Origin: Colwellia sp.
GTDB lineage: Bacteria; Pseudomonadota; Gammaproteobacteria; Enterobacterales; Alteromonadaceae
Length of the DNA stretch: 64,000 nt
NCBI GenBank assembly: GCA_020630795.1
Contig: JAHDIK010000015.1
Span: 1-64,000 of the forward strand
Direction of reading: 5' to 3'
Positions 1 through 64,000 of the stretch are shown here, one piece after another. The notes below the pieces were generated by a model. That model made no database searches, had not been told where the DNA came from, and was given only the letters and a program-made list of their open reading frames with translations. Numbering within the stretch: position 1 is the stretch's first letter; the number at the start of each line of letters is the position of its first letter. Both the position numbers and the translations under genes were made by a program.

Positions 1-741
1 AAAACTGCGTATCAACAGGCTGACAAAATTATCTCATTGTATGAAGGCAATAGACAGCGACAAATAATAGACGGTGCACCTGAAAGTAAAACAAGCGTAG
101 TGGTAAACGGTATTAATTTCGATTTGTTTGAAGAAGCCTATCGTCAGCGTCCCAATACACCGCCTAAAGTTGTTGGATTAATTGGTAGAGTGGTTCCAAT
201 TAAAGACATTAAAACCTTTATTCGTAGTATGCGTGTTGCTATCAACAACGACCCACAGCTTGAAGGGTGGGTTATAGGGCCAGCTGATGAAGATCCTGAG
301 TATTTAGATGAATGTGAAACATTGGTTGAAAGCTTGTCGTTAACAGGGAAAATTAGGTTTTTAGGCATGCAAAATGTGAAAGAAATCGTACCTAAGTTGG
401 GTGTTGTAATATTAACTTCTATCAGTGAAGCTCAACCTCTAGTTTTACTTGAAGGAATGGCGGCAGGTATTCCTTGTATTGCTACGGAAGTAGGTTCATG
501 TCGTGAAATCGTGTTTGGTATGTCAGAAGAAGACCAAGCTCTTGGTGCTTGTGGCGATATTATCCAAATAGCTTCTCCTAACGTTACAGCCAAGGCTATT
601 AATACTATTTTATCTAACCCTGAAACTTGGCGAGAAATGGGTGATATTGGACGTAAAAGGGTACAAACTTACTATGTTGAACAAATGATGTATCAAACAT
701 ATAGAGATCTATATAACGAGGGGATCTCATGGCAGGGATAG
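1..741 (+). CDS. pelF: PelF, Pel polysaccharide glycosyltransferase (C-terminal part)
   Basis: The reading frame is open from the first base, so the 5' end lies outside the window; about 246 C-terminal residues are present. PelF is the cytosolic GT4-type glycosyltransferase that polymerises the Pel exopolysaccharide. Visible GT-B features are a nucleotide-sugar-binding start (GLIGRVVPIKDIKTFIRS) and the GT4 signature EAQPLVLLEGMAAGIP, whose two Glu residues are spaced E-x7-E. The stop codon overlaps the start of pelG by 13 bp, which is typical of a translationally coupled pel operon. Identification rests on this motif pattern plus the unmistakable PelG next to it. An internal TTG at 37 could be read as a start, but homologous sequence continues upstream of it, so it is not the real start. 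Confidence 0.9.
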   Translation, partial: KTAYQQADKIISLYEGNRQRQIIDGAPESKTSVVVNGINFDLFEEAYRQRPNTPPKVVGLIGRVVPIKDIKTFIRSMRVAINNDPQLEGWVIGPADEDPEYLDECETLVESLSLTGKIRFLGMQNVKEIVPKLGVVILTSISEAQPLVLLEGMAAGIPCIATEVGSCREIVFGMSEEDQALGACGDIIQIASPNVTAKAINTILSNPETWREMGDIGRKRVQTYYVEQMMYQTYRDLYNEGISWQG

Positions 742-2096
742 GTTTTGAGTTACGTAAAATATTAAAGAAGAATACGTTACTTTCAATTTTTGAAGCGTAT
801 GGGCTTGCAGGTGTAGTAAGTTCAGGGCCTTGGGTTTTATCTATTGTCGCGCTTATGGTTATAGGTTTTATCAGTATTGGTAAAGCAGCTGAAGATGTTA
901 TTGTTGTTCAGTTTCTCGTTATCGTGACCTATCTCATGGCGGGCTCACTGATACTTAGTGGTATGTTTCAATTAATGCTCACTCGGTTTATCTCCGATCA
1001 GTTATTTAGTAATAACCAAGAAGGTGTAACACCTAACTTATTAGGTTGTATGGTTGTTAGTAGTGTACTTAGTTTAGCTGTTGGTGCTGGTTTATTAAGT
1101 TTTAGTGAATTACCAGCCAATATTAAAGTGGCTATTTTGGCTTCGTTCGTGGTGTTATGTAATCTGTGGTTGATTATCATATTCCTTAGTGGAATGAAGC
1201 AGTACTATCGTATCTTAGTTACTTTGTTAGGCGGCTATACCTTTATGATTGTGGGTAGCTTAGTTGCTGCGCCGTTTGGTTTAATAGGGTTACTAAGTAT
1301 ATTTGGTTTGAGCCAAGCAATTATAACGTTTGTGTTTCTATTTTTTGTGTTGCGCTATTATCCTTCAAATACACTGGTTTCATTCGACTTTTTAAACCCA
1401 AATAAAATATTTATATCACTCGTATTTACAGGAATTATATACAATATAGGTGTATGGATAGATAAATTCTGCTTTTGGATTAACCCGGTACTTAATGTTC
1501 AGGTTGTTGATATTTTCTACGCTTCATTTATTTACGATTTACCTATATTTTTAGCGTATCTAGCAATTATCCCCGGAATGGCTGTTTTCATGTTACATAT
1601 GGAAACCGATTTTGCTGAGTCTTGTGAGAACTTCTATAAAACCGTTCGTGAAGGTGGTACCTTAAAGTCGATCTATATTTTAAAGCAAAAAATGGTGAAC
1701 GACTGCCAGAACAGTATCTACCAAATTTTTAAAGTGCAGGGTGTTACGCTAGCGCTGTTATTGTTATGGGCGAAAGATATACTTATCGCACTAAATATAG
1801 ATACAACCTACTTGCACCTGTTTTATGTAGATTTAGTTGGCGTAAGTTTGCAAGTATTGGTGATGGCGATACTAAACGTAATGTTCTATCTCGATAAACG
1901 TTATTCTGCTTTAGCGTTGGTTATTTGTATTGTTATAACAAATTTTGTATTCACACAAATTAGTATTGCTTTAGGCCCTGCGTTTTACGGCTATGGCTTT
2001 ACTTTAGCTATGTTGATAACGACCATACTAGGGCTGATAAAGCTTAACAGCCAATTTAACAATTTAGAGTACCAAACGTTTATGTTGCAAGAGTAA
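729..2096 (+). CDS. pelG: PelG, Pel polysaccharide export/polymerisation membrane protein
   Basis: This 455-residue protein matches the usual PelG length. It begins MAGIGFELRKILKK, the characteristic PelG N terminus, followed by about twelve hydrophobic segments. PelG is an inner-membrane flippase-like protein of the MATE/MVF type that works with PelD, PelE and PelF to make and move the Pel polymer. The ATG lies inside the end of pelF, so the two are probably translated together. No clear terminator follows; the next 150 bp are AT-rich and featureless. In other bacteria Pel synthesis is switched on by c-di-GMP bound to PelD. PelD itself is not in this window. Confidence 0.95.
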   Translation: MAGIGFELRKILKKNTLLSIFEAYGLAGVVSSGPWVLSIVALMVIGFISIGKAAEDVIVVQFLVIVTYLMAGSLILSGMFQLMLTRFISDQLFSNNQEGVTPNLLGCMVVSSVLSLAVGAGLLSFSELPANIKVAILASFVVLCNLWLIIIFLSGMKQYYRILVTLLGGYTFMIVGSLVAAPFGLIGLLSIFGLSQAIITFVFLFFVLRYYPSNTLVSFDFLNPNKIFISLVFTGIIYNIGVWIDKFCFWINPVLNVQVVDIFYASFIYDLPIFLAYLAIIPGMAVFMLHMETDFAESCENFYKTVREGGTLKSIYILKQKMVNDCQNSIYQIFKVQGVTLALLLLWAKDILIALNIDTTYLHLFYVDLVGVSLQVLVMAILNVMFYLDKRYSALALVICIVITNFVFTQISIALGPAFYGYGFTLAMLITTILGLIKLNSQFNNLEYQTFMLQE

Positions 2097-2251
2097 TTTA
2101 GTTTTTATTTGAGATAGCCCGTTTATTTATTTTATATTTTTTAACTATTTAGATGCAGTTCTTCATAAACCTAATTTATGCCATTTTCAAGATTATTATG
2201 GTAAATTAAATATAAATTAATTATTTTATTTATAATTTAAAGTTGGGTTTT

Positions 2252-3772
2252 ATGAATGTCTCCTCAAGTTATAACTTAGATAACGAACGAATCAAAAAAT
2301 TTGTGGTAGCGGGCGGAGGCACAGCAGGTTGGTTTTCTGCTGCAATTCTAACGCGCGCTTTCTTGAATTCTGATTGCAAAATAGAGCTTGTAGAGTCACC
2401 GCAAATATCAACCATCGGTGTTGGAGAAGCAACAATTCCATCCATTATTGATGTGTTAACCTACCTGCAGATCCCTGTAAAAGACTTCATGATAAAAACT
2501 AACGCTACTTTCAAGCTTGGGATAAAGTTTGTTGATTGGCATAGTATTGGTGATCACTATTGGCATCAATTTGGTTATGTTGGTAGTAAAATTGACGGAA
2601 AACCTTTCTATCAACATTGGCTTAAGCATCATCTTAAAGGTGGAAAATTTGATTTTACAGACTTTTCACCATCAGTAGCTTTAGCGCGTGAAAATAAGTT
2701 CCTTATCAATAACCCTAAACAACCCACCAATCTTTCTGCGTCAACGTTTGCGTTACATTTTGATGCTGCACTTGTTGCCAACTATTTAAAAGATTACTGC
2801 GTTAACAATGGTGTTGTTCATACACAAGGGCATATCAATGACGTTCAACTAAATGATTCAGAATCTATTGATGCACTACATCTTTCAAACGGTGAGAAAA
2901 TTCGTGGTGACTTTTTTATTGACTGTACCGGTCAGCGAGGACTTTTAATTGGTGATGCACTTAATGTTAACTATGAAAATTGGGAAAAGTATCTACCTGT
3001 AAACAGAGCTATTGCTGTTCAAACAGAGAGAAGTGGTAGCTTACCACCTTATACGTTATCAGTAGCGCACGAACATGGATGGCGCTGGCAGATACCTCTG
3101 CAAAATAGAACGGGTAACGGTTATGTATATTGTAGTGAATATTGTGACGATGAAACCGCAAAAGAGTTGCTGTTTAAAAATATAACTGGCAAACCGTTGA
3201 ATGAACCTAAAGTGATTAAATTTGAAACGGGGAAGCGCGAAAAGTTTTGGTATAAAAACTGTTTAGCCATTGGTTTGTCAGGTGGGTTCTTGGAGCCGTT
3301 AGAGTCAACAAGTATCAATTTAATTGTTAAGGGTATGCTTGATTTTATAGAGTTTTCTCCTCATATAACACCACACCAGCCGACCATTGACGAATATAAC
3401 CGTTTGATGGATATTGAGTACGAATGCATCAGAGATTTTATCGTTTTACATTATTGTAAGTCTTCACGCACCGATTCTTCATTTTGGAATATGTGGCAAA
3501 ATATTGAATTACCTGAATCTCTTAAAACTAAGATCGAAATATTTGAGGGTAGTGGGCGTTTACATAGAAATGATTTAGATTTGTTTACGTCTGACAGTTG
3601 GTATGCGGTATTAAACGGGATGAAAGTGATTCCAAAACTCTATGATTCAATGATTGATTGTTCCGACTATAAACAGGTTGAATTACGTATGGAACAAATG
3701 TATCAAGGTTTAATGCAAAGTGTTTCTCAGCAACTCACTCAAGATGAATTTATCAATAGGTTTGTCCGTTGA
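2252..3772 (+). CDS. Flavin-dependent tryptophan halogenase family protein (1)
   Basis: About 506 residues, the normal length for the tryptophan halogenase family (PF04820). The FAD-binding GGGTAGW is at residues 21-27. The TFKLGIKF segment carries the Lys that activates hypohalous acid in characterised halogenases. GWRWQIP is the family WxWxIP motif, and EPLESTS carries the conserved Glu. All key residues are present, so it should be a working flavoenzyme. Family members with this TBDR-linked context mostly have unknown substrates, and a halogenase activity is not proven. It stands alone on the plus strand and converges on TBDR 1, sharing a bidirectional terminator. I prefer ATG 2252; an in-frame TTG at 2243 would add three residues and neither has a strong ribosome site. 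Confidence 0.85.
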   Translation: MNVSSSYNLDNERIKKFVVAGGGTAGWFSAAILTRAFLNSDCKIELVESPQISTIGVGEATIPSIIDVLTYLQIPVKDFMIKTNATFKLGIKFVDWHSIGDHYWHQFGYVGSKIDGKPFYQHWLKHHLKGGKFDFTDFSPSVALARENKFLINNPKQPTNLSASTFALHFDAALVANYLKDYCVNNGVVHTQGHINDVQLNDSESIDALHLSNGEKIRGDFFIDCTGQRGLLIGDALNVNYENWEKYLPVNRAIAVQTERSGSLPPYTLSVAHEHGWRWQIPLQNRTGNGYVYCSEYCDDETAKELLFKNITGKPLNEPKVIKFETGKREKFWYKNCLAIGLSGGFLEPLESTSINLIVKGMLDFIEFSPHITPHQPTIDEYNRLMDIEYECIRDFIVLHYCKSSRTDSSFWNMWQNIELPESLKTKIEIFEGSGRLHRNDLDLFTSDSWYAVLNGMKVIPKLYDSMIDCSDYKQVELRMEQMYQGLMQSVSQQLTQDEFINRFVR

Positions 3773-3801
3773 TGTAAGTAGATTATTAATTTCTTACTAT
3801 T

Positions 3802-3838
3802 AAAAAAGCCAGTTGCGGGGGACACAACTGGCTTTTTT
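3802..3838. terminator. Bidirectional intrinsic terminator
   Basis: A perfect 14-bp stem (AAAAAAGCCAGTTG paired with CAACTGGCTTTTTT) encloses a 9-nt loop. It has A and T runs on both sides, so it can end transcripts of the convergent halogenase and TBDR 1 genes. Confidence 0.9.
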
Positions 3839-3855
3839 ACTTTTTACTTTAACGG

Positions 3856-6800
3856 TTAGAACGTTGCACGAACACCTAGGCGGTAGGTTGTACCTGTTGC
3901 CCATTCACGAATAGTACGTGATTTATTAGCTTCTCCGTCAAGAGCGTTTCCTTCAATGTTAAAGGTAGTATCTGTCAAATTAGTGTAATACTGCCTGTAA
4001 ACACGCTCACCAAGGTTAACTGCGTTGAACGTAAAAGTTACAACATCGTTTAGCTCGTATGTTGCAGATAAATCAAGTGAGCCACCACCTTCATTCCAAA
4101 GTGCTCCTTGTAAAAAGGAGCGAGATGCCAATGAATCTGAGCGATGGTTGTATGCTAGACGAACCAAATTGCCGTCTTTCTCCCAGAATGCTGAAATGTT
4201 ATATTGATGTTTCGAAACATTGTCGATTGGCAAAGGAGCTAACTGAGTATCTAATGCAATAACTTCAGCCCCAGTCTTTGAATCTGAATAGGTATAATTC
4301 GCTGATAAGCCTAAACCGCTCCAAATACCCGGTAAAAAGTCGTAGTTTTGTGTATAACCAAGCTCAAGACCTTTGTTTTTTCTACTTTCTCCGTTTCGAA
4401 CCACCACAAGGTTAATAGTATCACACTGAGTTACTTCAGATAATGCATTAGACTGCCATCTATGTCGGTAGTTTGGCATACATGTTGGTTCGTCATAAAC
4501 AGACTTTGCAGAACCGTCAGAGTTTGTTTCAATTAAAGCATCAAATGGATCTAGCGCTTGCAGGCCTTCTTGATCAAGGTTTGCAACATTTAGCCAATGA
4601 GAACTTATCGCTGCACTCTCGATAAACTTAGTCATGTCCTTATAAAAAATTGCGGCAGAAAACACACCACCTTCGTTAAAGTACCATTCATAAGAAAGAT
4701 CAAAGTTAGTTGACTCTAACGCTACAAGATTAGGGTTATTCACTGTACCGTTTGAGTTACCTCCACTCCATAATGAATAGTTGAGCCCGTAACTTGGCTT
4801 TAAATAATCAATTGGTGGTCTTGCCATCGTTTTAGAGGCTGAGAAACGTATTAAGGTGTCATCATTTAACTCATAGTTTAGCGTTAAACTTGGGAGTAAA
4901 TTACTGTACTTGTTAGAGCCTGTCGCTTGGTATTGTTCCGGGTTCTCAACATCTAAGTTTCGACCCCAGTAGCGTGAACGAGTGCCCGCATTTTGGTCAA
5001 AATTTGCGTCGTAACAACTTTGTCCCGCGGCTGGTCCCCATACGCCATTAGCATCAAAGTCACCAGCGAGTTTATAACCCTCTGAACTATCAACACCATT
5101 GGTATACAATTGTGCTGGAGTACATGCTGCTAAAGAAGAGTCGTTAGCGATTTCAATTAGTTTATAATCTGAAGCAAAAATACCTTGATCGTATTTAACT
5201 CCTGAATAACCTAAACTATAAGTTTCACTTTCAACATAACGTAAACCAAAGTTACCAGTCAAAGCACCATCAAAAAATTCAAAATTTGTCTTTAAATAAA
5301 GTGCTTTATTTTCAAGTTCTATTTGTCTGTCGTTTGTTAAGTCTGGTTTAGTTCTTACATCAGGGTTAGTGAATAGTGCGTTAAGCGCTTTTTGACCATC
5401 AATGGTAAACCAGCCGTCTGTGGCATTATCTCTTTCGTAACCCAGTAAACTCAAGAAGTTATCACCATATGGTGTTTGCCCTTTAGTTACATCAGCGAGT
5501 TGTATTGAAGATATACCAATGTCTAAACCTGGGCTGTTATCTCCATCAGGTACCCAAGGTTGAGGTACATTATCAAAGAAATTATTTTGGTTAAAAACAT
5601 CTTTGTTTCTTTTTTCGTATTTAGCACCGAACTCGATAGATGTAATTGGTCCAAGTTCCATAGCGTAATCAAAATCTAAGAATACTTGTTTTTGTATGTC
5701 AGACATATCTCTATCACGAGTATTTACTTGTTGTAAATGAATTGACGAGACGTCATCAGGGTTAAAGCCAGTCGTTGTAGTGTTGTCACTATTGTCTTCA
5801 CCTGGCGCCCCCGTTTGACCAGGGCCAAAATCTACAAGCCCTGAACCAAACCGAGCGATACAATGACCTGACGTACAATCATACCCAACAGGCTCTAAAG
5901 TACCGGCTGGAAGGCTATACAGTATATCATCATTTACATGTACAAAGTTGTTGGTATTGATATACGTGTAATAATCGTCGTCAGCTACAGTTTTAGAATA
6001 ACCTAATTTCAAATCCATCACTAAATCGTTAGTGATTTCGTGAACTACATTAAGGCTAGCAATACGGTTAGTTGTTTCTACACCAGATTCTCTTTGCGCA
6101 ATACGTCCACGTGAACTAGCAGCGAGAACTTTTTCAAATAATTGATTTTCGGGATTGTAAACTACCCATGGATCGTCGCCAGTCGTTAGTGGGTCAGTAT
6201 CTAAGTATTGGGTTTCTCCACCAAGAATTGTAAAGGTACTTTCGTCAGAAGTAACGAATTGATCAGACATTGTTATATCAAGAGATACTTCAGTTATATC
6301 TGATGGACGCCACTGTAAAACTGACGTAAAACCCTCTCGCTCTAACGAGTTAGCAAACAATGCGTAACCATTTTGTCCGTTTATGTAACCGGTTATAGGA
6401 CCATCCATAGCTTGTCCCGTAGCTTTATTAATAGCTCGCGGGAAAGTTTTAGTTTTATAGTCTTTAGTAAAGAATGAATCTTTACGATAATCTTGTGTTT
6501 CTTTAAATGCGGTTACATAGAAGCCTAGTGTTTCATCTAAAAACTTTTCAGAGAATGAACCTGATAACTTGTAATCGGCCTCTTCAACAAAATCACTGTA
6601 TCGACCTTGAAGCTCTACAACACGTTTATTTTCACTAGCATCTAAAGGTCTAAATGTTTTTAATACAACATTTGCACCTAAACTACCTTCGTTTTGGTCT
6701 GCTGTTGCTGTTTTTAGTACTTCGATTGAATTTAATATATCAGAAGAATAAGCGCTTAAATCAACAGACTGATTTTCAGAGCTACTTGTTAGGGTAACAC

Positions 6801-7170
6801 CGTTTAAACTAATTACGTTCAAGTCAGGATCCGCGCCACGGACACTTACGGTAGTAGCGTCGCCGCTATCTGTTGCTCCGCCTCCACGCTGGATAGATAC
6901 ACCGGTCACACGTTGCAGTGCTTCTCCAATATCTTGGTCAGCCGATTTACCAATATCTTCTGAAAATATTGAATCGCTTACTCCATCACTGAATCTTTTG
7001 TTATTTAATGAACGAAGTAGACTGCCTTTAAAGCCCTTAACTTCAATAACTTCGATTTGTTCGTCATCAGTATTCTTTGACGACTCCTCGAATGCGTAAA
7101 CACTAGGAACAGACGCTATTGAAAGCGCTATTGCGAGTGAAATTGGATTTAAATTATGAGTTTTTTTCAT
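3856..7170 (-). CDS. TonB-dependent outer-membrane receptor (1)
   Basis: About 1104 residues. An N-terminal signal peptide (MKKTHNLNPISLAIALSIASVPSVYAF) is followed by a Ton-box-like segment (EQIEVIEVKGFKGS). A plug domain comes next (ADQDIGEALQRVTGV, then SVRGADPDLNVISLNGV) and then a long beta-barrel ending in an aromatic Phe (GVRATF). This places it in the large carbohydrate-type TBDR family of Alteromonadales and Caulobacterales, which imports oligosaccharides across the outer membrane using TonB energy. The frame extends 35 codons further upstream, but ATG 7170 is preceded by GGGGAA at good spacing and begins a clean signal peptide. Its neighbours are halogenase-like genes on both sides. 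The substrate is not readable from sequence; a galactan oligosaccharide is inferred from context. Confidence 0.93.
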   Translation of the reverse strand: MKKTHNLNPISLAIALSIASVPSVYAFEESSKNTDDEQIEVIEVKGFKGSLLRSLNNKRFSDGVSDSIFSEDIGKSADQDIGEALQRVTGVSIQRGGGATDSGDATTVSVRGADPDLNVISLNGVTLTSSSENQSVDLSAYSSDILNSIEVLKTATADQNEGSLGANVVLKTFRPLDASENKRVVELQGRYSDFVEEADYKLSGSFSEKFLDETLGFYVTAFKETQDYRKDSFFTKDYKTKTFPRAINKATGQAMDGPITGYINGQNGYALFANSLEREGFTSVLQWRPSDITEVSLDITMSDQFVTSDESTFTILGGETQYLDTDPLTTGDDPWVVYNPENQLFEKVLAASSRGRIAQRESGVETTNRIASLNVVHEITNDLVMDLKLGYSKTVADDDYYTYINTNNFVHVNDDILYSLPAGTLEPVGYDCTSGHCIARFGSGLVDFGPGQTGAPGEDNSDNTTTTGFNPDDVSSIHLQQVNTRDRDMSDIQKQVFLDFDYAMELGPITSIEFGAKYEKRNKDVFNQNNFFDNVPQPWVPDGDNSPGLDIGISSIQLADVTKGQTPYGDNFLSLLGYERDNATDGWFTIDGQKALNALFTNPDVRTKPDLTNDRQIELENKALYLKTNFEFFDGALTGNFGLRYVESETYSLGYSGVKYDQGIFASDYKLIEIANDSSLAACTPAQLYTNGVDSSEGYKLAGDFDANGVWGPAAGQSCYDANFDQNAGTRSRYWGRNLDVENPEQYQATGSNKYSNLLPSLTLNYELNDDTLIRFSASKTMARPPIDYLKPSYGLNYSLWSGGNSNGTVNNPNLVALESTNFDLSYEWYFNEGGVFSAAIFYKDMTKFIESAAISSHWLNVANLDQEGLQALDPFDALIETNSDGSAKSVYDEPTCMPNYRHRWQSNALSEVTQCDTINLVVVRNGESRKNKGLELGYTQNYDFLPGIWSGLGLSANYTYSDSKTGAEVIALDTQLAPLPIDNVSKHQYNISAFWEKDGNLVRLAYNHRSDSLASRSFLQGALWNEGGGSLDLSATYELNDVVTFTFNAVNLGERVYRQYYTNLTDTTFNIEGNALDGEANKSRTIREWATGTTYRLGVRATF

Positions 7171-7551
7171 GGTTTCCCCGTTTAAATTTAAAGTAAATAG
7201 ATTACATGTTGAAGTTATTATGTGTAATCTCGAATGGTGCGTATTTAAAATACAATTTTTAAATGTAAACTTCAACGATTAAAAACTGCTGTTTGTAATA
7301 ATTCGTTATAATAAATCTGTTGTTAATACGAATTAGTTACTACTAACTTGTTAGTAGATAAAATAATTGATGTATCCCTGTGTTTTTGTGAAGGTTTTAA
7401 TCGTTTGGAGTGGTAAAACATAAGACTTTCGTAGTACGTAGGGTTGTATATAAACGTTAGTTCTCTATTTACTTTAACCAAGGTATTTATGTTTTATATG
7501 ATTTTCTGTTATCTTTGATTTTTAATTATTAAATATAAAAAAGAGGTGGTT
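7171..7551. promoter_or_regulatory. Divergent promoter region of TBDR 1 and the DUF1080 gene
   Basis: This 381-bp AT-rich gap lies between the divergently transcribed TBDR 1 and DUF1080 lipoprotein genes and must hold both promoters. Its one clear structured element is the inverted repeat at 7340-7357, listed separately. I see no convincing small gene or RNA here. Confidence 0.5.
7340..7357. promoter_or_regulatory. 18-bp inverted repeat, candidate operator
   Basis: Perfect 8-bp arms, CTACTAAC and GTTAGTAG, are separated by TT. The size and position in a divergent promoter region suit a dimeric regulator. The regulator is unknown. Confidence 0.45.
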
Positions 7552-8463
7552 GTGGTTGCATTACTTAATAAGGTTTTTGGTAAAAAAATAAAGTTTACGG
7601 CAATCGTAGTCGCTTTGTCTGTTACATCTTGCTCAGTTTCTACAACTAATCAAGGAGATAGCTTAAGCGAAAGTATAGAGATAGAGTCGCAATGGACATA
7701 CTTACTTGACGATAAGTTAACTCAATGGGAGATTTGGTCAGGTGTTCCTCATCACACCGTTAAAGACCTACCAGACGGGACATATACGGCTGATAACCTA
7801 AACATTCACGGCGATCCTAAACTGGCCATGGGGTTGAATAATGACGTAAAAGATGTATTTTCTGTTATTGAGGGTGATGGCGGTCCTATTCTTTATATAA
7901 CGGGAGAGATATACGGTGGTTTAACCACGCTTAAATCATTTAAAAATTACCATTTATCTTTAAAAGTAAAGTGGGGTGAGAAGAAGTGGGCTCCAAGGTT
8001 AAATGCAAAACGAGATAGTGGTTTGCTGTTTCATTGCAAAGGAGAGCATGGAGCATTTTGGAGAGTATGGAAAGCTTGCCAAGAGTTACAAATTCAAGAA
8101 TCAGATTTTGGTGATTACATTCCTTTAGCGGGACCATCGGGTGTTGTTAAAACAATTTATAAAGACGGAAAACCAACATACTCACCAACCGGTAAACCAC
8201 TTTTTACCAAAGATTATACCGACGCATACATAGAGCCCGACTATCCTAATGGACAATGGAATACAGTTGATCTTTATGCCTACAACGATAAAGCATATTT
8301 TTCAGTTAACGGTAAAGTTGTTATGGTTGTAGAGCAATCTAAAGATATAGATGGAAACATTCTCGATGAAGGACAAATTCAACTTCAATCTGAAGGTGCT
8401 GAAGTGTATTACAAAGATATAAAAATTAGAAATATTTCAACACTCCCTAAACATGTTCTGTAG
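7552..8463 (+). CDS. DUF1080 (3-keto-disaccharide hydrolase-like) lipoprotein (1)
   Basis: About 303 residues with a lipoprotein signal: a hydrophobic stretch, then VTSC as lipobox. The rest fits DUF1080/PF06439, a concanavalin-like beta-sandwich fold now linked to 3-keto-glycoside hydrolysis. Typical stretches are LLDDKLTQWEIWSG near residue 50 and DSGLLFHCKGEHGAFW followed by QELQIQE, with a late NGQWNTVDLYAYNDKAYFSVNGK strand pair. The GTG at 7552 is chosen because AAGAGG lies five bases upstream; a GTG two codons earlier would overlap that site. It is followed 100 bp later by a halogenase in the same direction. Activity on a galactan-derived keto sugar is inference only. Confidence 0.75.
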   Translation: MVALLNKVFGKKIKFTAIVVALSVTSCSVSTTNQGDSLSESIEIESQWTYLLDDKLTQWEIWSGVPHHTVKDLPDGTYTADNLNIHGDPKLAMGLNNDVKDVFSVIEGDGGPILYITGEIYGGLTTLKSFKNYHLSLKVKWGEKKWAPRLNAKRDSGLLFHCKGEHGAFWRVWKACQELQIQESDFGDYIPLAGPSGVVKTIYKDGKPTYSPTGKPLFTKDYTDAYIEPDYPNGQWNTVDLYAYNDKAYFSVNGKVVMVVEQSKDIDGNILDEGQIQLQSEGAEVYYKDIKIRNISTLPKHVL

Positions 8464-8563
8464 CAATCATCGCATAAACTTCACTTATTTAAGTATTTTA
8501 GGGCAGTGGGGTTTAATTTGAATAAACACGAGAATTTTGAATAAATAGAAATTAGGCATTTTC

Positions 8564-10078
8564 ATGTATTCCAACGAATTTCAACGTATTGTTATATTGG
8601 GCGGTGGTACTGCGGGTTGGGCTACTGCTGCGGCATTGTCAAAACTCTTGCCTGCGTCTCACTTTTCTATAACGTTAGTAGAGTCAGATCAAATAGGCAC
8701 TGTGGGTGTTGGTGAGGCTACATTTCCCAGTATTAAGGATTTTAATCGTCGATTAGGCATTGACGAAGTCGAGTTTATGAAAGCTACTAATGCTACATTT
8801 AAAGTAGGTATAGAGTTTTGTAATTGGGCTGAGGTTGGAGATAGCTATATCCATCCTTTTGGTCGCTTTGGGGATAAGATTAACGGTATACCGTTACATC
8901 ATTTTTGGATGAAAAACATGCGGCAAGGCTCATCAGAATTATTATCTGATTATTCATTAGGAGCGAGTATTTGCAATGCAGGTAAATTCACTCGTCCATC
9001 TAATGATCCGAGTCGTTTGGATTCAACATTTGATTATGCTTACCACCTCGATGCAAATTTATACGGTCAATACTTAAGAAAATTTTCTGAAAAATTAGGA
9101 GTTAAGCGAATTGAAGGGAAAGTTACAGAAGTAAAACTGACGCCAAGCGATGATATTAAAGAGCTTTGTTTGGAATCAAAAGAAGTAGTGACAGGAGATT
9201 TCTTTGTAGATTGTTCCGGATTCAAAGCGCAATTAATATCCCAGGCTCTACGTTCTGATTTTGAAGATTGGACACATTGGTTACCATGTAATCGTGCTGT
9301 TGCTATTGCTAGTGAACGAGTTAACAACATTGTGCCTTATACTAAATCAATAGCCAGAGAGGCGGGTTGGCAATGGCAAATCCCATTACAGAGTCGCGTC
9401 GGCAATGGATACGTTTTTTGTAATGATTATATTGATGAAACTAAAGCATTAGATACGTTGTTAGGTAACCTCCCCGGAGCACCTATATCGGAACCAAAAT
9501 TTTTATCATTTAAAACCGGGAAACGTAAGAAATCTTGGTTTAATAATTGTTTAGCTATCGGTTTATCAAGTAATTTTCTGGAGCCTCTTGAGTCAACTAG
9601 CATTTACTTAATTCAACGGTCAATTATAAAGCTTGTTGAACTTCTACCACAAAAGAAAAACATGCACATTAAAGCTAGAGAGTATAATGAAAGTTTTGAT
9701 GTTGAAGTTAATCGAATTAAGGATTTTTTAATCCTTCATTATCATGCTACCAACCGAACAGACACGCCGTTTTGGAATCGATGCAGAACAATGGAAATTC
9801 CTGATACTTTGAAGCATAGAATGGAAATGTTTAAAGAAACTGGGCATATTCAACAATATAAATTGGGGGCGTTTTTTGAAAGTAGTTGGACAGCCGTTTA
9901 TTTTGGTCAAAAGTTCTATCCTCGAAGGTATGATTCTCGTATTGAACTAATGGAGCCACAAGTTTATTTACCTAAAATGGAAATGCTAAAAACTAATATC
10001 AAATCAACAGTTTCAGAAATGCCTTCTCATATAGATTTCTTAGAAAACTTCGATTGTGTATCTACAAGGCAGTCGTAA
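8564..10078 (+). CDS. Flavin-dependent tryptophan halogenase family protein (2)
   Basis: 504 residues with all family hallmarks. GGGTAGW is at residues 13-19. GVGEATFPS follows, then ATFKVGIEF with the presumed catalytic Lys, GWQWQIP (WxWxIP) and LEPLESTSIYLI with the conserved Glu. ATG 8564 has AGG seven bases upstream. The gene directly precedes the degenerate paralogue at 10107 with a 28-bp gap and follows a DUF1080 gene, so the three probably form one transcript. Like its relatives at 2252 and 14558 it is likely cytosolic, as no signal peptide is visible. Substrate unknown. Confidence 0.87.
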   Translation: MYSNEFQRIVILGGGTAGWATAAALSKLLPASHFSITLVESDQIGTVGVGEATFPSIKDFNRRLGIDEVEFMKATNATFKVGIEFCNWAEVGDSYIHPFGRFGDKINGIPLHHFWMKNMRQGSSELLSDYSLGASICNAGKFTRPSNDPSRLDSTFDYAYHLDANLYGQYLRKFSEKLGVKRIEGKVTEVKLTPSDDIKELCLESKEVVTGDFFVDCSGFKAQLISQALRSDFEDWTHWLPCNRAVAIASERVNNIVPYTKSIAREAGWQWQIPLQSRVGNGYVFCNDYIDETKALDTLLGNLPGAPISEPKFLSFKTGKRKKSWFNNCLAIGLSSNFLEPLESTSIYLIQRSIIKLVELLPQKKNMHIKAREYNESFDVEVNRIKDFLILHYHATNRTDTPFWNRCRTMEIPDTLKHRMEMFKETGHIQQYKLGAFFESSWTAVYFGQKFYPRRYDSRIELMEPQVYLPKMEMLKTNIKSTVSEMPSHIDFLENFDCVSTRQS

Positions 10079-10106
10079 TTTTGAATATACAATAATTGAC
10101 TATAAA

Positions 10107-11630
10107 ATGAATGAAATTAAACCAATAAATAATATTGTTGTTTGTAGTTCTGGTAAAAATGACCTAAAACTAAATCAACTTGACGCATTACTCGCAGGTT
10201 ATTTCACTTGTATAAAATTAATATATTCTCTCTATGATTGTAAGATTAATATAACGCATGTGTGTGAAGATTTAGAACGATTTATCGAAACGAAGTCGGT
10301 AACCACACTTGATTATCAGCAGTTAGCTTTTTTACATTCCGTAGGCTTAACTGAAAAACAATTAATAAAACTTGCCAATGGTAAGCATTGCTTAGGTAAT
10401 CGACTTGTTGATTGGTCAAAAGACGATCATCAAGTTAACTTAGTTGACGGTCTTTATGGCGTGAATTTCAACAATGTAGAGTTTCACGATTATATGGCAT
10501 GGTCCTTAAAACAAAATAATACATTTAGCTACGATGATTTTTCAATTGGAGCACAAATGGCCAAAACGAATCGATTTACACATCCTTCTAAAGATAAAAG
10601 TTCAATTCTATCCACGTTTAGTTACGGCTTAAACGTCGATACCTATTCTTTAGTGAAGCTAATGCAAGTTATTGTTAGTAATGAAAGCTCAAGAGTAAAT
10701 ACAATCGTTGGTTATGTTAAAAAATCAAATTTTGTATCTAAGCATATAGAGTCTTTACAAATAACATCCGTTAACGATGAACAATTAATTAATACTGATT
10801 TTTTAATTGAATGTTCAGGAAATTCAAGTCATTTTAAGTTAGATAAATCTGTGCATTCTCAATATCTATCTAAAAAGTTTATCGTCGCAGAAATCGAAGA
10901 TATCGAAAACGATACCGTTATTAACAAAATCCAACAGCACACCTTTGGTTGGAGTAAGATTTACCACCTTAAAAAAAGTAAGATAATTGAGTGTTGTTAT
11001 ACAGAACAGTCAGAAATTGCCGTAATAGAGGAGTTACTACAAAAAGGTATACATGTTAACCAAGAATCTATTCAAGAAAAATCATATAACCATGAATTTA
11101 TTTTGAATGCGTGGCAAGGAAACTGTTTATATGTAGCGCAGTCATCAGGAAATATTGAGCCTATTTTCGATCATTATTTGTCACTTCTATCTAAAGATAT
11201 CGAAAGGTGGTTATCGCTGTTTCCTTCTATGGAATATAATCAGCAACTTGTTGAATACTATAATCAAGACTATGTAACGGTTCATAAAAGTCTACACGAT
11301 TATGTATATGCTCATTATTATTTTGCAAAAGAAGAACAATTCAGTTTTTGGTCGGCGATACATGATGAACCAATGCACGAGTCGTTGTGTCATTTAACAG
11401 ATACATTCGCAAAAATATGTATTGTTCCCGAATTTGAAAATAATTACTTTCAACCGAATCAATGGTTTTCATTATTCTTTGCTTTAGGTTTAGTGCCAGT
11501 AGATCAAAACCCAATAATTTATTGTGAAATGAACATTGATAAAAAATTGACAGATCTTAAAAAGTACATCTCCGACTTTACAGTAAAGATTCCTAAATAT
11601 AATCAGTTTGTTAGTTACCATCGTTTGTAA
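10107..11630 (+). CDS. Degenerate halogenase-family paralogue lacking FAD and active-site motifs
   Basis: About 507 residues, the same length as the halogenase just upstream and alignable to it along its length. NTFSYDDFSIGAQMAKTNRF matches the SLGASICNAGKF region. ECSGNSSHFK matches VDCSGFKAQ, and GNCLYVAQSSGNIEPI matches NNCLAIGLSSNFLEPL. Key motifs are gone: the N terminus reads IVVCSSGKNDLK instead of GGGTAGW, WxWxIP is replaced by FGWSKIYHLK, and the LEST that follows EP is replaced by IFDH. The open frame is intact without stops, so the protein is probably made and selected. A non-catalytic partner or regulator of halogenase 2 is a reasonable guess. The start is uncertain: a GTG at 10056 would overlap the upstream gene, and ATG 10107 has no clear ribosome site. 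Confidence 0.7.
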   Translation: MNEIKPINNIVVCSSGKNDLKLNQLDALLAGYFTCIKLIYSLYDCKINITHVCEDLERFIETKSVTTLDYQQLAFLHSVGLTEKQLIKLANGKHCLGNRLVDWSKDDHQVNLVDGLYGVNFNNVEFHDYMAWSLKQNNTFSYDDFSIGAQMAKTNRFTHPSKDKSSILSTFSYGLNVDTYSLVKLMQVIVSNESSRVNTIVGYVKKSNFVSKHIESLQITSVNDEQLINTDFLIECSGNSSHFKLDKSVHSQYLSKKFIVAEIEDIENDTVINKIQQHTFGWSKIYHLKKSKIIECCYTEQSEIAVIEELLQKGIHVNQESIQEKSYNHEFILNAWQGNCLYVAQSSGNIEPIFDHYLSLLSKDIERWLSLFPSMEYNQQLVEYYNQDYVTVHKSLHDYVYAHYYFAKEEQFSFWSAIHDEPMHESLCHLTDTFAKICIVPEFENNYFQPNQWFSLFFALGLVPVDQNPIIYCEMNIDKKLTDLKKYISDFTVKIPKYNQFVSYHRL

Positions 11631-11654
11631 GTGTAAGTGTAAGTGTAAATGTAA
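11625..11654 (+). repeat. Hexamer tandem repeat at the end of the degenerate halogenase gene
   Basis: Five consecutive 6-bp units (TTGTAA, three copies of GTGTAA, then ATGTAA) span the stop codon. Each unit carries an in-frame TAA, so changes in copy number would not alter the protein end. Confidence 0.7.
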
Positions 11655-11765
11655 ATTAAGTCGAATTTTAAGCTAAAGTTAATGATTATCTAAAGAAATT
11701 AGTGTATAAAAATACGTATTCATATATAAAATTATTTCATGCGTTTTACGTACTTTGAGGGTTTA

Positions 11766-12995
11766 ATGTATAAATTAGTATTTTGTGTTTTACTGTTGAT
11801 AACACCAATTTTTTCCTACACAGCTCCAAATAAGTTACCTCAAGAGCAATTTAGCCAGGTTATAAATCAATTGGAATATCTCGCTCAAGTTGGGAACCCT
11901 GAAGCTCAATATAAACTTGCTCATATATACTACCTTGGTAAATCGGGTAAACCTGATAAAGTTGCGGCGTTTGTATGGTTTTTTCTAGCATCTGAATATG
12001 ATTATGAAGATGCCAAAGGTTATGCAAACAGTGTATTTAGTGAGTTAAGTGATGAGCAAAAGATCAAAGCGAAATCTAAAGCAATTGAGTTAACGGCTCA
12101 GTTCGGCGAGGTAGCTTTAGTTAAAGGTAAGTTTCCTTTCTTGTCTGATACTAAAATATTACAACAGTCTTTTAGCAAAGATGCCGAGATGTATGAAGAA
12201 TATGTATTAAGAGAAGATAATAAGCTATTAGTAGATAAGGCTGCGAGAGGGCGAAAAGCGGCAGTCGAACAAAGAGCTGAATTGATATCAAATTTAAACA
12301 AAGGTTATCGCCATAATGCTCGAGATAATCTTAGTAAAATGGGGTTAGAAGATGCATCAGGACTTGTTGTTATCAAACATAGTGTTTCTGAAGCAGGGGC
12401 GCCTGTGCAACCAGAGGTTATCTTCTCTTGGCCAGTAGGACAGTATGATTTAGCAATAGTTAACGCATTAAATAAATCAAAGTTTTTACCAGGAATAACA
12501 AATGGAGAGGAAAAAACTCAACACGGACTGATTTATTCAAAACGTATTGGTAAAAGAGGAAAAAATAGCTTTAGAACTGAATACCCGAATAAGTATAAGT
12601 ATTTTTTAAAAATGAAAAAAGAATCATCAATCAATAATAAATCTAAATATATCTATGCAAATTTGCTGAGGGCATACGAGAATATTATTGGGGCAAAACA
12701 GCCCAAAACATACCAACAATTACTCGAAGAATTGTCGAAAGATAAATTTATAGTTGCTCAATATGACTATGCTCAATATCTAATTTTTGAAGAAAAAAAT
12801 ATTGATAAAGGTCTATATTGGTTGATTCAAGCGGTAAAGTTGGGTTATACGAACGCTGAATATAGACTAGGGGAGATGTTAGTTAATCCACCATCTGAAT
12901 ATCTTGAAAGAGATATAACAAAAGCGAAGTTTTGGTTAGCTAGAGCTGCAGGTAAAGGGCATTCCAGAGCAACTGAAACATTGTCACAGTTATAA
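11766..12995 (+). CDS. Sel1-repeat periplasmic protein with a TonB-C-like central domain
   Basis: About 409 residues. Residues 1-20 form a signal peptide (MYKLVFCVLLLITPIFSYTA). A Sel1-like pair follows (EYLAQVGNPEAQYKLAHIYYLGK then AAFVWFFLASEYDYEDA). The middle, around residues 190-260, resembles the TonB C-terminal domain: GLVVIKHSVSEAGAPVQ, then DLAIVNALNKSKFLPG. More Sel1-type repeats close the protein (GLYWLIQAVKLGYTNAEYRLGEML, AKFWLARAAGKGHSRA). ATG 11766 has GAGG about five bases upstream. There is no N-terminal anchoring helix beyond the signal peptide, so it is not an ordinary TonB. It may sit in the periplasm as an adaptor for a TBDR. It follows the halogenase pair on the same strand. 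Confidence 0.65.
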   Translation: MYKLVFCVLLLITPIFSYTAPNKLPQEQFSQVINQLEYLAQVGNPEAQYKLAHIYYLGKSGKPDKVAAFVWFFLASEYDYEDAKGYANSVFSELSDEQKIKAKSKAIELTAQFGEVALVKGKFPFLSDTKILQQSFSKDAEMYEEYVLREDNKLLVDKAARGRKAAVEQRAELISNLNKGYRHNARDNLSKMGLEDASGLVVIKHSVSEAGAPVQPEVIFSWPVGQYDLAIVNALNKSKFLPGITNGEEKTQHGLIYSKRIGKRGKNSFRTEYPNKYKYFLKMKKESSINNKSKYIYANLLRAYENIIGAKQPKTYQQLLEELSKDKFIVAQYDYAQYLIFEEKNIDKGLYWLIQAVKLGYTNAEYRLGEMLVNPPSEYLERDITKAKFWLARAAGKGHSRATETLSQL

Positions 12996-13006
12996 GTTCA
13001 ACGTAC

Positions 13007-13054
13007 CGGGATTGGTTACCAAATTCACATATGGAATTTAAGAAACCACTCCCG
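13007..13054. terminator. Long imperfect stem-loop between convergent genes
   Basis: An outer stem pairs CGGGATTGGTT with AACCACTCCCG (10 of 11 bp), and an inner stem pairs AAATTC with GAATTT. It lies between the convergent Sel1 gene and halogenase 3. It lacks a strong U run, so it is either a weak terminator or an mRNA 3'-end structure. Confidence 0.45.
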
Positions 13055-13058
13055 AAAC

Positions 13059-14558
13059 CTATAACTTGAAGTAATCTTTATGGTTTGGAAGTTTACCCAC
13101 TTCATGATTGATACCATCATTTAAACTATCCATGAAGAGCTTTATATCTTGCCATTCAGATGTTGTCATTTCTCGAGGTAAATCTACGTTAGTAGGGTAG
13201 TAATGTTGCCCAGCCAATACCTGAAGCCAACTTTCATATGGAAATAAGGAATCACTCGGAAGGTTAATATAACCAGTATTTTTAAATTCTTTTAAATATG
13301 CCTTTAGAGACGTTGGAATATCCATTTTTGCGCAATCCGACCAAAAGCTAGAATCCCTGCGTTTAGTCGTGCAGTAATGAGCTATCAAAAAGTCTCTAAT
13401 TGTTAGGGCGTCATGACGAAAACGTTGATTAAAAATTTTAGTTTCGTGTTGTATGTCGTTACCACTTTTTAGTGAATTCATTAGAACTAAAGCATATTTA
13501 TGAGATAAATGTATGCTTGTTGATTCAAGGGGCTCAAAAAAACTACTTGATAAACCTAGAGCAACACAATTCTTATACCAAGGTGTTTTTACTATTCCTG
13601 TATTAAATTTAATGGTTCGTGGTTGCGTAATTAATTCTTCACCCTGTAGAGAGTTTATAAATTCAATTCTAGCCTGTTCATCAGATAAATATTTACTTGA
13701 ATATACATAGCCATTTCCATGCCTACTTTGTAAAGGTATTTTCCAACGCCACCCAGCATTCATTGCAATAGACTTTGTAAAAGGAAAGGGAGGTTCGAAA
13801 CTTTTGGTTTGTGCAACTATCGCTTTATCACATGGGAGGTATTTTTCCCAAGATTCATATTCGCACTGTAAATTATCTTTGATTAATATTCCTTTACTGC
13901 CGCTACAGTCAACGAAGAAGTCGCCTGAAATACTATCATGGTTTGTTAGGTTTACTCTTTGTAGGTCTCCATTATCTTTATTTTGTACCGAGCTTACAGT
14001 ATCGGATATAAAGTTAATACCATGCTTAATTGCATATTTTTTCAAAAAATCAGCGAGCAAGCCTGCATCAAACTGATATGCATAGAAAAGGTTGGACAGG
14101 GGGTAGTAATACCCTGGTTTGGGAAATTTAGGAATAATCGGTGGATTGAATACTTCCTTATAAGCAGCAACAGCGCATGGCGAAAAATTATTTAAAGGCT
14201 TGGAGTTGAACTGTTTATTATATGCAAGCCACAACTTTCCAAAAGGAATGTCAGTATATTCAGTTCCTACTTTTCCAAATGCATGCATGTATGAATGACC
14301 AACTTCCGACCAGTTTTCAAATTGAATACCATATTTAAATGAACCGTCAATTTGATGAATGAAGTCTTTTTCGTTCAAACCTAAATAGTTGACTAAATTT
14401 ACAATAGGTGGAATTGTAGCTTCACCAACACCAACAGTTGGTATATTAGGGCTTTCAATCAAGGTAATTTTATATTCAGATTTAGGTAAACCTTTTAGAA
14501 GTACAGAAGCCGAAATCCAGCCAGCAGTTCCTCCTCCTATAATTATTATATTTTTCAT
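13059..14558 (-). CDS. Flavin-dependent tryptophan halogenase family protein (3)
   Basis: 499 residues starting MKNIIIIGGGTAGW, with the FAD-binding motif at residues 8-14. GSFKYGIQFENW carries the presumed catalytic Lys, GWRWKIP is the WxWxIP motif, and FEPLESTSIHL carries the conserved Glu. It lies downstream of the TBDR 2 and glycan-binding lipoprotein genes on the same strand, but a terminator at 14641 separates them. It may depend on read-through or its own promoter. It is clearly homologous to the genes at 2252 and 8564 but not a recent copy, since the sequences differ throughout. Confidence 0.87.
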   Translation of the reverse strand: MKNIIIIGGGTAGWISASVLLKGLPKSEYKITLIESPNIPTVGVGEATIPPIVNLVNYLGLNEKDFIHQIDGSFKYGIQFENWSEVGHSYMHAFGKVGTEYTDIPFGKLWLAYNKQFNSKPLNNFSPCAVAAYKEVFNPPIIPKFPKPGYYYPLSNLFYAYQFDAGLLADFLKKYAIKHGINFISDTVSSVQNKDNGDLQRVNLTNHDSISGDFFVDCSGSKGILIKDNLQCEYESWEKYLPCDKAIVAQTKSFEPPFPFTKSIAMNAGWRWKIPLQSRHGNGYVYSSKYLSDEQARIEFINSLQGEELITQPRTIKFNTGIVKTPWYKNCVALGLSSSFFEPLESTSIHLSHKYALVLMNSLKSGNDIQHETKIFNQRFRHDALTIRDFLIAHYCTTKRRDSSFWSDCAKMDIPTSLKAYLKEFKNTGYINLPSDSLFPYESWLQVLAGQHYYPTNVDLPREMTTSEWQDIKLFMDSLNDGINHEVGKLPNHKDYFKL

Positions 14559-14640
14559 AGTTACACGTCATTGTATTTAATTAGTAAACAAGGTTAATCA
14601 TATCAAATTTCATTTAATTCTGAGTTGATTTTAGACATAA

Positions 14641-14665
14641 AAAAGCCCTACAGAGTAGGGCTTTT
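14641..14665 (-). terminator. Intrinsic terminator after the glycan-binding lipoprotein gene
   Basis: A perfect 10-bp stem (AAAAGCCCTA and TAGGGCTTTT) with a 5-nt loop, flanked by A and T runs. It follows the stop codon of the gene ending at 14687. Confidence 0.85.
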
Positions 14666-14686
14666 ATGTAATCTAACTGTTAGGTG

Positions 14687-16324
14687 TTAGTTTATAGCTT
14701 CCATTTTTACATTATCAATGTACACATCCATACCCGTTGGCATAGTGCCATTAAGTTGGAACTCGGTGTAAGCTTGTCCTGCGGGGAAGGTTGATGCATC
14801 AAACTCAGCTTCAACTTTTACCCATTCGCCATCAATAGGTGTTACGCTCGGCCATAACTCTATACGGTCGGCCCATACACTAGGAACAAATACAATACGG
14901 AAACCTTGATTCGTAAGGCCATCCCAGTTATTGACTTTCAAATCGAAAGAATATTTGTATCGACCTTCGCCACTGCCTATAACTTGAGGTGTGTTGCCTC
15001 GGCTCATAGATACACCTGTTCTAGCGCTACCGTCAGACATAATGCGTAAGCCATACATTCCGTCTTTGGCGGCATCTGTTGATATTTCAACCACTGCTCC
15101 TGCTGGGTTTGACCAGTGTGGTGCCCAAGCGGTATCAGGGCTATCTAAACTACCACTTTCAAAGTTACCGTCAGCAAAATATAGTAAATTATCTCCTTCT
15201 ATTACTGTGAGAGTAAATGTTTTTACTAAATCTTCTCTCCCTTCTCGTTCAACAGTTGCTGTAATTGTTACGACGTTCATACCAGCAGCTACTTCATCAT
15301 CATCATTACTTAACACTAATGCAGTTGCAACGCCGGTTAAGGCATCAATACTAACAACCTCTGGGTTTGAAGACGTCCAAACTACGTCATTTTGAAAATT
15401 AAAGTCCGGTAGAAGTAAAGCGTCAAAATCAATCGAAGATTCAACTTTAATATCGATACGTGAACTTTGTTTGACTCCATCTACGTTGATATCAAGCGCT
15501 AATGGTTGGGTAACGACGACTGTTTCTGACGGAATTGTTTTTACAACAGAACCATCTTCCGATGTAACTGTAATGTCAAAGGCTCCTAGAGCCACTGCTG
15601 AAACTAGACCATTTTCGTCTATCGTTGCTTTTGTTTCATCGCTGACAGCATAAGTTAATTTATCGTACGTAGTGTCTAATGGCATAACTTGGGCGTCTAG
15701 TTGCGCGAAGTAATCTTCACCAACTTCAAAAGTATCAGGTGACTCTATTGATTCAGCTTTAACTTCCTCTCCTGATATCGTTATCGATATCTTTCTCGGA
15801 GTTGTTTCGGTCAATGAACCGTTATCAACTAAATATGTAAATTCGTAGATAGCCTCTGTATAACGTAACACCTCATCTCCATCTACTTCAGGATCAGGAT
15901 CAAATGCAATGTTGCCGTATGTATCAATTGTATGTTGATGAACAAGTAGTGCGGGATTGAAAGTACCAGGCAAAACAAACAACGAGTTTTCGCTTTGATA
16001 TACTGCTTGTAACGGTAAAGCAGGTCCTATGAACAGTGGTTGTTCAGGTGTTAAAGGAAAACCATCTTCATCTTCAGCTACTCGTAAATATTTTAAAGAG
16101 CGAGCTACAACTAGTGAATCTGCAGGGTTCGTTACACCAGCTAATAAGTCATACTGCATTATTGGATCACTTTCTTTGAGTGAAATCGTAATATCTTGAT
16201 CAAATGTCGCAGGCTGAACTTCGTTGTCATACAACTTTTGATTTCCATCGCCGCCACCACATGCTGTTAAAGCTGAGGCAATTGCGGTTGTAATAAATAG
16301 TTTATTAAGTAAGTTATGTTTCAT
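14687..16324 (-). CDS. Surface glycan-binding lipoprotein (SusE-like role) with Big_2 and CBM-like domains
   Basis: 545 residues. The signal ends in a lipobox (ALTAC) followed by GGGDG, a glycine-rich tether common in exported Alteromonadales lipoproteins. Residues about 40-185 resemble a cadherin/VCBS-like domain (ITISLKESDPIMQYDLLAG). About 190-370 hold two bacterial Ig-like (Big_2) domains (TIDENGLVSAVALGAFDITV, then VVWTSSNPEVVSIDALTGVA). The last 160 residues form a jelly-roll CBM-like domain (FADGNFESGS to MDVYIDNVKMEAIN). There is no catalytic domain. It lies 90 bp downstream of TBDR 2, so it probably captures galactan at the surface for that receptor, filling the SusD role. The same modules occur in the GH86 enzyme at 31988. 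Confidence 0.75.
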   Translation of the reverse strand: MKHNLLNKLFITTAIASALTACGGGDGNQKLYDNEVQPATFDQDITISLKESDPIMQYDLLAGVTNPADSLVVARSLKYLRVAEDEDGFPLTPEQPLFIGPALPLQAVYQSENSLFVLPGTFNPALLVHQHTIDTYGNIAFDPDPEVDGDEVLRYTEAIYEFTYLVDNGSLTETTPRKISITISGEEVKAESIESPDTFEVGEDYFAQLDAQVMPLDTTYDKLTYAVSDETKATIDENGLVSAVALGAFDITVTSEDGSVVKTIPSETVVVTQPLALDINVDGVKQSSRIDIKVESSIDFDALLLPDFNFQNDVVWTSSNPEVVSIDALTGVATALVLSNDDDEVAAGMNVVTITATVEREGREDLVKTFTLTVIEGDNLLYFADGNFESGSLDSPDTAWAPHWSNPAGAVVEISTDAAKDGMYGLRIMSDGSARTGVSMSRGNTPQVIGSGEGRYKYSFDLKVNNWDGLTNQGFRIVFVPSVWADRIELWPSVTPIDGEWVKVEAEFDASTFPAGQAYTEFQLNGTMPTGMDVYIDNVKMEAIN

Positions 16325-16354
16325 CTTACCAATTCTCCAATTTTTTAATTTTTA

Positions 16355-16391
16355 TCTCACTTGTGGTTTACGATGTTATAAACACAAGCGA
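16355..16391 (-). promoter_or_regulatory. Intercistronic stem-loop between TBDR 2 and lipoprotein genes
   Basis: Arms CTCACTTGTGGTTTA and TAAACACAAGCGAG pair with one mismatch and one bulge around an 8-nt loop. There is no U run on the minus strand. It may protect the upstream TBDR message or set the ratio of receptor to lipoprotein. Confidence 0.5.
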
Positions 16392-16414
16392 GAATCTAAT
16401 ATTTTGTTTTAAAC

Positions 16415-19400
16415 TTAAAAGTTAATACGCGCACTTAAACGATACTGACGGCCTGTTTTATACGCATTTACGGTACGGCTTGTATCAACGTTATCTTTTA
16501 ATGCATTACCCTCGTCAAACAATACAGTGTTTCCGTCTGCGTCTGTCATTCCTAAATCCGCAGAGGTGGAGGTGTAGTATGTACGGTGTAATTCATCAGT
16601 TAAATTAAGCGCATGGAATGAAAACGACACATTTTTGTCCCATTGATATGTAGCGCTAAAATCTAACTTAGTAGACGCATCTTTCCACGTTGCACCATTA
16701 TGTACTTCACGGTTAACTAATTGATCATCGTTGTAACGATGAGTTAAACGCATTTGGTGCCCGTCTTGCTCCCAATACAACGTAGTATTAGTGCTATGGC
16801 GAGGTGTGTAGGCCTGTGGAAGCGCTTTAAGTTCTTTTTGTAATTCTTCAGAGAATTCAGCTTCAGATTCAGAGTTGGCAAATGTATAGTTAAAGTTAAC
16901 GCCAAGCCCTGACCATATTCCAGGTAAGAAGTCATATGTTTGATTATATGAAAATTCAACACCTTGGGTTTCTGTTTTTTTACCGTTTCGTGTTACTGAT
17001 GCGGTAAATGAAGCACAGTTGAAGTCGTAAGGGTTATTAAACCCACCTTGTGCTGTTCGGTAAGGTAAACAATCAGTATTAGTTGTATTAACTGTATTTT
17101 GAACTGATTCTGAACCGTCAAATTGGTTTACTACAGTATTGTATTCACCAGGGAGTATTCTAAAGTCTTCCCAATCAATTGCCTCTAAGTCATAGTTACG
17201 GCGAATATCTTTAATAAACACTTCGCCAGTTACTTGCTCCTCAAAGTTTTTCATGTCCTTTCTGAAGTAAGCTAATGATACCATTCCAGATTTGTTGAAA
17301 TACCATTCGTAAGACAAATCGATGTTAGTTGATTCAAGTGGCTTTAAGTCAGGATTAGTTTTAGTGATTTTATTTGCAGCTCTATTCCAAACTGATTCTG
17401 AAACACTAAAGCCAGGCTTTAAGCTATCGAACGCTGGGCGAGCCATAGTTTTGGATGTTGCGAAGCGTATAATAGTGTCTTCATCAAGTGCATAGTTCAG
17501 GTTTAAGCTAGGTAATAAAAGGCTTGATTTACCTTTACCAGTACCTGAAAATTGACGAGACCAAGCATCTTGCTCTTCTTCGATTATACCTTTATCCACC
17601 AATAATGAAGCTTCGTTTTTGGCAGTTGATGTATCCCAATAGCGATAGTTAGCCCACCAGCTTTTGTTTCCTTGATTATTTCGAGTCATGTTACCAGGTT
17701 CTTGAGTAACATTTCCGTTGTCGTCGTATGTAGTTGCAAATGATTCATCTAGTTTCCAACCGGTATTCGCTGGTGCACCCCAGTCATACTCTATTTCGTT
17801 GTCGAAACACGCACTGTCAGCTGGATTTTCCCAAGGCTGAGAGAGTAATGTGTCATTTGTACCTACAGCAGTGTGCGCAGGACAAAGATTCAATTTATTA
17901 TTGTAAATTTGTCTTTCATAAACGAGGTCGTACGCTGAAATAACACCGTGACCGTTATTAAAGCCCATCGACGAATAGCCAAATGAATTGTTTTTAGTTT
18001 TAACGTAACGTACACCAACGTTACCCGTTAGTTTGCCTTCAAAGTACTCAAAGTTTAACTTTCCGTATAGAGATACGTTGTCTTGTTCTAAGTCTCGGTC
18101 ACCATCATTATTGTGTTTTGCTTCAATGTTGGGGAGGCCGAATATAGCATTTGTTGCTCTAACTGGATCTATAATCCCCCAACCATTTAAATAATTTTGA
18201 TTATAATTTGAATTAGTTCCAACTAAGCTCCCCATGAAGTCATCGACTGGAATCCCTGTTCCACCTATCATATCTATTAAGCGGATATCTGAAGCTGATT
18301 GACCGGATATAACATTACCTCGGTCGTCAAAAACGGTGTCAACGGAGCTTGAAAACTGTTGTCTATCGGTATAAACGACTTTATGACGATTTGAAACCTT
18401 TCCACCAAACTCCACTGATGTTAAACCAGCAAAGTCAACAGCCCAGTCAAAATCTAAGAACAAAGATTTATTTTCATCGTAAGATGTTTGGTTATATTGA
18501 GCTACATAACCAGCATGGTGTTGATTACCGTCATACGGATTAAAACCACTATTTGAAATGTTGTCGTTACCATTTCCATTTCCTGACGGAATAAAAACAA
18601 ATGGAGTGTCGCCAGTAACAATAATACATTCACCTGATGTACAGTCGTAACCTACTGGAACTATATCTTCAGGAGACACTTTATCTAGAGCTTTACGAGC
18701 ATTAAGTGTTTTCCAGTTATCAGTATTAATTGTCCAGTTTGGGAGTGATTCAAAATCAGTTTTAGACCAACCTGTTGTTAATTCAACACTTAAATCTTCT
18801 GTAATTTCATGATTGATTTTTAATGTTGCTACTTTGTTTTCAGTTTGGTTACCACCAATACTTCGACCTAATGCACCTGTACCGTAACGGTTTAGTGTTT
18901 TTGTAAATGTATGGTTTTGTGTATTAATTGTCCACCAATCTACTTGAGGGTCTGCTCCAACTAACACGTCAGTGCTACCAGGGCCAATAGTACGAGTTGT
19001 TTCGGAAGTGAAGTTTTGATTTTCTTCTTTTTCAAGACCAGGTCGGCTAGTACCAATGCTGTGTCGGTCAGCATTGTACTCTTGTTTTGAGTAACTTAAA
19101 TCTAATTGCACATCTGTTACATCTGTCGGTAGCCATTGAATACCGGCCGTAATAGTTTCTCTAACTCTATTATTTAAATGAGCGTTATAGCTTACGCTAG
19201 CTGGCATGAAACCATATTGATCTTCTGTAATTGGTTCACCTGTAACTGCATCTGTAGCTCTACCAGCTTTAACTTCTTGAACTTCATAAGGTGCTAACCA
19301 GTTACTGCCAATCTCGTCTCGACGTGAAGATGACGTTTCTTTTGAAGCTGTAACAATTATACCTAAAGTATCATCTAGCATCTTTTCAGAGAATGTACCG

Positions 19401-20068
19401 CTAATCTTATAATCGTCTTCATCAGCGAATTCGTTTAAGCGACCTTGTACTTCTAAAATTCTTTTATCTTCATCTACCAATAAAGGTTTTACAGTACGTA
19501 AAATAACATTCGCACCTAAAGAACCTTCATCGTGATCGGCGGCAGATGTTTTAATAACGTTAATTGAAGATAAAATATCTGATGAAAATGTACTTAAATC
19601 TACAGATTGATCTGATGTACCTCCACCTTCACCAGCGCCGTTTAAACTTGATGTTAATGCAACACCGTTTAATGAAATTTGGTTTAAGTTAGCACCAGCG
19701 CCACGAACAGAAATACGCGTACCTTCACCATCGGACTCTTGTACTGTTACCCCCGTAATACGAGATAGTGCATCAGCGATGTTTTGGTCGGTTGATTTAC
19801 CAATATCTTCCGCGAAAATACCATCAGAAACACCATCAGCTAGGCGTTTTGAATTTATTGAACGTTGTATACTACCTCGGTAGCCTGATACTTCAATCAC
19901 TTCAATTTGTTCTTTTTCTTTTTTAGCTTTTGCTTTTTTTTCAGCAACGCTAATTTGTTCTTCTACTTTCTGTGACACTTCTTGAGCGTACACTGAAGTA
20001 GCTGCGCCTGATACCAACAATGGCATCATCGCAATAGCGAGCGGCTTTAACTTAAATTTTACAGACAT
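16415..20068 (-). CDS. TonB-dependent outer-membrane receptor (2)
   Basis: 1217 residues. A signal peptide ends near SVYAQ and is followed by a charged Lys/Glu-rich stretch. The Ton-box-like EQIEVIEVSGYRGS comes next, then the plug (DQNIADALSRITGV, SVRGAGANLNQISLNGV). The large barrel ends LSARINF with the C-terminal Phe. It is clearly related to TBDR 1, sharing the Ton box, plug and segments such as TMARP and LEST.FDLSYEWYFN. A GGGGGAA ribosome site precedes ATG 20068. It heads a unit with the glycan-binding lipoprotein, which points to uptake of the locus substrate, probably galactan oligosaccharides. Confidence 0.94.
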   Translation of the reverse strand: MSVKFKLKPLAIAMMPLLVSGAATSVYAQEVSQKVEEQISVAEKKAKAKKEKEQIEVIEVSGYRGSIQRSINSKRLADGVSDGIFAEDIGKSTDQNIADALSRITGVTVQESDGEGTRISVRGAGANLNQISLNGVALTSSLNGAGEGGGTSDQSVDLSTFSSDILSSINVIKTSAADHDEGSLGANVILRTVKPLLVDEDKRILEVQGRLNEFADEDDYKISGTFSEKMLDDTLGIIVTASKETSSSRRDEIGSNWLAPYEVQEVKAGRATDAVTGEPITEDQYGFMPASVSYNAHLNNRVRETITAGIQWLPTDVTDVQLDLSYSKQEYNADRHSIGTSRPGLEKEENQNFTSETTRTIGPGSTDVLVGADPQVDWWTINTQNHTFTKTLNRYGTGALGRSIGGNQTENKVATLKINHEITEDLSVELTTGWSKTDFESLPNWTINTDNWKTLNARKALDKVSPEDIVPVGYDCTSGECIIVTGDTPFVFIPSGNGNGNDNISNSGFNPYDGNQHHAGYVAQYNQTSYDENKSLFLDFDWAVDFAGLTSVEFGGKVSNRHKVVYTDRQQFSSSVDTVFDDRGNVISGQSASDIRLIDMIGGTGIPVDDFMGSLVGTNSNYNQNYLNGWGIIDPVRATNAIFGLPNIEAKHNNDGDRDLEQDNVSLYGKLNFEYFEGKLTGNVGVRYVKTKNNSFGYSSMGFNNGHGVISAYDLVYERQIYNNKLNLCPAHTAVGTNDTLLSQPWENPADSACFDNEIEYDWGAPANTGWKLDESFATTYDDNGNVTQEPGNMTRNNQGNKSWWANYRYWDTSTAKNEASLLVDKGIIEEEQDAWSRQFSGTGKGKSSLLLPSLNLNYALDEDTIIRFATSKTMARPAFDSLKPGFSVSESVWNRAANKITKTNPDLKPLESTNIDLSYEWYFNKSGMVSLAYFRKDMKNFEEQVTGEVFIKDIRRNYDLEAIDWEDFRILPGEYNTVVNQFDGSESVQNTVNTTNTDCLPYRTAQGGFNNPYDFNCASFTASVTRNGKKTETQGVEFSYNQTYDFLPGIWSGLGVNFNYTFANSESEAEFSEELQKELKALPQAYTPRHSTNTTLYWEQDGHQMRLTHRYNDDQLVNREVHNGATWKDASTKLDFSATYQWDKNVSFSFHALNLTDELHRTYYTSTSADLGMTDADGNTVLFDEGNALKDNVDTSRTVNAYKTGRQYRLSARINF

Positions 20069-20494
20069 TTTATGTTCCCCCGAATTAATACCTGTACGTT
20101 ATTAATGTACATGAATTTGACATTGATAACGGTATTACTTACTTGTTATTTTTTCATTATATATAAAACAAAGTTTTTATATATGTATGAGTGTATTTAT
20201 TGTTGAACCGGTTGTAAAGCAAATTTTGTATATAATTTAGCTAAATTATATACGGTTATCGATAGTATAAAACAACTAAATGTTTCGTACTTGTAACATC
20301 TCTATAAACTAATGATTTCGTAGGTTTGAATAGTTTTAACGAGTCGCTTGTAAACTCGGGACTTCTTTTAATAAGTTGGTTAGTTGAATACTTTTGTAGG
20401 ATATATATCAGATTTGCTTGAATGCTCATTTTATGTGTAATATTTATTTTTTGATGTATCATATTTGAAGTAGGAAATACAAAATTAAAACTAA
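20069..20494 (-). promoter_or_regulatory. 426-bp regulatory gap upstream of TBDR 2
   Basis: This gap separates TBDR 2 from the upstream peroxidase gene on the same strand and must contain the TBDR 2 promoter. It holds the 26-bp palindrome at 20228-20253. A CCGG-centred AACCGGTT at 20206-20213 could be a LacI/GntR-type operator half-match. A small TGTAC/GTACA repeat lies near 20093-20111. A 68-codon open frame at 20256-20462 looks like chance. Confidence 0.5.
20228..20253. promoter_or_regulatory. 26-bp perfect palindrome, candidate operator
   Basis: The sequence reads identically on both strands over 26 bp, centred on AGCT, with outer ends GTATATAA and TTATATAC. It is all A/T apart from GC at the centre and the two end pairs. 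It sits about 160 bp upstream of the TBDR 2 start. A binding site for a dimeric or tetrameric regulator is the simplest reading; a terminator is unlikely because the stem is so A/T-rich. Confidence 0.6.
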
Positions 20495-22132
20495 TTAACG
20501 TTTTCTATATAGAAGAATGAATATGAAGAGCACCATAATAATCAATAACCAGACTAACCTAAAAGTGTTACTGGGAGTTTCAATAACTAATTCTATATTT
20601 GAATTTCCGTCTAACTTGTTTGAATTACTCGTTAGCTTATATGTGTATTTTTCTCCTTTCTCTGCTGTGAAGTCTTTAAAAGGAGAAGTGGTTACCCAAA
20701 AGTGAACATTGTTGTTTCTAACTATTTCTATCGAATATCTTGTTTTATGTTCCTGACCATTAATTTCCGTATTCCATGTTATTTCAGGGTAACCTAGTGA
20801 TGATAACTTAATGTTCGCGTCTTTAATTATCCGAGGAGCTGAATTTATTGTTGTGTTCGATTCCCATTGCAGCGTTGGACGGTCAAACGGAAAGGTTTCA
20901 CTCTTAACGCGTGGGTCGGTTAATGATTGTGATAGAAATGCTATCAAAGCACGACGTTGCATTTCGGTAAATTGAAAGTTGTATTCTTCTCCGTTTGGTA
21001 GTTTTGAGGCAATATTTTTAAAGGGCACCTCTGCGTATGCATCAATAACATCTTCAAGCGTATGAAAATTACCTGTATGCATGTAATTAATTTTAAGCCC
21101 TGTATTTCGTAAACTTGGAACTTTCATCGCGCCAATGTCTTTATCGTCTAAAGAAATAATTTGGTGGCCCGCATCTGCGTTTTGTCCTTGAATACCTATG
21201 TTGTAGAACTTGTTGTCGGTAAATAAAGGAGGTTTGTGGCAGCTGTTACATTCGTGTTGTTTAAAAAATTCCCATCCAAGGTTTTCTATATAAGGTAATG
21301 GTTTGTTGTTTTTTACCATTTCATCCCATGGAGTTTGGTCAGCTATTAATGTTCGTTCGTATGTTGCAATGGCAAATGCAATGCGTTTAAGTGTAATTGT
21401 TGAATCACCAAAAGCATTTTGAAATAGACTGGGGTACGTTGAAAACGTTGCTAATGCTTTTTCGATGTCGGGCGTAAAGTTTGAGGCAAGGGCAAGCGGG
21501 GCAGATTGCTGAAGCTTAAATGAAACTTCTTCTGCTGTTTGGCCTTGTTTAGCCATTTCTACGGTGCTCATTAATGGTCCTAGTGCTTGATTTTCAAGCG
21601 CTCCACCTTGTTTTATCGCTATTTTCCCTGTATCAGGATCGATAAATTGGCTTTGAGCTCTACCATCCCAAAAGTTTGAGTTGGCCCAAATGCCAAGAAA
21701 AAATGGTTGGGCTGTTCTTCCTGTAGCCTGAGGTGCAAGGTTAAATATAGGGTGTTTAACTGGTTGGCCGTTGGGGTTTCTTAGCACTACGCCAGGAGAG
21801 CCTAAGGTATCGTCTTTAGTATTGAGTGTGTTGTCGTAACCAGGAAAGAGTGCTTGGCGTTTATCTGCGCCATTTACACTAGGCATGTGGCAAGTACCAC
21901 ATGCCATCGTATTATCCGTAGATAGCTGTTCGTCCCAAAAAAGTATTTTTCCTAAAATTCGCTTTTCTTCGCTGAAAGGATTTTCCGTTGGGTACGGTAC
22001 GCTCGGGAGCTGAGCGTATTCTTCGATATTTTCGCTATTCGCGAATAAAGGGGGTTCAAAACTAATGAATAGCAACAAGGCAAATAATGTATATAGAGAA
22101 TGTTTACGAATATTTACCTTGTTCATTGTCAT
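20495..22132 (-). CDS. Diheme cytochrome c peroxidase (MauG/CCP family) with C-terminal membrane anchor
   Basis: 545 residues. A signal peptide ends near PPLFANS. Two c-heme sites, CGTCH near residue 77 and CNSCH near residue 295, bracket family stretches such as NFWDGRAQSQ and KVPSLRNTG. The catalytic core ends near residue 400. A beta-rich extension of about 110 residues follows, then a final transmembrane helix and RKR, so the protein is probably tethered to the membrane facing the periplasm. Family members reduce peroxide or oxidise proteins and small molecules at the heme pair. It lies 28 bp downstream of the octaheme cytochrome gene, so the two are probably an electron-transfer unit. 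Their place in a polysaccharide locus is unusual. Confidence 0.85.
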   Translation of the reverse strand: MTMNKVNIRKHSLYTLFALLLFISFEPPLFANSENIEEYAQLPSVPYPTENPFSEEKRILGKILFWDEQLSTDNTMACGTCHMPSVNGADKRQALFPGYDNTLNTKDDTLGSPGVVLRNPNGQPVKHPIFNLAPQATGRTAQPFFLGIWANSNFWDGRAQSQFIDPDTGKIAIKQGGALENQALGPLMSTVEMAKQGQTAEEVSFKLQQSAPLALASNFTPDIEKALATFSTYPSLFQNAFGDSTITLKRIAFAIATYERTLIADQTPWDEMVKNNKPLPYIENLGWEFFKQHECNSCHKPPLFTDNKFYNIGIQGQNADAGHQIISLDDKDIGAMKVPSLRNTGLKINYMHTGNFHTLEDVIDAYAEVPFKNIASKLPNGEEYNFQFTEMQRRALIAFLSQSLTDPRVKSETFPFDRPTLQWESNTTINSAPRIIKDANIKLSSLGYPEITWNTEINGQEHKTRYSIEIVRNNNVHFWVTTSPFKDFTAEKGEKYTYKLTSNSNKLDGNSNIELVIETPSNTFRLVWLLIIMVLFIFILLYRKR

Positions 22133-22159
22133 TAATGGTTATCCTATAATTTATGTACG

Positions 22160-24328
22160 TTAACGAAGATACCGGCTAAAAAATTGATAGCTTTTTTGAT
22201 CTGACGTTTTTTGTGCCAAGCTCATACCAAGTTGTGCTAGTTGAGTAGGGTTATTGATTTTAGATATCATCATACGCAATTGCATTAACGCTTGTTTAGT
22301 TTGGCCCACATTGTCTTTAGCGAGTATATAAAGGTATAAGTATTGTCCATTATGTGGCTCTAACTTCACCGCTTGTTTAAACGCATCAATAGACTGCTGC
22401 TTTTGTTTTGTTCTAATAAGGTGTAACCCAAAGCTGTAATGAATCATTCCATCGTTGGGTAAGGCTTTAAGGGCTTTGTCAAAAATCGCACGTTCATTAC
22501 GGGTATCGCCAGTACTTTTATAAATGTCGGCGAGATTGATATAAGCCGCAGGGAAGTAGGGGTCGATATCTATCGAGCTTTTAAGCGATGAAATGGTTTT
22601 GTTTAGCTGACCATTTTTATAGTAAGTCATACTTTGGTTAAGGTGGCCTTCGCCGCGCCATGTATTTATTTCATTAGCGGTAACTAACTCATCAAACGCT
22701 TTTTTAAGCAGTGTTTGATCAATGCTGTTTACGTTTATTAAGTGATTAGCTGCTGCTGTACGTATTGCTTTGAGTTTGTCTGATAATAACGACGCGTAAG
22801 TTAGTGTTTTATGTTCAGGTAAAACGAGTTGGCCAACACGTGCAACTGCTAATCGAATAAGTGGTTCTTTATCATTAACCCAAGGCTTAATCGTGTTGTC
22901 TGACAATGATTGTGTTGTTTGCACCAACGCTGTTATAGCAGTTGCTCTTACAATCGCATTCAATGTTTTGTCGTTAATTAGTTCAAGATGGTCTTGAAGC
23001 TGCACAGGCTTACCGTTTTGAATATCTAAGAAGTGCTGATATGTTTTTGAGTAGCCTTTTGGTTTGCCATGCCATTTTTCTAAGCTTTTAGCTGCCCATT
23101 CGTTGTCTTTGTTTTCATGACAATTTGTACAAACATTCGGTGTATTGGTTGATGTTGATAAATGTGGTTGAGGTACTTTAAAGCTATGGTCACGTCTAGC
23201 ATCTACCCCCATATAGGTGGTGTTAGGCATATGACAACTAACACATTGGCTAGCTTCTGTTTGTTCTTGGTGACCTGTGTGTGTTTTAGTATTGAATGTT
23301 TCTGCACTGTGACATTGTAGACATAATCCGTTATCAGGCGCTTTGATTTTCATTGTGTGTTGGTCGTGACAATCAATACAATTTACGCCTGCTTTATACA
23401 TTTTACTTTGTAAAAATGAGCCGTAAACGTAAACCTCTTCTTTTATTTGGCCGTCTGGATGGTACATAGGCGGTGATAAAAAGCTAGGAGAGAACTGATC
23501 AAGAAATGGTTTTGTTGGTTCAATACCATCAGTTAATGGAGAACGTAAAGAGTGACACGCAAAACATGTATCCATGAAGGCGTTATCTCGTTTGCCGCCT
23601 TTCCATATTGCAGTTGTTTTACCTGCTTCTCTTAACCATTTATTAATTATGTTAGGTTGTGTGCGTATGTGTTTTTCTGATTTTTTAAGCTTATCATGCT
23701 TAGGCATTTCACCATGGCACGATTGACAACCTACATTGATGTTATCGTAAGTCGTGTTGAATTGATCGGTAGTTGAATCGTAATTACGTTTAAGTCCGTC
23801 AGAGTGACAGTCGGCACACATACCGTTCCAATTTTGTAATGGTTGTTTCCAGTGCAGTCTATCGTTTTGTTTTATATCTTCATCTTGATAAATTACAAAC
23901 CATTTTTGTCCACCTTCAGATTTTGGGCGACTATCCCAAGAAAAAGGTAGCACCTGATATTTACCTTGTGTTGTTTTTACAAGATATTGTTGCAGCGGGT
24001 AATGCCCAAAGGTGAAATCTATTTTATAGGTTGCAGTGTTGCCTTCATGGTTCATTTCCATATAGAACGCCGCATCTTTTTTATAAAATCGAGCGGTTTG
24101 AGAGTAATGCGTTACCGTTATGTTATTGAAATTTCCTAGAATTGTTTTATCACTTGCAATGTCCATTGCTTTTGCATGGTCTGACTTTTTCCAATCGGAA
24201 ACTTGTGTTTTGTGGCAAGAAACGCAGTCGGTTACTCCCTTATTGGTTTGAGCTAGAGCGCTAAAGTTTCCAAAAAATAGAGTACCAATTAAGAGTAGTG
24301 AAGATAAATGAATACGAGATAACAGCAT
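22160..24328 (-). CDS. Octaheme c-type cytochrome with HEAT-like and TPR domains
   Basis: About 722 residues. A signal peptide (MLLSRIHLSSLLLIGTLFFGNFSALAQ) precedes eight CxxCH heme sites: CVSCH, CADCH, CQSCH, CFACH, CIDCH, CLQCH, CVSCH and CTNCH, in the first ~410 residues. HEAT-like helices follow (RATAITALVQ, RTAAANHLIN), then TPR repeats (PAAYINLADIYKSTGDTRNE, GMIHYSFGLHLIRTKQKQQS). This matches the cytochrome c554-like family with TPR tails. It should carry electrons in the periplasm; the TPR part probably binds a partner, most simply the adjacent peroxidase. ATG 24328 is chosen over an in-frame GTG at 24358 because that GTG sits just behind a strong hairpin and has no ribosome site. 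Confidence 0.85.
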   Translation of the reverse strand: MLLSRIHLSSLLLIGTLFFGNFSALAQTNKGVTDCVSCHKTQVSDWKKSDHAKAMDIASDKTILGNFNNITVTHYSQTARFYKKDAAFYMEMNHEGNTATYKIDFTFGHYPLQQYLVKTTQGKYQVLPFSWDSRPKSEGGQKWFVIYQDEDIKQNDRLHWKQPLQNWNGMCADCHSDGLKRNYDSTTDQFNTTYDNINVGCQSCHGEMPKHDKLKKSEKHIRTQPNIINKWLREAGKTTAIWKGGKRDNAFMDTCFACHSLRSPLTDGIEPTKPFLDQFSPSFLSPPMYHPDGQIKEEVYVYGSFLQSKMYKAGVNCIDCHDQHTMKIKAPDNGLCLQCHSAETFNTKTHTGHQEQTEASQCVSCHMPNTTYMGVDARRDHSFKVPQPHLSTSTNTPNVCTNCHENKDNEWAAKSLEKWHGKPKGYSKTYQHFLDIQNGKPVQLQDHLELINDKTLNAIVRATAITALVQTTQSLSDNTIKPWVNDKEPLIRLAVARVGQLVLPEHKTLTYASLLSDKLKAIRTAAANHLINVNSIDQTLLKKAFDELVTANEINTWRGEGHLNQSMTYYKNGQLNKTISSLKSSIDIDPYFPAAYINLADIYKSTGDTRNERAIFDKALKALPNDGMIHYSFGLHLIRTKQKQQSIDAFKQAVKLEPHNGQYLYLYILAKDNVGQTKQALMQLRMMISKINNPTQLAQLGMSLAQKTSDQKSYQFFSRYLR

Positions 24329-24368
24329 TTTAATGTAGTTTTTATTAAGACTTAGCACGCTAATGTAT

Positions 24369-24399
24369 ACTCAAACCTCTGAAATTACGAGGTTTGAGT
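24369..24399 (-). promoter_or_regulatory. Intercistronic hairpin between sulfatase and octaheme cytochrome genes
   Basis: A perfect 11-bp stem (ACTCAAACCTC and GAGGTTTGAGT) with a 9-nt loop. There is no U run on the minus strand, so it is more likely an mRNA stability or processing element than a terminator. Confidence 0.55.
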
Positions 24400-24411
24400 G
24401 ATCAATTTACA

Positions 24412-26025
24412 TTATTTTACACGTTGAGTGCGAGAGACTAGGTCGTCGAGTCGTGTTTGAAACTCTGTAACTTTAGTGTCCATTGAACTTGCAAGATTGT
24501 TTTGCTCAGAAATGTCTTTAGATAAATCGAATAACTGTGGCTTATTGAGTAAACCAGATTCGATATTTTTATCATTCTTAATCCAATCGTTAGCTTTATT
24601 CGTCGGAGCAATGTACTTCCATTGTCCGGTACGTAACGACAAGGTGTAAGACTCTTCAATAAGTTCTTTACGACCTGCTTGTGAAGCTGATAACCACGCA
24701 TTTAGGTGGTCAAAACTATCAATCGCTTCGTTATCCGCTAATTCTACGCCTACCAATTTTGCAACCGATGCGTAAACATCTACTTGACTCATTAACGCGT
24801 TACTTGTTCCTGATTTAACTTTAGCAGGGTAGTGAACAATAGTCGGAACACGAGTACCAGCTTCATATGCACTGTATTTTCCGCCTCTGAAATCCCCCGA
24901 AGGTTTATGTTCGCCTAACATTTCAACAGCTAAGTCTTCGTAGCCGTCGTTTAAAACTGGGCCATTATCACTAGTGAAAATAATCATGGTGTTATCTAAT
25001 AAGTTTGCACTTTTTAGTTTTTGTACCACTTGACCTGTTATCCAATCCATCTGAGCAATCGCGTCGCCACGTACTCCCATGGTACTTTTGCCTTTAAACA
25101 TGTCGTTGGGTAATCGTGGTACATGAATATCGTGAAATGAGAAAAACAGAAAAAACGGTTTGGTTTTATTATCTTCAATGAAGAAATTTGCCATATTGGT
25201 AAATACTTGGTAGAAATCTTCGTCTTTCCATTCGGCCGAAAGCCCACCTTTCATCCAACCAATACGGCTAATACCGTTTACGATGGTATTGTTGTGTTGT
25301 GGATCTGCAATTTGCCTTAGTAATTCAGGATTTTCGGTTCCTGTAGGGCGATTACCAATTTTAGATTCGTAACTCACTGAAAGCGGATCACTCGTGTCTA
25401 AGTTAACCACTTCATAGTTTTCAAGGTACACGCTTGGAACTCTGTCACCTGTTGCAGGCATTAAAAAGCTGTAATCAAATCCAACTTCTAACGGGCCCGG
25501 TGATACTTTACCATTCCAATCAATGGGAGTTTTGCCGTCACCTAAACCCAAATGCCATTTACCCACAACACCTGTGGTGTAGCCTGCCTTTTTTAGCATT
25601 TTAGGTAACGTTGGTTTGTCTGTAGGAATAATAAGTGCAGCGTCACCCTTGAGAACAGCGGCTTCATTTCTAAAAGCATATTCGCCTGTTAGTAAAGAAT
25701 AACGAGATGGGGTACAGGTTGCTGATGAGCTGTGAGCATCGGTAAATCGAATACCGTTTGCGGCCAATTGGTCAATATTTGGGGTTTCTACGCCTTTTGC
25801 GCCGTAAGAACCTAAATCGCCGTAACCTAAATCATCCACATAGAAAACCACAACATTGGGTTTATCCGTACGATCAATTTGCGTATTTTCTTCGACTGGT
25901 GCTATCGCGCTAGTTACTTGCTCATTTTTAGTGTTATTAAAACATGCGCTTAAAACTAAGCTTGATAGAACCACTGCGGCAGTAGGTAAATAATTGTTAT
26001 TCATTTTCTTTAATTGGAAAAACAT
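24412..26025 (-). CDS. Sulfatase, S1 family, lipoprotein (A)
   Basis: 537 residues with a lipoprotein signal (VLSAC). It carries the S1 sulfatase fold: YVDDLGYGD binds calcium, CTPSR at residues 104-108 is the Cys-type formylglycine site, and GKWHLG, FHDIHVPR and TSDNGP complete the active site. It should remove sulfate esters from galactan oligosaccharides in the periplasm once a formylglycine-generating enzyme matures it; none is encoded in the window. ATG 26025 lies 5 bp from the stop codon of the upstream sulfatase and GGAG precedes it, so the two are coupled. An inner ATG at 26004 is also possible. Subfamily and position specificity cannot be read with confidence. Confidence 0.9.
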   Translation of the reverse strand: MFFQLKKMNNNYLPTAAVVLSSLVLSACFNNTKNEQVTSAIAPVEENTQIDRTDKPNVVVFYVDDLGYGDLGSYGAKGVETPNIDQLAANGIRFTDAHSSSATCTPSRYSLLTGEYAFRNEAAVLKGDAALIIPTDKPTLPKMLKKAGYTTGVVGKWHLGLGDGKTPIDWNGKVSPGPLEVGFDYSFLMPATGDRVPSVYLENYEVVNLDTSDPLSVSYESKIGNRPTGTENPELLRQIADPQHNNTIVNGISRIGWMKGGLSAEWKDEDFYQVFTNMANFFIEDNKTKPFFLFFSFHDIHVPRLPNDMFKGKSTMGVRGDAIAQMDWITGQVVQKLKSANLLDNTMIIFTSDNGPVLNDGYEDLAVEMLGEHKPSGDFRGGKYSAYEAGTRVPTIVHYPAKVKSGTSNALMSQVDVYASVAKLVGVELADNEAIDSFDHLNAWLSASQAGRKELIEESYTLSLRTGQWKYIAPTNKANDWIKNDKNIESGLLNKPQLFDLSKDISEQNNLASSMDTKVTEFQTRLDDLVSRTQRVK

Positions 26026-26030
26026 GGGAG

Positions 26031-27929
26031 TTATTGCTCCATATGATTAATGTAAACGTAAAAGGCGGCAGATTCTTTGGTCAGTGTGTCTTTGTTATCC
26101 GTAAACCACGCTGTGATTTTTTGCTTACCTTTTACTAATCTCGTGTCGACCATACAGTAAGATGCTCGTCCATGCACTTTTTGTACAATATTCTTGTTGT
26201 TAACATTGATAACGCAGTACTTTTTCATGATGGGTGTACCTGCAGGAATGTCATGATAATAAGCTTTAACACGGTATTTTCCAGCTTGTTCTACATCTAT
26301 GTACCAAGGCAAAGCTGTGTACTTATGTTCTTCAGTTAACCAATGAACATAATCATATTCTTCAGCAGGAGGTTGGTGCCCAATAAACCAAGGAACTGGT
26401 TGTTTATCTGGAACTTCCATCCAGTCCATAGCGTTAAGTCTAACTGGATTTTCGGCTGGATTACCTACGTTGATGTAACGATCTTTAAACCCTAGTTGTA
26501 CGTTTTCGTTCCACCACGCTTGTTTATCGCTTTTGAGTTTTGCAAGAATCTCTGGATGATTTTCTGCAACGTTGTTTTGTTGAGAAGGATCGTTAGCTAA
26601 GTTGTAGAGTTCTTCTTTATCGTTTTCATTAATAAAACGCCAATTCTTGTAAGCTACAGCAGTAGGGCGCTTGTCACTCGGATGATAAACACGTTGGTTG
26701 GTTACAACAACGCTTCGCTCAGCTAGTGTTGAGTCGCTTCCATTTTTAATCAGTGTCGTTAAATCACTACCATCCATACTTTTTACTGGATTTTCAATTC
26801 CAGCTAACCCGAGTATTGTTGGCATAACATCGTAGTGTGCTGTTAGTTCAGTGTAACTACCTGTTTTAAGCTTTCCGTTAGGATAAGAAATAAAGAAAGG
26901 TACTCTGTGCCCACCTTCGTAAACAGAGCCTTTGTAACCACGCATTCCATCGTTTGGTATCCAACTAGGGTATGCAGCCTTAATGTGTTTATGTTGCGGC
27001 GTTATTTGAGTTTTGTGGTTAGTAGGGCGATATGAACTGCCGTTATCTGTCATCACTATAAAGATTGTGTTGTCGGTTTGGCCTGACTTTTCAATGCCTT
27101 TTCGCATTTTTCCGATTTGATCATCAAGGTGTGTGATCATGCCGTAAAAACTCGCCATTGTGCGGTTAAGGCCATCATCTAAATACGGCTTAATGTAATT
27201 TTCTGGTGCTCTGTAAGGACCGTGTGGTGCGTTTAGTGGTATAAAAGCGAAATAGGGTTGTGTACGTGGTTTATCAATAAACTTTTGTGCTTCTTCAAAC
27301 CAAACGGTAGTCGCATAACCTTTCGTTTTTTCTAATTCACCATTTCGAAAGTATGTGTCGTCGAACTGAGTGTTTCCCCAGTAGTCAGGCGTTTGTCCTA
27401 CACCACCACCACCATGAATAAGCACTTCGTTAAATCCTTGATCTTGTGGGCGGTAAGGATAGTTATCGCCTAAGTGCCACTTACCAAATATTCCTGTGTC
27501 GTAGTTATTGTCTTTTAATACTTCCGCAAGTGTTTTGTGTTCCGGCCCTAACATGTAACGGCCTAAAATAGTGTGCCATACACCAGCTTTTAAGGAATGT
27601 TTTCCTGTTAGTAATGCTGAACGTGTAGGGGAACATGTAGGGTCTACGTGGAAGTTGTTTAATCGAACACTTTGTTGCGCAAAATCGTCAATATTAGGTG
27701 TTTTTATCACGGGGTTGTTATGTAAACCTACGTCTCCCCAACCTTGGTCGTCAGTAATGATTAAAACAATGTTAGGTTTATCAATTGGCTGATTTGAAGC
27801 TTTGTTAGCCGCAGTTTCATTAATTGCATTGCTTCCACATGCTCCGAGTACTAAAGATAAAAGGGTAGTAGCTATTAGGTTGGGCATTAACCGCTGTGAG
27901 AATTTATAGGAGAGTTTATTTGTTGTCAT
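26031..27929 (-). CDS. Sulfatase, S1 family, lipoprotein with C-terminal extension (B)
   Basis: 632 residues with lipobox LGAC. Active-site elements are ITDDQGWGD, CSPTR with Cys about residue 99, GKWHLGD, NAPHGPY and MTDNGS, all expected for a working S1 sulfatase. After the usual core, about 130 extra residues form a beta-rich tail (LPWYIDVEQAGKYRVKAYYHD to AAFYVYINHMEQ). This resembles a small carbohydrate- or ligand-binding sandwich. It is the first gene of a sulfatase-sulfatase-octaheme-peroxidase run. A terminator at 27982 separates it from GH2 upstream. Confidence 0.9.
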   Translation of the reverse strand: MTTNKLSYKFSQRLMPNLIATTLLSLVLGACGSNAINETAANKASNQPIDKPNIVLIITDDQGWGDVGLHNNPVIKTPNIDDFAQQSVRLNNFHVDPTCSPTRSALLTGKHSLKAGVWHTILGRYMLGPEHKTLAEVLKDNNYDTGIFGKWHLGDNYPYRPQDQGFNEVLIHGGGGVGQTPDYWGNTQFDDTYFRNGELEKTKGYATTVWFEEAQKFIDKPRTQPYFAFIPLNAPHGPYRAPENYIKPYLDDGLNRTMASFYGMITHLDDQIGKMRKGIEKSGQTDNTIFIVMTDNGSSYRPTNHKTQITPQHKHIKAAYPSWIPNDGMRGYKGSVYEGGHRVPFFISYPNGKLKTGSYTELTAHYDVMPTILGLAGIENPVKSMDGSDLTTLIKNGSDSTLAERSVVVTNQRVYHPSDKRPTAVAYKNWRFINENDKEELYNLANDPSQQNNVAENHPEILAKLKSDKQAWWNENVQLGFKDRYINVGNPAENPVRLNAMDWMEVPDKQPVPWFIGHQPPAEEYDYVHWLTEEHKYTALPWYIDVEQAGKYRVKAYYHDIPAGTPIMKKYCVINVNNKNIVQKVHGRASYCMVDTRLVKGKQKITAWFTDNKDTLTKESAAFYVYINHMEQ

Positions 27930-27981
27930 TGTTTATCTCTTATCTATTAAAACATTAAAAATTTTGATGTTATTAATGAAT

Positions 27982-28007
27982 AAAGCCCAAAGAAAACTTT
28001 GGGCTTT
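27982..28007 (-). terminator. Intrinsic terminator after the GH2 gene
   Basis: A perfect 11-bp stem (AAAGCCCAAAG and CTTTGGGCTTT) with a 4-nt A loop, 18 bp past the beta-galactosidase stop codon. The U run on the minus strand is short. Confidence 0.75.
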
Positions 28008-28025
28008 GTTACCTATAGGGTTTAA

Positions 28026-31319
<3,294 letters not shown>

Positions 31320-31498
31320 TCAGATTATCGGATAAAGTTTAATAGATAAAAACTTAAATAAATTTACATACTAAATGTAGTTTTTATATATAATTAACTT
31401 TATAACATTTAATTATCAACAACAATGGTTTTCATCTCATATTTAAGAATTTCTCCGATATGATGGTAGATAAACATAGCTAGGAGTAGAGAAGATAA

Positions 31499-31870
31499 AT
31501 GAACAACTCACAAAATACACTTAATAGATATTGCTTAGCACTTGATTTAAAAGATGACCCTGCATTAATTGCAGAATATATTGAGTACCACAAGCCTGAA
31601 AATGCTTGGCCACAAATAACGGCTAATATGGCAGAAGCCGGTATTCTTGATATGGAGATTTACCATTTAGGCGATCGTCTGTTTATGATTATGGAAACTA
31701 ATGATAGTTTTGACCCAACAGCAGAGCCAAAAACTGATGAAGGTAAAAAGAAATCAGATGAATGGGAAACGTTAATGTGGAAATATCAACAACCGCTTAA
31801 GTGGGCAAAAGACGGCGAGAAATGGGTTAAAATGGATTTGATTTATGATTTAAAAAAAGCATTAAAATAA
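31499..31870 (+). CDS. L-rhamnose/L-fucose mutarotase family protein
   Basis: 123 residues matching PF05336: NRYCLALDLKDDPALIAEYIEYHK at the start, GILDMEIYHLGDRLFMIMET in the middle and conserved late Trp residues (WETLMWKYQQPL). The family interconverts anomers of L-rhamnose or L-fucose. L-fucose is 6-deoxy-L-galactose, and porphyran is built partly of L-galactose-6-sulfate, so an L-galactose mutarotase role would fit the locus; this is inference. A purine-rich ribosome site (GGAGTAGAGAAG) lies upstream. It is monocistronic and ends at the terminator at 31938. Confidence 0.82.
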   Translation: MNNSQNTLNRYCLALDLKDDPALIAEYIEYHKPENAWPQITANMAEAGILDMEIYHLGDRLFMIMETNDSFDPTAEPKTDEGKKKSDEWETLMWKYQQPLKWAKDGEKWVKMDLIYDLKKALK

Positions 31871-31937
31871 ATTGAAGTAAGTTGCGGGACGTTGAATTAG
31901 TTGTTTGCACTAACGTATAGTGTTTTTAATAGTTATT

Positions 31938-31964
31938 AAAAAAGCCGCTTAACAGCGGCTTTTT
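31938..31964. terminator. Bidirectional intrinsic terminator
   Basis: A GCCGCT-TAAC-AGCGGC hairpin flanked by six A and five T lies between the convergent mutarotase and GH86 genes. Confidence 0.88.
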
Positions 31965-31987
31965 AGTTAGGGTTAGTATAAGTTTAG

Positions 31988-34900
31988 CTACTCAACAGGG
32001 GTTAGCGTTACATTGTCTATATATACAACACCCGGTGAGCCTAAGTTATCTATATGGAAGTTAAACGGAAATACGCCTGTACCTAACTTACCAGCAGGTA
32101 TATCTAAGCTCATGCTTTGCCAGTCGGTTGTAGCGTTGTTAAAGGTTTTGTTTATCCATCCTGCTAAGGTTGTGTTTATCCACAGTGTTGCTTGACCTGA
32201 TACTATCTTCGCATCAAATGCTATGCGATATACCTTTGTTTGGTCTACACCTGATAGGTTTGCGTATTGTAGTTTTAGTCCACCATTTGTTGTGTCTACA
32301 AGTAAGCCAGAAGCACCGTCTTTTGCAGCAACAGCATCAACTGAGAATGTAGCGAGGTTTAGTTGACTTGTTTCACTTCTCGCAAATAGTTTTGCGGAAT
32401 CAATGGCTCCGTCAAATGTTGATTCTAGACCTGAGATTAGGTTTGGATCTAAAGCGTTAACCGTTACAGAAACTGTATCATTAATGCCATTACTTGCCGA
32501 CGCTGTTATTGTAGCAGAGCCTGAACCAATAGCAGTTACTAGCCCATTTTCACTTACCGTTGCAATATTTTCATCAGAGCTTAGCCATGTTAATTCGGCA
32601 TTCACAACGCCTGATGGCATTACACTTGTACTGATTTGGTTTGTTTGTGAAGCATCTAATGTAATATCATTGCCAAGCTCGATACTGCTTACTTCTATAG
32701 CAGGAATGATATTGGTAACATCAAGAACAGTAGAACTGATACGGCCGCCGGCATCTGAGAATGTGATACTAACTGTGTTGTTTTCAGACAACAAGTTATG
32801 TGGAACGGGTACATCTATTGTACCAAAAAATAGATCTCTGTTCGCTTGATCATATCCTGCCCAGTCATCTGGTACCGTTACTTGTGTACCATTTACCGAA
32901 AGAGTCGGTTGCTTTGATTTATTATGGTCGCGTCCAATCCCCATTCTTAATGATGCTGTTGATTTATCAGCATCTAACGTTGTTACATCGACACCATTGA
33001 GTGTAAACGTAATTGCTTGATTCGCTGTAATTGTCTGTAAGTGTTCATCCGCATAGTATGTTTTTCGTTGCGCGGTTGTGGTGTTTTCAATGGTTTTATC
33101 TAGTGTTACAACAAGTTTTACAGTTTCTGACGGGTCTAAAGTTAACGTGCCAATATTTAACGCATCACCTGAAACGTCAGCGTTAGTAACTTCGCTAGTG
33201 GTTGTTAACGTCGCACCTTCGTCGGCCGGAACTTTCAAACGCGAGATATCAATCGATGTATACTTGTAACCTAACATTTCACGTAAATTGATTGAAATGT
33301 CTTTTTGTTCCCATTCTAAGTTACTAACAATAATGTACGCCTTGTCATCATTTATGAATGTTGCGACTTGCGTATCAGGATCGTTATTTGAAATATTAGC
33401 TCGGTAACCTTCCACATCTTTCCAAAATTCGAGGAAAAGCATGTTATTGTTTTCTAGGTAGTTGTCAGCCGCATTGGGGTCGATAAATTCCCATCGATTG
33501 GTTGAAGTGTTTAACGTAATATTGTCTGGATTTGGGCGCCACATACTAGGGTTATAAGGGTGTCCATTACCTTGTGATGGGTTCTGCCAATACCATGTAG
33601 AGTGACCTGTAATAAATGGAATAGACGTTAAAATACGGTCTTCTCGTTCCATTAGTTCTAGCATGATGTGGTTAAACGATTTTATTGTTTGACTATTTAC
33701 CGTTGCGTCGTACTCAATAACACCTGCTGGTCGATCAACAATCGCACCGTACTCTGTGATTGCGTGAGGCTTAACTACATCCCACTTAAACATGGAGTAG
33801 GTTTCAATTAAATCTAATATTGCTTTTGAATTACTGCCAGATCTTGCGCTGTTTGCTCCAACAACGTTAACACCATCATATAAGTGTACTGAAAATGCAT
33901 CCATATGCTCACCGGCATTATCCATAAACATTTTCATACGACTTTCCCAATGTCCAAAATCCCACAGTTCAAGCGATGGCCATGCAGATGCAAAACCAAT
34001 AACACTGACGTTGGATAATTCTGGTCGCGAATCAAATTCTTTACCTATTTCAGCAAACCATTGAGTCATGTGCTCACGGGTTTGTTCTTCGCTATTGTTG
34101 TAATTTTCTTTGTACTCACCTGCATGAACGAACGGCTCATTCATCGGTTCATAAAATAGCGGTCGTGAATTGTCATCATAATAGTGAGTAAAGTAATCTG
34201 CTGCCCAACGCGCACCATCAATAGGTTCGTTATTGTCGTACATAGGATTAGCAGGGTGGTCAGTCACTACAACACGATTTGAGGCAATGTCAGAATTTAT
34301 ATTGTTGTAATAGTTAGATATGTTTGAGGCACCATTTGATATGGCTGTAGCTGTTGTAGGGTAGGTTCCATCGGCATCTAGCTGGTTTTTTACAACCGTT
34401 TGAGATAACGGACTCCAGAATTGTCGACCATGATCTGCTCGATAATTATTTTTAAAGTTTTCTGCCAATTCTCTAGTGTAATTACTATTTGTAAAGGTAT
34501 CGTGTACGTTTAAAAACTTTGTTCTATCGAGTGTCGAAACGTTTCCGTAAAACTGTTGAGTATTAAGATCAATGGTAATTTCTGTTGATGATGTTACGGG
34601 TGGCGTTGTGGCAGCGCCTTCACCATTTACTGTTACTGTTAATGATCTCGGTGTAGTGCTTTTACCATCACTAATATTAAAGGTATATGCAATGGTTTGT
34701 GTTTCACCTTCGACTAAATCTGCGTATGTTGCGGGTGATATTGAAACCGTTGAACTTGATGTAGTAACCCCTGTGCTTGGATTACTTGCGTTTGCCGTGA
34801 GGTTTGAAATAGACAATGTATCACCGTCTGCATCGGCGCTTCCTTGTAAAAGGTTGATCTCAAGGTCAGCATCAGATTCGTTGAGAGAAACAGCTATATT

Positions 34901-35044
34901 ACCATTGTGAGTAGGCGCACTATTGGCTGGTGGGGTTGGAGTTTCAGGTGTAGGGTTCTCTGTTGAACCCCCTCCACCTCCACAAGCAGTTAATACAGTA
35001 ATTGCTAAGGGCGTTAATAATACATTTAGTTTATTTTTATACAT
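31988..35044 (-). CDS. GH86 beta-agarase/porphyranase, multimodular lipoprotein
   Basis: 1018 residues. Lipobox LTAC is followed by GGGGGS and a Thr/Pro linker. A cadherin-like domain (IAVSLNESDADLEINLLQGSA style) spans about 45-145. The GH86 catalytic region begins near residue 155 (ITIDLNTQQFYGNVSTLDR), with the acid/base Glu in YEPMNEPF near residue 300 and the likely nucleophile in AITEYGAI near residue 430. Beta-sandwich domains follow, then a Big_2 domain (TVSENGLVTAIGSGSATITA) and a C-terminal CBM-like jelly roll. GH86 enzymes cleave agarose or porphyran internally; which one cannot be decided by eye. As a surface lipoprotein it would make the oligosaccharides imported by the TBDR. Confidence 0.88.
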   Translation of the reverse strand: MYKNKLNVLLTPLAITVLTACGGGGGSTENPTPETPTPPANSAPTHNGNIAVSLNESDADLEINLLQGSADADGDTLSISNLTANASNPSTGVTTSSSTVSISPATYADLVEGETQTIAYTFNISDGKSTTPRSLTVTVNGEGAATTPPVTSSTEITIDLNTQQFYGNVSTLDRTKFLNVHDTFTNSNYTRELAENFKNNYRADHGRQFWSPLSQTVVKNQLDADGTYPTTATAISNGASNISNYYNNINSDIASNRVVVTDHPANPMYDNNEPIDGARWAADYFTHYYDDNSRPLFYEPMNEPFVHAGEYKENYNNSEEQTREHMTQWFAEIGKEFDSRPELSNVSVIGFASAWPSLELWDFGHWESRMKMFMDNAGEHMDAFSVHLYDGVNVVGANSARSGSNSKAILDLIETYSMFKWDVVKPHAITEYGAIVDRPAGVIEYDATVNSQTIKSFNHIMLELMEREDRILTSIPFITGHSTWYWQNPSQGNGHPYNPSMWRPNPDNITLNTSTNRWEFIDPNAADNYLENNNMLFLEFWKDVEGYRANISNNDPDTQVATFINDDKAYIIVSNLEWEQKDISINLREMLGYKYTSIDISRLKVPADEGATLTTTSEVTNADVSGDALNIGTLTLDPSETVKLVVTLDKTIENTTTAQRKTYYADEHLQTITANQAITFTLNGVDVTTLDADKSTASLRMGIGRDHNKSKQPTLSVNGTQVTVPDDWAGYDQANRDLFFGTIDVPVPHNLLSENNTVSITFSDAGGRISSTVLDVTNIIPAIEVSSIELGNDITLDASQTNQISTSVMPSGVVNAELTWLSSDENIATVSENGLVTAIGSGSATITASASNGINDTVSVTVNALDPNLISGLESTFDGAIDSAKLFARSETSQLNLATFSVDAVAAKDGASGLLVDTTNGGLKLQYANLSGVDQTKVYRIAFDAKIVSGQATLWINTTLAGWINKTFNNATTDWQSMSLDIPAGKLGTGVFPFNFHIDNLGSPGVVYIDNVTLTPVE

Positions 35045-35231
35045 TCTTATACCTAATTTAAACGCAAATTTCCGATTGAAATTTTAAAATAGGCTTTGAT
35101 ATTTACATAAGAAAATGCACATGTAAATTATAAAATTTAAATATACACTGGTTGAGCTGTTGCTGTTATTAGGCTAACTATAAAAAAGGAGCTGAAATCA
35201 ACCCCTTAAATTCTTAGTTACCGCGAAAAAG

Positions 35232-35966
35232 TTATAATTTCCTCACCCATATATTTCGATAACTTACTTCATCATTATGATCTTGTAACCAAATTGGAGC
35301 ACATCCATGAGCTTTACCATATTGAGCTTTACCTCGATAAGTAGTATTGCCTTGAATCTCTGTATGGTTTTGAATAAGTACACCGTTATGTAACACTGTT
35401 ACATATGCCTTATCTTTTACCTTACCTGAATTATCAAAAGTTGGAGCTTTGTATATTATGTCGTAAGTTTGCCATTGACCAGTAGGTAAGCTTGCATTAA
35501 CTAATGGCGCTGTTTGTTTGTATATTGAACCGGCTTGACCGTTCGAGTATGTTCTATTTTTGTATGAATTTAATACTTGTACTTCATATCTTCCTTGTAA
35601 AAATATTCCACTATTACCAGAACCTTGACCTTTCTTACCCGCGATTGGAGTTGGTGTCATAAATTCAATGTGAAGTTGCATATCGCAAAACTTTTGCTTA
35701 CTACTTATGCCGCTAGTGCCGGGAACTATTGTTGTATATCCATTTTGAATTGACCATTTAGCAGGGTTATCTTTTCCATGATGCCACTCGTTTAAATGCG
35801 TACCGTCAAATAAAACAATTGCATCTGAAGGTACTGGAGAAGGTTTTACTTCAGCAGGTATAGGTTCCCAAACCTCTGTTAATTTTGGATCGGGTAAATT
35901 ATCATTTTTCGCGGCGATAGTTGTACAACTTGTCACCATTAGCAAAGCAGGAATGTATTGTTTCAT
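35232..35966 (-). CDS. DUF1080 (3-keto-disaccharide hydrolase-like) lipoprotein (2)
   Basis: 244 residues, a compact form of PF06439. A short signal with VTSC as lipobox is followed by IVLFDGTHLNEWHHGKDNPA, the family N-terminal strand. GSGNSGIFLQGRYEVQVLNS carries the most conserved block, and the C terminus is DHNDEVSYRNIWVRKL. It is shorter and more canonical than the paralogue at 7552. It stands between GH86 and GH16, so a role in galactan processing is likely. The sugar-3-dehydrogenase usually needed to make 3-keto substrates is not evident in the window. Confidence 0.85.
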   Translation of the reverse strand: MKQYIPALLMVTSCTTIAAKNDNLPDPKLTEVWEPIPAEVKPSPVPSDAIVLFDGTHLNEWHHGKDNPAKWSIQNGYTTIVPGTSGISSKQKFCDMQLHIEFMTPTPIAGKKGQGSGNSGIFLQGRYEVQVLNSYKNRTYSNGQAGSIYKQTAPLVNASLPTGQWQTYDIIYKAPTFDNSGKVKDKAYVTVLHNGVLIQNHTEIQGNTTYRGKAQYGKAHGCAPIWLQDHNDEVSYRNIWVRKL

Positions 35967-36129
35967 GTTTTAAACTTCATTTAAATTAAAGGGTTAATGC
36001 TTAACTAAGCATGCGCTAGAGTGTTATCAGTGTTTATAATCCTATCATTAAATAAGGTAAATTCTATGTTTTTATATGATTTAATGTGTTTAAATATAAA
36101 TATTCGTATTTTTTATTGAAGATTTATTA

Positions 36130-37086
36130 ATGAAGTTTATACCAACCCCTAAGTATACTTTTTTGTTATCTACTTTATGTTTAACAGGATGCTTAAGTAA
36201 CTCACCAAGTCATATTGTTAATAGCAACGTGGAACCAACTTTTGAAATTCCTAGCCAATTACCTGAAGCACCAAAAGGGTATAAATGGGAATATGTTGAC
36301 AATATGTCTGATGAATTTAATGGTTCTTCATTAGATACGTCAAAATGGCTCGACTATATTCCTACTTGGAAAGGGAGACCACCTGCAAAATTTTTAAAGG
36401 ATAATGTAAGTGTTAGTGATGGTAATTTAAAACTAAAAACCTCAACTTATAGCGCAGATAACGAAGGTTTTACCATGGGTGGTGCTGCCGTTTCAGGTAA
36501 GCATGGTGCAGTATACGGATATTATGAGGCACGGCTTAAAACATCTAAAACAAAAATGTCTACTACGTTTTGGTTACACTCTGACGATCATGACAGTGTA
36601 GGACCAGCTTGTAATGAATCGCATTCGATAGAAATTGATATTTTAGAGGCGATAGGCGGGTGGCCTCAAAAAGTTTGGACAGACGTCATGCACTCTAACA
36701 CTCACTATAAAGGTAGAGAGTTAGTAGACGGAAAATGCAAGGGCGCAGATTATTTTTCACAAGGTGTTAAACATGATACAGGTACAAACTTATCTGATGG
36801 ATATCATACATACGCAGCTTGGTGGGTAACCCCAAATAAAGTGAAGTTCTATTTTGACAATCAGCTAACGGGTACCGTTGAACTAGATAACCCCGTAGAT
36901 AAAGCCCCGTTTAATAGTGAAATGTCTTTGCGAATGGTGGTTGAAACGTATTATTGGCAGCAAAAGCTTATTAAGCAGGTTGAGGGTGATGACGAACCTT
37001 ACCCAACAGATATTGAACTTGATGACGCATCTATAAACACTGCTTATTATGATTACGTACGAAGCTACAAATTAGTTAAGCAATAG
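36130..37086 (+). CDS. GH16 endo-beta-galactanase (agarase/porphyranase type), lipoprotein
   Basis: 318 residues, almost all catalytic domain. Lipobox LTGC follows the signal. The GH16 signature EIDILE is at residues 168-173, giving nucleophile Glu168, assisting Asp170 and acid/base Glu173. Substrate-cleft stretches FWLHSDDHDS and WTDVMHSNTHYKG surround it, and a late MVVETYYW is typical of agarase-like GH16. It should cut beta-1,4 bonds of agar- or porphyran-type galactan. It is followed 15 bp later by sulfatase C on the same strand. No extra binding module is attached, unlike GH86. Confidence 0.9.
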   Translation: MKFIPTPKYTFLLSTLCLTGCLSNSPSHIVNSNVEPTFEIPSQLPEAPKGYKWEYVDNMSDEFNGSSLDTSKWLDYIPTWKGRPPAKFLKDNVSVSDGNLKLKTSTYSADNEGFTMGGAAVSGKHGAVYGYYEARLKTSKTKMSTTFWLHSDDHDSVGPACNESHSIEIDILEAIGGWPQKVWTDVMHSNTHYKGRELVDGKCKGADYFSQGVKHDTGTNLSDGYHTYAAWWVTPNKVKFYFDNQLTGTVELDNPVDKAPFNSEMSLRMVVETYYWQQKLIKQVEGDDEPYPTDIELDDASINTAYYDYVRSYKLVKQ

Positions 37087-37101
37087 CGTGGAGTTAAATA
37101 T

Positions 37102-38913
37102 ATGAAATGTAAACTACTAATCAACGTATCATGTATATTGCTCATTGCAGCCTGTAGCCCTAGTGATCCAACTAGTGAAAAGAAGCTTACTGATAACCCT
37201 GCAATTGTAAAAACGTCTCCAGCCGAGCCAACCAATGTTGTATTGATACTGATTGACGATCTAAATCATTATGGCGTTACCGCGTATGGCGCTAACCGAC
37301 TGCATTCGTACGATGGTCTATTTACAAATAAAGAATTTGGAACGCCGAATATTGATGCGTTAGCAAAGCAAGGGCTGCGTGTTGATCACGCTTTTGCTTA
37401 TCCTATTTGTGAGAATACGCGAATAGCATTAATGAGTGGTAAAAATAACGATAGAAACTATTTACAACCTAAGTCTCAACATCGATCTGATATAACATTT
37501 GGAGACGCTTTTAAAAAAGCAGGTTACGCGACAGGGCTTTTTGGTAAATGGAAGCAAACACGTGGTGATAAGCAAGTAGCAGGTAAAGACTACATAGCAG
37601 AGTTTGGCTGGGACGAGTACGCTGCATTTGATGTAGTTACCGAAGGTCAACGCTTCATCAATCCTAATTTGGTCATTAATGGTGAAGTTAAGAATTATAA
37701 TGGCAGAACAGATGTAGATCCTGAAACAGGAAGGCGTTGGTATGGCCCTGATATTGTTAATCGCCATGCACTCAACTTTATAGATAAAAACAAAGATAAG
37801 CCGTTCTTTTTATATTATCCGATGATTTTGGTTCATGATGATCACAAACCAACACCAGATACCAAACCAAATAACATTTTTGACAATTTTGATGAAACCG
37901 CTGATTACAATAATACGGGAGGAGATGATCGTCGCTACTTCCCCGATATGATTGAATATATGGATAAATTGATTGGGAATGTGGTTAAACAGCTCGATGA
38001 ATCTGGCGTTCGAGAAAATACCTTAATAGTAATAATGGGCGATAACGGTACTAAAGAAACCTTTGGTCACGTTCTCGCTGATGGAACTATTTATCCTGGG
38101 AGAAAGGGAGGTAATGCAGATAATGGAATACACGTACCCCTAGTTATCAATTATCCAAATGTAGTGCCAGCGAGTCAAGATAATGGGTATCGAGCATATG
38201 AAGGCTTAGTTAATTTAACCGATATCTATCCTACTATTGCAGACGCAGCAGGTATTGCAATGCCCAATGCTGAACAGGTCGACGGTATTAGTTTTTGGGA
38301 ACAAGCCAAAGGTGCTACCGGAGAACCTAGAAAACATATCCATACTTGGTATATTGGTAATAATAAATACGATGATGAAGATGTTGTATTACGATACGCA
38401 TTTAATAAAGATTTTAAGCGTTATGCGCCAGACAAAGATTTTCCTGAAGGTCGATTTTTCGATTTGCGTACCGACTTGTTAGAGCGAGGTGGCAAGCGCT
38501 TTATAGAACGCAGGTGGGGCGTGCGTAGGTATAGCGGACTTGAATTAAATGAGCTTACAAAGGAACAAAAATCAGCTTATGACGCCTTGGGCGTTGTGCT
38601 TGAGCAAAATGAGTTGGTGGGAGTGAAAGCTTTGCAGGTTATTGCACCGAAAACACAACTAACGGTAGGTGAACATATACAACTTAACAGTAAAGCGTTA
38701 CCAGTGAATGCTAAGCGTCAAGGTGTTATTTGGGAATCGAGTAATCCAGATGTGCTAAGCGTTAATAAGTTTGGTGAAATTACGGCAAAAAGCAATGGTG
38801 AAGCCTTTATCACTATTTACTCGTGGGATGATGCATTACCTTTATCTGCAAACACTAAACATGCGTATCAAAAATCTGGTATTTCGTCGTCGCAACGTTT
38901 TGTGGTTAACTAG
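37102..38913 (+). CDS. Atypical S1 sulfatase with CENTR active-site motif and Big_2 tail (C)
   Basis: 603 residues with lipobox IAAC. Sulfatase fold elements are present (LILIDDLNHYG, GTPNIDALAKQG, VIMGDNGTKE). The maturation motif, however, is CENTR at residues 103-107: Pro is replaced by Asn. The usual GKWHLG reads GKWKQTRG, without the His. The metal-binding Asp residues and PMILVHDDH are kept. The last ~85 residues form a Big_2 domain (VGEHIQLNSKALPVNAKR then VLSVNKFGEITAKSNGEAF). The Cys may still be converted if the local formylglycine-generating enzyme tolerates Asn. A good ribosome site (GGAG, eight bases before ATG) and the 15-bp gap couple it to GH16. Confidence 0.85.
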   Translation: MKCKLLINVSCILLIAACSPSDPTSEKKLTDNPAIVKTSPAEPTNVVLILIDDLNHYGVTAYGANRLHSYDGLFTNKEFGTPNIDALAKQGLRVDHAFAYPICENTRIALMSGKNNDRNYLQPKSQHRSDITFGDAFKKAGYATGLFGKWKQTRGDKQVAGKDYIAEFGWDEYAAFDVVTEGQRFINPNLVINGEVKNYNGRTDVDPETGRRWYGPDIVNRHALNFIDKNKDKPFFLYYPMILVHDDHKPTPDTKPNNIFDNFDETADYNNTGGDDRRYFPDMIEYMDKLIGNVVKQLDESGVRENTLIVIMGDNGTKETFGHVLADGTIYPGRKGGNADNGIHVPLVINYPNVVPASQDNGYRAYEGLVNLTDIYPTIADAAGIAMPNAEQVDGISFWEQAKGATGEPRKHIHTWYIGNNKYDDEDVVLRYAFNKDFKRYAPDKDFPEGRFFDLRTDLLERGGKRFIERRWGVRRYSGLELNELTKEQKSAYDALGVVLEQNELVGVKALQVIAPKTQLTVGEHIQLNSKALPVNAKRQGVIWESSNPDVLSVNKFGEITAKSNGEAFITIYSWDDALPLSANTKHAYQKSGISSSQRFVVN

Positions 38914-38964
38914 CCTAGCGGGGCCTATCTATTTTCAAGTAAATATATTCAAGTAAACTCATGC

Positions 38965-39000
38965 AAGTAAACAAGAGCAGGGCATTGCTCTTGTTTACTT
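38965..39000. terminator. Strong hairpin between convergent sulfatase C and ansA
   Basis: A perfect 15-bp stem (AAGTAAACAAGAGCA and TGCTCTTGTTTACTT) with a 6-nt loop. The repeat CAAGTAAA occurs three times at 14-bp spacing at 38936, 38950 and 38964, the last forming part of the stem. Confidence 0.75.
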
Positions 39001-39023
39001 GGAAATAACTAACAGCCTTAGCT

Positions 39024-40040
39024 CTAGTAAGACAGCTCACCCCGCAAATTACTTTGCATTAAATCTTTAATTTCTTCCGAAGGAAGATTTTTACTTAATA
39101 GGTAATGTAATTTAGTGAGTGTGGCTTCTAACGTCATATCTTCACCTCCTATTACTCCGCATTTACTCAGTGCATTACCTGTAGCGTATCCGTCCATGTT
39201 TACATTGCCTTTAATACATTGGCTGCAATTAACAATGATAATTCCATCGTCATTCGCTTTTTTAAAGCAATCTAATAATCCTTTATCTTGTGGCGCATTT
39301 CCAACGCCGTAACTTCGTATAATTAGCGCTTTAACAGGTTGTTGAATAATGTTTTTTAATACGTCGGTACTAATTCCTGGATACAAGTGAACCACACCAA
39401 TAGGTTGAGGCGTAATGTTACTTAGTTTAAGTGGTTCGATAGTGCTTGCGTTAGGCTCTGATATTTCACCCTCAATCAGGTCAATATTAATACCTGCCTC
39501 TATTAGTGGAGGAAAATTAGGAGAGTCAAACGCGTTAAAACCATCTGCATAGGCTTTAATGCTTCTATTTCCACGATATAATTTGTTGTTAAAATATAAT
39601 CCCACCTCAGGAATAGGATAATTCGCGGCAATGTATAACGAGTTAAGTACGTTTACCTGTCCGTCTGAACGCAATTGACTAAGAGGAATTTGAGAACCTG
39701 TAACGATTACTGGCTTAGCTAAATTTTCAAACATGAACGATAAAGCAGAGCTTGTATAGGCCATAGTGTCTGTGCCGTGGAGTACTACAAATCCATCATA
39801 GTCAGCATAGTTTGCCTTAATATCATCAGCAATAAATTGCCAATCTTTTGGGATCATATTTGAAGAGTCGATTAATGGCGAGTATTCATTTATCGTGAAT
39901 TCAGGCATCTCATCTCTATGAAAATCTGCGTTTGCGAGAATAGACTCTGTTAAATGGCCTTTTTGAGGAATATAGCCATTTTCACTGGCTTTCATACCAA
40001 TAGTACCGCCGGTATACGCGATATAAATTCTTTTTTTCAT
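39024..40040 (-). CDS. ansA: Type I (cytoplasmic) L-asparaginase
   Basis: 338 residues from ATG 40040, the same length as E. coli AnsA. Catalytic Thr motifs are YTGGTIGM at the start and VLHGTDTMAYT near residue 90. It hydrolyses L-asparagine to aspartate and ammonia in the cytosol. The frame runs ten codons further upstream, but ATG 40040 has AGGA eight bases before it and fits the family N terminus. It lies 110 bp downstream of sppA on the same strand; the sppA-ansA pair also occurs in E. coli and relatives. It has no evident link to galactan use. Confidence 0.93.
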   Translation of the reverse strand: MKKRIYIAYTGGTIGMKASENGYIPQKGHLTESILANADFHRDEMPEFTINEYSPLIDSSNMIPKDWQFIADDIKANYADYDGFVVLHGTDTMAYTSSALSFMFENLAKPVIVTGSQIPLSQLRSDGQVNVLNSLYIAANYPIPEVGLYFNNKLYRGNRSIKAYADGFNAFDSPNFPPLIEAGINIDLIEGEISEPNASTIEPLKLSNITPQPIGVVHLYPGISTDVLKNIIQQPVKALIIRSYGVGNAPQDKGLLDCFKKANDDGIIIVNCSQCIKGNVNMDGYATGNALSKCGVIGGEDMTLEATLTKLHYLLSKNLPSEEIKDLMQSNLRGELSY

Positions 40041-40102
40041 GTGTGTGTTCCTAACGCTAGGTAATTTCATAACACGTGTTATTTGTTTAAAACGTTTAAA
40101 AA

Positions 40103-40126
40103 AAAGCCCCGATAAATCGAGGCTTT
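40103..40126 (-). terminator. Intrinsic terminator after sppA
   Basis: AAAGCCCCGAT pairs with ATCGAGGCTTT with one mismatch around an AA centre, flanked by A and T runs. It lies between sppA and ansA on the minus strand, so ansA may have its own promoter. Confidence 0.7.
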
Positions 40127-40149
40127 ATATACTCAATTGTGCTTATTTA

Positions 40150-42006
40150 TTAATGGATATTACAACTTGCACATAATGTGTATATGCCTTTCGGATCATT
40201 AAGTTGATTCAAATGATTCAATTCAGCTTTAATTTTTGCCATTGCTTGCTCTACAGGACCTAATGTTATTGCAGAAGAAGGAATAAGGCTACCTGCTTGG
40301 CCAAATAGATTTTTCATAAACTTATCTGCTGGCGAAAGCTCTTTCTCAATGAGCATGGTTTCAAAGTTTGATATTTGAGCTAGCGAAGCGGCTTCATCAA
40401 TAGCAGCGTCTAGCCCGCCTAATTCATCGACTAAACCGAGTTCTTTAGCTTTCGCGCCAGACCATACACGACCTTGAGCTATTTTATCAACTTGTTCGGG
40501 TGTCATGTTTCTATTGTCAGCAACCAGTGTAATAAAGTCTTTGTATCCTTTGTTAACGTTCATTTGAATAATATCGGCAACGCCGTCAGATAAAGGTCTT
40601 GTTAACGAGAAGCCTGCAAGGTCAGTTGTACCAATACCATCAGTATAAATGCCGAGTTTACCGAGTGCTTTTTCAAAGGTCATAAATAATCCAAAAATAC
40701 CGATAGAGCCTGTAATAGTGGTAGGTGCAGCGTAAATTTTGTCAGCAGAAGCTGAAATCCAATATCCACCAGACGCAGCGTAAGTTCCCATAGATGCTAC
40801 AACAGGCTTGCCAGCTTGCTTTAGTAACTCTACTTCTTGGCGTATAATTTCCGACGCAAAAGCACTTCCGCCAGGACTGTCTACACGTAATACAACTGCT
40901 TTTACATTGTCATTCTTACGTGCACGTTTTAGTAGTTTAGCTGTGCTATCGCCACCAATGGTTCCTGCTTTGTGTGTACCGTTTAAAATAGTACCCTTAG
41001 CAACAATGACGGCAACTGAGTCTGTATTCATTTGTTCCATTGGAAATGGATTAAATAGCGTTGATAAATACTGATTAAACCCAATAGATTTATAGCTCTT
41101 TTTCTCATCAGTTACGTTAAGTTTAGTTTTGATGGCTACTTCAATTTCATGACGTGTTTTTAATTGGTCTACCCAACCATGGTTAAGCGCATATTTAGCT
41201 ACATCGCCATTAACGCTTTTAAGCTTTTTAACAAGCTGTTCTGCACTTTCATCAAAGTTAGACACTTCAAAGCCACGCTGACTTGCGACATCTTGCTTGT
41301 ATTGTGTCCATAAATCATCAAGCCAAAGCTTGTTTGCTTCTTTGGCAGCTTCAGACATGTCGTCGCGCATATAAGGTTCAACAGCAGATTTATACGTACC
41401 AACCCTGAAAATATGTTGGCTAATCGCAAGTTTGTCTAGTGCCGATTTATAATACATTTGATAACGACCATACCCATCTAAAATAACCCAACCGTTTGGA
41501 TCTAACCAAACTTCATCAGCGTAACTTGCTAAGTAATATTGGTCTTGTGTAAAGTTTTCACCGATCGAAATAATTTGCTTACCTGACTTTTTAAAGCTTT
41601 CTAAAGCCTTTGCAATTATCGACATTTTTGTTAAGCCTGAACGATTCATTTGATCAAGCTTGAGCACAAGTAACGATATATTATTGTCGGTAGCTGCTGC
41701 TTTAATTACGTCGACAATGTCAGATAAAAGAACTTCTGGAACTTGGTCTTCGTTTCCAAGTGCTTCGCTCAAAAATGCGTCAACAGGTTCGACGTGTGTT
41801 TTTTGTTCAACCACGTCACCCTTAATATTCAGCATCAGAACCGAATTCTCAGCAACAGTCACCTTATGTTTGTCGCTTGTAAATGAGCTAATAAATAAAA
41901 TTAGTAGGCCAAAAAACAAAACGTTAAGTATTAATTTTCGAGAGAAATTTAGAATACGAAATGTTTTAAAGAATATGCGTTTTATTATGTTTTGTTTTTC
42001 ATCCAT
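40150..42006 (-). CDS. sppA: Signal peptide peptidase SppA, 67-kDa type
   Basis: 618 residues, the long duplicated form. An N-terminal membrane helix (LILNVLFFGLLILFISSF) anchors it to face the periplasm. The N-terminal half holds the catalytic Lys region (LASYADEVWLDPNGWVILDGYGRYQMYYKSALDKL). The C-terminal half holds the nucleophile Ser in MGTYAASGGYWISASADKIYA, preceded by VLRVDSPGGSAFASE. It degrades cleaved signal peptides in the inner membrane. A housekeeping gene inserted between parts of the galactan locus, with ansA behind it. Confidence 0.95.
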   Translation of the reverse strand: MDEKQNIIKRIFFKTFRILNFSRKLILNVLFFGLLILFISSFTSDKHKVTVAENSVLMLNIKGDVVEQKTHVEPVDAFLSEALGNEDQVPEVLLSDIVDVIKAAATDNNISLLVLKLDQMNRSGLTKMSIIAKALESFKKSGKQIISIGENFTQDQYYLASYADEVWLDPNGWVILDGYGRYQMYYKSALDKLAISQHIFRVGTYKSAVEPYMRDDMSEAAKEANKLWLDDLWTQYKQDVASQRGFEVSNFDESAEQLVKKLKSVNGDVAKYALNHGWVDQLKTRHEIEVAIKTKLNVTDEKKSYKSIGFNQYLSTLFNPFPMEQMNTDSVAVIVAKGTILNGTHKAGTIGGDSTAKLLKRARKNDNVKAVVLRVDSPGGSAFASEIIRQEVELLKQAGKPVVASMGTYAASGGYWISASADKIYAAPTTITGSIGIFGLFMTFEKALGKLGIYTDGIGTTDLAGFSLTRPLSDGVADIIQMNVNKGYKDFITLVADNRNMTPEQVDKIAQGRVWSGAKAKELGLVDELGGLDAAIDEAASLAQISNFETMLIEKELSPADKFMKNLFGQAGSLIPSSAITLGPVEQAMAKIKAELNHLNQLNDPKGIYTLCASCNIH

Positions 42007-42099
42007 AAAGAGTTACTTCTGTCTGTTATCTATATATACATATGCTACTTAATATAGCGTGATTAATGTAGTAGCAAATGTAAATAAATGTGTAGGAAG

Positions 42100-43113
42100 T
42101 TAATGACCAAATCGACTGGTAGATTCACGCTTTACAAGTCGAGGTACGTATTTGTAAGTATCAAGATTAATGTTTTGTGGTTGTTTTTTGTTATTTAGAC
42201 GTAAAGCAAGTCTTGCGGCATGGGTTGCCATTTCTTCAATAGGGTAGTTGAGCGTAGACAATTTTGGGCGTGAATAACGAGACAAAAGCACGTCATCAAA
42301 CCCTAGAACAGAAATATCATTGGGTACGCTAAAACCATTGTCTTCAAGTGTTGAAATTGCGCCAATTGCCATTGCGTCGTTATATACAAAAATTGCGGTA
42401 AATTTTTTACCGCTAGACAAAAGGTTTTGCGCGGCGATTTCTCCACCACGTAAGTTCGGTTCGTTCAATTCTATTAATTGTTCTGATAGAGAAAATCCAG
42501 CAGTGTTTAACTCTGACCTAAAACCTTCCATTCTTAATTTAGGGTCATCTATTTCATGAACACTCGATATGACAGCAAAATCTTGGTGTGCTAAGGAAAT
42601 AAGGTGGCGAGCAGCTATGCGCCCACCTTCAAAGTTATCAATCCATATGCAGCGTTCTTTAATCGCATCTATATATCTGTCTATAAGCACTAATCCAGGT
42701 TTTCTGGCAGCTAGAGCTGTTAGTTCTTCGTCGGAAAGAATTTTACTGTGAACCACCATAATGTCGCATTGTTGCTCAATAAGTAACGCGATGGCTTTAC
42801 GCTCAGATTCTGCGTCAAATAACCCCGTACTTAAAAGTAATTGCATATTTTCAGAACGAGCGACTTCCTCAACGCCGTTAGCAAGTGACGCGAAAAAAGG
42901 GTCAGTTAATTGGGGAATAACAACCCCCATAATCATACTTTTTTGTTTAACCAAGGCACGAGCATTTGCATTTGGCGTATAACCTAAATCGCCCATTACT
43001 TTGCTAACTTTTGTTTTTGTTTTGTCACTTACTTTAGGGTCGTTGTTAGCAACACGAGACACTGTTGCAACTGACACACCCGCTATACGAGCAACATCTT
43101 TTATCGTAGCCAT
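42100..43113 (-). CDS. LacI/GalR-family transcriptional regulator of the galactose genes
   Basis: 337 residues. Residues 1-50 are the LacI helix-turn-helix with hinge (IKDVARIAGVSVATVSRVANN to NANARALVKQ). The rest is the periplasmic-binding-protein-like effector domain (VVIPQLTDPFFASLANGVEE, VLGFDDVLLSRYSRP). It is divergent from galT-galK, so control of those genes is likely, with galactose or a derivative as inducer. Two matching operator-like sites lie in the shared region, one directly against its own start codon, which suggests autoregulation. The effector is inferred from neighbours only. Confidence 0.9.
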   Translation of the reverse strand: MATIKDVARIAGVSVATVSRVANNDPKVSDKTKTKVSKVMGDLGYTPNANARALVKQKSMIMGVVIPQLTDPFFASLANGVEEVARSENMQLLLSTGLFDAESERKAIALLIEQQCDIMVVHSKILSDEELTALAARKPGLVLIDRYIDAIKERCIWIDNFEGGRIAARHLISLAHQDFAVISSVHEIDDPKLRMEGFRSELNTAGFSLSEQLIELNEPNLRGGEIAAQNLLSSGKKFTAIFVYNDAMAIGAISTLEDNGFSVPNDISVLGFDDVLLSRYSRPKLSTLNYPIEEMATHAARLALRLNNKKQPQNINLDTYKYVPRLVKRESTSRFGH

Positions 43114-43130
43114 ATGAAAATGTTTACATT
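43114..43130. promoter_or_regulatory. LacI-type operator at the regulator's own start
   Basis: TGAAAATGTTTACATT differs from the site at 43223 only at the centre (TG for CG). It abuts the lacI-type start codon, over its ribosome site, consistent with autorepression. Confidence 0.6.
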
Positions 43131-43222
43131 TTAGTTTTTAATAAATCAATTGTCACAATATTGACATTTTTCAATGGTTTTATCAAACCAGCATAAATCT
43201 AAAATTAAAGGTTGCATATAAA

Positions 43223-43240
43223 AATGAAAACGTTTACATT
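43223..43240. promoter_or_regulatory. LacI-type operator upstream of galT
   Basis: AATGAAAACGTTTACATT is a near-perfect palindrome centred on CG, the typical LacI/GalR operator form. It lies about 40 bp before the galT start. Confidence 0.7.
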
Positions 43241-43280
43241 TTGTTTCAAGAACTAAACTTGCTATGGATTTACCATCATT

Positions 43281-44330
43281 ATGACTATCGAATTTGATCC
43301 AACAGATCACCCTCATCGCCGCTATAACCCTTTAACAGGGCAGTGGGTATTAGTATCTCCTCACAGAGCTAAGCGCCCTTGGCAAGGCAAAGATGAAGAA
43401 GTATCTAATGAAGAGTTACCTAGTTATGTTGAAGACTGTTATTTATGTCCGGGTAACGAACGTATATCGGGTGATAAAAATGAAAACTACGAAGGAACAT
43501 TTGTATTTACAAATGATTTCGCGGCATTAACGAAGGACACTCCTGATTCACCAGAAAGCGACAATACTGTTTTTACGAGTGAAAGTGCTCGCGGATTAAG
43601 TCGAGTGATTTGTTATTCGCCAGACCATAGTAAAACGTTACCAGAATTAACAACGTCGGCAATTCGTGGTGTTGTTGATACGTGGGTAGATCAAGTTGAT
43701 AGTCTTAAAGATGATTATCCTTGGATCCAAGTATTTGAAAATAAGGGTGACGTTATGGGCTGTTCACAGCCTCATCCTCACGGGCAAGTGTGGGCAAACA
43801 GTTTCTTACCTAACGAAGTATTTCGTAAAAACCAATGCATGCTTGACTACTACGAAAAGCATGGACGTAATGTATTACTCGATACAGTTAAAGCAGAAAT
43901 GGCAGACGGTAGCCGCACTGTTGTAGATACGGAACATTGGATTGCTGTTGTACCATATTGGGCTGCGTGGCCGTTCGAAACTATGCTTATGCCTAAAGCA
44001 CACGCAAAGCGTTTTGAAGATCTATCTGATGCTCAAAAAGATGATTTAGCTATAGCGCTTAAGCAATTAACTACGCGTTACGATAATTTATTTAATTGCT
44101 CATTCCCATATTCAATGGGCTGGCATTATGCACCATACTTTAAAGATGGAAGTGATATTGAACATTGGCAGCTTCATGCGTTGTTTTATCCTCCTCTTTT
44201 ACGTTCGGCAACGGTACGTAAATTTATGGTGGGCTATGAAATGATGGCTGAATCACAGCGTGATTTAACAGCCGAGCAAGCTGCAGAAAAACTACGAGCA
44301 GTAAGCGACGTTCATTATAAAAGTAAATAA
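43281..44330 (+). CDS. galT: Galactose-1-phosphate uridylyltransferase
   Basis: 349 residues, the standard bacterial GalT length. The N terminus [25 protein letters not shown] and the zinc-site CYLCPGN are typical. The catalytic His lies in [11 protein letters not shown], and a second metal-site region reads [11 protein letters not shown]. It exchanges UMP between UDP-glucose and galactose-1-phosphate in the Leloir pathway. It is first in a galT-galK operon with a 38-bp gap and is divergent from the LacI regulator. galE and galM-type genes are not in the window. Confidence 0.97.
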
Positions 44331-44368
44331 GCATTTAATATTTATATAGGAATTTTGAGAGAAGAAAA

Positions 44369-45520
44369 ATGTCAGTAGAATTATTAGAAAGCGTTGTAAC
44401 AACATTTGAACAAACATTTGGTTACAAAGGCGCACATAACATTCAGGCTCCTGGTCGTGTAAATCTTATTGGTGAACATACCGATTACAATGACGGTTTT
44501 GTTTTACCATGTGCAATTAATTATCAAACGGTTGTTGTAGCTAGTCCGCGTGAAGATAATATTGTACGTGTTGTGTCGGTTGACTATCAAAACGAAGAAG
44601 ACAGCTTTGATTTAACTCAGCCGATTGAACCTATTGATAAAGGTTGGGCTAATTATATTCGTGGTGTTGTAAAGCATTTACAATTAAGAGGGTATAGTTT
44701 TCAAGGCGCAGATATCGCAGTAAGTGGAAACGTTCCTCAAGGTGCTGGTTTAAGCTCTTCTGCGGCACTAGAAGTTGTGATTGGTCAAACGTTTAAAACA
44801 TTATATAACTTGGATATTAGCCAACAAGATATTGCATTAAATGGCCAAGAAGCTGAAAACCAGTTTGTTGGGTGTAATTGCGGAATTATGGATCAGTTGA
44901 TTTCTGCTGAAGCAAAAGAAGACCACGCGCTACTAATTGATTGTCGTAGTTTAGAAACGTCAGCGGTATCAATTCCAGATGGTGTTTCAATCGTTATTGT
45001 AAACTCAAACAAAAAACGTGGTTTAGTTGACAGTGAATATAATACTCGCCGTGAACAATGTGAATCAGCTGCAGAGTTTTTTGGTGTTAAAGCATTACGC
45101 GATGTATCTATTCAGACCTTCAATCAAAGAAAGCACGAGCTTGACCCTGTAACAGCTAAACGTGCAAAGCATGTTATTACAGAAAACGATCGTACTGTTG
45201 CAGCAGCAGAAGCTTTGAAAAACAACGATATGGCAACACTTCAAACATTAATGGCAGATTCACACGCATCAATGCGTGATGATTTTGATATTACGGTAAG
45301 CGAAATTGATACGCTAGTAGACATTATTAAATCGCAAGTCGGTGAGGAAGGCGGTGTTCGTATGACCGGTGGTGGTTTTGGTGGTTGTGTTGTTTCTTTA
45401 GTGCCAGACTCTTTAGTAGAGAAGGTAATTAAAGCGGTAGAATTAGAATACCCAGTTAAAACCTCATTAGAGCCAAGTATTTTTGTTTGTACTGCAAAAA
45501 ATGGCGCTAGTGCTTTGTAA
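44369..45520 (+). CDS. galK: Galactokinase
   Basis: 383 residues. The galactokinase signature [18 protein letters not shown] is near residue 28. The GHMP ATP-binding motif is [17 protein letters not shown], and the late [15 protein letters not shown] closes the family set. It phosphorylates D-galactose at C1 in the cytosol. A GAGAGAAG ribosome site precedes ATG 44369. It is co-transcribed with galT and ends at a strong terminator. It takes galactose freed by GH2 and imported by the symporter at 47252. Confidence 0.97.
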
Positions 45521-45543
45521 GATGTTTATGTAAATTTAATAAG

Positions 45544-45572
45544 AAAGCCACTCAAAAGAGTGGCTTTTTTTT
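45544..45572 (+). terminator. Intrinsic terminator after galK
   Basis: A perfect 10-bp stem (AAAGCCACTC and GAGTGGCTTT) with an AAAA loop, followed by a run of T. Confidence 0.92.
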
Positions 45573-45764
45573 GTTTTGAATTTGTGTTGCATAAATAGTT
45601 CTGTTCTTATGATTTTTTGTACTAACTAAAACATTAAAGGGATAGCGCAATCCCTAATTAAGGTGTTACTATTGAGGAAGAATTATAAAAACGGTTAGTT
45701 CCTGTCTTATATATTAATTAGGAAATAAAGGAAGCTAACGAGAGTGAATAATAAGGTAAAAAGT

Positions 45765-47165
45765 ATGAAAACAAGTTTGATTTATGCATCTTTATTGTGT
45801 CTTGGTTTAGCTTCGTGTGCATCAGATACTATTAACAAAAATACGCAAACCAAAAAGCCGAATATCGTTCTATTTTTTGTTGACGATTTGGGCTGGAGCG
45901 ATATTGGAATGAGGAATGCTAATTTTGAATCGCCAAACGTTGATGCATTGGCGGCTCAAGGTATGAATTTCGAGAACACCTATGTCGCAAGCCCTACATG
46001 TAGCCCTAGTCGAGCAACATTGGTAACAGGGCAGCATCCGGCTCGTTTAAAAATTGTTCGTCATATTCCAACAGGCCCTAAATGGGGGTTTGATAAATAT
46101 AACCGTCCAAGCCGTCCAGTAAGTTATTGGAAAGGCGACCCTGCGAATTTCCCAGTACCTAATTGGTTAGATACCGAATATACAACTTACGCTGAAGCAC
46201 TCAAAGAACAAGGGTATTTTAATCATTTTGTGGGTAAGTGGCACTTAGGACATGAAGGTTACCATCCCGTTGATAATGGCTTTGATAGTCAATTTGGAAC
46301 AACAAACTTTGGGCACCCTAAAGGATACAATGCCCCTTTTTTCAAAAACACTAAAGTATTTAAAGATGCCAAAAAAGGTGAGTACCTCACTGATAAGCTT
46401 ACAGAGCATACGGTAGATTGGATTAGAAATTATGATAAAGAACAACCGTTTATGTTGTCTATGTGGTTTTATAATGTTCATAGGCCATCTGACGGCAAAG
46501 CTGAATACGTAGAATATTTTAAACAGCAAGGTCTTAAGGGAGATACGGCAAAATATGCAGCCCAAATCAAGTCAATGGATGATGCAGTAGGTAAGGTTAG
46601 AAAGGCGTTAAAAGATAAAGGTGTAGATGACAATACCATTATATTATTTACTTCCGATCAAGGTGGCTATTTTGAAAATGCGCCTTATCGCGGTAAAAAA
46701 CAAGGAGAAACCTTATACGAGGGCGGGGCGCGTGTACCGTTTTTCGTTTATTGGCCAGGTGTAACCAAGCCAGGCAGTGTTAACGAAAGTGTTGTACAAA
46801 CAACAGATATATTTCCTACATTAACTGAAATGTCGGGTGGCAACGTAAATCAGTATGAAAATCTTGATGGTATTTCACTTGTTTCAACGATCAAATCAAA
46901 TGTTGACCTAAACCGCAACGAGCCTATTTACGGTTATCGAGCATACCAAGATCTTTATGTTTCGGTACGTGATAAAGAGTGGAAATTACTTGGTTATCGA
47001 AGTGGTACGTATCGTCTATATAACCTCGCTTTAGATCCTACTGAACAAGACGATGTGTCAGAAAAGTTTCCGAATGTAGTTTCACAATTAGTTAAAAAAC
47101 TACAGTCATGGGAAAAAGAAGTTGGGGTTGAACAGTATTCAGGCTTTAAAACGTTCGAGCATTAA
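45765..47165 (+). CDS. Sulfatase, S1 family, lipoprotein (D)
   Basis: 466 residues. Lipobox LASC follows the signal MKTSLIYASLLCLG. The active site is complete: FVDDLGWSD, CSPSR with Cys79, GKWHLGHEG, NVHRPSDG and TSDQGGYFENAPYRG. ATG 45765 has AAGG eight bases upstream; a GTG 21 bp earlier is less likely. It lies 86 bp before the sugar symporter on the same strand. This suggests desulfation in the periplasm coupled to uptake of the freed sugar. It is distinct from the three sulfatases in the main locus and carries no added domain. Confidence 0.91.
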   Translation: MKTSLIYASLLCLGLASCASDTINKNTQTKKPNIVLFFVDDLGWSDIGMRNANFESPNVDALAAQGMNFENTYVASPTCSPSRATLVTGQHPARLKIVRHIPTGPKWGFDKYNRPSRPVSYWKGDPANFPVPNWLDTEYTTYAEALKEQGYFNHFVGKWHLGHEGYHPVDNGFDSQFGTTNFGHPKGYNAPFFKNTKVFKDAKKGEYLTDKLTEHTVDWIRNYDKEQPFMLSMWFYNVHRPSDGKAEYVEYFKQQGLKGDTAKYAAQIKSMDDAVGKVRKALKDKGVDDNTIILFTSDQGGYFENAPYRGKKQGETLYEGGARVPFFVYWPGVTKPGSVNESVVQTTDIFPTLTEMSGGNVNQYENLDGISLVSTIKSNVDLNRNEPIYGYRAYQDLYVSVRDKEWKLLGYRSGTYRLYNLALDPTEQDDVSEKFPNVVSQLVKKLQSWEKEVGVEQYSGFKTFEH

Positions 47166-47190
47166 ATTTGCGTTGAGCTTTATTAACAAA

Positions 47191-47211
47191 CACCGTTAAT
47201 TTTTAACGGTG
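47191..47211 (+). promoter_or_regulatory. Intercistronic hairpin between sulfatase D and the symporter
   Basis: A perfect 9-bp stem (CACCGTTAA and TTAACGGTG) with a TTT loop and no U run, so it probably modulates rather than ends transcription. Confidence 0.5.
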
Positions 47212-47251
47212 ATAAATCTAACTATTACTAAAACAACAAAATGGGAATTTT

Positions 47252-48820
47252 ATGAATTTGACTCTAGATTCAATTGATATTGGCGTATTTATCGCTTATG
47301 TCGTTGGTTTACTTATAATTGCATTGTGGATTTCACGTGGTGAAAAATCTCATGAAACAAATACTGAAGATTACTTCTTAGCAAGTAAAGCGCTACCTTG
47401 GTGGGCTATTGGTGCATCGTTAATTGCCTCCAATATATCTGCTGAACAAATTATTGGTATGTCTGGTTCAGGCTATGCTATGGGATTAGCTATTGCCTCA
47501 TATGAATGGATGGCAGCAATTACGTTAATCTTGGTAGGTAAGTATTTATTACCTATATTCTTAAAGAATGAAATATTTACTATGCCTCAATACTTGGAAC
47601 AAAGGTTTGATAGTAGAGTAAAAACAACATTGGCTCTTTTTTGGTTAGCTGTTTATGTGTTCGTAAACTTAACTGCTGTTTTATGGTTAGGTGGCTTAGC
47701 TATACAGTCTGTTGCAGGCGTAGACGCTATGTACGGTATGACCTTTTTAGCGCTGTTTTCAATCGCATACTCAATGTATGGCGGATTAAAAGCGGTTGCA
47801 TATACCGATATTTTACAAGTAGTTTTACTAGTATTTGGTGGCTTACTTTTAAGTTATTTAGCGCTTGATGCTGTTGCTGATGGAAACGGAATACTTGCTG
47901 GTTTTGGTATTCTTTCAGATCAGTTACCAGGCCATTTCGATATGATTTTGAGTCCTGAAAACGAGCACTACATGAGCTTGCCGGGGATTACCGTTTTAGT
48001 TGGTGGTATGTGGGTAATGAATTTCAGTTATTGGGGATTCAATCAATATATTATTCAAAGAGCACTTGCAGCAAAAAGCTTAGGTGAAGCACAAAAAGGG
48101 ATAGCGTTTGCAGCATATTTAAAGCTTCTTATGCCTGTAATCGTTGTATTACCTGGTATCGCTGCTGTTATTTTGTACCCGGGGTTAACACAGCCTGATT
48201 TAGCATACCCATCAATGATGAGTTTAATGCCTGTTGGTATTAAAGGATTAATTTTTGCTGCGTTGGTTGCTGCAATTGTATCGAGCTTAGCGTCTATGAC
48301 TAACTCAGTTTCTACAATTTTTACAATGGATTTATATGGCAAAGTTAAACCAGGTAAATCACAAACCCATTATGTAACCGTTGGCCGCTTAGCAACACTT
48401 GCTTCATTAGCGATTGCTTTATTTACAGCTAAACCATTATTAGGTCAGTTTGATCAAGCCTTTCAGTATATCCAAGAATTTACAGGTTTATTTACGCCAG
48501 GAATCGTTGTTATATTCGTAATGGGTATGTTCTGGAAACGCACTACATCTAAAGGCGCTTTATCAGCAGCAATTGGTTCTGCGGTATTATCTGTAGGTAT
48601 GAAGCTATTGTTACCAGAAGTTCCATTTATGGACCGAGTAGGTTTAGTGTTTTTACTATGTTTAGCGTTAACCGTGGTTATTTCACTTAAAGATAAGCCA
48701 CCAGAGCATGACAGTAGCGTAAGCTTAGATGAAGTTAGTTTTAAAACAGACAGTAGCTTCAACATAGCAGCTATAGGTTGTACGTTAATACTGATTGGTT
48801 TCTACGCTACTTGGTGGTAA
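47252..48820 (+). CDS. Sodium/solute symporter (SSS family), likely galactose uptake
   Basis: 522 residues with about 14 hydrophobic segments. SSS-family features include YFLASKALPWWAIGASLIASNISAEQIIGMSGSGYA near residue 40. MYGGLKAVAYTDILQ falls in the mid region, and the Na+-site AALVAAIVSSLASMTNSVSTIFTMDLY lies near residue 350. The SGLT-like branch moves sugars with Na+ across the inner membrane. Position after a sulfatase and near galT-galK supports galactose, but the substrate is inferred. Two terminators follow. Confidence 0.88.
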   Translation: MNLTLDSIDIGVFIAYVVGLLIIALWISRGEKSHETNTEDYFLASKALPWWAIGASLIASNISAEQIIGMSGSGYAMGLAIASYEWMAAITLILVGKYLLPIFLKNEIFTMPQYLEQRFDSRVKTTLALFWLAVYVFVNLTAVLWLGGLAIQSVAGVDAMYGMTFLALFSIAYSMYGGLKAVAYTDILQVVLLVFGGLLLSYLALDAVADGNGILAGFGILSDQLPGHFDMILSPENEHYMSLPGITVLVGGMWVMNFSYWGFNQYIIQRALAAKSLGEAQKGIAFAAYLKLLMPVIVVLPGIAAVILYPGLTQPDLAYPSMMSLMPVGIKGLIFAALVAAIVSSLASMTNSVSTIFTMDLYGKVKPGKSQTHYVTVGRLATLASLAIALFTAKPLLGQFDQAFQYIQEFTGLFTPGIVVIFVMGMFWKRTTSKGALSAAIGSAVLSVGMKLLLPEVPFMDRVGLVFLLCLALTVVISLKDKPPEHDSSVSLDEVSFKTDSSFNIAAIGCTLILIGFYATWW

Positions 48821-48860
48821 CAACGTTAGCTACACTCGTTATTTACTAAATTATTAAAAT

Positions 48861-48881
48861 GCCAGTTTATACTGGCTTTTT
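48861..48881 (+). terminator. Intrinsic terminator after the symporter gene
   Basis: A GCCAGT-TTAT-ACTGGC hairpin followed by TTTTT. Confidence 0.85.
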
Positions 48882-48937
48882 ATTACAAAAGAACAGTATT
48901 AACGGATGGCTAACTGAAATTGCTCGAAACTTAGATG

Positions 48938-48967
48938 AAAAAAAAGCCAGCATAAGCTGGCTTTTTT
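48938..48967. terminator. Bidirectional intrinsic terminator
   Basis: A GCCAGC-ATAA-GCTGGC hairpin flanked by eight A and six T. On the minus strand it ends the DUF3718 gene at 49031. Confidence 0.88.
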
Positions 48968-49030
48968 AAATGACATAGAATTATTAATAGTAAAACATAT
49001 TGTAAAACAATAACGCCTACTAAAAATAAA

Positions 49031-49390
49031 TTAGCTGCTTACGCGATTGTTAGCAGCTTCTAATAACGGTTGCGATCCGGATTGCAATAGAGCTAAGTTA
49101 GCAGAAACTACTTTCTTTGGTAATTTAGAAATCATCAAAGAACCTGTTTTTACTGAACCCTTGTCTGCTGCAAACACCAACAGGTTTTTACCATTACACT
49201 GAATACCATCAAAAATACTACGAATTTTAAGTTTATTCGTCTTTAAAAATGAACGCATGCGTTTCTTGTCATCGGCAGCTACATACTCACATACGCTTTG
49301 AGCGATGTTAGCAGCTTGTGCTTGAGGAGTCGTTACAACAGACGTTAATGTTAAAGCAGTAATAGTAGAAACTAGTAATAATTTTTTCAT
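49031..49390 (-). CDS. DUF3718 secreted protein (1), downstream of a c-di-GMP riboswitch
   Basis: 119 residues: a signal peptide ending PQAQAA, then the DUF3718 domain (IAQSVCEYVAADDKKRMRSFLKTN, then IRSIFDGIQCNGKNLLVFAA). Two Cys in the domain may form a disulfide in the periplasm. The function of DUF3718 is unknown; it is common in Alteromonadales. An AAAGG ribosome site precedes the ATG. The long leader carries a c-di-GMP-I aptamer, so expression probably follows c-di-GMP level and so the motile/sessile state. A close paralogue lies 450 bp upstream at 49843. Confidence 0.85.
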   Translation of the reverse strand: MKKLLLVSTITALTLTSVVTTPQAQAANIAQSVCEYVAADDKKRMRSFLKTNKLKIRSIFDGIQCNGKNLLVFAADKGSVKTGSLMISKLPKKVVSANLALLQSGSQPLLEAANNRVSS

Positions 49391-49424
49391 TTTAATAACC
49401 TTTAAAAGTTTGAGTTAATTAAAA

Positions 49425-49437
49425 GAAAAAACCACGG
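49425..49437 (-). terminator. 3' arm of a possible riboswitch-controlled terminator
   Basis: On the minus strand, CCCGTGG followed by a run of T can pair with AAAACCACCGG inside the aptamer (10 of 11 positions over the longer match). That pairing would compete with the ligand-bound aptamer fold. The direction of switching is inferred, not shown. Confidence 0.4.
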
Positions 49438-49449
49438 GATGTACCTAAT

Positions 49450-49545
49450 AACTTGGTAACTCCGCTGTCATAGATTTAAAAATTAAACCCTTAGACCGGT
49501 GGTTTTGCGTAACACGTTTTCGCGTGTCTTGCCTTTTCTTTGTCA
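49450..49545 (-). ncRNA. c-di-GMP-I (GEMM-I) riboswitch aptamer
   Basis: Read on the minus strand, the leader matches the GEMM-I core in order. GGCAAG is followed by a short stem ACACG/CGTGT capped by a GAAA-containing loop, then ACGCAAAACCACCGG and TCTAAGG. A second stem-loop (GGTTTAA/TTAAATC) comes next, then TGACAGCGGAGTTACC. These correspond to ACGCAAAGCC, CCGGCCTAA and AGCGGGGTTACC of the well-studied Vibrio Vc2 aptamer. GEMM-I RNAs bind cyclic di-GMP and control the downstream gene, here a DUF3718 protein. Confidence 0.87.
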
Positions 49546-49842
49546 CCTTCATTATCGTTAATAAAAAAATTAATTGCAACAAATTATAAGATATAAGCAA
49601 AAAAAACTGTAATACATTAACCATTTAACGTGTTGTTAACATTGGTAACTATTTATTCATTCAAATTTTAACCAATGAATATTGTATACTTGAACTTGTG
49701 ATTTTTTGGGAGATATAAGTCATTCAATTGAAAATAGTGAATGACATAAAGATGAAAAATGAACTTTACTAGTGTTTAGAATTCAGTGGAAATAAGCATA
49801 TATACTTTAATAACATATTTAACAAAACAGTATTTTTATAGG

Positions 49843-50196
49843 CTAACCGCCAGTTCTTTTAATAGCAGCGTCTAGAAGAGCTTTTGGTCCTGATTCCAAC
49901 GTCGCCAAGTTTTCAGTAACAACACTTTTTGGCAGTTTGCTGATCATTAAGCTCCCTGTTTTAATCGAGCCATTTTCGGCTGCGAAAGCTAACAAGTTTT
50001 TGCCGTTACATTCAATTCCCGTAAAAACACTTCGAATTTTAAGGCGATTCGTTTTTAGAAATGACCTCATGCGTTTTTTATCATCCGCTGCGACATATTC
50101 ACACAAACTTTGCGCAACGTTAGATGCATACGAATATTTATCGGTATAGGTTAGTAATAAAGTGAGAAGAGTAGCTGTCAGAATAAATGCTTTCAT
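49843..50196 (-). CDS. DUF3718 secreted protein (2)
   Basis: 117 residues with a signal peptide and a DUF3718 domain nearly identical to its neighbour in the core (VAADDKKRMRSFLKTN, CNGKNL, GSLMISKLPK). The signal peptide and the C terminus have diverged. It seems a tandem duplicate of the gene at 49031. Its own upstream region shows no c-di-GMP aptamer, so the two copies are probably expressed under different conditions. AAGG lies about eight bases before ATG 50196. Confidence 0.83.
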   Translation of the reverse strand: MKAFILTATLLTLLLTYTDKYSYASNVAQSLCEYVAADDKKRMRSFLKTNRLKIRSVFTGIECNGKNLLAFAAENGSIKTGSLMISKLPKSVVTENLATLESGPKALLDAAIKRTGG

Positions 50197-50497
50197 TTTA
50201 TTAACCTTATTGATTGAGTTAGTAAAAGAAAATTAAAAGAACGTTGAGTAACAAGTTCTGCAATATTTATATCGTGAATATTATTTAACGAATTAAACCT
50301 CAGTAGTAAAACTAAAGGCCTAATGTATTACATAGATTATGTTTAGTATGGATAACGAATAGTATATTTGCAAAGGTTGATAGGGGATTTAAGGGGCAAA
50401 ATACGTGGAGAACTTTAGGTTAACAATAGTGCTACACAGGGGTTACATTTATAGTAAACCCTGTGTTTGTTTTAACGGGGGGAATTTAGTCAATTAT
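50197..50497 (-). promoter_or_regulatory. 301-bp gap between scoB and DUF3718 (2)
   Basis: This region holds the DUF3718 (2) promoter and the end of the liu/sco transcript. Apart from the hairpin at 50434-50466 I see nothing structured here. Confidence 0.4.
50434..50466. terminator. Stem-loop downstream of scoB
   Basis: ACACAGGGGTTAC pairs with GTAAACCCTGTGT at 12 of 13 positions around a 7-nt loop. On the minus strand no U run follows, so it is a weak terminator or an mRNA-end structure of the liu operon. Confidence 0.5.
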
Positions 50498-51154
50498 TTA
50501 AAACTTCATTTCTGGCACAGAGGCTGGCACGACGAGTTCACCGTCAGTTAGTTTAATAATTTCTTCTACTGAAACACCTGGTGCGCGTTCTATTAAATGA
50601 AATTTTCCGTCTTTAATTTCAATAAATGCTAAATCAGTGAGTACTTTTTTAATGCATCCTTTTCCTGTAAGCGGTAATGAGCAATTAGCAAGTAATTTAG
50701 ATTCACCTTTTTTTGACGCATGGGTCATAGTAACAATAATATTGTCTGCGCCAGCAACTAAGTCCATCGCACCGCCCATGCCTTTAATTAACTTACCGGG
50801 GATCATATAAGATGCGATGTTACCATTTACATCTACTTCAAATGCTCCGAGCACTGTTAGGTCTACATGACCACCTCTAATCATCGCAAAAGATTCTGCT
50901 GAATCGAAAACTGAGGCTCCCGTTGCCATGGTTACGGTTTGTTTCCCTGCGTTAATTAGGTCTGCGTCAATTTCGTTTTCAGTAGGGAACGCCCCCATGC
51001 CTAATAAACCATTTTCTGATTGCAGCATAACTTCCATTCCTTCAGGAACGTAGTTTGCAACTAAGGTAGGTATACCTATTCCTAAGTTCACGTAGTAACC
51101 GTCTTGAAGTTCTTGAGCAACACGCTGAGCTAATTGTTCTCTTGATAATGCCAT
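50498..51154 (-). CDS. scoB: 3-oxoacid CoA-transferase subunit B
   Basis: 218 residues. The catalytic Glu lies in QSENGLLGMG near residue 45, and GMGGAMDLVAGA is typical of subunit B. With ScoA it moves CoA from succinyl-CoA to acetoacetate. This activates the acetoacetate made by HMG-CoA lyase so that thiolase can split it. The start overlaps the stop of scoA (TAATG), showing tight coupling. Last gene of the liu operon. Confidence 0.93.
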   Translation of the reverse strand: MALSREQLAQRVAQELQDGYYVNLGIGIPTLVANYVPEGMEVMLQSENGLLGMGAFPTENEIDADLINAGKQTVTMATGASVFDSAESFAMIRGGHVDLTVLGAFEVDVNGNIASYMIPGKLIKGMGGAMDLVAGADNIIVTMTHASKKGESKLLANCSLPLTGKGCIKKVLTDLAFIEIKDGKFHLIERAPGVSVEEIIKLTDGELVVPASVPEMKF

Positions 51155-51876
51155 TATTTTGCTCCTTCTGAAGTTGCTGCTTCGCTAATGGTTCGTTGTT
51201 CAATGCGCTTTTCAAATGTTCCTTGAATTAAACGATTAACATATATACCGGGTGTATGAATTTGATCGGGATCTAAACTGCCGGGTTCAACAATTTCTTC
51301 CACCTCTACGACGGTAATTTTACCGGCTGTAGCGGCAAGAGGGTTAAAATTACGAGCTGTTTTTCTAAACACTAAGTTACCGTACCTGTCTGCTTTCCAT
51401 GCTTTTACAATTGCAAAGTCGCCAGTAATTGCTGGTTCAAGTATATAATCACGGCCATCAAAGTTTCGCTCTTCTTTACCTTCTGCTACAGGAGTGCCAT
51501 AGCCTGTTGCGGTGTAAAATGCTGGAATGCCAGCTCCACCAGCTCGCATTTTTTCAGCTAATGTACCTTGTGGAGTTAATTCTACTTCTAGTTCACCGCT
51601 CATCATTTGGCGTTCAAATTCGGCATTTTCACCGACGTATGACGCAACAATTTTTTTTATTTGACGGTCAGGTAACAAAATACCTAATCCGAAGTCATCA
51701 ACACCACAATTGTTGGAAACAACGGTAAGGCCTTTCGTTTGTTTTCTTTTTATTTCTGCGATTAAATTTTCAGGGATACCACATAAACCAAAGCCACCTG
51801 AAAGTACGGTCATGTTGTCTTCTAATCCAGCTAGTGCTTCTTCATAGCTTGATACAACTTTGTCAAATCCGGCCAT
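51154..51876 (-). CDS. scoA: 3-oxoacid CoA-transferase subunit A
   Basis: 240 residues with the subunit A pattern [16 protein letters not shown] near residue 25, [12 protein letters not shown], and [15 protein letters not shown] in mid-protein. It pairs with ScoB next door. A good AAGGA ribosome site precedes ATG 51876. It lies 45 bp after the HMG-CoA lyase gene, completing acetoacetate use in leucine breakdown. ScoA-type rather than AtoD-type is my reading, with modest certainty. Confidence 0.92.
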
Positions 51877-51921
51877 TATTTTTCCTTTAGTGTTAACGTG
51901 TAAACAGAATTATTATAAGTT

Positions 51922-52845
51922 TTATTGGGCTGCTAACATTGCTGCAGATACCTTAGAATTTACGGGTTTACCGAGCTTTTCTGCGATAAACCAACCCGCT
52001 TTTAATACTTTGTTTAAATCTATATTGGTTGATATGTTTAAACCTTTAAGTAGGTACAATACGTCTTCTGTCGCAACATTGCCTGACGCTCCTTTAGCAT
52101 AAGGACAGCCACCTAAACCCGCAACGGAACTGTCGATTACTGAAATGCCATTCTGTAGCGCAGTGTAAATATTGGTTAACGCTTGCCCATAAGTATCGTG
52201 GAAGTGAACGGCTAACTTTTCTTTAGGTACACGGGCGATAACCGCTTGTAACATTTGTTGAACACTAGCTGGGGTGCCAACACCAATAGTGTCTCCAAGC
52301 GATACTTCATAACAACCCATTTTGTATAGTGTTTCTGCAACGTCGGCTACTTTCTCAGGTGAAATTTCACCTTCATACGGACAACCTACAACACATGACA
52401 CATATCCGCGTACAGGTATATTAGCCATTTTTGCGGCTTCCATTATTGGCTTGAAACGTTCTAAGCTTTCTTCAATCGAGCAGTTTATATTTTTTTGACT
52501 AAAAGATTCTGATGCAGCTCCAAAAATTGCAACTTCGCTTACGTTAGCCGAAACTGCAGATTCAAAACCTTTCATATTCGGTGTAAGCGCCATATAACTA
52601 ACGTTTTGCTTTCTTTGTAAGGTATTAAAAACGTCAGTCGATGTCGCCATTTGTGGAACCCACTTAGGTGAAACAAAACTACCACTTTCAATATGTGAAA
52701 CGCCCGCGTCAGCTAACATTTGAATAAGAGTGACTTTGTCAGACGTGCTAATCAGCTGCTTTTCGTTTTGCAAGCCGTCACGAGGGCCTACTTCAACAAT
52801 TCGAGCATTTGTTGGTAACGTAGACAGTTGATTTAGTGAGTTCAT
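51922..52845 (-). CDS. liuE: Hydroxymethylglutaryl-CoA lyase
   Basis: 307 residues, a TIM-barrel enzyme of the HMGL-like family. The N-terminal [13 protein letters not shown] holds metal and catalytic residues, [10 protein letters not shown] the metal-binding His pair, and [19 protein letters not shown] the signature with the catalytic Cys. It splits HMG-CoA into acetyl-CoA and acetoacetate, the last step of leucine degradation. Its ATG overlaps the stop codon of liuD by 4 bp (ATGA). Confidence 0.96.
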
Positions 52846-54899
52846 GATTCGCCCTCACTCGCTGTGAATGCCAGTAATTCAGCGCCACCGTCAACCATAT
52901 CACCTTCGTTATAGTAGATAGTGTCAACGGTTCCGTTATCAGGAGCACGTATTGTGTGTTCCATTTTCATTGCTTCCATAATCACTAATGGTTGGTCTTT
53001 AGTTACAGCTTCGCCTGTTTCAACCAGTATTTTTACCATGGTGCCATTCATAGGGGCGATTAAACCTCCGTGAGCGTCATTACTATCATGGTCGCCTAAA
53101 TCAGGCTGAATATGATTAACACTCAAAGTACCTGTAGGCGTATAAATACTAACTACATGGTCTTGAATTGAAATCATGGTTGATGATTTATGGTTGTTAA
53201 TTGTTGTTAAAAGGCCGTTTTTCAGGTTTGCGATACAGTCATACTTAGTATCGTTGAGTGTTACAACATACTGAGTACCTTGAGTAGAGGTTAGCTCTTC
53301 AACATTCACATCATAAGTTTCACCTGCGTATTCAAGAGATAAGCTGTGAAGCGATTTGTCGTTAAACTGCCAAGCATTATATGTGTTCCAAGGTGACGTT
53401 GGATCTGCGTTATTTTTATATTTATTTGTAAAGCGGTTTTGTTGTTCAAGTAATATATACAGAGCCGATTTTACTAATTCAGTGTCACGTTTAGCGTTAG
53501 ATAATGGGGTGTCGCTAAATATGTCGTCGTGGTGCTTTTCAATAAAACTTGTGTCAATGTTTTCTTCGATGAAAGGAGTACTTGTAACCAATTTAGTTAA
53601 AAACTCTACATTCGTTTTTACACCACCTACGTGATATTCTGAAAGCGCCTTCGTTAAACGTTTAAGCGCTTTTTCTCTGTTTTCGCCCCATACAATTAGT
53701 TTAGCTATCATTGGGTCGTAAAATACGCTTACTTCGTCACCTTCGCACACACCAGTGTCAATACGAACAAACTCATTTTCAACAGGTGTTCGAATAAACG
53801 AAAGGGTGCCAGTATCAGGTAAGAAGTCGTTGTTGGCATCTTCTGCATAAATACGAGCTTCAAACGCGTGACCATGAATGCTTAACTCGTGCTGTTCTTT
53901 TGGTAAAATTTCATTAGCAGCAACTCGTAGTTGCCATTCTACTAAGTCTTGCTTAGTAATAAATTCTGTTACGGGGTGTTCAACTTGAAGGCGAGTGTTC
54001 ATTTCCATAAAGTAGAAAGAACCATCTACATCTAATAAAAACTCTACAGTACCTGCACCTTGATAACCTATAGCTTGTGCTGATTTGATAGCGGCTTCAC
54101 CCATTTGAGCGCGCAATGTTTCAGACATAGAGAACGCAGGAGCTTCTTCAACGACTTTTTGGTGACGACGTTGTACCGAGCAATCACGCTCAAATAGATA
54201 AACGGTATTGCCGTGGTTATCACAAAACACTTGAATTTCAACGTGACGAGGTTGTGTTAAGTATTTTTCTACTAACATAGTATCGTCGCCAAACGAAGAG
54301 AGTGCTTCACGTTTTACAGCATCAAAACCTTCTGAAAACTCGTCAGCGCTCCAGATCTGTCGCATGCCTTTACCGCCACCACCAGCAGTCGCTTTTAGTA
54401 ATACGGGGTATCCCATTTTATCTGCGGCCGCTTTAATGGTTGTTTCAGATTGATCGTCACCATGGTAACCGGGTACAAGTGGAACATTTGCCGCTTCCAT
54501 GATGTTTTTAGCAGCCGATTTAGATCCCATTGCTTCAATTGCACCAATAGGTGGACCAATAAAGGTAATGTTGTTTTCGTCGCAAAGGCGGCAAAACTCT
54601 GAGTTCTCAGATAAAAATCCATAACCAGGATGTATTGCTTGAGCGCCTGTTTGAATTGCAGCTTGAATAACACGATCTGTTTTTAAGTAACTTTCTCGCG
54701 ATGGTGAACTACCAATATAAACGGCTTCGTCTGCCATTTTCACGTGTAACGCGTTTTGGTCTGCATCTGAGTATACTGCTACCGTAGAAATTCCCATTTT
54801 TTTCGCTGTTTTTATAATACGGCATGCGATTTCGCCACGGTTAGCAATGAGAATTTTAGTAAACATCTTACTCTGAATGTTATGATTTTGAGTGCTCAT
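52842..54899 (-). CDS. liuD: Methylcrotonyl-CoA carboxylase, biotin-containing alpha subunit
   Basis: 685 residues. A biotin carboxylase domain fills the first ~450 residues ([39 protein letters not shown]). A middle linker domain follows, then a C-terminal biotinyl domain with the biotin Lys in MEAMKMEHT. It carboxylates biotin and, with LiuB, converts 3-methylcrotonyl-CoA to 3-methylglutaconyl-CoA. A second ATG 11 codons in (54866) is also possible. Separated from liuC by only 2 bp. Confidence 0.95.
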
Positions 54900-54901
54900 G
54901 T

Positions 54902-55759
54902 TTATGGTTGTTCCTTGTTGGCAGATTTAGTTACCCAAACTGGTGTTCTTTTCTCAAAAAATGCGGTTAAGCCTTCTTGCCCTTCGGTTGATACTCGAAT
55001 AGTAGCGATACGCTTTGACGTTTCGTTGATTAGCTCATCATCGATTTCTTGATTCGATACATCTAGCGCAAGTGCCTTGGCTTGTTTGATTGCGTCAGGC
55101 CCATTATTCATTAATGTCGAAATCACTTTTGAGACTTCTTCGGTTAAATGCTCAGGATCGAATACTTCGCTAACTAAGCCTAATGACATTGCTTTGTCAG
55201 CTGAAAAACGCTCTGCCGTTTGAAAGTATCGACGACTCGCTTTTTCGCCAATGGCATTGACTACGTATGGCGCAATTGTTGCTGGAATAAGCCCTAGCTT
55301 AACTTCGCTTAAACAAAAGCTTGCTTTATTGCTTGCAAAAACGATGTCGCAGCAACTTGTCAACCCAACAGCACCACCAAACGCTGCTCCTTGAATTTGA
55401 GCAATAGTAGTTTGCGGTAAAGAATTGAGTGCTTTAAGCATTAACGCAAGTGCTTGTGCATCTTTGTAGTTTTCGTCATACGTATAGCTAGCCATACGTT
55501 TCATCCAGCCTAAATCAGCACCAGCAGAAAAGCTTTTACCGGTTGACGCTAATACCATAACGTGAATATCAGTACGTTTAGATATTTCGGTAAATATACG
55601 AGTTAATGTAGCAATGATATAGTCGTCAAATGCATTGTGTTTTTCAGGCGTATTTAACGTAACGGTAGCGACGCCAGTATCACTTACGCTAAACAAAACA
55701 GGAGAGGTGACGTCACCTTGTGCTGTTTCGTTTGTTTGTGTTTCACATAAAGTAGTCAT
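54902..55759 (-). CDS. liuC: Methylglutaconyl-CoA hydratase (enoyl-CoA hydratase family)
   Basis: 285 residues of the crotonase fold. The oxyanion-hole stretches SFSAGADLGWMKRM and QGAAFGGAVGLTSCCD are clear, and the acidic residue expected for hydration lies in FCLSEVKLGLIPATIAPYVV. It hydrates 3-methylglutaconyl-CoA to HMG-CoA. Its place between the two carboxylase subunit genes is the standard liu order. About 20 extra N-terminal residues precede the usual family start. Confidence 0.93.
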   Translation of the reverse strand: MTTLCETQTNETAQGDVTSPVLFSVSDTGVATVTLNTPEKHNAFDDYIIATLTRIFTEISKRTDIHVMVLASTGKSFSAGADLGWMKRMASYTYDENYKDAQALALMLKALNSLPQTTIAQIQGAAFGGAVGLTSCCDIVFASNKASFCLSEVKLGLIPATIAPYVVNAIGEKASRRYFQTAERFSADKAMSLGLVSEVFDPEHLTEEVSKVISTLMNNGPDAIKQAKALALDVSNQEIDDELINETSKRIATIRVSTEGQEGLTAFFEKRTPVWVTKSANKEQP

Positions 55760-55772
55760 AGGTGCCTCTTAA

Positions 55773-57380
55773 TTACATTCTAAAAATACCAAACTTGGTA
55801 TCTTCAATGGGTTTGTTTAAAGAGGCTGAAATAGCTAAACCTAATGTGTCGCGAGTTTGTGCTGGGTCGATTACTCCGTCATCCCATAGCCTAGCCGATG
55901 CGTAGTATGGATGGCCTTGGTGTTCATAATCGTCGATGATTGGTTGTTTAAAGGTACTTTCTTCTTCTGTACTCCAGCTTTCTCCGCGAGATTCTTTTTG
56001 GTCTCGTTTAACTTGTGCAAGTACGCCAGCAGCTTGTTCACCACCCATAACTGAGATACGAGCGTTCGGCCACATGAATAGGAATCGAGGATCGTAAGCT
56101 CTACCACACATACCATAGTTACCAGCACCAAAACTGCCACCAATCAATACGGTAAACTTAGGCACTTGAGCAGTCGCAACTGCAGTTACCATTTTTGCGC
56201 CGTGTTTAGCTATACCGCCAGCTTCATACTGCTGGCCTACCATAAAGCCGGTAATGTTTTGTAAAAACACTAAGGGTATTTTGCGCTGTGCACATAATTG
56301 AATAAAGTGAGCACCTTTTTGCGCTGACTCTCCAAAAAGTATACCGTTGTTGGCAACTATTCCTACAGGGTAGCCATAAATACGCGCAAAACCACAAACG
56401 AGCGTAGTACCGTATAGTGCTTTAAATTCGTCAAACTCACTGCCGTCAACAACGCGAGCAATAATTTCTCTTACGTCGAACGGTTGCTTTGAGTCTTTTG
56501 GTACTATGCCGTAAATTTCGTCAGTGCTGTAATCAGGTTTTTGAATAGGTTGAACATCTATCGACACGCTTTTTACACGATTTAGGTTTTCGATAGCATG
56601 TCTAGCAATATCAAGTGCATGGTTGTCGTTTTGGGCATAGTGATCTGCTACACCCGACGTTCTACAATGTACATCAGCGCCACCAAGATCTTCGGCGCTT
56701 ACTACTTCTCCTGTAGCAGCTTTAACAAGAGGAGGTCCTGCTAAAAATATAGTGCCTTGTTCTTTTACTATGATTGACTCATCAGCCATAGCTGGTACAT
56801 AAGCACCACCAGCAGTACACGAGCCCATTACAACGGCTATTTGTGGAATCGCTTGTGCTGACATGTTTGCTTGATTGAAAAAGATGCGACCAAAATGTTC
56901 TTTGTCTGGAAAAACATCATCTTGGTTTGGTAAGTTCGCACCACCAGAATCGACAAGGTAAATACAGGGTAGGTTATTTTCTTGAGCAATAGTTTGCGCT
57001 CTTAAATGTTTTTTTACCGTAAGAGGGTAATAGGTTCCACCTTTAACGGTAGCGTCGTTAGCAACAATAATACATTCTTGCCCAGCGACACGACCTATAC
57101 CAGTGATAATACCTGCTGATGGAATATTATCGTCATACACTTTGTATGCAGCTAACTGAGATAGCTCTAAAAAAGGTGAGCCAGAATCAAGTAACGCTTT
57201 TACTCGATCTCGTGGTAATAATTTACCGCGAGCTAAATGTTTATTTCTACTTCGTTCACTTCCGCCTAATTTAATGTCAGCAACTTTTTCTTTTAAGTCG
57301 TTAACTTGCGCGAGCATATGCTCTGAATTTTCAATAAATTCAGGGCTACGAGTATTTATTTTGGAAACTATTTTAGCCAC
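55773..57380 (-). CDS. liuB: Methylcrotonyl-CoA carboxylase, carboxyltransferase beta subunit
   Basis: 535 residues with a GTG start that follows GGTGG. Carboxyltransferase motifs are [18 protein letters not shown] near residue 145, [14 protein letters not shown] and [27 protein letters not shown] near residue 420. It transfers CO2 from biotin on LiuD to methylcrotonyl-CoA. A 135-bp gap with a strong stem-loop separates it from liuA, the longest spacing in the operon. Confidence 0.95.
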
Positions 57381-57456
57381 GAAGAGCCACCTTTATATTT
57401 ATGTAAGCTGTTTTAGTAACTAATAAAAATTAGTGCCTAACAATTTTCTTTAACGC

Positions 57457-57499
57457 CAATATGAAGAATAAGTAGGGTGATCACATATTCTTCATATTG
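57457..57499 (-). promoter_or_regulatory. 14-bp perfect stem-loop between liuA and liuB
   Basis: Arms CAATATGAAGAATA and TATTCTTCATATTG pair perfectly around a 15-nt spacer. No U run follows on the minus strand. It is probably an mRNA stability or processing element in the liu transcript, or a regulator binding site. Confidence 0.55.
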
Positions 57500-57515
57500 A
57501 TTAATGCATGTAATA

Positions 57516-58685
57516 CTAGTTTGACTCTGCGAATAATTCGCGGCCAATAAGCATTCTTCTAATTTCTGATGTACCTGCGCCTATTTCATACAATTTAGCG
57601 TCTCGTAATAAGCGTCCGGCAGGAAACTCGTTGATGTAACCGTTACCCCCAAGTAACTGAATCGCATCTAACGCCATTTTGGTTGCAAGCTCTGCTGAGT
57701 ATAGAATTACAGCAGCAGCATCTTTACGGGTTGTTTCTCCACGATCTGCTGCCATCGCACACATATATGCGTATGACTTAGCTGCATTCATTTGTGTGTA
57801 CATATCGGCAATTTTTCCTTGCACCAACTGGAATTCACCAATTGATTGTCCAAACTGCTTACGGTCGTGAATATACGGCACAACTAGGTCCATACATGCG
57901 TCCATAATTCCTAATGGACCACCTGTTAATACTAAGCGCTCATAATCAAGTCCTGACATTAAAACGCGTACGCCTTTACCTTCTTCACCTAAAATATTTT
58001 CGGCAGGAACTTCGCAATCTTGGAACACAAGCTCACAAGTGTTTGAACCACGCATGCCTAATTTGTCTAATTTTTGATGACGAGTAAAACCAGGAAAGTC
58101 ACGCTCTACAATAAATGCGGTAATTCCTTTTGAACCAGCGCTAGTGTCTGTTTTAGCGTATATAACGTATACATGTGCATCTGGACCATTGGTGATCCAC
58201 ATTTTGTTCCCGTTAAGGATGTATTTATCGCCTTTTTTGTCGGCACGTAATTTCATACTGACGACATCTGAACCAGCATTGGGTTCAGACATAGCTAATG
58301 CGCCAATGTGTTCGCCTGAACATAATTTAGGTAAATATTTTAGTTTTTGGTCGTGATTACCATTTTTGTTTAACTGATTTAAACAAAGATTAGACATTGC
58401 ACCATAACTCAAGCCAACCGACGCAGACGCTCTTGATATTTCCTGCATTGCTACCATGTGCTCAAGGTAACCTAGGTTTGAACCACCGTAAGCTTCATCA
58501 ACAGTCATTCCTAATAAACCCATGTCGCCAAATTTGCGCCATAAATCGTTTGGAAATTCATTGTCTTGATCAATTTTTTCAGCGCGAGGAGCAATTTCAC
58601 CGCGAGCAAAAGCGTTAACTTGATCGCGGATCATGTCAACGGTTTCGCCAAGGTTAAAGTTTAAAGATGTGAATGATGAAATCAT
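57516..58685 (-). CDS. liuA: Isovaleryl-CoA dehydrogenase
   Basis: 389 residues of the acyl-CoA dehydrogenase family. FAD- and substrate-binding stretches are [18 protein letters not shown] and [30 protein letters not shown] holds the Glu used as catalytic base in isovaleryl-CoA dehydrogenase, which differs in position from most relatives. [35 protein letters not shown] closes the protein. It oxidises isovaleryl-CoA to methylcrotonyl-CoA. First enzyme gene after the liuR regulator, 50 bp downstream. Confidence 0.95.
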
Positions 58686-58735
58686 GGTATTTACCTTTGT
58701 TTAAATGGTTAATCGACCCTAGTCTATTAACGTAA

Positions 58736-59146
58736 TTATTTGTTGTTTTTGATGTTGTCTAATGTTTCTTTACAGCTTAGTTCTAAATTTTCTAATTCGT
58801 TAAGCACTACGTTAATATCGTCTAGCTGTTGGTGAAGGTGTGCTTTTTTCTCAGAGATAATACCCATCATAGTTTCTAACTGAGTTGCACTGGTTTTATC
58901 GTGGTCGTACAGTTCAAAAATACGGCCAGTTTCAGATAATGAAAAACCTAAACGTTTACCGCGTAAAATCAGCTTTAATCTAACGCGATCTCTTTTGCTG
59001 TATATGCGTGTTTGCCCTTTACGGGTAGGGGATAGCAAACCTTGATCTTCATAAAACCTAATGGTTCTAGTAGTAATATCAAATTCTTTCGCTAAATCAC
59101 TAATAGAGAACTGTTCTTGCTTCTTTGTTGTATCAGTCGAACTCAT
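58736..59146 (-). CDS. liuR: MerR-family regulator of the leucine degradation genes
   Basis: 136 residues. An N-terminal MerR winged helix (FSISDLAKEFDITTRTIRFYEDQGLLSPTR) is followed by a dimerising coiled coil (LETMMGIISEKKAHLHQQLDDINVVLNEL). No Cys-rich metal site is present, in line with LiuR, which responds to a pathway intermediate. It heads the liu operon and is divergent from the thiolase gene; a matching operator lies at 59217. Confidence 0.93.
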   Translation of the reverse strand: MSSTDTTKKQEQFSISDLAKEFDITTRTIRFYEDQGLLSPTRKGQTRIYSKRDRVRLKLILRGKRLGFSLSETGRIFELYDHDKTSATQLETMMGIISEKKAHLHQQLDDINVVLNELENLELSCKETLDNIKNNK

Positions 59147-59216
59147 TATTAAACCTGTTTTGATTTAAGACATTTATCATCTTTACGTGTTTTATTAGAA
59201 TAAACCTTAGCGTAAG

Positions 59217-59232
59217 TTTACGTTAACGTCAA
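59217..59232. promoter_or_regulatory. LiuR-type operator in the divergent promoter
   Basis: TTTACGTTAACGTCAA is a near-perfect palindrome of the kind reported for LiuR in gammaproteobacteria. It lies between liuR and the thiolase gene and could control both. Confidence 0.65.
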
Positions 59233-59289
59233 CTTGGTGTATGCTTTTAATCAATTAAATAAAAAACTAATCAATTTTGGAGAATAAAT

Positions 59290-60474
59290 ATGTCTGCTAA
59301 CGACTGTGTAGTAATTGTTTCTGCTGTAAGAACACCTATGGGTGGTTTTCAAGGAAGTTTAGCTGGTGTTGATGCGACTAAGCTTGGTGCAACGGCGATA
59401 GAAGCTGCTGTAACAAAAGCCAATATCGAAAAAGACCAAGTTGATGAAGTTATTATGGGTTGTGTATTACCCGCAGGTTTAAAACAGGCTCCAGCAAGAC
59501 AAGCCGCTTTAGGGGCTGATTTAGCGCTTTCAACGGTGTGTACAACAATTAATAAAGTGTGTGGCTCAGGTATGAAGGCGGCTATGCAAGCACATGATGC
59601 AATTTTAGCTGGGTCGATTAACGTGGCTATTGCTGGTGGTATGGAAAGCATGAGTAATGCACCTTATATGTTACCAAAGGCACGTACTGGTATGCGTATG
59701 GGGCACGGTCAAGTGGTAGACCATATGATGCTTGACGGGTTAGAAAATGCGTACGATGGCATATCTATGGGATGTTTTGCACAAGAAACGGCTGATGAAG
59801 CTAACTTCACACGTGAATCTATGGACGAATACGCAATTCGTTCATTAAGTCGTGCTAACAACGCTATTGAATCTGGCGCATTTAACAACGAAGTTGCTCC
59901 TGTAACCATTAAGTCTCGTAAAGGTGAAGTAGTTGTAGATACTGATGAACAACCAGGTAACGCTCGTCTGGATAAAATTCCTAGCTTACGTGCTGCATTT
60001 AAAAAAGACGGAACAATTACAGCTGCAAACTCAAGCTCAATTTCTGATGGTGCTGCGGCGTTAACGTTAATGAAGCTATCGGAAGTTGAAAAACGTGGTT
60101 TAACTCCATTGTGTAAAATTGTAGGTCATGCAACTCATGCACAAAAACCGGAAGAATTTACAGTAGCGCCAGTAGGTGCAATGAAGAAAGTGTTAGATAA
60201 AGCTAATTGGACAACCGACGATGTAGACTTATTTGAAATAAACGAAGCATTCGCAATGGTGACTATGCTTGCAATTAAAGAGCTTTCGCTTGATGTTGAA
60301 AAGGTAAATGTAAACGGTGGTGCTTGTGCGTTAGGTCATCCGTTAGGTGCAAGTGGTGCACGTATAATGGTGACATTAATACATGCTCTTAAAAATAAAG
60401 GGTTATCTAAAGGTGTAGCATCACTTTGTATTGGTGGTGGTGAAGCAACAGCGATTGCAGTTGAAATGTTGTAG
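59290..60474 (+). CDS. atoB: Acetyl-CoA C-acetyltransferase (thiolase)
   Basis: 394 residues. The acylated Cys is in NKVCGSGMKAAM near residue 90, the His in GGACALGHPLGASGAR near residue 350, and the second Cys in SLCIGGGEATA near the end. It splits acetoacetyl-CoA to acetyl-CoA, finishing the pathway begun by the liu/sco genes, or runs in reverse. It is divergent from liuR and ends at a strong terminator. Confidence 0.95.
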   Translation: MSANDCVVIVSAVRTPMGGFQGSLAGVDATKLGATAIEAAVTKANIEKDQVDEVIMGCVLPAGLKQAPARQAALGADLALSTVCTTINKVCGSGMKAAMQAHDAILAGSINVAIAGGMESMSNAPYMLPKARTGMRMGHGQVVDHMMLDGLENAYDGISMGCFAQETADEANFTRESMDEYAIRSLSRANNAIESGAFNNEVAPVTIKSRKGEVVVDTDEQPGNARLDKIPSLRAAFKKDGTITAANSSSISDGAAALTLMKLSEVEKRGLTPLCKIVGHATHAQKPEEFTVAPVGAMKKVLDKANWTTDDVDLFEINEAFAMVTMLAIKELSLDVEKVNVNGGACALGHPLGASGARIMVTLIHALKNKGLSKGVASLCIGGGEATAIAVEML

Positions 60475-60500
60475 TAACGTCAGAGATAAAGTAAATGAGA

Positions 60501-60532
60501 AAATGCCGCATTGAATTATTCTGCGGCATTTT
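60501..60532. terminator. Bidirectional intrinsic terminator
   Basis: AAATGCCGCA pairs perfectly with TGCGGCATTT around an 11-nt loop, followed by T. It separates the convergent thiolase and PhoD-like genes. Confidence 0.87.
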
Positions 60533-60570
60533 TGTTTGTGGTAAATGAAGTTAAATCAACAGAAGATGCC

Positions 60571-62931
60571 TTAACTCAATATATTCTCACCTTTGTTTTC
60601 TTGCTGGTGAATGGTTACCGGCCAACCATTAAACTGATTCGTTGAACTACCATCTGTTACATCGACTAAAAATTTATATGAGTCCATTGTGTAAGTTAAA
60701 TTTTTAGTATCGAATGTAATAAACCCAAAACCACTTCCTTTTTCGTGAGCGTGAACATATCGGTTTTCAGACTTTCCTACTTCTGGGTTACCAATTGCGT
60801 AAACATAAATTTTATTTCCGAACGTATCTAAATATTCACCAGTTTGCGAACGGTTATGAAGCGGTCGATTTTTATGAGGAATACCAGCACTGTCTGGTAA
60901 CCACCATCTTGGCCAACCAGCTGAAATAGCGGGTGTACAAAACGCCCAATTACTATCACGTTGTTTATGAACACCATATTGAGAAAGGCTACCCAAATGT
61001 GTGTCGCCACAGATATGTAATGCTTTTGATTCTCGCATTATTTCAATGGCGCGATTACGTGCACTTGCTGGAAAACCGCTGGAGTCAAAATCATATTTTA
61101 AGTAACGGTTTGGTTTTGGCTGATGCGTTGCGATACCTGCAAACACCGTTTGGCTGAGTACCGCTTTTAGTTTACATGCATTCCAATCTTGTCCCCATTT
61201 CTCAAGAAAATCTTCTTGGCGCTTACCGAGTAAATGTAAGCTGTCGTTATCAAAAGCAGGGTTTATAAATAACGGGTCTTCATCTTGTCCTGTAACACCA
61301 ACTTCCACATTAACGCGCTCGGGGCCACTTTTCCATTGGCGGTCTGCAATAATGGCGAAACTTACGCCACCATATACCATGTCGCAATAGTAAGAGCTTA
61401 TTCCGTTGGTAGGCGTTGGGTCGTATGGGTCAGGGTGATGACCCACACTTGTTCTATGAACGGCATTTACCACGCGTGGCGATTCAATGTAGCCACCTAA
61501 AATACTCGCACCGGGGTCTTTACTAATGTTTTGCATGGTAGCGCCACCTTCGCCCCATAAGTTGCCTTGCAATACATCGTGATCATCGGGTAAACACACG
61601 GTTGGTGCATTTCGCATAACGTCTTTAAATGCCCAGCCAAATTGATAAAACTTCCTTAAATAGTTAAGAATTGATCTATCGTCAGGTGTTCTAATGTATC
61701 CGTAACCACCGTGGCTTTCATAAAGTTGATCGCCTGAGAAAAATACAAGGTCTGGATCTAGGTTTTTCACATTGTTCGCAACAGGTTGGTATGGAAAACC
61801 TATATCGTTTTGGCATGTAAGCGCAGCCATACGTACTTTATCATTATTTGGATTCGCTCTTATATTTCCTAGCCATACATCATTGGTTATTGAACCGTCT
61901 TTGTGATTTTCTGCGTATACAAGTCGATATGGCGTATTTGACTTTTCATCCCAATTTGCAATTCTAAAAGTGGCTACCCATCCATCTGTGTGTATTTTTT
62001 GTTGATCAATTGTTACCCATTCATTATTTCGGTTAACTTGCAAAATGATGGTTTGATTATCGTTATCGCCTAGAGGGCCGGTAAAAGCATTAAGCTTCAT
62101 CACGAAGCCATCAGCGTTTCTCGAATTGCTTAACGTATACATTGCCCACAGTATTGGGCCGAATTTTTGTTCTTCATGAACAGAAAATGCATCACCTTGT
62201 AATACCCAGTTACTAAAACTATATCTACTGCCTTGGTTGGCAATAGGCGTTGGATTTGTGGTTACCGATGCAATTGCAAAGTTACTGGTTAACGCGACAT
62301 TACCAAGAAGCTTTTCAGTAGGAATAAGATGACTTAATTTTGCTAATACTTTATTCGACTTCGTGTTTGTTGCAACTAATTCTAGTGCAGTAGCATCAAG
62401 TTGAGGTGCACCTGTTAACGTTAATGATATTTTTTCGTTCGTTATTTTTTCTGAAAGAGAAAGCTTTTTATCACCCAGAACGAGTTCGTTATTTAAAATA
62501 CCGCAGTCAAAACCTTCTTGAATAAAACAGTTACTCTTGTAATCATTTAAGTCACTTCTAATACCAATACGAATACCCGCGCCGCCATCTTTTTTTGTTT
62601 GTTCTAATCGTTTTACGTTAACAGATATTGTAAACGCTTTATTAGCGTTTGTTAGTTGATGGGTTAGGGAGTGAATACTTCGATTACCTCCTTTGCTTAT
62701 ACATTCGGCCTCGCCATTGTTTATTCGCCAATCTTCCATTGGGTTTGCCCAGTATTCACCACCAAGCCAAACTCGGTCGTTAGTTTTATGCCACTTATCT
62801 TTTACAGGGGCTATTCCCGTTTTAGTTTTTGTTGTTTTATTTGACGTTTGTACGCAACTCGACACACCCGTTGCTACAACACCGGCCGCTACAAACTTTA
62901 AAGCGTTACGTCTTGTGATATTATTTGTCAT
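60571..62931 (-). CDS. PhoD-like phosphatase/phosphodiesterase with N-terminal sandwich domain, Tat lipoprotein
   Basis: 786 residues. The signal has twin Arg (TRRNALKFVAAG) and a lipobox-like VSSC, so it is probably Tat-exported and lipid-anchored. Residues about 45-345 are beta-rich and resemble concanavalin-like or DUF1080-type sandwiches (DWRINNGEAECIS, GAGIRIGIRSDLNDYKS). The metallophosphoesterase core follows: FFSGDQLYE near 400, LPDDHDVLQGN near 450 and HICGDTHLGSLSQYG near 642 supply metal ligands. PhoD-type enzymes cleave phosphate esters or diesters outside the cytosol. The substrate is unknown. The AraC gene lies 129 bp upstream on the same strand. Confidence 0.82.
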   Translation of the reverse strand: MTNNITRRNALKFVAAGVVATGVSSCVQTSNKTTKTKTGIAPVKDKWHKTNDRVWLGGEYWANPMEDWRINNGEAECISKGGNRSIHSLTHQLTNANKAFTISVNVKRLEQTKKDGGAGIRIGIRSDLNDYKSNCFIQEGFDCGILNNELVLGDKKLSLSEKITNEKISLTLTGAPQLDATALELVATNTKSNKVLAKLSHLIPTEKLLGNVALTSNFAIASVTTNPTPIANQGSRYSFSNWVLQGDAFSVHEEQKFGPILWAMYTLSNSRNADGFVMKLNAFTGPLGDNDNQTIILQVNRNNEWVTIDQQKIHTDGWVATFRIANWDEKSNTPYRLVYAENHKDGSITNDVWLGNIRANPNNDKVRMAALTCQNDIGFPYQPVANNVKNLDPDLVFFSGDQLYESHGGYGYIRTPDDRSILNYLRKFYQFGWAFKDVMRNAPTVCLPDDHDVLQGNLWGEGGATMQNISKDPGASILGGYIESPRVVNAVHRTSVGHHPDPYDPTPTNGISSYYCDMVYGGVSFAIIADRQWKSGPERVNVEVGVTGQDEDPLFINPAFDNDSLHLLGKRQEDFLEKWGQDWNACKLKAVLSQTVFAGIATHQPKPNRYLKYDFDSSGFPASARNRAIEIMRESKALHICGDTHLGSLSQYGVHKQRDSNWAFCTPAISAGWPRWWLPDSAGIPHKNRPLHNRSQTGEYLDTFGNKIYVYAIGNPEVGKSENRYVHAHEKGSGFGFITFDTKNLTYTMDSYKFLVDVTDGSSTNQFNGWPVTIHQQENKGENILS

Positions 62932-63060
62932 TTTTGCTTCTTTGTTAATTGTTTACAATTATAGTTTCATAAATTTGAATAAACTTCAAACAGTGAATTT
63001 GCAAAGTTAACTTACGAGAACAACAGAGAATAAGTTATAGATAACCAAGTGCGGAAAGGT

Positions 63061-63966
63061 TTATCTATGCCGAGAATCACGATATTGTTTGGGAGAAACG
63101 CCTATCATTTTTTTAAAGAGCCTTGAGAAATAATATGGGTCGCTGTAGCCAAGCGACTCTCCAATGTTTTTAACGGTCATTTCGGTGTTATCTAGCTGGA
63201 AACATGCTTTTTGTATTTTCATGCTGATGAAATGTTGAATAGGGGACGTATCTGTTAATTCTCTAAATTTTTTTGAAAAATGAAACTTTGATAACTGACA
63301 ATGATGAGCTAGTGCGTCTAAACTTAGGTCTTGGTGTAAATTGCTTTGCATCAATGCTTCAATAGCATTCAAATCAAAGGTAGAGCTTTTATTAAAAGCC
63401 ATGAGTCTAAGTTGTAACGCTAAGTAACTTAATGATTGCTGCAATACATGTACTGCATGAATAACGTTAGTTGCGGTATAACCTCTGCTACCTAAGGCGA
63501 GTAACTCATTAAAGTCATCTAACACATCTGATAACACGCCTACATTCGCAACACCTTCATCCATTTTCATTAATAATCGTTCGGCAAAGTTGTTCGATAA
63601 CTCTCCATTGAAGTTAATCCAATAAACCGTGTTGTTTTCGGTTGATGAAATATTTGAGTGACCTTCGTTGGCTAATTTGTAAGTGAAAGGCTCGTTTGGT
63701 GAAATAATAACAAGATCGCCACGTTTTATTTCTCTACTTCTATTTTTGTATTGCAACAAACCATCATTGTTGAGTGAGTAAATCAACCAATGACTTGACG
63801 CTTTTTTCTGTTGTATTTGATATGTATTACTTTCTGACTTACCTAACGAAACGGGATACATTCCCATAGTTAGAGGGTGAACTTTTAGCTTGTTAAGTAA
63901 AAAAACTGGTATGACAAGTCTTATGTCGTTGTTTAGATTTTTCGATGTTGTTTGGCTTGGCGTCAT
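63061..63966 (-). CDS. AraC-family transcriptional regulator
   Basis: About 301 residues. The N-terminal half is a cupin-type sensor (WLIYSLNNDGLLQYKNRSREIKRGDLVIISPNEPF). The last ~100 residues are the double helix-turn-helix (LDALAHHCQLSKFHFSKKFRELTD, then KNIGESLGYSDPYYFSRLFKKMIGVSPKQYR). Sugar-responsive relatives share this layout. It may activate the PhoD-like gene downstream. ATG 63966 is chosen over the TTG one codon earlier. The promoter probably extends beyond the window end. Confidence 0.9.
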   Translation of the reverse strand: MTPSQTTSKNLNNDIRLVIPVFLLNKLKVHPLTMGMYPVSLGKSESNTYQIQQKKASSHWLIYSLNNDGLLQYKNRSREIKRGDLVIISPNEPFTYKLANEGHSNISSTENNTVYWINFNGELSNNFAERLLMKMDEGVANVGVLSDVLDDFNELLALGSRGYTATNVIHAVHVLQQSLSYLALQLRLMAFNKSSTFDLNAIEALMQSNLHQDLSLDALAHHCQLSKFHFSKKFRELTDTSPIQHFISMKIQKACFQLDNTEMTVKNIGESLGYSDPYYFSRLFKKMIGVSPKQYRDSRHR

Positions 63967-64000
63967 CAAGTTGATTATAAAATTTATGTAATGACAATAT

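Follow-up and report, generated by a model that had tools for sequence, protein, structure and literature searches.

Why should genes for multiheme cytochromes lie among genes for the breakdown of an algal galactan? The question is raised by a locus on contig JAHDIK010000015.1 of Colwellia sp. (GCA_020630795.1), of which we analysed positions 1 to 64,000 (64,000 nucleotides; the window). Published accounts of algal galactan breakdown deal mainly with hydrolysis, desulfation and demethylation by P450 enzymes, and the term 'cytochrome' does not occur in the carrageenan and agar locus papers PMC6952198, PMC5943477 and PMC6923384. If a multiheme family does belong near galactan genes, a further oxidative or respiratory step would be missing from the pathway maps. 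Our preferred answer, held tentatively and with less than even confidence, is that the octaheme cytochrome of this locus (OCT) would serve glycan catabolism as a multiheme redox module in the periplasm, passing electrons between a docked partner and the cytochrome pool, with a diheme MauG-like oxidant as an optional addition.

Two cytochrome genes at the end of a galactan gene run

The minus-strand interval 20495–24328 encodes a diheme protein of the CCP/MauG family and OCT, and both genes are real. Its lower boundary coincides with the diheme ORF's end, its upper boundary with an ATG internal to the octaheme ORF (Table 1); this ATG is the likely start because it gives a better signal peptide, read by eye, than the GTG. 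The two genes form the tail of a tight GH2–sulfatase–sulfatase–octaheme–diheme run in a porphyran/agar-type locus, with gaps, counted from ORF ends, of 96 nt (GH2 to SulfB), 5 nt (SulfB to SulfA), 53 nt (SulfA to octaheme), 27 nt (octaheme to diheme) and 426 nt (diheme to TBDR2). A TonB-dependent receptor, glycoside hydrolases, sulfatases, a LacI-type regulator and Leloir genes occur together in the window, as expected of a galactan polysaccharide locus. The preliminary description had placed two tightly spaced, same-strand cytochrome genes inside such a locus, and ORF coordinates, gaps and annotation agree with it.

Table 1. Coordinates of the features discussed, in window positions
Feature	Position	Strand	Remarks
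Octaheme c-type cytochrome (OCT)	22160..24358	-	732 aa from GTG; likely ATG start 24328; signal peptide, OcwA-like heme domain with 8 CXXCH, helical repeats, TPR tail
OCT heme domain, modelled alone	23072..24244	-	
Diheme CCP/MauG-family protein	20495..22132	-	545 aa; Tyr366, Gln182/Glu192, C-terminal extra domain, hydrophobic helix
Sulfatase A (SulfA, PF00884)	24412..26025	-	part of OCT gene run
Sulfatase B (SulfB, PF00884)	26031..27929	-	part of OCT gene run
GH2 beta-galactosidase	28026..31307	-	first gene of OCT run
TonB-dependent receptor TBDR2	16415..20068	-	
Promoter-like TTTACA-17-TACACT before TBDR2	20190..20218	-	conservation in sister species
Beta-porphyranase-like protein	31988..35044	-	
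PF06439 3-keto-disaccharide hydrolase-like protein	35232..35966	-	
PF06439 3-keto-disaccharide hydrolase-like protein	7546..8463	+	

Downstream of the diheme gene, a promoter-like site within a block that is 83% identical over 169 columns in a sister species suggests that TBDR2 begins a new unit. It is this conservation that points to the boundary, not scan counts: neither promoter-like sites (43 versus 58.2) nor terminator-like sites (11 versus 13.9) in the window exceeded those in shuffled sequence, nor did promoter-like sites in the corresponding gap of the sister species (4 versus 6.3).

An octaheme protein with an OcwA-like fold

OCT is exported by its signal sequence (read by eye) and belongs to a strongly conserved octaheme family that has no name; searches of the open-licence literature found no prior description of it in titles or the beginnings of abstracts. 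The protein has eight CXXCH motifs and no CXXCK, and matches Cytochrome_C554 (5.5e-10), Cytochrom_c3_2 (2.2e-8) and TPR_8 (1.1e-10) in Pfam. Of 80 relatives, 78 have all eight motifs in a single frame and two are broken frames. Together with six other histidines, the motifs are invariant in all 59 aligned rows, none of which contains CXXCK. Three further non-motif histidines are conserved at 85–95%. Catalytic cytochromes of the NrfA/HAO type have one penta-coordinate substrate heme; the OCT models contain no hemes, so ligation cannot be read from them. Of the HEAT and TPR parts announced earlier, the TPR part stands, whereas HEAT fails as a Pfam call (sub-threshold, E 0.074), though the model predicts a stretch of helical repeats (about 418–539) preceding the TPRs.

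The heme domain is a member of the OcwA/NrfA/HAO/c554 superfamily, fused to a helical-repeat/TPR platform. OCT matches the profile of OcwA, the nonaheme terminal reductase of Thermincola potens (PDB 6i5b), with collinear motif order (E 9.2e-11). We folded the heme domain alone because the TPR part had filled the match list of the full-length model search; its predicted structure aligns with OcwA (VIA) over the whole domain (Z 14.5, 318 aligned, rmsd 4.2), and in Foldseek OcwA scored 2.2e-9, the next entry 0.099. OCT is nevertheless not OcwA proper: OcwA has nine hemes with two open sites, ends in three helices and serves metal respiration, whereas OCT has eight motifs (the alignment suggests that it lacks OcwA heme 2), ends in helical repeats and TPRs, and is found in Gram-negative bacteria, often in glycan loci. 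NrfA-type CIDCH, CTDCHMP...DH and CIQCH segments align with OCT motifs 5, 7 and 8, but likeness to NrfA over the full length is weak (Z 3.8), and this nitrite reductase has five hemes and a CXXCK catalytic motif (common, not universal). MccA, a sulfite reductase with one CX15CH heme motif and a heme-copper site, scores Z 6.5 over the heme domain; OCT has no C-X11-16-CH stretch, all eight of its motifs being CX2CH.

This kinship raises the alternative that OCT reduces a small substrate (nitrite, hydroxylamine, a sulfite-like compound, peroxide or an organic molecule) and lies near glycan genes since algal surfaces supply that substrate. OcwA, its nearest fold, reduces nitrite and hydroxylamine (PMC6703420), and the MccA match points the same way, as does OCT His359 (A1 numbering), part of an HxxH motif invariant in 59/59 rows, which aligns with the first histidine of an apparent distal HH pair in OcwA. 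An active site is compatible with eight CXXCH motifs, as shown by octaheme tetrathionate reductase, in which eight such motifs occur together with an active heme ligated by Lys (PMC12285233). However, PMC6703420 gives a very low nitrite rate for OcwA and no reduction of sulfite, no nitrogen or sulfur respiration gene was seen among the approximately 30 annotated ORFs of other OCT loci, and a reducible substrate is not released from sulfate esters. We consider this alternative rather unlikely.

Recurrence of the octaheme family near glycan genes

In the host's family 395 genomes were sampled, and at least 137 of them carry OCT, genome counts being lower bounds because the large searches scored only a few candidates per genome. 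Its context was surveyed in 80 loci, which are the closest relatives among 393 octaheme loci and not a random sample; 57 have both 10-kb flanks and 23 do not. Of the 57 fully flanked loci, 27 have a sulfatase within 10 kb; in the home genome (G000), the single genome from which the base rate was taken, the same holds for 8.3% of positions. Over all 80, a sulfatase-cluster ORF is present in 35 and absent from 45, cut contigs included, and galT is found in 10. The sulfatase label is scattered over the OCT gene tree, and its changes on well-supported branches, at least 14, favour a link to glycan catabolism; that the label is not more clustered than in shuffles (59 of 500 as low) counts against one. 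This tree holds at most 59 proteins (58 loci and the window), excludes near-copies and the two broken frames, does not separate gains from losses, lets cut contigs mimic losses, and gives precedence in labelling to loci with DUF1501 within three genes. The family is met again and again at loci for glycans and galactose, for the most part in bacteria of Alteromonadales type.

OCT could instead be a general respiratory or stress cytochrome carried in variable, laterally exchanged islands, its glycan neighbours reflecting island sites and not function. Its neighbours are indeed variable: the gene is solitary in 30/80 loci (200-nt same-strand rule) and, by eye, sits amid housekeeping genes in at least two genomes (L165 and L169). 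Yet the frequencies of sulfatases and galT speak against an indifferent cytochrome, as does the fact that two species have kept OCT together with the GH2 and sulfatase genes, and we judge the explanation unlikely.

DUF1501 shares the sulfatase fold, and genes for the planctomycete-specific cytochromes (PSCyt) adjoin DUF1501. That OCT is a cytochrome partner of exported alkaline-phosphatase-fold proteins (DUF1501, sulfatases), and in this the gammaproteobacterial equivalent of planctomycete-type cytochromes, seems distinctly improbable: OCT directly follows DUF1800–DUF1501, ending those operons, in 9/80 loci, lies near them in G790 with one opposite-strand gene between, and Tat-like RR signals can be read by eye in the DUF1501 proteins, but DUF1501 was not found in the sampled DNA of 69/80 loci and we know of no reaction in which a sulfatase-fold enzyme needs a cytochrome. 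In Verrucomicrobia, PSCyt genes often adjoin sulfatases and a role in carbohydrate use has been proposed (PMC5615132, whose main text does not contain the word 'DUF1501'). The PSCyt of Verrucomicrobia and Planctomycetes and OCT are alike as c-type cytochromes recurrently near sulfatase genes, but their named domains differ, and the likeness is one of gene context.

A MauG-like diheme protein

In classical bacterial cytochrome c peroxidase, a Met is the ligand on the electron-transfer heme; MauG-type proteins have a Tyr at this distal ligand position and a Gln/Glu pair. The diheme protein (CCP_MauG 5.1e-36, two CXXCH) belongs to the same family as the peroxidase 1iqc (E 1.9e-22), but its Tyr366 aligns with the distal Met of 1iqc and is present in 6/6 aligned relatives. 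It is therefore MauG-like and not a classical peroxidase; the earlier name 'peroxidase' holds as a family label. Among 29 relatives examined, 21 could be mapped and 4 of these have Met; the home paralogue is among the eight unmappable rows, and two of the Tyr calls, L094 and L107, stand in doubtful context. The home genome's other CCP copy has the classical Met sequence (by eye, ungapped register). Two c-hemes, the distal Tyr and the Gln/Glu pair are shared with MauG and MbnH, but the scores lie far below the curated cut-offs (TIGR03791, 116.6 versus 443.85 bits; TIGR04039, 125.9 versus 362.85 bits), and the extra C-terminal domain and helix set the protein apart. About 100 residues without any Pfam match separate the heme domain from the previously described hydrophobic helix at the C-terminus, after which comes RKR (both by eye); this stretch is conserved in four relatives and the helix in three of them.

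Two genes that do not travel together

The notion of the two cytochromes as a unit did not survive sampling. No diheme relative was found by tblastn in any of the 80 OCT loci (57 with both 10-kb flanks), and no octaheme relative in the sampled stretches around four full-length diheme relatives. The sister species has the same GH2–sulfatase–sulfatase–OCT run without the diheme gene, a terminator-like hairpin directly after OCT, and no diheme remnant in the gap beyond chance (best tblastn E 8.3). We therefore reject a common module. As for polysaccharide loci at large, each gene was found without the other, and the pair nowhere else as far as sampled. The diheme gene is the rarer among relatives and has been gained at, or lost from, the end of the run. 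Of two partial diheme relatives, G089 has no OCT match in its genome, and a 5.4 kb contig of G398 encodes the diheme domain and shows no OCT. In the family sample, OCT is present in all five genomes with a full-length diheme gene, versus at least 137/395 genomes overall, a weak association because one is the window genome, two others share a genus and the OCT of G840 is only 37% identical.

Possible chemistry at the locus

In the reading that we prefer, OCT would be a periplasmic component of glycan catabolism with a redox function. Electrons would move between the respiratory cytochrome pool and a periplasmic partner docked on its TPR/helical part, and one open catalytic heme may provide the route (motif 4, the putative equivalent of OcwA heme 5 and NrfA heme 1). 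As the partner reaction, we would first consider that the locus releases a sugar or oligosaccharide which is then oxidised. The diheme protein, an optional neighbour, may be an inner-membrane-tethered, peroxide-driven, MauG-like oxidant of a protein or small partner.

Periplasmic sugar oxidation by the redox proteins of the locus is possible, and so is peroxide handling, both of which had been suggested earlier. A second porphyran-type locus encodes a diheme relative, a PF06439 protein (58.6% identical to the 7546..8463 protein) and a cytochrome c adjoining a DUF7133 protein with a GSDH match just below its cut-off, and such oxidation is therefore plausible in loci of this kind. Glucoside 3-dehydrogenase passes electrons to a mono-heme cytochrome (PMC9915066); no dehydrogenase candidate was seen among the annotated window genes. 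We set aside 3-keto-glycoside chemistry: the window holds two PF06439 proteins but no oxidoreductase partner among annotated genes, and the literature matches listed were all unrelated. Most OCT neighbours are no argument for periplasmic oxidation, because only two of 11 GalM-cluster ORFs (L055_4 and, at its start, the longer L067_6) and none of seven SGL ORFs look exported (by eye); in L055, a sulfatase and a broken OCT flank an aldose-1-epimerase-type ORF that looks exported.

The remark that redox proteins have no part in agar or porphyran pathways was too broad, given P450 demethylases that act on 6-O-methyl-galactose (PMC8360166). We rejected P450/methyl-galactose chemistry as an explanation for the presence of the diheme gene: the home genome (94.8% complete) gave no P450 match, though the four other carriers have one. 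A special link to halogenases, also raised earlier, is not supported, halogenase-like genes being present in only 5/80 OCT loci.

More broadly, it is possible, if doubtful, that a family with the fold of nitrite, hydroxylamine and metal reductases has repeatedly been recruited in marine Gammaproteobacteria as a periplasmic redox arm of sulfated-glycan catabolism, acting on sugars or sulfatase-fold partners and not on nitrogen or metals. Pseudocolwellia agarivorans, a culturable agar degrader, separates the octaheme question from the diheme question because it has no close diheme relative and carries the octaheme gene.

Gene order in the galactan locus

OCT, the octaheme c-type cytochrome, and a diheme protein of the CCP/MauG family are encoded at the end of a same-strand run of GH2, sulfatase, sulfatase, OCT and diheme genes, with successive gaps of 96, 5, 53 and 27 nt, and the diheme gene lies 426 nt from TBDR2, a TonB-dependent receptor (TBDR) gene. 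The preliminary description of both as real, closely spaced genes on one strand of a galactan locus was a good one. Their GC contents (OCT, 0.378; diheme gene, 0.388) are similar to those of their neighbours. The wider locus also encodes a porphyranase-like protein, a GH16, two further sulfatases, two PF06439 proteins, a LacI-type regulator, galT, galK, a sodium:solute symporter, two TBDRs and four PF04820 halogenase-like proteins. The last are tryptophan-halogenase-like flavoproteins and surround two TBDRs.

Features of the window locus
Feature	Position	Strand	Remark
GH2	28026-31307	minus	first of gene run
Sulfatase	26031-27929	minus	same run
Sulfatase	24412-26025	minus	same run
Octaheme cytochrome OCT	22160-24358	minus	same run
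Diheme protein	20495-22132	minus	last of run
TBDR2 upstream region with conserved block	20069-20494	minus	comparison with P. agarivorans
PF06439 3-keto-disaccharide hydrolase-like protein	7546-8463	plus	in galactan locus
PF06439 3-keto-disaccharide hydrolase-like protein	35232-35966	minus	in galactan locus
PF04820 flavoprotein	2243-3772	plus
PF04820 flavoprotein	8564-10078	plus
PF04820 flavoprotein	10056-11630	plus
PF04820 flavoprotein	13059-14558	minus
PF05336 rhaM-type mutarotase	31499-31870	plus	between GH2 and porphyranase-like genes

The sister species Pseudocolwellia agarivorans (locus L163) has GH2, both sulfatases, OCT and TBDR2 in the same order without the diheme gene. A terminator-like hairpin follows its OCT (10859-10882), one of 2 terminator-like sites in that stretch versus 0.2 expected, and a block upstream of TBDR2 that contains TTTACA-17-TACACT is 83% identical between the two species over 169 columns. 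The diheme gene is therefore flanked by the shared run on one side and the conserved TBDR2 block on the other, and may have been either gained in the window or lost in P. agarivorans. Repeated TACGAAA words, seen by eye upstream of TBDR2, could be operators.

An octaheme family related to OcwA

OCT has eight CXXCH motifs and matches Cytochrome_C554 and TPR models; no NCBIfam model scored above its own cut-off against the protein. All CXXCH motifs are invariant across 59 aligned OCT proteins (mean column identity, 48%), as are six non-motif histidines (residues numbered from the codon with first base 24355). The full model (pLDDT 84.9) predicts a heme domain, helices at about 418-539 and a TPR tail. 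Folded alone (pLDDT 74.2), the heme domain matched OcwA (Z 14.5, 318 residues, rmsd 4.2), followed by an undecaheme S-layer cytochrome (Z 8.7) and MccA (Z 6.5). Foldseek returned OcwA at 2.2e-9 and no other entry below 0.001, and a profile search agreed (E 9.2e-11). In the profile alignment, NrfA segments align to OCT motifs 5, 7 and 8. From the motif order in the OCT, OcwA and NrfA alignment, we infer that motif 4 is the counterpart of the substrate heme (heme 5 of OcwA, heme 1 of NrfA) and that OCT lacks a counterpart of OcwA heme 2. Passages of the OcwA report describe two open hemes, an HH pair at heme 5 and slow turnover of nitrite and hydroxylamine (PMC6703420).

Distribution and neighbours of OCT

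With the home genome counted, OCT matches at E 1e-40 occur in 60 of the 394 genomes sampled from the order and in 137 of the 395 sampled from the family. Contig scanning gave 393 related coding stretches, the best 80 of which were used as loci. A sulfatase-cluster ORF lies near OCT in 35 of these (27 of the 57 that include 10 kb on either side), against 8.3% of home-genome positions that are equally near (10 kb) one of 22 sulfatases, a base rate from one genome set beside loci that are related rather than random. The other 45 show no sulfatase nearby, OCT stands alone under a 200-nt same-strand rule in 30, and some copies lie among housekeeping genes. On a tree of the 59 proteins, the sulfatase label requires 17 changes, at least 14 of them on well-supported branches, and did not cluster beyond shuffles.

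Other neighbours recur among the 80 loci: galT in 10, ASPIC/UnbV-type genes within three genes of OCT in 10, and DUF1800-DUF1501 directly before OCT in 9. In locus L055 the order is a TBDR gene, a halogenase-like gene, a sulfatase gene, an epimerase-type ORF whose product looks exported, and OCT in two broken frames. Relatives of the PF05336 mutarotase occur in 7 loci. Six-gene runs in L029, L036, L049 and L059 comprise two unannotated genes, an RND pump gene, DUF1800, a Tat-signal DUF1501 and, last, the octaheme gene.

The diheme protein and its relatives

Residue 366 is tyrosine in all six aligned diheme proteins; among further sequences (21 of 29 mappable), the distal residue is Tyr in 15 (two doubtful), Met in 4 and His in 2. 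The second diheme copy of the home genome reads YFHDGSVGKLEDAVRLM in the same register, by eye the Met form. Because of Tyr366 and the retained Gln182 and Glu192, which we take to be the peroxide-activating pair, the protein is MauG-like by residue, yet its scores fall well short of the cut-offs for MauG and MbnH.

Four further genomes among the 395 sampled carry a full-length relative, with 53-57% identity in alignment A2. The class sample (369 genomes) gave one further match reaching E 1e-50, and the order sample (394 genomes) one below E 1e-50 besides the home genome. No OCT lies within the 20 kb around any of the four full-length relatives (0/4). As far as sampled, the pairing implied by the preliminary description is not a unit.

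One relative, in genome G840, belongs to a second porphyran-type locus: GH16, PF06439, cytochrome c, a DUF7133 protein (GSDH match of 24.4 bits versus a cut-off of 25), GH2, GH43, a Sel1 protein, GH16, the diheme gene on the opposite strand and a porphyranase-like protein. Its PF06439 protein, beside the cytochrome c and DUF7133/GSDH-like protein, is a 58.6% relative of the plus-strand PF06439 protein of the window. A P450 lies about 19 kb from this diheme gene; there, a P450 gene and a ferredoxin-reductase-type gene flank a small ferredoxin-like ORF (L171:9152-11968), an arrangement that resembles the 6-O-methyl-galactose demethylase trio. Two other relatives (two genomes, one genus) adjoin a gene for a beta-helix protein of roughly 800 aa, and no glycan gene is evident next to the remaining one. 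The beta-helix genes (L149:10697-13087, L150:10865-13267) lie directly upstream of the diheme gene, by eye between arginine and Entner–Doudoroff type genes. At L154:9171-11870, a related diheme domain starts a 900-aa protein that continues, by eye, with what looks like an endonuclease/phosphatase domain, then repeats of calcium type and a sorting tail at the C terminus.

Possible functions

Interest centres on the octaheme family. The most cautious claim on function is redox activity in the periplasm connected with the use of glycans. Our first candidate for an OCT-linked function would be sugar oxidation, because a cytochrome c lies next to a DUF7133/GSDH-like protein in the second porphyran-type locus; no dehydrogenase candidate was found among the annotated genes of the window locus. 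The earlier placing of redox proteins outside known agar and porphyran pathways is too broad: according to passages of one report, demethylation by P450 enzymes is an established redox reaction in porphyran use (PMC8360166). A P450 search of the home genome gave no match. Parts of a report on Verrucomicrobia describe PSCyt cytochromes that neighbour sulfatases (PMC5615132), a parallel to OCT in that cytochromes adjoin sulfatases.
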